Shown here piece by piece: positions 1 through 16,854 of a stretch of DNA of 16,854 nt (position 1 is the first letter of the stretch; each line of letters opens with the position of its first letter). The translations under genes were made by a program, and so were the position numbers. The notes under the pieces are model-generated. The model did no database searches and had not been told where the DNA came from. It saw nothing but the letters and a program-made list of their open reading frames with translations. This stretch comes from Hyphomonadaceae bacterium (lineage in GTDB: Bacteria; Pseudomonadota; Alphaproteobacteria; Caulobacterales; Aquidulcibacteraceae), in NCBI GenBank assembly GCA_003526465.1, contig DPWD01000397.1, positions 1 through 16,854 on the forward strand, written 5' to 3'.

Positions 1-61
1 GGGCCGCGCGGGATTGCGCGCGCCGTGTGGGCCGGCGAGTGGACAGACGCGCGCGCGGCGC

Positions 62-88
62 CTAACGCCCGGCTTCGGCCTAAGGAAG
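62..88 (+). promoter_or_regulatory. Degenerate SigF-like promoter match before sigF
   Basis: CTAACG at 62-67 is followed by 16 bases and GGAA at 84-87. This matches 7 of the 10 positions that the three strong sites in this window share, with the same spacing. Transcription from here would start only about 10 bases before the GTG at 103, so it may be chance. If the site works, it would allow weak autoregulation. The real promoter may lie left of the window. Confidence 0.15.
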
Positions 89-102
89 CGGCGGGCAAAT
101 GC

Positions 103-654
103 GTGAGTGACCTCGAACAGCAATTGCACAATTTGATGATGCGGGGCCTCGCCGGAGACGCCGGCGCGCACCGGCTCTTGCTTGAGCAATTGGGCGAGCG
201 CTTCCGCGTCTTTTTTCGCAATCGGATGCGCGTGGGCGATCCCAGCCACATCGAGGACTTGGTGCAGGAAACGCTCATCGCGATCCACACGCGCCGGGAG
301 TCTTACAATCCAGGACAGCCCTTGCGCGCTTGGGTCTACGCGATCGCCCGCTACAAGCTCATCGACCATTTTCGGCGGACCAGGACGACAGGCGTCGCCG
401 TGCCAGTCGATGAAGTGGTGGATATCTTTTCCAACGAGGAAGCCGACGCCTCAGACCCAGCGCGTGACGTTGCCGCCTTGCTTGACCGTCTGCCGCCCAA
501 ACAGCGCATGGCGATACGTTTGGTCAAGCTCGAGGAGCTTTCCATCCGAGAGGCGGCGAAGCGCACCGGCATGTCGGAATCGGACGTCAAAATTAGCATT
601 CACAGGGGCATGAAAAAGTTGTCGGCCTTGGTTGCAAAGGATGCGCAGGCATGA
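103..654 (+). CDS. sigF: ECF RNA polymerase sigma factor, SigF type
   Basis: This is a 183-residue group IV sigma factor that would direct RNA polymerase to stress promoters. Region 2 spans about residues 22-95 and includes the DLVQETLIAIH helix and the RAWVYAIARYKLIDHFRR stretch. Region 4 spans about 128-178, with LPPKQRMAIRL and a helix-turn-helix at SIREAAKRTGMSESDVK. I chose the GTG at 103, which gives MSDLEQQLHNLM and a normal ECF length; the same frame stays open upstream to 25. A purine-rich stretch at 82-88 is a distant Shine-Dalgarno candidate. The stop overlaps the nrsF start (ATGA at 651-654), so the two are translationally coupled. The DUF1109 partner and the three SigF-like promoters in this window point to the Caulobacter SigF group rather than another ECF class. 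The ECF assignment is sure; the SigF subtype is likely. Confidence 0.9.
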   Translation: MSDLEQQLHNLMMRGLAGDAGAHRLLLEQLGERFRVFFRNRMRVGDPSHIEDLVQETLIAIHTRRESYNPGQPLRAWVYAIARYKLIDHFRRTRTTGVAVPVDEVVDIFSNEEADASDPARDVAALLDRLPPKQRMAIRLVKLEELSIREAAKRTGMSESDVKISIHRGMKKLSALVAKDAQA

Positions 655-1286
655 AGACCGATGCGCTTATTGAGGCTTTGGCGAAGGAAATTGAGCCCGC
701 GCGCCCGGCCCGGACCCGCTGCCGCTTCACGCTTGCGGCGTTGGCCGGTGGGCTGCTGGCGGCGTGCGTTGTGGCGGCGCTGTTCGGCATTCGCGGCGAC
801 CTTGGCCAAGCGATGCCCGCCGTCATCGCCAAGACACTCTATTGCTTGGCCGCGGTCGCGGCTGCGGCGCCGCTCGCTTTTGTATTGTCACAGCCGAACA
901 CGAGGATGCGGGGCTGGCTTGCGCCCGCCGCGCTGCTGGTTGCGGCGAGTCTTGGCGTCGCGGCTTGGATCGTTGCGCAAACGCCAGCGGATGCGCGTTT
1001 CGATGTGTGGCTCGCGGGCGGCTTTCCTGAATGCTTGCGCCGCATTCCCATTTTGGCGACACCGGTTGCGGTGGCGTTGCTCTTCATTGTGCGCACGCTT
1101 TCGCCGACGCGGCTTACACTTGCTGGCGCGGCGGTTGGTGGGCTCTCCGGCGCCATCGCGGCCGTCGCCTATTCCTGGTTCTGCCCTGTCGATAGCGTCG
1201 CCTATGTCGCGACCTGGTATCTCTCGGCGATGCTGATTTGCGCGGGGCTGGGCGCGCTCTTCGGACGGTGGTTGCTGCGCTGGTAA
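651..1286 (+). CDS. nrsF: NrsF-family (DUF1109) membrane anti-sigma factor
   Basis: The 211-residue product has a short cytoplasmic N-terminus (about 1-25) and roughly six membrane helices (about 27-47, 58-80, 89-109, 133-150, 155-175, 184-208). It fits DUF1109/NrsF, the family that holds ECF sigma factors at the inner membrane. Cysteines sit at 24, 39, 65, 128, 178 and 197. C128 (in GFPECLRR) and C178 (in SWFCPVD) are 50 residues apart. That equals the spacing of the two Caulobacter NrsF cysteines (C131/C181, from memory) reported as needed for the cadmium and dichromate response. The start overlaps the sigF stop, as expected for a sigma/anti-sigma pair. I infer that it releases SigF on metal stress. 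Confidence 0.88.
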   Translation: MKTDALIEALAKEIEPARPARTRCRFTLAALAGGLLAACVVAALFGIRGDLGQAMPAVIAKTLYCLAAVAAAAPLAFVLSQPNTRMRGWLAPAALLVAASLGVAAWIVAQTPADARFDVWLAGGFPECLRRIPILATPVAVALLFIVRTLSPTRLTLAGAAVGGLSGAIAAVAYSWFCPVDSVAYVATWYLSAMLICAGLGALFGRWLLRW

Positions 1287-1293
1287 TCGTCGC

Positions 1294-1311
1294 CCGTGCA
1301 TTCCGGCACGG
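1294..1311 (+). terminator. Weak hairpin after nrsF
   Basis: CCGTGC (1294-1299) and GCACGG (1306-1311) form a perfect 6-bp stem with a 6-base loop, just after the nrsF stop. No run of T follows, so it is a poor intrinsic terminator. It could slow transcription or protect an mRNA end. Confidence 0.2.
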
Positions 1312-1390
1312 CATGAATCTTATTCCCCAATGGCGGTCAACGCGCCGGTCCGAACATGTTTCGAACGGCGATGGAGCAGGAACGCGCGTC

Positions 1391-2155
1391 ATGAACAGTC
1401 GAACAGGCGCCGAATCGCCGTCGGGAGGGCTGCCGAGAAGAGGGCGGTTAGTCTGGCGTCTCGCGCTGGCGGCGCTGATCGTCGCCGTCCTTGCGGCTGC
1501 CTGGCGATTTGGGCTCTTCGACCTCCTAAGTTTGGAGACGCTTCGCGAGCGCCGCGAGGCATTGCTGGGCTTTGTCGCCGCCCATCGTTATGCGGCGCTC
1601 GCGCTCTTCATCGGCGTCTACGCTCTGGCGACGCTGTTTGCGCTGCCCGGCGTGTTATGGATCACGATTGCGGGCGGCTTTCTATTTGGCCTGGCGACGG
1701 GCGCGTTGGCGACGGCCGTGGGCGCGACCTTGGGAGCGACGGGGCTCTTTCTTGCCGCACGTTATCTCTTCGCCGGCGCACTGCGCCGCCGCGCCGGCGG
1801 CTTTCTCGATCGGCTCGAAGCTGGATTTCAGCGCAATGCGATCTCCTATCTGCTGAGCCTGCGGCTCATCCCAATCGTGCCCTTCTTCGTTGCCAACATC
1901 GCACCAGCTTTTCTCGGCGTGCGCACGACGACGTTCGTGGCCACGACGTTCGTGGGCATCCTGCCGGGGGTTGTCGCCTATACTTGGATCGGTGCGGGCC
2001 TCGGCGCGATATTCGATGCAGGCGGCGCGCCCGATCTTGCGAGCTTCGCGCGCCAGTTGGCGCCGGCCTTCATCGCGCTCGGGCTCTTGTCGCTCGCGCC
2101 TGTAATCATCGGACGCTTTCGCACGAAGCCCTCATCGACAGATGTAAAGGACTAG
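1391..2155 (+). CDS. TVP38/TMEM64 (DedA superfamily) membrane protein
   Basis: The 254-residue inner-membrane protein belongs to the TVP38/TMEM64, or SNARE-associated Golgi (VTT domain), group. A helix at about 24-43 is followed by the VTT core: a helix around FALPGVLWITIAGGFLFGLATG, the gap-filling SLRLIPIVPFFVANIAPAFLGV re-entrant segment, and the GILPGVVAYTWIGAGLG segment. One more helix closes the C-terminus. The core is the family signature, and relatives are implicated in lipid scrambling or transport; the substrate here is unknown. The start at 1391 is preceded by a GGAGCAGGA stretch at 1373-1381. The frame is open back to 1238, but that extension lacks a family match. It lies 7 bases before an oxidoreductase gene, a pairing common in bacteria, so the two are probably co-transcribed. 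Confidence 0.85.
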   Translation: MNSRTGAESPSGGLPRRGRLVWRLALAALIVAVLAAAWRFGLFDLLSLETLRERREALLGFVAAHRYAALALFIGVYALATLFALPGVLWITIAGGFLFGLATGALATAVGATLGATGLFLAARYLFAGALRRRAGGFLDRLEAGFQRNAISYLLSLRLIPIVPFFVANIAPAFLGVRTTTFVATTFVGILPGVVAYTWIGAGLGAIFDAGGAPDLASFARQLAPAFIALGLLSLAPVIIGRFRTKPSSTDVKD

Positions 2156-2162
2156 CGGCGCC

Positions 2163-3620
2163 ATGCATGGACCCAACTTGCCGACCCGGGCGCGCATCAG
2201 CGCTGACGTCGCCATCATCGGCGCAGGCTCTGCGGGGCTGGTCGCGGCCTCTGGCGCTGCACAACTCGGCCTCAAAGTCGTGTTGTTCGAGAAGGGTGAG
2301 ATGGGCGGCGATTGCCTAAATTATGGCTGCGTGCCCTCCAAGGCGCTGATCGCTGCCGGACGCGCGGCGCAATCAGCGCGCAATGCGCACCGCTTCGGCG
2401 TGCACGCCAGCGCTCTAAGCATCGATTGGCGCGAAGTCGCCGCGCACGTGCGCGGCGTCATCCAGTCGATCGCGCCCGTCGACAGCCAGGAGCGCTTCGA
2501 GTCGATGGGTGTGACCGTCATACGCGAGGCAGCGCGATTTACCGGTTCACGAACTTTGGTCTCGGAAACAGCGGAAGTGCGCGCGCGCAAATTCGTCATC
2601 GCCACTGGCGCGCGGGCCTTCATTCCCCCCATCCCGGGACTTGGCGACGTCGACTATCTCACCAACGAGACCATTTTCGGCCTGAATGATCGGCCCCAAA
2701 GGCTGCTCATTCTGGGCGGTGGCGCGATCGGCGTCGAACTCGGCCAGGCTTTCCGGCGGCTCGGAGCCGAGGTGATCATTGTCGAGGCCAAGGAGATTCT
2801 GGCAAGCGCCGACGCAGACGCGCGCGCGGTCTTGCGCGAACGCCTGGAACTTGAAGGCGTCATGCTGCGCGAGAACGTCACAGTGGCGCGCGTCGAGCGG
2901 ACTGAGGACGGTGGCGCCCTCGTCGTGATCGAGGGTGCAAGCGGACAAGAAACCATTGCCTCAACGCACCTTCTTGTCGCCACTGGGCGGCGACCCGTCG
3001 TGGATGGCCTCGATTTGGACAAAGCCAGCGTCGGCTATGACGCGCGCGGCGTGCGTACCGACATTCGCCTGCGGACGAGCAATCCGCGTGTGTGGGCGAT
3101 CGGCGATGTTGCGGGGCGCGAACAATTCACCCACGCGGCGGGTTTTCACGGCGGTCTCTTCGTGCGCAACGCGCTCTTTCGTTTGTCGCGCGCCGGCGCC
3201 GACAGTACGCCCATTCCGCGTGTCGTGTATGCAGAACCCGAGCTCGCCGAAGTCGGATTGAACGAAGCGGACGCGCGCGCGCATTACGGGGCGCGCGTGC
3301 GCACACTGCGCTGGAGCCTTGAAGAGAACGATCGCGCCACAGCTGAGCGCGAGCAAGAAGGCTTTGCCAAGATTGTCGTTGCGCCCGGTGGTCGGGTGAT
3401 CGGCGGCGCCATCGTGGGCGAAGGCGCAGGCGACCTAATCGCCATTATTCAGTTCGCCATCGCTAACGGACTAAAGATCGGCGCTCTCGCCGCGCGTTTC
3501 CTGCCTGCGTACCCGACGCGGAGCGAAGTTGTGAAGCGCGCCGCTGGTCAGTATTTCGCACCCACGCTGTTTTCGCGAAAGACGAGAGCCGCGGTCGCTG
3601 TGCTGTCGCGCTTGCCGTGA
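2163..3620 (+). CDS. FAD-dependent pyridine nucleotide-disulfide oxidoreductase (mercuric reductase-like)
   Basis: The 485-residue protein is a class I flavin disulfide reductase. It has the FAD-binding GAGSAG at 20-25, the redox-active CLNYGC at 51-56, the NAD(P)-binding LGGGAIGVELG near 182, a second FAD contact at AIGDVAG, and a dimerisation domain to the end. The C-terminal position that holds the catalytic His in lipoamide dehydrogenase (HPT) is Tyr450 here (LPAYPTRSE). This YPT form occurs in mercuric-reductase-like proteins linked to TVP38 genes. There is no N-terminal HMA domain and no C-terminal Cys-Cys pair, so I would not call it true MerA. The substrate is unknown; a metal ion or a small disulfide are options. 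It is probably co-transcribed with the membrane protein upstream. Confidence 0.85.
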   Translation: MHGPNLPTRARISADVAIIGAGSAGLVAASGAAQLGLKVVLFEKGEMGGDCLNYGCVPSKALIAAGRAAQSARNAHRFGVHASALSIDWREVAAHVRGVIQSIAPVDSQERFESMGVTVIREAARFTGSRTLVSETAEVRARKFVIATGARAFIPPIPGLGDVDYLTNETIFGLNDRPQRLLILGGGAIGVELGQAFRRLGAEVIIVEAKEILASADADARAVLRERLELEGVMLRENVTVARVERTEDGGALVVIEGASGQETIASTHLLVATGRRPVVDGLDLDKASVGYDARGVRTDIRLRTSNPRVWAIGDVAGREQFTHAAGFHGGLFVRNALFRLSRAGADSTPIPRVVYAEPELAEVGLNEADARAHYGARVRTLRWSLEENDRATAEREQEGFAKIVVAPGGRVIGGAIVGEGAGDLIAIIQFAIANGLKIGALAARFLPAYPTRSEVVKRAAGQYFAPTLFSRKTRAAVAVLSRLP

Positions 3621-3630
3621 CAGGGCTGTC

Positions 3631-4521
3631 TCAGCTCAGTTCGCCGATACGCTTGGCGGCGAAATCCATGAAGGCGCGCGCTTTGCCCGGCAGGCGCCGG
3701 TTGGAGGGCCATACGGCATGAACGTCGATGCCGCCACCGCGCCATTGAGGCAGCACACGCTGCAACCGGCCGCCCTTCAGATCTTCGAGGATAAGGAAGG
3801 CGGGCACAAAACCAATGCCCACCCCGCGCAGCATGGCTTCATGGACGATGCCGCCGGAATTGGCGCGAACCGGACCGGCCACCGCAATCTCAGCCTTCTT
3901 GGCGCCGTTGAGCAATTGCCAAGTGTCCGGCGTCGGTGCGGTGGTGAAGACCACGCACGGCTTGTCGCTCAAATCCTCAGGGCCCGCAGGCGCGCCGTGC
4001 TTGTCGAGAAAGCCGGGCGAGGCCGCGAGGATGCGATCGAAGCCGCCCACACGTTTGGTGAAATGCGGCGAATCCTCCAGCGTACCCAGAAGAAACGCCA
4101 TATCGACCGCGGCCTCGACCAGGTCGAGCGGGCGGTCGTCGGCCAGAAAATCGATCTTCACGTGTGGAAACGCTGTCAGGAACTCGGCGGCGATCGGCGC
4201 CAGCACATAGCGCGCGAGCGCCACAGAAGCATGAATGCGCAAGAGCCCGACCGGCTCGCGATCGCGGCCCGTCAGTTCAAGATCAAGCCCGTCAACGGCG
4301 TCCAGTGCTGCGCGCGTGCGTTCAAGCGCTGTGCGTCCGGTTTCGGTCAAGCTGATGCGCCGCGTCGAGCGCAGGAAGAGCGCCACGCCCCATTGCGCTT
4401 CAAGTGCTGCGACCGCTTTGGACACCGTGGACTGACGCACGCCCGCCTCGGCGGCGGCCCTGGAGAAACTGCCAAGCTCGGCGGCGCGCACGAAGAGCCG
4501 CAAGGTGTCGAGCCGATCCAT
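3631..4521 (-). CDS. LysR-family transcriptional regulator
   Basis: The 296-residue protein has the usual LysR layout. A winged helix-turn-helix occupies residues 1-60 (LRLFVRAAELGSFSRAAAEAGVRQSTVSKAVAALE), a linker helix follows, and a two-lobed effector domain runs from about 90 (VGLLRIHASVALARYVLAPI) to 290. It belongs to the large CrgA/DmlR-like subgroup, with a LVEAAVDMAFLLG segment in the effector domain. It is transcribed away from the AhpD-like gene at 4715, the classical layout for a LysR regulator and its target. A dyad with the T-N11-A form sits 6 bases from its start codon, which suggests autoregulation. The effector is unknown. Its 3' end is only 10 bases from the convergent oxidoreductase gene. 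Confidence 0.92.
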   Translation of the reverse strand: MDRLDTLRLFVRAAELGSFSRAAAEAGVRQSTVSKAVAALEAQWGVALFLRSTRRISLTETGRTALERTRAALDAVDGLDLELTGRDREPVGLLRIHASVALARYVLAPIAAEFLTAFPHVKIDFLADDRPLDLVEAAVDMAFLLGTLEDSPHFTKRVGGFDRILAASPGFLDKHGAPAGPEDLSDKPCVVFTTAPTPDTWQLLNGAKKAEIAVAGPVRANSGGIVHEAMLRGVGIGFVPAFLILEDLKGGRLQRVLPQWRGGGIDVHAVWPSNRRLPGKARAFMDFAAKRIGELS

Positions 4522-4714
4522 GTTTCATTCCCGATAAGAATAACCCAACAGCGGGCCAGAAGGCGTTTGCCAGCGCTTGAGGGAGTTGGAGCGCGAACGT
4601 GCAACCCTCCCGCTGGCGGCTTCGCGGCAGCCGGGCTTACGGTTTCACTAGCTTCGTATGGCGCCGGTTCCCGGGGCAAGTCTTGTATTAAATCAAATCG
4701 CTAGGAGGGCAGGC
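4522..4714. promoter_or_regulatory. Divergent promoter region between LysR and AhpD-like gene 1
   Basis: This 193-base gap should hold both promoters. Apart from the dyad at 4527-4541, it contains an AT-rich patch at about 4682-4699 and the strong AGGAGG ribosome site at 4703-4708. I could not assign -35/-10 boxes with confidence. Confidence 0.4.
4527..4541. promoter_or_regulatory. Candidate LysR box in the LysR/AhpD divergent region
   Basis: ATTCCCGATAAGAAT is a dyad (ATTC-N7-GAAT) containing the T-N11-A pattern of LysR operators. It sits just before the LysR start codon. A copy with 12 of 15 identical bases lies at 5272-5286, before the second AhpD-like gene. Repetition at two plausible target genes is the main support. 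Confidence 0.4.
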
Positions 4715-5257
4715 ATGACCCATTTTCCAAGCCTCGATACGGACGCCGGCATGATTGCGGCGATGCGTCTTCATCCGGCGGCCGCACGCCTCTTGATCAA
4801 GCTGCACACGGAAATCATGCGCGGGCCCTCCTCGCTCAGCCCCGGCGAACGGGAATTAATCGCCGCCTTTGTCTCGGCGCTCAATGCTTGCCGCTACTGT
4901 CATGGCGTCCACGAAAGCACCGCTCGCGCCTTCGGCGCCGATCCCGATCTGATGGAGCGCTGGGTCGAAGGGGACCTTGCGGATGCCTCCGAACGTTTGC
5001 GTCCGTTGCTCCAGCTCACGCGCAAACTGACGCTTGAGCAAACCAAGGTCACGCCGGCCGATATCGCGAACGCACTCGCCGAGGGCTGGGATGAGCGCGC
5101 TGTCCATGACGCGATCAACGTAATCGCGCTCTTCAATTTCATGAATCGCTACGTTCATGGCCACGGTCTGGCGCTTGCCGATGCAGTACTGACAGAGCGC
5201 GGCAAGTTGCTGATGTCCGACGGTTACGACCGGTTGCTGCCCATGCTGGACGACTGA
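4715..5257 (+). CDS. AhpD-like / carboxymuconolactone decarboxylase family protein 1
   Basis: The 180-residue protein carries the AhpD core: the helix PGERELIAAFVSALNACRYCHGVH holds Cys59, Cys62 and His66 (CxxCxxxH), with Glu47 upstream. In AhpD this set forms a thiol relay that supports peroxide reduction. The protein resembles the peroxidase-related subgroup, which includes the C-terminal FNFMNRYVHGHGL helix. The start at 4715 has AGGAGG six bases upstream; an open extension back to 4658 is not needed. It is divergent from the LysR gene and followed 125 bases later by a second AhpD-like gene. I infer a redox or peroxide role under LysR control; the substrate is not known. Confidence 0.88.
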   Translation: MTHFPSLDTDAGMIAAMRLHPAAARLLIKLHTEIMRGPSSLSPGERELIAAFVSALNACRYCHGVHESTARAFGADPDLMERWVEGDLADASERLRPLLQLTRKLTLEQTKVTPADIANALAEGWDERAVHDAINVIALFNFMNRYVHGHGLALADAVLTERGKLLMSDGYDRLLPMLDD

Positions 5258-5271
5258 ACGCTGCGCTACGT

Positions 5272-5286
5272 ATTCCCGCTCGGAAT
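5272..5286. promoter_or_regulatory. Candidate second LysR box upstream of AhpD-like gene 2
   Basis: ATTCCCGCTCGGAAT is a perfect 5-bp inverted repeat (ATTCC/GGAAT, 5-base centre) with T-N11-A spacing. It matches 12 of 15 bases of the dyad at 4527-4541. It lies about 100 bases before the start of the second AhpD-like gene, where an activator could bind. Confidence 0.4.
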
Positions 5287-5382
5287 GACATGGTGCGCGC
5301 CGCGCGAGCTAATCGGCGAAGGCATGCGCGCCTAGCTTTGGGCGAGCCGGACACGCCGGCGGCGTCCAAAGGAGTCTCCCTC

Positions 5383-5946
5383 ATGGCCAAGTTCCAATTC
5401 CACACCCCGCAAACCGCGCCGGAAGCCGCGCGCGCCGCGCTCGAAGCCGCGCAAAAATCTTTGGGCTTCGTGCCTAACCTCTACGGTATGCTGGCGGAAA
5501 ATCCCGCCGCGCTTGAAGCCTATCAAACCTTGGCCGGCATCTTCGCCAAGGCTGGTTTCTCTCCGGTTGAACAACAGCTCATTCCGCTCATCGTCTCGGT
5601 CGAGAACCAATGCAGCTTCTGCGTCGGCGCCCACAGCGCGCTCTCGACCATGGCCAAGGTCTCGCCCGACATCATCAATGCGGTCCGCGACGGCGCCCCG
5701 ATCGGCGACGCCAAGCTCGAAGCGTTGCGCAGCTTCACGCTCAAAGTGATCCGCGAGCGCGGCTTCGTCGCCGATGCCGACGTCGCCCGCTTCCTTGAAG
5801 CGGGTTTCACTAAGGCGCACGTGCTTGGCGTCGTCTTGGGCGTCGCTTGGAAGACGATCTCCAATTACGCAAACCACCTTGCCGAAACCCCGCTCAACGA
5901 GGCCTTCGCGCCCTTCGCGTGGTCGCCGAAGCAACGCGCCGCGTGA
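5383..5946 (+). CDS. AhpD-like / carboxymuconolactone decarboxylase family protein 2
   Basis: This 187-residue alpha-helical protein has the AhpD-type CxxCxxxH motif at Cys77, Cys80 and His84 (QCSFCVGAH). The N-terminal GFVPNLYGMLAENPAALEAY is typical of the larger carboxymuconolactone decarboxylase-like group. The start at 5383 follows AAAGGAG at 5368-5374 with 8-base spacing. It differs clearly from the AhpD-like protein just upstream, so the pair is two subfamilies rather than a recent duplication. Separate dyads upstream of each suggest shared LysR control. A strong hairpin follows the stop. Peroxidase or thiol-redox activity is inferred from the motif only. Confidence 0.88.
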   Translation: MAKFQFHTPQTAPEAARAALEAAQKSLGFVPNLYGMLAENPAALEAYQTLAGIFAKAGFSPVEQQLIPLIVSVENQCSFCVGAHSALSTMAKVSPDIINAVRDGAPIGDAKLEALRSFTLKVIRERGFVADADVARFLEAGFTKAHVLGVVLGVAWKTISNYANHLAETPLNEAFAPFAWSPKQRAA

Positions 5947-5951
5947 GGACA

Positions 5952-5986
5952 AGCTCGCGCCCGGCGCCTCCGGCCGGGCGCGAGCT
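5952..5986 (+). terminator. Strong hairpin terminator after AhpD-like gene 2
   Basis: A perfect 14-bp GC-rich stem pairs 5952-5965 with 5973-5986 across a 7-base loop, followed by CCTTTC. The T-tract is short. It sits between two convergent genes, so it probably ends the AhpD transcript and may also act on the opposing one. Confidence 0.7.
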
Positions 5987-5990
5987 CCTT

Positions 5991-6719
5991 TCAAGCCATG
6001 ACTTTGCGCCGCAGGCCCATCACATGGGTGGATCGCGATAAGCCCCGCTGAAGGGCCTGTTCTCGCGGCCAGTAACGAAGTTCGATGTCGTCCTTGCCGA
6101 TGACGATTTGCGTCACGCTCTTGGTGTGGGCGTAGTCGCGGCGCATCATCGGCGCCCAGGCTTCTTCGCCGGGACGGAGGGCGCAGTGAAAGTCTGATAG
6201 CGCCACCGGCCCCGCATCGGTGGCCGCCAGAGTGTCTTCAAACAACGCGCCGCGCCACGCCGCAACCGCCTCGAAGCGCCAGGACGAGGACGTCATCATC
6301 AGTGGGCGCTGCACACACAAAAGCTGTTCAGCGATCGCGTCACCGTTCCAATCGAAGCGGAGCGCCCCATCCTCCGCGACGATCAAGCAGGTGAAGGGCG
6401 AATACTGGCTGTGCGCGATCGCCGCGACCGCGGCCGCGGCGTCAGTGAGGTCTTGTCCGCCCAGAGCGCGGGGTACGATTTCGCCGCGACTGCGGGCGCC
6501 TCTCGCCGCTTCATCGTAACGATTGAGCAGGCAGGCGGCGACGCCGGCGGAATTGACGCCGATCCATGTGCCGCCGGCTTCCAGATCGATGGGCGCGGCG
6601 AAGTCCGGTGCTCCTTCCCGCCATACGCGCGGCGGCGCTTCCGCGCGCGCTGGCGCGTCGTCGCGGTTCATCGTGAGCGTGAGTGTTTCGTTCGTCCTAA
6701 GGACTGTCAGCGTGCACAT
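5991..6719 (-). CDS. TANGO2 / NRDE family protein
   Basis: The 242-residue protein starts MCTLTVL and has MNRDDAPARAEAPP at about 17-30. This matches the NRDE-motif (TANGO2) family, with NRDD in place of NRDE. Cys2 sits where Ntn-type hydrolases have the nucleophile. Further conserved-looking blocks are GGTWIGVNSAGVAACLLNR (about 50-68) and the central SPFTCLIVAEDG. Eukaryotic TANGO2 has been linked to haem handling and lipid metabolism; the bacterial role is poorly known. The gene starts 32 bases after the TonB receptor stop on the same strand, so it may be expressed from the receptor's promoter. No terminator-like hairpin is evident in that gap. Confidence 0.85.
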   Translation of the reverse strand: MCTLTVLRTNETLTLTMNRDDAPARAEAPPRVWREGAPDFAAPIDLEAGGTWIGVNSAGVAACLLNRYDEAARGARSRGEIVPRALGGQDLTDAAAAVAAIAHSQYSPFTCLIVAEDGALRFDWNGDAIAEQLLCVQRPLMMTSSSWRFEAVAAWRGALFEDTLAATDAGPVALSDFHCALRPGEEAWAPMMRRDYAHTKSVTQIVIGKDDIELRYWPREQALQRGLSRSTHVMGLRRKVMA

Positions 6720-6751
6720 TATTCAACGCTATCTAACGCTCGCTCGCGGAA

Positions 6752-9199
6752 TCAATATTGAATGCGTATGCGGCCATAGAGATAGCGACCGTTGACGCCA
6801 ACCGGTGAGAGGATGTCGTAGGGCAGGTTGCCGAAGAAGTTGATGTCGCTCGACGAGCGGTCGGGATACTCATCGAGGAGGTTTGCGCCCCCAAACGCGA
6901 TCGATGCGTGCGCATTCAGGTGATACTCGGCTTCGCCGTCCAATTGGTATTCCGTTCCGTATTCCTGCCGCGGCTCGAAGCCGCCGCCGAAATTGAAGAC
7001 GCGAACCGTGCTGTCGAGGCGGCTCAAACGGCTGCTTACGCGCCAGGTCTCGTTCGACCAGGCGGCCGACAAGATCAGTTTCGAGTTCGGCGCGGCCTCT
7101 TCGATGGTGTTGATCTCTTCAACACCGATAAGGGCAAAGCTCGGATCAAGTGCGGTCAGCGCCGCAGGCGTCGGCGCGAAGCGGGCGATGTCGGTGGTCG
7201 CGTAAGTGTAGGCGGCGGAGAGTTCGAGTTCGCCGCTGAACAATGGGCGCGCATAGCTTAGAACGATGTCGACGCCCTCGGTTTCAGTGTCGATGGCGTT
7301 GGTGAAGAAACGCACCGATTGAATATCGCCGCCGCCGGGCTCGGCCTGCACGAAGGCTTCAAAGGCTGGACCAAAGAAGCGGTCTGACAAGGTGATGCGG
7401 TCATCGACCTCGATGCGGAAGGCGTCGATCGTCAAGGTAAGATTGTCGGTGAGGCGTGCGGTGGCGCCGAGGCTAAAATTGACCGATGTCTCTGGGTTCA
7501 ACGCCTTGGCCCCGAGCGATTGGGCAATGGTGTTATCGACCGGCAGGGTGCGGGTGCGCACCAGCGTTCGGCCGACGCCGAAATTGAGCGTGGTGTCGGA
7601 GAAACCGATCTGCTGCAGCGCCGGCGCGCGAACACTGTTGGAGATGGCGCCGCGCAGACGGATATCGTCTGTCAGGCGGTAGAGCAGGGCGATCTTGCCA
7701 GTCGCCTCTTCGCCGAAATCGGAATAATCTTCGTAGCGCGCGGCTGCTTCGACAAAGAGCCGCTCCGTCAGGTCGGCGCCGAGTTCTCCATAAAAACTCC
7801 ATACATCGCGCTCGATGTCGGCTCCATCGTCAGGCGTGAGACCGGGCGCGCCTTGCGCTCCGATAGCCAGATCGAAGGGGCCCGCCTCATAGGAGGCAGG
7901 TTCGCCGCGTTCGCTCTCAAACGCTTCGTTACGGAACTCGGCGCCGAACGCCAGCGTCAGCGGGCCGTGGAAGAGGGGCGTGTCGAAGCTCCGCACAAGG
8001 TCTGCGTTGACGCTGGCCTGTTCGAAGGTGAAGGCGCCGGAGCGGAAGCGGGTGGGGCTGGCCGCGCCCAAGGACGCGTTGAGCGAGTTCTGCACGCCGT
8101 ACTCAAATTCGTTGCGCCCGAACGTTACGCTTGTGTCGAGTTCCCAGCCGCCGAGTTCGCTGCGCAGACCGGCCGTGAGTGAGAGGTCCTCATTGAATCC
8201 GAGCGATTCCGGCCGGAATCCTTGAGGATAAATTGCCGCTACATTGTCGAAGGAGTCTGGATAGCGAAAAAAGGTAATCCCGATGGTGTCGCGCTCGCCG
8301 TAGGTGCCGAAGCCATAGACCTCCCCGAAGGGAAAACGGCTCGCGGCGTTGAACCAAAGATTCCAATCTTCAACCTCAGGATCGCCTTCGGCGTAATTGC
8401 GCTGGCCGTGAAGCGCAAGATTGGCGGGCGTGGGTGCGACGAAGAACGGAATCTGATCGAAGCCCGCGCGGTTGGTGGCGTCGCGGGTTTCGAAATCGCC
8501 GCCAAAGCGCAAGAAGCCATCGCCAAGCGGCAGGCCCATGGAAGCATCGATGGTGAAGGTCTCGCCGTCGGTGATCGAGCGTCCGATCGGGTCAAGGTCG
8601 GTGACGTGGGCGCCATAGGTCGCCGCGAGTTCAGCGCCGCTGGCGCGATCATCGAGAATGACGTTGACGACGCCGGCGATGGCGTCCGAGCCGTATTGTG
8701 CGCCCGCGCCGTCACGCAGCACCTCGATGCGTCTGACGGCGCTCAAGGGGATGGTGTTGAAGTCGACCGCCGCGGCGCCGCGCCCAATCTTGGTTTCAGA
8801 GTTGACGATCGCCGATGTGTGGCGCCGGCGGCCATTGACCAGCACGAGCAATTGATCAGGACTTAAACCGCGCAATTGCCCGCCGCGTACGTGATCGGAA
8901 GAGCCGGAATTGGATTGGCGCGGGAAGTTGAACGAAGGGGTCAGCACCGCGAGCGCTTGACCAAGTTCGTCAGAAACCGCGCCTGAACGGCGTAGGTCTT
9001 CGCTGCTTAGCACATCAACAGGCACAGGACTTTCGGTAAGCGAGCGCGCCCGTCCGCGCGTGCCGGTGACGACGATGGTTTCGTCCTCTGCCTCGCTCGC
9101 CTGTGCATGAGCAGTTTCGAACGCGCCCTGCGCTGCAAACGTGGAAAGGCCCAGCGCCAGCACCAGAGCGGTGCGTGAGATTGAGTTGGCGAATTGCAT
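6752..9199 (-). CDS. TonB-dependent outer-membrane receptor
   Basis: The 815-residue protein has a Sec signal peptide with likely cleavage after Ala32 (AHA|QA), then a TonB-box-like ETIVVTGT at 40-47. The plug domain follows: SPVPVDVLSSEDL, LRGLSPDQLLVLVNGRRRH, and RIEVLRDGAGAQYGSDAIAGVVNVIL. A 22-strand-type barrel runs to the aromatic C-terminus (RIRIQY). Such receptors import metal complexes, cofactors or sugars using TonB energy. I saw no cysteines and no His-rich loop, so the sequence itself does not name the ligand. Its promoter matches the SigF motif exactly and faces the bufferin operon, which suggests a metal-linked role, possibly uptake of a metallophore or efflux-side metal balance. 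Ribosome-site spacing is poor (AGGA directly before the ATG). Confidence 0.93.
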   Translation of the reverse strand: MQFANSISRTALVLALGLSTFAAQGAFETAHAQASEAEDETIVVTGTRGRARSLTESPVPVDVLSSEDLRRSGAVSDELGQALAVLTPSFNFPRQSNSGSSDHVRGGQLRGLSPDQLLVLVNGRRRHTSAIVNSETKIGRGAAAVDFNTIPLSAVRRIEVLRDGAGAQYGSDAIAGVVNVILDDRASGAELAATYGAHVTDLDPIGRSITDGETFTIDASMGLPLGDGFLRFGGDFETRDATNRAGFDQIPFFVAPTPANLALHGQRNYAEGDPEVEDWNLWFNAASRFPFGEVYGFGTYGERDTIGITFFRYPDSFDNVAAIYPQGFRPESLGFNEDLSLTAGLRSELGGWELDTSVTFGRNEFEYGVQNSLNASLGAASPTRFRSGAFTFEQASVNADLVRSFDTPLFHGPLTLAFGAEFRNEAFESERGEPASYEAGPFDLAIGAQGAPGLTPDDGADIERDVWSFYGELGADLTERLFVEAAARYEDYSDFGEEATGKIALLYRLTDDIRLRGAISNSVRAPALQQIGFSDTTLNFGVGRTLVRTRTLPVDNTIAQSLGAKALNPETSVNFSLGATARLTDNLTLTIDAFRIEVDDRITLSDRFFGPAFEAFVQAEPGGGDIQSVRFFTNAIDTETEGVDIVLSYARPLFSGELELSAAYTYATTDIARFAPTPAALTALDPSFALIGVEEINTIEEAAPNSKLILSAAWSNETWRVSSRLSRLDSTVRVFNFGGGFEPRQEYGTEYQLDGEAEYHLNAHASIAFGGANLLDEYPDRSSSDINFFGNLPYDILSPVGVNGRYLYGRIRIQY

Positions 9200-9242
9200 T
9201 CCTGGGGTCCCCCGACTTCTGTCTTGACCGACAGGGGATGGC

Positions 9243-9268
9243 TTCGGGAGCTCATGTCAGGCGGTTAC
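9243..9268 (-). promoter_or_regulatory. SigF-type promoter for the TonB receptor
   Basis: On the minus strand, GTAACC (9268-9263) is followed by exactly 16 bases and CGAA (9246-9243). This equals the motif I recall for Caulobacter SigF. The predicted start lies near 9237, giving a leader of about 38 bases to the ATG at 9199. It is back to back with the bufA1 promoter; 46 bases separate the two -35 elements. Confidence 0.78.
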
Positions 9269-9314
9269 ATCGCTCGGAAAAATCAGGGTTCGCAGCGCAC
9301 GGCCGTATCGGGAT

Positions 9315-9340
9315 GTAACCGGTGAGGGGCGCCTCTCGAA
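9315..9340 (+). promoter_or_regulatory. SigF-type promoter for the bufferin operon
   Basis: GTAACC at 9315-9320, exactly 16 bases, then CGAA at 9337-9340. A start near 9346 would give a leader of about 50 bases to the ATG at 9397. That also excludes translation from the upstream in-frame codon at 9322. The spacer shares GG-N-GAGGG with the site at 12196. Confidence 0.82.
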
Positions 9341-9396
9341 GCCTGAAGCGAGCCATCGTTGAACCGGTTGCTCGCATTCAAATTCAGGAGAAGAAG

Positions 9397-9762
9397 ATGA
9401 TCCGCACCACCCCCATCGCCGCGGCGTTGTTCGTTGGCCTGTCGCTGGCGACGTCGCCGGCGGTCGCGAAGCCCAATAGCCAATTGTCCATTTCCGCCGA
9501 AGCCTCGGCCGAAGCGCGCGCGGCGTTCGCGTCATGGGTTCAGTCTGATCGCATCCAGGGTCGCCGCGAACAATGCTACGGCATCGCGCTTGCGGGTGAG
9601 AACGATTGCCGCGCGGGTGCGGGCACGACGTGCGCGGGCACCTCGACGGTGAATTTCCAGGGCAATGCCTGGACCTACGCGCCGGCCGGCACCTGCCAGC
9701 ACATCCAGACCCCGGCGGGCGCGGCCTCGCTCGAAGAGCTTGCACGCAACAACGCGCGCTAA
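9397..9762 (+). CDS. bufA1: Bufferin-type RiPP precursor (DUF2282), BufA1
   Basis: The 121-residue precursor has a Sec signal peptide (1-24, AVA|KP) and a DUF2282 core. Four cysteines lie at 60, 71, 79 and 100 in [30 protein letters not shown] and APAGTCQHI. In the bufferin family, a DUF692 enzyme and its DUF2063 partner convert core cysteines to thiooxazoles. As I recall, the two central cysteines of bufferin 1 are converted and the outer two form a disulfide. The mature peptide is exported and binds copper. The signal peptide fits periplasmic action. The ATG has CAGGAG six bases upstream and follows a SigF-type promoter. The modifying genes follow at once, as in the gig (gold-induced) clusters. 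Family and context are clear; metal binding here is inferred. Confidence 0.93.
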
Positions 9763-9780
9763 CGGAACGAGGATCGCGCG

Positions 9781-10635
9781 ATGATCCCTCTCGCCTCCCC
9801 ACCGCCTCTCCCCCAGCGGGCGGGCATCGGGCTCAAGCCCGATCATTATCGCGCGATCCTCGACAGCGCCGCCGAAGGGCTTTGGCTTGAGGCGCACCCG
9901 GAAAATTACATGGTTGACGGCGGTCCGCGCCTTGCCTGGCTTGAGGCATTGCGCGAGCGCCACCCGCTTTCATTTCACGGCGTCGGCGCTTCCCTGGGCG
10001 GACCCGATCCGATCGATTCCGATCATCTGGGGGCGCTGAAGTCGTTGATCGCGCGCTTCGAGCCGGCCGTGGTTTCCGAACATGTCGCCTGGTCGGCCGC
10101 TGGCGGGCGCTATTTTGCCGATCTTTTTCCATTGCCGCGCACTGACGAAGCCTTGTGTTGGCTCGCCGAGCGCATTGACGCGTTTCAGATGGCGCTCCGA
10201 CGTGCAATCCTGATTGAGAATCCGTCCGTCTATCTCCCGCTCAAATCGGAAATGGATGAACCGGATTTCCTGGTCGAACTCTGTAAACGCACAGGGTGCG
10301 GCCTCTTGCTTGACGTCAACAATGTTTTCGTCAGCGCCAACAATACCGGTTTCGACGCCGCCGCCTATATCGACGCTATCCCGGGTCATCTGGTCGGCGA
10401 AGTGCACTTGGCCGGTCATGAAGCGGACGCGCGCCGCGGCGCGAACCTTTTGATCGACACGCACGGCGCGCCGGTCGCGGAACCGGTCTGGGCGCTCTAC
10501 GAACGGCTGATCTCCCGCATTGGGTCGCGCCCGACCCTGATCGAGCGCGACGCCAATATTCCCGCTTTTGACACGCTCATGGCCGAGCGTGGCCGCGCCG
10601 ACCTCGCGCTTGCGCGTCAGCTGGAGGCGGCGTGA
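9781..10635 (+). CDS. bufB: DUF692/MNIO multinuclear iron oxidase, BufB
   Basis: The 284-residue TIM-barrel enzyme is of the MNIO (DUF692) family, which uses non-haem iron and oxygen to modify peptide cysteines. Visible family blocks are GIGLKPDHY (15-23), HPENYM (39-44), SFHGVG (64-69), SEH (99-101), IENPS (145-149), LLLDVNN (175-181), EVHLAGH (207-213), IDTHG (225-229) and IERDANIP (254-261). His66, His101, Glu146, Asp178, His209, Asp226, His228 and Glu255 are the likely metal-site residues by position in these blocks. ACGAGGA lies 7 bases before the ATG. It is 18 bases after the precursor gene and overlaps bufC by a TGATG junction. The expected job is thiooxazole formation on BufA1 in the cytoplasm before export. 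Confidence 0.94.
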   Translation: MIPLASPPPLPQRAGIGLKPDHYRAILDSAAEGLWLEAHPENYMVDGGPRLAWLEALRERHPLSFHGVGASLGGPDPIDSDHLGALKSLIARFEPAVVSEHVAWSAAGGRYFADLFPLPRTDEALCWLAERIDAFQMALRRAILIENPSVYLPLKSEMDEPDFLVELCKRTGCGLLLDVNNVFVSANNTGFDAAAYIDAIPGHLVGEVHLAGHEADARRGANLLIDTHGAPVAEPVWALYERLISRIGSRPTLIERDANIPAFDTLMAERGRADLALARQLEAA

Positions 10636-11420
10636 TGCTGTCTGGTTATTATCAAGCGTTTCTCGATGCCGTTGTCGGGACGGATCCGAGGATGCTTGGC
10701 GCTTATCTCGAGGATCGCGCCGCCGTTTCAAACGCGCTCGTTTATCGCAACACCACCTTTCGCGGGGCCGCAGACGCGCTCGCAACCGCATATCCGGCGG
10801 TCGCGCGGCTCGCGGGCGAGGTCTATTTCGAACATGTCGCCATCGCCTATGTCGAGGCCTCGCCCCCGCGGCAACGTTCTTTGGTCGGTTACGGCGAAGG
10901 CTTTGCGGACTTTCTGGAGGACGCGCCGGGCATTGCGGAAGCGCCTTATCTGCCCGACGCCGCGCGGCTCGATTCTGCCTGGCTGGCCGCTCATCGTGCG
11001 CCAAGCCAAGCCCCACTTGCGGCCGCCGATCTTGCGGCGCTCCGCCCCGAGCGGCTCGCTGAACTGGTCTTGAAGCTTCATCCCAGCGTGCGCCTGCTTG
11101 AACTGGGGTGGAACGTGCATGACGCCTGGAAGCACAACCGCGCCGACGCGCCGGCCAAGACCCACCAGGTCTTACCCGAACGCCAATACGTCATGCTGTG
11201 GCGCCCAGCTCATGAAGTCGAAACGCAAGTGCTGAGTGCGGCCGAGGCGCGGTTTTTCCAGACGCTGGCCTGCGGCGGCGCGCTCGGCGAAGCCGCTGAG
11301 GATGCGCTGGCCGTGTCGCAGGATTTCAATACGACCCTTGTCTTCGCCGGCGCGCTCGAAGCGGGCGCCTTCGCAGCCGAACAACCGGATTTGGATGGAA
11401 AGCGGGAGGAATGGTGGTGA
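10635..11420 (+). CDS. bufC: DUF2063 partner of the MNIO enzyme, BufC
   Basis: The 261-residue protein has the DUF2063 N-terminal domain, with ALVYRNTTFRGAADALATAYPAVARLAGEVYF at about 33-65 and PYLPDAARLDSAW near 103-115. A C-terminal domain follows from about 150 (VLKLHPSVRLLELGWNVHDAW). The family is labelled as a putative DNA-binding domain. In MNIO systems, however, such partners bind the precursor peptide and present it to the enzyme. The ATG at 10635 overlaps the bufB stop (TGATG); a GTG one codon earlier is also possible. Its own stop lies inside the start region of the next gene, so all four buf genes are coupled. Confidence 0.92.
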   Translation: MLSGYYQAFLDAVVGTDPRMLGAYLEDRAAVSNALVYRNTTFRGAADALATAYPAVARLAGEVYFEHVAIAYVEASPPRQRSLVGYGEGFADFLEDAPGIAEAPYLPDAARLDSAWLAAHRAPSQAPLAAADLAALRPERLAELVLKLHPSVRLLELGWNVHDAWKHNRADAPAKTHQVLPERQYVMLWRPAHEVETQVLSAAEARFFQTLACGGALGEAAEDALAVSQDFNTTLVFAGALEAGAFAAEQPDLDGKREEWW

Positions 11421-11899
11421 CCACATCAGCTTTGACGCCGGCCAAAGGACCGTTCGCCGCCGCGAAAGCGCTTTATGGACAAGCGGCGAAGGTGGCGGGG
11501 AAGTTGGATTGGCTTGCGCTTCTAGGCGCGCGCCTCTTGGTGGCGCGGGTCTTTCTGCTTTCAGGTCTGACCAAATGGGACGGTCTCACCATCCGGGAGG
11601 ACACGTTCTACTTGTTCGCGGACGAATACTTCGCGCGCTACGCGCTCCCTGCGCCGCTCATCAACGTTTTCGCTGTCGTGGCCTCCATTGCCGAAGTCAG
11701 CTTGCCAGTGCTCCTCATCCTCGGGCTTTTCACGCGCGGCGCTGCACTCGGGCTTTTGATCATGACGCTGACGATCCAAATCTTCGTCTATCCTGACGCT
11801 TGGTGGACTGTGCACGCGTGGTGGACGGCGGTGCTGTTGCTCATCGTTGTGAGCGGACCGGGCGCGGGCTCTCTCGACCGACGCCTGAAGCTCGATTGA
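11417..11899 (+). CDS. bufD: DoxX-family membrane protein, BufD
   Basis: The 160-residue protein has about four membrane helices. It starts after a short basic N-terminus, with LLVARVFLLSGLTKWDGL (the DoxX signature segment), then INVFAVVASIAEVSLPVLLILGLFTRGAALGLLIMTLTIQIFV and WWTAVLLLIVVSG. DoxX proteins commonly close buf/gig operons; their role is unsettled but redox- or quinone-linked. I chose GTG 11417, because GGAGG at 11405-11409 is 7 bases away and GTGA overlaps the bufC stop. ATG 11411 and GTG 11414 are in frame but too close to that ribosome site. The gene is in the bufferin operon and should share its SigF promoter. Confidence 0.85.
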   Translation: MTTSALTPAKGPFAAAKALYGQAAKVAGKLDWLALLGARLLVARVFLLSGLTKWDGLTIREDTFYLFADEYFARYALPAPLINVFAVVASIAEVSLPVLLILGLFTRGAALGLLIMTLTIQIFVYPDAWWTVHAWWTAVLLLIVVSGPGAGSLDRRLKLD

Positions 11900-11906
11900 C
11901 GTCCTC

Positions 11907-12182
11907 GTGTTCGAATCGCTCGACGCCGCCACAAAGCGGGATGACGAAGCGCCGCACGATGGCCGCGCTTGTGTCGCCGAGGCAAAGACCCCTGGCGGCC
12001 GGCGGGGCGACGTGCGCCGCGCGCTTTGGGTGGCGCTTGCCGTGGGCAGCCTTCTCAACCTCATCAATCAAGGCGAGGCGATCTTCGCAGAGGGGGAGTT
12101 CAATTGGGTGAAGGCGGCGTTGACCTATGTCGTGCCGTTTTTCGTCAGCCTGCATGGCGCAGCGCAGGCGCGGCGGCCATGA
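11907..12182 (+). CDS. Small NrtS-like membrane protein
   Basis: The 91-residue protein resembles NrtS, small nitrate/nitrite transport proteins first described in cyanobacteria. The match is in VALAVGSLLNLINQGEAIF and NWVKAALTYVVPFFVSLHGA, two membrane helices at about 39-56 and 66-85. Residues 1-35 are polar and look unrelated. The start is uncertain: GTG 11907 lacks a clear ribosome site, and GTG 12012 would keep just the two-helix part. It begins 7 bases after bufD and so probably sits at the tail of the bufferin operon. A nitrate role is not supported by context; a generic small transporter or assembly part is as likely. Confidence 0.7.
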   Translation: MFESLDAATKRDDEAPHDGRACVAEAKTPGGRRGDVRRALWVALAVGSLLNLINQGEAIFAEGEFNWVKAALTYVVPFFVSLHGAAQARRP

Positions 12183-12195
12183 ACGCTGGGCCGGC

Positions 12196-12221
12196 GTAAC
12201 CGGCGAGGGCGCAACCGCGAA
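12196..12221 (+). promoter_or_regulatory. SigF-type promoter for the DoxX/esterase/mtnP operon
   Basis: GTAACC at 12196-12201, exactly 16 bases, then CGAA at 12218-12221. A start near 12228 gives a leader of about 25 bases to the ATG at 12253. The first bases of its spacer (GGCGAGGG) closely match those of the bufA1 promoter (GGTGAGGG). A 5-bp inverted repeat (12190-12194/12200-12204) overlaps the -35 and is probably incidental. Confidence 0.78.
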
Positions 12222-12252
12222 GTCGATTTCGAGGACAGGGCGGAGACTGGTT

Positions 12253-12738
12253 ATGAATGCGCGCACAATCGCCGGATGGAGTCTCGCTCTGGGGCTCGCT
12301 GGGGCCTTCGTCTTCATGGTGGGGTTGCCCAAATTCATGGGCCCCGCCCCCAATCCGATCTTTGCGCTGATCGCTGGTCGCTCCGGGATCGATTTCTTCG
12401 AACCCTATGTGCGCTACGCCACGGGAGCGGGGGAGCTGACCGCGGCTGCGTTGTTGGTCTGGCCGGCAAGCCGGCGCCTCGGCGCGCTCCTGGCCGGCGC
12501 AATCAGCCTGGGCGCAATTGGCTTTCATCTTTCGCCTTGGCTCGGCATTCGCATTCCCGACATGGGCAGGGTGAGCGACTTGCTGCAGCAGGGAACGAGC
12601 GTCGCCGACATTGATGCTATGGGCTTGCCCACGGACGGCGGCGCGCTCTTCGCAACGGCGGTGGTGTTTCTCCTCGTCTCGATCGCCGTCTTCTTCTTGA
12701 GCGGCGAGCAGGCGCACAGAGCCAAGCAGACTTCATAA
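12253..12738 (+). CDS. DoxX-like four-helix membrane protein
   Basis: The 161-residue protein has about four membrane helices, with FVFMVGLPKFMG near 17-28 and FFEPYVRYATGAGELTAAALLVWP near 49-72. These match the K-F-x-G and Y-x-T-G-x-x-E positions of DoxX-like proteins. A soluble stretch (about 97-125) separates the last two helices. The ATG at 12253 follows GGCGGAG with about 7-base spacing; an open frame reaches back to 12127 but would run over the promoter. It is distinct from the DoxX protein of the bufferin operon. It is the first gene after a SigF-type promoter and 4 bases from the esterase gene, so it probably leads that five-gene operon. Confidence 0.78.
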   Translation: MNARTIAGWSLALGLAGAFVFMVGLPKFMGPAPNPIFALIAGRSGIDFFEPYVRYATGAGELTAAALLVWPASRRLGALLAGAISLGAIGFHLSPWLGIRIPDMGRVSDLLQQGTSVADIDAMGLPTDGGALFATAVVFLLVSIAVFFLSGEQAHRAKQTS

Positions 12739-12742
12739 AGTC

Positions 12743-13909
12743 ATGCCGCCCACATCCGCCAAGGCGCGGCCCAAAGCGGCCAGCGCCATCCATCCCATAC
12801 TCGTCTGGAACGAGACCACGGCCCAGTTTGCCCGTGAGGAGCTGCAACGGCGTGTCTACGGCCGGATTCCGCGGGTAGATTTGCAGATCGACGAAATCTC
12901 GCCGCTGACTGAGCCGCGCACAGAGATGAATGTCGAGCAATGGCGTCTGGTTTCGCCCAGTCGCGGCAAGGCCTTCGCTCTTGACGTGTTGCTTGTCTGG
13001 CCGCGGGTCGCGCCTCCTCGCGTGGTGCTGCTTGCACAGAAATTCCGGCACGCGGACGCGACGATCGGCGACTGCACGGCGGCGTTGCTCGGAAACGCAG
13101 GCGCGAAGGGCCTGCGCCTACGTCTGCGCGAATGGATTCTCGGCGCCCATATACATGCGCCGCCGTTTCACGACCTGATAGGCGCAGGTGTCGGCGTCGT
13201 GCTTTTCCATCCGGCTCAGCTTGTGCCTGATCATCCCGCGCACTCGGCGCCAATCATGGAGGCGATGTCGGATGGAATAGCAGCGCCTGATCGGGGAGGG
13301 GTGTTGGCTCATTGGGCGGGGATCACGAGCGCGTTGCGCGCGCACGTCTCCGAGCGCTTCAAGGCGACGCCGATCGTGGCTTGGGGCCATTCCCGACACG
13401 GCAAAGCAGCACTTCTAGCGACCGCCTTTGACGAAGGCTTCGCCGGCGCCGTCGCGCATCAGTCGGGCCGGTTTGGCGCATCGCTCACGCACGGCGCGCG
13501 CGGTGAATCGGTCCGCCAGATCGCGCGGGCTTTTCCGCACTGGTTTTGCCAGCGTTTTCAGGACGACCGCACGCAGCACTCAGGAGAGATAGATCAACAC
13601 CACCTGCTGGCGCTGATCGCACCGCGGCCGGTTCTGCTGGGCAACGCCACAAGCGATTTCTGGGCCGACCCAAAAGGCGCGGTGCGGGCGGCACTTGCGG
13701 CAAGCGCGGCTTATCGCGCGCTTGGTGCGGCGGGTCTTGCTGAGCGCCCTGGGATCGCGGGCGACATCGCGGTCTTCGAACGCGCAGGTTGGCACGGGAT
13801 CAATGCCGAGGATTGGCGCTGTTTTCTTAGTTTTCTCGACGCAAAATTCACGCCGTTGCAGAGCGGCGCCAGCGCCACGCTGCGCACTTTCGTTGCGAGC
13901 GGCGCATGA
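12743..13909 (+). CDS. CE15-like alpha/beta-hydrolase, apparently cytosolic
   Basis: The 388-residue serine hydrolase resembles glucuronoyl esterases (CE15) and related acetyl-esterase-like proteins. Ser217 lies in WGHSRHGKAALLA, and His351 in GWHGINAEDWRCFLSFLD. Other CE15-like blocks are HQSGRFGASLTH, FPHWFCQRF, and DQHHLLALIAPRPVLLGNATSDFWADPKG. CE15 enzymes are normally secreted and carry GCSRGGK or GHSRGGK, whereas here the N-terminus (MPPTSAKARPKAAS) has no signal peptide and the third motif position is His219. A role in plant cell-wall breakdown is therefore unlikely. The substrate is unknown, and context with the next genes suggests a small-molecule ester. The start is 4 bases after the previous stop, and the stop overlaps the next start (ATGA). 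Confidence 0.8.
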   Translation: MPPTSAKARPKAASAIHPILVWNETTAQFAREELQRRVYGRIPRVDLQIDEISPLTEPRTEMNVEQWRLVSPSRGKAFALDVLLVWPRVAPPRVVLLAQKFRHADATIGDCTAALLGNAGAKGLRLRLREWILGAHIHAPPFHDLIGAGVGVVLFHPAQLVPDHPAHSAPIMEAMSDGIAAPDRGGVLAHWAGITSALRAHVSERFKATPIVAWGHSRHGKAALLATAFDEGFAGAVAHQSGRFGASLTHGARGESVRQIARAFPHWFCQRFQDDRTQHSGEIDQHHLLALIAPRPVLLGNATSDFWADPKGAVRAALAASAAYRALGAAGLAERPGIAGDIAVFERAGWHGINAEDWRCFLSFLDAKFTPLQSGASATLRTFVASGA

Positions 13910-14835
13910 CGCAACCATCTTGGCTTTCTACGTTTTCGATAAGGGATGGCGTCGTCCACTATCATGACACCGGGGCGCGCATCCGACTTAACGGTGCGCT
14001 GATGCGCGACGTGTTTGCTTGGCTCACCTATTATGTTCCGATCCGGCTCAACGCGGCCATTCGTCAAATCGTTAGGCCAGGACCCCGCCTTTGGTTCATG
14101 CCGAAGCCCCCGCCGCCCTGGTATCTCATTTGGAACGCAAGCGCCTGGATCGGCGCGCGCGCGGCATTGTCGCCGGAAAAGGCTGATGTCTGCGTTTACT
14201 TCGAGGACGCCACTTGGGTATCGGCGAGCGATGCGGCGCTCCTTCAATGCATCAACGGTCGGTGCCGCGATGTTTCCAAGACGCGCGTGGGCGAGGTATT
14301 CGCGGCGGTTTTCGGTTACGAGCTTCTGATCGATCCAGAGCGCGCCGAGGGCGCCGCCGTGGAAAAGGGCGAGCTCAACGGCGCCCACGATGGTGCAATT
14401 GTCCATTGTCCGACGCCGCGCAAGTCCGGACGCGTATATCAAAAGCTGATCGAAACCGGCGAGGGCGATCTGGTCGAGGATCTGCGCACGCCTTGTGTCG
14501 GCGGCGAACCGGTCCTCGTCTTCATCAAGCGGCGAAGCCGCAATGAGCGTTTTGCCAATACCAACACGGATGTGGCGCTCGCTGATGTGCAAAGCGTGTT
14601 TTCAGCCGACGAACTGAAGCGCATCCGCACCTTTGTGCGCGAGATGCAGCTCGATTGGGGTGGGCTCGATATTCTTCGCGAGCGCCAGAGCGGGCGGCTC
14701 TACATTGTCGACGTCAACAAGACCGACATGCCGCCCTTGAAGTTGCGCTTCTTCGACAAGATGAGAGCGAGCCGGCAATTGGGGAAGGCGCTGCAAGAAC
14801 TGGTGTGCGCCATGAATGAGCGAGGCGCAGCGTGA
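13906..14835 (+). CDS. Unrecognised ATP-grasp-like protein
   Basis: I do not recognise this 309-residue protein as a named family. The C-terminal third has features of an ATP-grasp active site: VLVFIKRRS (about 204-212, a lysine-bearing strand), LDWGGLDILRERQSGRLYIVDVNKTDMPPL (about 247-276, with Asp-x-Asn at 269-271). It also has an N-terminal half rich in aromatics (WLTYYVPIRLN, PPPPWYLIWN) without a signal peptide. ATP-grasp enzymes join a carboxylate to an amine or thiol using ATP. It overlaps the esterase gene by ATGA and the metallo-hydrolase gene by GTGA, so it belongs to one translation-coupled unit with them. The fold assignment is tentative. Confidence 0.65.
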   Translation: MTQPSWLSTFSIRDGVVHYHDTGARIRLNGALMRDVFAWLTYYVPIRLNAAIRQIVRPGPRLWFMPKPPPPWYLIWNASAWIGARAALSPEKADVCVYFEDATWVSASDAALLQCINGRCRDVSKTRVGEVFAAVFGYELLIDPERAEGAAVEKGELNGAHDGAIVHCPTPRKSGRVYQKLIETGEGDLVEDLRTPCVGGEPVLVFIKRRSRNERFANTNTDVALADVQSVFSADELKRIRTFVREMQLDWGGLDILRERQSGRLYIVDVNKTDMPPLKLRFFDKMRASRQLGKALQELVCAMNERGAA

Positions 14836-15752
14836 TCCCGTTTCGCAAGAATTTCGTGTTCGAGTACGAAAAACCACAGGTCGTATCGCCTTTGATCCGG
14901 CGTGTGGTCGCGCGAAACGGTGGGCGGTTCACCGGGCCCGGCACGGGTACGCTCATCATTGGACACGGGATCGTCGCGGTTGTGGATCCTGGTCCCGATC
15001 GTGACGATCATTTCGAGGCCTTGCAGGCGGCGTTGGCCGGAGAGCGCGTGTCGCACGTGCTGGTCACGCATCAGCATATCGACCATTCCTCATGGGGCCG
15101 GCGCCTGGCGGACGCTTACGGCGCGCTCTTGTGCGGCAGCGTTGGCGTCGTCACAGACGAACATGGCGGCGCCGTTCGCGAAGAAGCAGGTGACGACGAT
15201 CGGTTTTCCCCGGATGTGGAGCTTCGCGACAATTGGAGCGCTCACGGGGAGAACTGGACGCTCAGCGCGGTGCATACGCCAGGACACACGGCCACACACT
15301 ATTGCTTCGCCGTCGAGGAGGAAAACACACTCCTTTGCGGCGATCACATCATGGCCTGGTCGACAAGCATCGTCAGTCCGCCCCACGGACACATGGGCGA
15401 TTATTTGACCAGTCTCGCGCGCACGCGCGACGCCAATTTCGATCGCCTCATTCCAACCCACGGCGCCGACATTGTAGACCCCGACCAATTCATCGAGGCC
15501 TATATCGCCCACCGCCTCGGGCGCGAGCGCGATATCCTGGACCTCGTGCGCGCTGGCGTCTCGCAGACGAAGGACATTGTGCAAGTGCTCTATGCCGATA
15601 TCGATCGCGCGCTCCATCCGGCGGCGATGCATTCGGTATGGGCTCATCTTATCCATTTGACGGAGCAGGGGTCTGTGGTCGCGTCACCTGCGCCCGGACT
15701 CGATGCGCATTATAGCCCCGCCGAACAAACCTCGCAGGAGCCATGGGTGTGA
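14832..15752 (+). CDS. MBL-fold metallo-hydrolase
   Basis: The 306-residue protein is a metallo-beta-lactamase-fold hydrolase resembling the LACTB2/glyoxalase II-like group. It has the metal ligands HQHIDH at 80-85 (H80, H82, D84, H85), His148 within HTPGH, Asp171 in LLCGDHIM, and His210 in IPTHGAD. A C-terminal helical winged-helix-like domain (about 225-290, ILDLVRAGVSQTKDIVQVLY) is typical of the LACTB2 type. The start GTG overlaps the previous stop as GTGA. The metal site looks intact. The substrate is unknown, and placement between an ATP-grasp-like gene and mtnP suggests a thioester or phosphoester intermediate. Confidence 0.88.
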   Translation: MIPFRKNFVFEYEKPQVVSPLIRRVVARNGGRFTGPGTGTLIIGHGIVAVVDPGPDRDDHFEALQAALAGERVSHVLVTHQHIDHSSWGRRLADAYGALLCGSVGVVTDEHGGAVREEAGDDDRFSPDVELRDNWSAHGENWTLSAVHTPGHTATHYCFAVEEENTLLCGDHIMAWSTSIVSPPHGHMGDYLTSLARTRDANFDRLIPTHGADIVDPDQFIEAYIAHRLGRERDILDLVRAGVSQTKDIVQVLYADIDRALHPAAMHSVWAHLIHLTEQGSVVASPAPGLDAHYSPAEQTSQEPWV

Positions 15753-16627
15753 AGCACTGGAAGATCGGCATCATCGGCGGCTCGGGGCTCTATGATCTCG
15801 AGCGGTTACAAGATCCGTCATGGCGTGAGATCAGTTCCCCGTGGGGCATGGCGTCTGATGCGGTGCTGGTGGGAGCGCTGGCTGGCGTCGAGCTGGTGTT
15901 TCTACCCCGGCACGGCCGTGGCCATCGTCTCGCACCCCAAGAAGTGAATGCGCGCGCAAACATTGATGCGCTGAAGCGGCTAGGCTGCACCGATGTGCTG
16001 GCTGTCTCGGCGGTGGGTTCGCTGCGAGAGGACCTGGCGCCAGGCCGGCTGACCGTCGCGCGCCAATACATTGACCGCACGCGCCAACGACCGGCGAGCT
16101 TTTTCGGTGAGGGCGTCGTCGCACACGTTTCACTTGCTGACCCGGTTTGTCCAAGGCTCAGCCGCTTGATCATCGAGGCGGGCCGCAGCGCTGGCGCCGA
16201 TATCGCCGATCAAGCGACCTATCTTGCGATTGAGGGACCGCAATTTTCAACGCGCGCTGAAAGCCGTTTGTACCGGCAATGGGGCGCCGACGTGATTGGG
16301 ATGACTTCGATGCCCGAGGCGCGTCTCGCGCGCGAGGCGGAGCTGCCCTACGCCAATCTCTGCATGGTGACCGATTATGATTGTTGGCGCAGCGCCGAGG
16401 CCAGCGTCGATGTGCCAGAGGTGTTGCGGATCATGGCCGCCAATGTCGTCAAGGCCAAGACGTTGATCGAGAGCTTCGTCGCGAACCTGCCGCGCGAGAG
16501 GGCCCCATCCCCGATCGACGCTTGCCTCGATCACGCCATCATCAGTGCGCCGGAGCATTGGAGTCCATCCGCGCGCGCTAAACTTGACGCCGTCGCCGGC
16601 CGCAGGATGAGCGCGGGGCCGCGCTAG
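15749..16627 (+). CDS. mtnP: S-methyl-5'-thioadenosine phosphorylase
   Basis: The 292-residue enzyme cleaves methylthioadenosine with phosphate to adenine and methylthioribose-1-phosphate, the entry to methionine salvage. Signature blocks are GIIGGSGLYDL, LPRHGRGHRLAPQEVNARANI (phosphate site), SAVGSL, TYLAIEGPQFSTRAES, IGMTSMPEA, and TDYDCW. The last favours methylthioadenosine over the inosine-type variants. I chose GTG 15749: AGGAG at 15736-15740 is 8 bases away and GTGA overlaps the previous stop. ATG 15743 is in frame but only 2 bases from that site. No other methionine salvage gene is visible here. The 3' end overlaps the convergent transferase gene by four bases (CTAG). Confidence 0.93.
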   Translation: MKHWKIGIIGGSGLYDLERLQDPSWREISSPWGMASDAVLVGALAGVELVFLPRHGRGHRLAPQEVNARANIDALKRLGCTDVLAVSAVGSLREDLAPGRLTVARQYIDRTRQRPASFFGEGVVAHVSLADPVCPRLSRLIIEAGRSAGADIADQATYLAIEGPQFSTRAESRLYRQWGADVIGMTSMPEARLAREAELPYANLCMVTDYDCWRSAEASVDVPEVLRIMAANVVKAKTLIESFVANLPRERAPSPIDACLDHAIISAPEHWSPSARAKLDAVAGRRMSAGPR

Positions 16628-16854
16628 AAGCGCAGACGAGCGCTCACGCGCGCCAAGCTTGCTGCATCGTCGACGTCTTCGAGTTCGCGCAACATCGCGG
16701 TTCGCCGGCCGGCGAGATTGGCGAGCACATCGGCCAGCGTGTTCGGGGTCGACCATCGCACATTCGCGAACGGCGGGTGCTTCCGGGCGCGCCGGCTTAG
16801 TCCAATCAGCCAAAGGCCGCCGTCTCTCGCGGGCCCGAGCACGGCCTCGGCGCG
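16624..16854 (-). CDS. DUF2064/TIGR04282-type transferase, 3' part only
   Basis: The last 76 residues of a minus-strand gene run off the right edge of the window. They read EAVLGPARDGGLWLIGL, then FANVRWSTPNTLADVLANL, then LRELEDVDDAASL. This is the C-terminal signature of the GT-A-like TIGR04282 (rSAM/selenodomain-associated or arsenosugar-linked) transferases: DGG-x-W-L-I-G-L, W-S-T, and E-x-x-D-V-D. The GTG at 16840-16842 is internal, because the frame continues to the window edge and fits the family. The substrate cannot be judged from this fragment. Its stop codon overlaps the mtnP stop. Confidence 0.75.
   Translation of the reverse strand, partial: RAEAVLGPARDGGLWLIGLSRRARKHPPFANVRWSTPNTLADVLANLAGRRTAMLRELEDVDDAASLARVSARLRF

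Follow-up and report, generated by a model that had tools for sequence, protein, structure and literature searches.

Membership of a five-gene operon from a Hyphomonadaceae bacterium in a SigF-type (NrsF-controlled ECF) regulon is well supported at the level of sequence, and we see about an even chance that the operon, besides belonging to that regulon, forms an arm of a SigF island joining a bufferin (copper-binding peptide) cluster to a TIGR04282/TIGR04283 arsenosugar-type module. The module comprises TVP38, a MerA-like FAD oxidoreductase, a radical SAM protein (rSAM), two glycosyltransferase-like proteins and an MTAP of its own, with ArsM in some genomes; "arsenosugar" is part of the NCBIfam name of TIGR04282 and TIGR04283 and stands here for a putative function. 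The case draws on the promoter motif, the gene order, the shared module genes, the MTAP clade, and the recurrence of motif and module genes in other families. The window, meaning the whole 16,854-nt stretch of DNA that was analysed, carries the following features.

1..654, + strand, SigF-type ECF sigma factor, reading frame open where the contig begins, with the NrsF gene next to it
651..1286, + strand, NrsF anti-sigma factor (PF06532, 158.5 bits)
1238..2155, + strand, TVP38/VTT-domain membrane protein (PF09335, 69.3 bits); frame open from 1238, the real start probably lying downstream of it
2163..3620, + strand, MerA-like FAD/NAD(P) disulfide oxidoreductase adjoining TVP38 (profile search)
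6752-9199, - strand, TonB-dependent receptor, behind the third exact motif
9243..9268, - strand, third exact SigF-type motif, upstream of the TonB-dependent receptor gene (motif scan)
9315..9340, + strand, second exact SigF-type motif, upstream of the bufferin cluster (motif scan)
9397..9762, + strand, DUF2282 bufferin precursor with four Cys (Pfam profile; start is the likely ATG)
9781..10635, + strand, MNIO bufferin maturase BufB (NF050167, 359.9 bits, cut-off 310)
10632..11420, + strand, DUF2063/HvfC-like MNIO partner protein (DUF2063 60.9 bits; HvfC below cut-off)
11411..11899, + strand, DoxX of the bufferin cluster (52.7 bits, cut-off 23.6)
11907..12182, + strand, NrtS-like small membrane protein (NF038050, 48.2 bits, cut-off 25)
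12196..12221, + strand, exact SigF-type promoter motif GTAACC-N16-CGAA (motif scan)
12253..12738, + strand, DoxX/MauE-like small membrane protein, 161 aa, first gene of the operon (MauE below cut-off)
12743..13909, + strand, CE15 (glucuronoyl esterase)-like alpha/beta hydrolase, 388 aa (profile and structures)
13906..14835, + strand, RimK/ArgX-type ATP-grasp protein, 309 aa (predicted fold)
14832..15752, + strand, MBL-fold metallo-hydrolase with BLACT_WH domain, 306 aa, HxHxDH present (Pfam profiles)
15743..16627, + strand, MTAP-family nucleoside phosphorylase of the module clade (TIGR01694), 294 aa (ATG 15743) or 292 aa (GTG 15749)
16624..16854, - strand, TIGR04282 (arsenosugar-type) glycosyltransferase gene truncated by the contig end, C-terminal part only (43.2 bits for the fragment, cut-off 134)

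The five genes (12253-12738, 12743-13909, 13906-14835, 14832-15752, and 15743 or 15749 to 16627) are as tightly packed as an earlier note on this DNA had described. Of the gaps it gave (4, -4, -4 and -4), the first three stand, and the last is -10 from the ATG start of MTAP or -4 from the GTG start; the shorter GTG form fits because 23 of the 26 closest MTAP homologs are 289-293 aa long. The gene types it named hold for CE15, ATP-grasp (as a fold), MBL and MTAP, while the DoxX/MauE likeness of the first product is weak, with no DoxX match in Pfam and 19.4 bits to MauE (cut-off 27); a DoxX-like gene also fills the slot ahead of ATP-grasp in seven named loci. Judged by its sequence, the second product is clearly of the CE15 type, scoring 52.9 bits with GCE_fung (cut-off 27), matching CE15 structures to E 1.2e-36, and combining the profile with both the catalytic Ser and His. 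Ser217, Asp305, Asp309 and His351 are invariant, and Gln240 lies at what we take to be the canonical Glu position of the CE15 triad, Gln rather than Glu occupying this presumed triad position in all 30 of 30 CE15-like sequences. No signal peptide was visible in this protein on inspection by eye. The third product scores 15 bits with Pfam RimK, below the cut-off of 21, and its ATP-grasp fold was confirmed by structure prediction.

Upstream of the operon, GTAACCGGCGAGGGCGCAACCGCGAA is an exact GTAACC-N16-CGAA at 12196-12221 (+), placed, as the earlier note had it, 31 nt before the ATG at 12253, and lying within a 70-bp gap downstream of the NrtS-like gene (stop 12182); it was compared side by side with 14 other exact sites. 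The window holds three exact sites against 0.06 expected (200 shuffles), each 31-56 nt upstream of a start, and sigF-nrsF lies on the same contig, which bears out the claim that a SigF-type promoter motif heads the operon. The bufferin cluster beside it is complete (DUF2282 precursor, BufB, DUF2063 partner and DoxX), and read-through from there into the five genes may occur. Across the host genome, sigF-nrsF is present with three NrsF matches, and an exact motif also precedes DoxX-like and YHS genes adjoining an NrsF fragment.

The Caulobacter crescentus SigF regulon, in the available sections of its descriptions (PMC3511200, PMC8224329), consists of sigF-nrsF and eight further genes in three units, namely two bufferin-type clusters and the YedY/MsrPQ genes; it is induced by Cr, Cd and Cu, and a sigF mutant is copper-sensitive. 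It shares with the window the GTAACC-N16-CGAA motif, the sigF-nrsF operon and the DUF2282-MNIO-DUF2063-DoxX cluster, but as described in those sections it lacks ATP-grasp, CE15, MBL, MTAP, ArsM, rSAM and TIGR04282/83 genes, so that the gene combination does lie, as had been proposed, outside the described regulon of C. crescentus. Bufferin clusters, in the available part of a survey (PMC12452194), share with the window the four-Cys DUF2282 precursor, a BufB-type MNIO, the DUF2063 partner, DoxX and sigF-nrsF; the survey reports extra conserved genes at extremely low proportions, and "arsen-", phosphorylase and ATP-grasp have no occurrence in its main text as available.

The TVP38/VTT and MerA-like FAD oxidoreductase genes, and the end of the contig inside a TIGR04282 gene, had been overlooked by the earlier note. 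Together with that terminal gene, which lies tail to tail with the MTAP gene, they provide a context for the operon MTAP. This protein reaches 296.9 bits with the TIGR01694 equivalog model (cut-off 274.85), matches solved MTAP chains, and scores 398.4 bits under the narrower PRK08931 model, whose cut-off is 437. It falls in a clade with the MTAPs of TIGR04282/TIGR04283 modules, apart from housekeeping MTAPs (support 100/97).

Further parts of the module were found elsewhere in the host genome. On contig C3, an exact motif lies 6 or 18 nt upstream of a TIGR04283 gene (216 bits, cut-off 182), and next to it comes a TIGR04282 gene that the contig end truncates; with the Phenylobacterium RI_411 protein as reference, residues 9-129 are on C3 and residues 125-194 at the end of the window, as complementary broken ends. 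A TIGR04282 match over cut-off is also present on contig C12. The host's rSAM copy (contig C203) sits in a housekeeping context, ArsM was not found in this 57%-complete MAG, and the best match there to canonical ArsS (TIGR04167) was 58.9 bits against a cut-off of 300.

In RI_411, nine of 15 motif matches, all nine of them exact, fall within 23.1 kb (binomial P = 5.6e-18, for a stretch picked post hoc); eight lie 11-105 nt upstream of where an island gene begins, taken as its ORF start or likely ATG, and the ninth overlaps an uncertain N-terminus. The motif-bearing units are ATP-grasp, the MTAP unit, ArsM, rSAM-TIGR04283-TIGR04282, TVP38-FAD oxidoreductase, DUF547-NrtS, sigF and bufferin. Its TIGR04282 copy scores 135.7 bits (cut-off 134), and its ArsM is 58-64% identical to ArsM adjoining TIGR04282 in five other genomes, two of which have canonical ArsS. 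Seven of the 34 rSAM loci that were read have MTAP, FAD oxidoreductase, TVP38, rSAM, TIGR04283 and TIGR04282 all together; they belong to G089, RI_411 and five genomes of the window's genus. An exact motif lies upstream of TVP38 and ArsM but not of MTAP in G089, and upstream of FAD oxidoreductase-rSAM in G545; in the window's genus the only counterpart is an N15 site with one mismatch, present at four of five loci. Among 101 relatives, 59 carry rSAM and 17 carry ArsM, with rSAM in 17/17 ArsM-positive versus 42/84 ArsM-negative genomes, although the rSAM loci read were mostly ordinary housekeeping contexts. Arsenosugar clusters (ArsM, ArsS, TIGR04282, TIGR04283) share with the island TIGR04282/83, the FAD oxidoreductase, TVP38 and sometimes MTAP; unlike them, the island has another radical SAM protein, SigF-type motifs and a link to bufferin, and no canonical ArsS was found. 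The radical SAM protein adjoining the module scores 56.6 bits with TIGR04167 (cut-off 300), and ArsS exceeded this cut-off in two of 17 genomes (G563 and G376, both of other classes) and in none of 15 alphaproteobacterial genomes tested.

An ATP-grasp-MBL pair is ordinary in Caulobacterales and kin, with MBL directly downstream of ATP-grasp in 62 of 80 named loci; in the window operon the pair is joined to CE15, DoxX and MTAP. ATP-grasp is 39-55% identical in loci L111-L188, YHS, DoxX-like and ATP-grasp genes are consecutive in seven loci, CE15 lies near ATP-grasp in only two of 80 (L109 and L119), and CE15, ATP-grasp and MTAP appear, judging by the matching lengths of the contigs they hit, to recur together on metagenome contigs. 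The earlier note had proposed looking for the motif upstream of orthologous operons: it is kept in RI_411, upstream of both ATP-grasp and the MTAP unit, and absent at ATP-grasp in the other 79 of the 80 named loci.

For the island we infer an arsenic substrate and a ligase role for the ATP-grasp protein. Copper or a similar soft metal would activate SigF, and SAM-dependent chemistry would yield a 5'-deoxyadenosine bearing a 5' substituent, most probably a dimethylarsenical adduct and possibly MTA, which MTAP would phosphorolyse to adenine and a 5-substituted ribose-1-phosphate. The TIGR04282/TIGR04283 proteins would then transfer, or build on, this sugar. More conjecturally, the CE15-type hydrolase, the MBL hydrolase and the RimK-type ATP-grasp ligase might tailor, conjugate or unload the product, and the DoxX-like protein might act at the membrane.

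A serious alternative, which we nevertheless consider unlikely, is salvage of SAM by-products: arsenic would play no part, MTA or 5'-deoxyadenosine-type products would be recycled by a SigF-controlled MTAP, and under copper stress the operon would mend both sulfur and redox damage. That the enzyme passes the general MTAP model and matches solved chains suits this account, as does the presence of MsrPQ and a DoxX among the SigF targets listed in the available text of PMC8224329; moreover, four genomes of the genus (G001, G008, G019 and G020) have no MTAP match besides that of the module, which so probably serves MTA there too. Against it, the host has a second MTAP homolog (contig C38), which makes the window copy an additional one, the module MTAPs cluster together and are tied to TIGR04282/83 and rSAM, and in G376 an MTAP gene adjoins canonical ArsS. 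The proposal of the earlier note that the operon makes a sulfur-containing small molecule, read here as one that buffers metals, such as a thiol formed by the ATP-grasp ligase, seems improbable: no sulfur-assimilation or Cys-ligase gene was recognised within the operon, none of the 62 named loci in which ATP-grasp and MBL are paired has an MTAP or carries the motif in the 300 nt upstream, and the neighbourhood favours the TIGR04282/TIGR04283 module, although MTA or another 5'-substituted adenosine may be the compound handled.

That the motif arose by chance, and that the operon is read from a different promoter or co-transcribed with the bufferin cluster, strikes us as very improbable, even though exact motifs also occur within coding sequence (for example in the host's ATP-grasp paralog on contig C347) and genome-wide counts give the idea some footing. 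With spacers of 15-17, the host genome has 14 matches versus 17 for the reversed control, so one lone match carries little weight; with N16 only, there are 10 versus 4, and across 18 genomes counted such matches exceed the control in only seven and are at or below it in 11. The chance reading is countered by the three exact sites on one contig at 31-56 nt ahead of a start, by the plausible start downstream of seven of the host's 10 N16 sites, and by the motif likewise lying upstream of related genes in RI_411, G089 and G545.

A bolder version of the island reading, tentative and on balance rather doubtful, is that in Caulobacterales and kin a single island for copper and arsenic stands under SigF control, pairing a copper-chelating RiPP with a pathway to organoarsenical sugars. 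In that pathway a radical SAM protein other than ArsS would take the place of ArsS and a dedicated MTAP would release arsenoribose-1-phosphate; in the window lineage, the cytoplasmic CE15-type esterase, RimK-type ligase and MBL hydrolase would form a conjugation branch that arsenosugar pathways are not known to have. We are not aware of any description of a link between copper-binding peptide genes and arsenosugar-type genes in a SigF island. If true, it would extend a regulon that is small and well studied, and so far covers copper peptides and the repair of methionine sulfoxide, to a module of specialised metabolism, give the little-studied TIGR04282/TIGR04283 module a regulator and a nucleoside phosphorylase of its own, suggest a radical SAM candidate for cases that lack ArsS, and predict cross-talk between copper and arsenic responses.

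On re-reading of the sequence, the motif, the distances and the gene order that an earlier note had described for a five-gene operon ending in methylthioadenosine phosphorylase (MTAP) proved correct, while the size of the final overlap varies with the start codon assumed (−4 with a GTG at 15749, −10 with the MTAP ATG at 15743). The window is the complete contig C286 of a genome with 57% completeness. According to PMC3511200, the motif GTAACC-N16-CGAA is a SigF site known from experiments in C. crescentus; 0.06 exact copies would be expected by chance across the whole window, in which the following features were read.

Features of the window
Start of the contig: sigF and nrsF
9243-9268, minus strand: exact motif, 43 nt before a TonB-dependent receptor gene
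9315-9340, plus strand: exact motif, 56 nt before the likely ATG (9397) of the bufferin precursor
12196-12221, plus strand: exact motif before the operon
12253-12738, plus strand: DoxX-like gene
12743-13909, plus strand: CE15 esterase-like gene
13906-14835, plus strand: ATP-grasp gene
14832-15752, plus strand: MBL-fold gene
To 16627, plus strand: MTAP gene
Also on the contig: a TVP38-FAD oxidoreductase pair

The TonB-dependent receptor (6752-9199, minus strand), divergent from the bufferin cluster and with its own exact motif, may serve metallophore uptake. A tandem pair of CMD/AhpD-type peroxidase-related genes lies at 4658-5946, and CMD genes also occur within the SigF island of Phenylobacterium sp. 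RI_411 described below. The operon may also be transcribed by read-through from the bufferin genes; a scan around 12183-12252 gave two terminator-like matches against 0.7 expected, one of them within the NrtS gene (12114-12133).

The motif by itself is weak evidence, because N16 counts exceed those of a reversed control in only 7 of 18 genomes: the window's own (G000, 10:4), RI_411 (G299, 13:1), G545 (11:4), G424 (9:6), G428 (8:7), G089 (4:3) and G073 (2:1). Counts are equal in G300 (8:8) and lower than the control in ten genomes, including all five genomes of the window's genus that carry the arsenosugar-type module (G001 1:9, G008 3:14, G019 3:12, G020 5:10, G024 3:18), so that by this comparison these five give no sign of the exact motif form in the genus. 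With a loose N15-17 spacer the own genome yields 14 matches versus 17 for the control. Whole-genome enrichment was accordingly rejected as an argument, which rests instead on where the sites lie and which genes they accompany. The window holds 3 of the 14 loose matches in 0.7% of the genome (binomial P = 1.4e-4, for a window selected because of them), and 7 of the 10 own N16 sites, including these three, precede a plausible start in the right orientation.

Exact N16 sites on other contigs of the own genome
C3: 6 or 18 nt before TIGR04283
C73: 56 nt before a DoxX-like gene followed by a YHS gene, with an NrsF fragment adjoining
C341: 29 nt before a 317-aa methyltransferase
C198: 22 nt before a 205-aa protein without family
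C297 and C347: within coding sequence
C386: nothing obvious downstream in the stretch taken

The C341 methyltransferase (locus L428, 202-1155) is SAM-dependent and of uncertain family. At the C73 locus (L003, 2-1585) the order is NrsF fragment, exact motif, DoxX-like, YHS; these last two genes (60% identical to the copy in locus L138 and 52-55%, respectively) are relatives of the pair preceding ATP-grasp in Phenylobacterium and Asticcacaulis. Exact motifs within ATP-grasp paralogs (own C347; loci L049, L052, L055, L062, L064 and L074) were set aside as conserved coding sequence, not promoters.

The gene content is clearest in RI_411 (loci L110 and L219-L221): of 15 loose motifs in that genome, nine fall inside 23.1 kb of one contig, all nine with the N16 spacer.

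Motif sites of the RI_411 island
Site 1: DUF547-NrtS
Site 2: TVP38-FAD oxidoreductase
Site 3: ATP-grasp
Site 4: peroxiredoxin-like gene with a CMD gene; overlaps an uncertain N-terminus
Site 5: sigF-nrsF
Site 6: bufferin cluster
Site 7: 161-aa protein, then MTAP
Site 8: radical SAM gene, then TIGR04283 and TIGR04282
Site 9: ArsM, then a Pit-type transporter and an FAD oxidoreductase

The RI_411 ATP-grasp protein is 56% identical to that of the window, its exact motif lying 14 or 62 nt before candidate start codons. MTAP and TIGR04282 stand tail to tail in RI_411. The window shows the same arrangement between MTAP and a TIGR04282 gene of which the contig end leaves only the last ~76 codons. On own contig C3, an exact motif is followed by TIGR04283 (216 bits, cut-off 182) and by a TIGR04282 gene broken at the contig end. 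Residues 9-129 of the RI_411 TIGR04282 protein are matched by C3 (58%) and residues 125-194 by the window end (61%). The two contig ends have 16 bases in common, after which C3 runs on for seven bases without a match, and a strict end-to-end overlap test between C3 and the window found none. These matches make it most likely that C3 and the window adjoin in the genome, in the joined order motif, TIGR04283, TIGR04282, then convergently MTAP, MBL, ATP-grasp, CE15, DoxX and motif.

A radical SAM protein 53-63% identical was found in 59 of 101 relatives, and 34 loci were read (33 of the 59 places plus RI_411). MTAP, a MerA-like FAD oxidoreductase (FADox), TVP38, TIGR04283, TIGR04282 and the radical SAM gene occurred together in 7 of the 34, namely in five genomes of the window's genus, G089 and RI_411; the others lie mostly in housekeeping contexts, including the own copy on C203. 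The five genus loci also carry DUF547; in G024, MTAP and FADox each match in two pieces, and in RI_411 TVP38-FADox lies farther along the contig from the other module genes. In front of TVP38, four genus loci carry GTAACC-N15-CGTA, a site with a single mismatch to the motif, and the fifth carries none. Exact N16 motifs precede TVP38 and ArsM, not MTAP, in G089, and divergent exact motifs stand beside FADox-radical SAM in G545 (another family of the same class). G424 and G428 carry the radical SAM gene, FADox, ArsM, an SDR-type gene and both transferases.

Across the phylum, TIGR04282 was matched in 146 of 299 genomes. In 40 neighbourhoods read, TIGR04283 was present in 25, FADox in 9, TVP38 in 6 and MTAP in 2; ArsM-like genes were found in 8 (58-64% identical in five) and radical SAM matches in 10 (61-64% identical in three, several others being canonical ArsS). 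In ~1.26 Mb (80 loci, two sets of 40) there were five exact N16 motifs, four beside module genes and the fifth in locus L303. In G563, of another class, DUF2063-type and DoxX bufferin-partner genes adjoin TVP38, FADox, both transferases, ArsM and a canonical ArsS (445 bits, cut-off 300), and no NrsF match was found; therefore, the association of bufferin-type and arsenosugar genes may extend beyond SigF. This neighbourhood (locus L348, 75-10254) holds the full canonical ArsS-ArsM-TIGR04282/83 cluster.

The association of the radical SAM gene with ArsM is real in the counts, the former being present in 17 of 17 ArsM-positive versus 42 of 84 other genomes (Fisher P = 5.7e-5, optimistic because the genomes are related). 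The radical SAM gene is adjacent to ArsM in L220 (10879-11895, in RI_411), L278 and L280; in L358 and L371 a single gene separates the two. The module protein matches the ArsS model weakly, over its N-terminal half only (56.6 bits, cut-off 300), and ArsS above the cut-off was found in none of 15 alphaproteobacterial genomes tested; the protein may stand in for ArsS. ArsM was not found in the own genome, at 57% completeness.

An MTAP tree was built from 45 rows: the window, the best MTAP loci minus six duplicate rows, the module loci, the own C38 copy and 11 hand-picked database proteins, 7 of which (all the metagenome ones) were picked for sharing longest-contig sizes with CE15; the G024 MTAP was omitted because it matches in pieces. 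One group (support 100/97) unites the window, the seven metagenome proteins, four genus-module MTAPs, RI_411 and G089, with the Methylocystis protein P0272 inside it. A family clade of 17 rows and the own second copy fall outside this group; the tree has several long terminal branches and some internal nodes of only moderate support. The module MTAP probably does the ordinary job too, since it is the only MTAP found in four genus genomes. The own second homolog (locus L417 on C38, 200-1026) matches in two pieces, which may reflect a misassembly or damage to the gene.

Related ATP-grasp genes in named records (80 loci kept of 166) are carried mostly by Caulobacteraceae, Hyphomonadaceae, Maricaulis and Robiginitomaculum types. 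The idea that SigF controls the common ATP-grasp-MBL pair was rejected, because in 79 of the 80 loci the 300 nt upstream contain no exact N16 motif. In locus L109, ATP-grasp (63% identical) and CE15 (36%) are convergent neighbours, and the sole motif there has an N15 spacer and lies on the other strand. Homology of the window DoxX-like protein with those before other ATP-grasp genes is suggestive at most (best phmmer E 0.013, small set); a YHS gene occurs in all seven DoxX-ATP-grasp loci. Another neighbour gene, of ~333 aa, is common to eight ATP-grasp loci (L124, L126, L130, L131, L133, L139, L142 and L145), and the open stretch at its position in L145 had no Pfam match. Plasmid-borne ATP-grasp copies were limited to two distant matches (identity ≤33%).

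Catalytic motifs of MBL and CE15 are present. CE15 Ser217, Asp305, Asp309 and His351 are kept in 30 of 30 sequences of its group, all of which have Gln where Glu is usual. A secreted lignocellulose esterase was rejected, as the window protein, unlike the copy in L119, has no hydrophobic N-terminal signal by eye; it and 15 printed relatives start without an obvious signal peptide on the same inspection. Metagenome co-occurrence was judged from the size of the longest contig reported per protein match. Among the closest CE15 matches (≥42% identity), 8 of 29 share that size with one of 119 ATP-grasp matches, versus 0 of 91 more distant ones; 9 of the 26 closest MTAP matches (≥70%) share it with one of 29 CE15 or 48 closest ATP-grasp matches, versus 1 of the remaining 94. 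Sizes 12034, 17738 and 51916 are common to all three lists, suggesting that CE15, ATP-grasp and MTAP recur together on metagenome contigs.

As described in PMC3511200 and PMC8224329, the SigF regulon comprises MsrPQ as well as bufferin-type clusters, and loss of sigF by mutation makes cells sensitive to copper. The accessible portion of an MNIO survey (PMC12452194) reports that bufferin clusters contain few additional conserved genes and mentions no arsenic, phosphorylase or ATP-grasp, and that of PMC12608789 names a purine nucleoside phosphorylase solely as a possible arsenate reductase. A search that misses most subscription journals found no literature linking ECF sigma factors with arsenosugars. 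We therefore rate this as a known regulon with a branch not found described in the literature searched.

At the sequence level, a shared promoter motif, co-localisation and the MTAP grouping connect the operon with the module, and TIGR04282/83 carry the NCBIfam name arsenosugar transferases. ArsM methylates arsenite and ArsS acts on dimethylarsinous acid; for an arsenosugar to form the base must first be lost, for which an MTAP/PNP-type phosphorylase is a natural candidate. SigF would switch on arsenosugar-type chemistry along with the copper peptide; the lack of ArsS above the cut-off in the 15 alphaproteobacterial genomes, the lack of ArsM in the incomplete own genome and the weak ArsS match of the radical SAM protein speak against this. 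ATP-grasp, MBL, CE15 and DoxX would, at a guess, form a conjugation and unloading branch.
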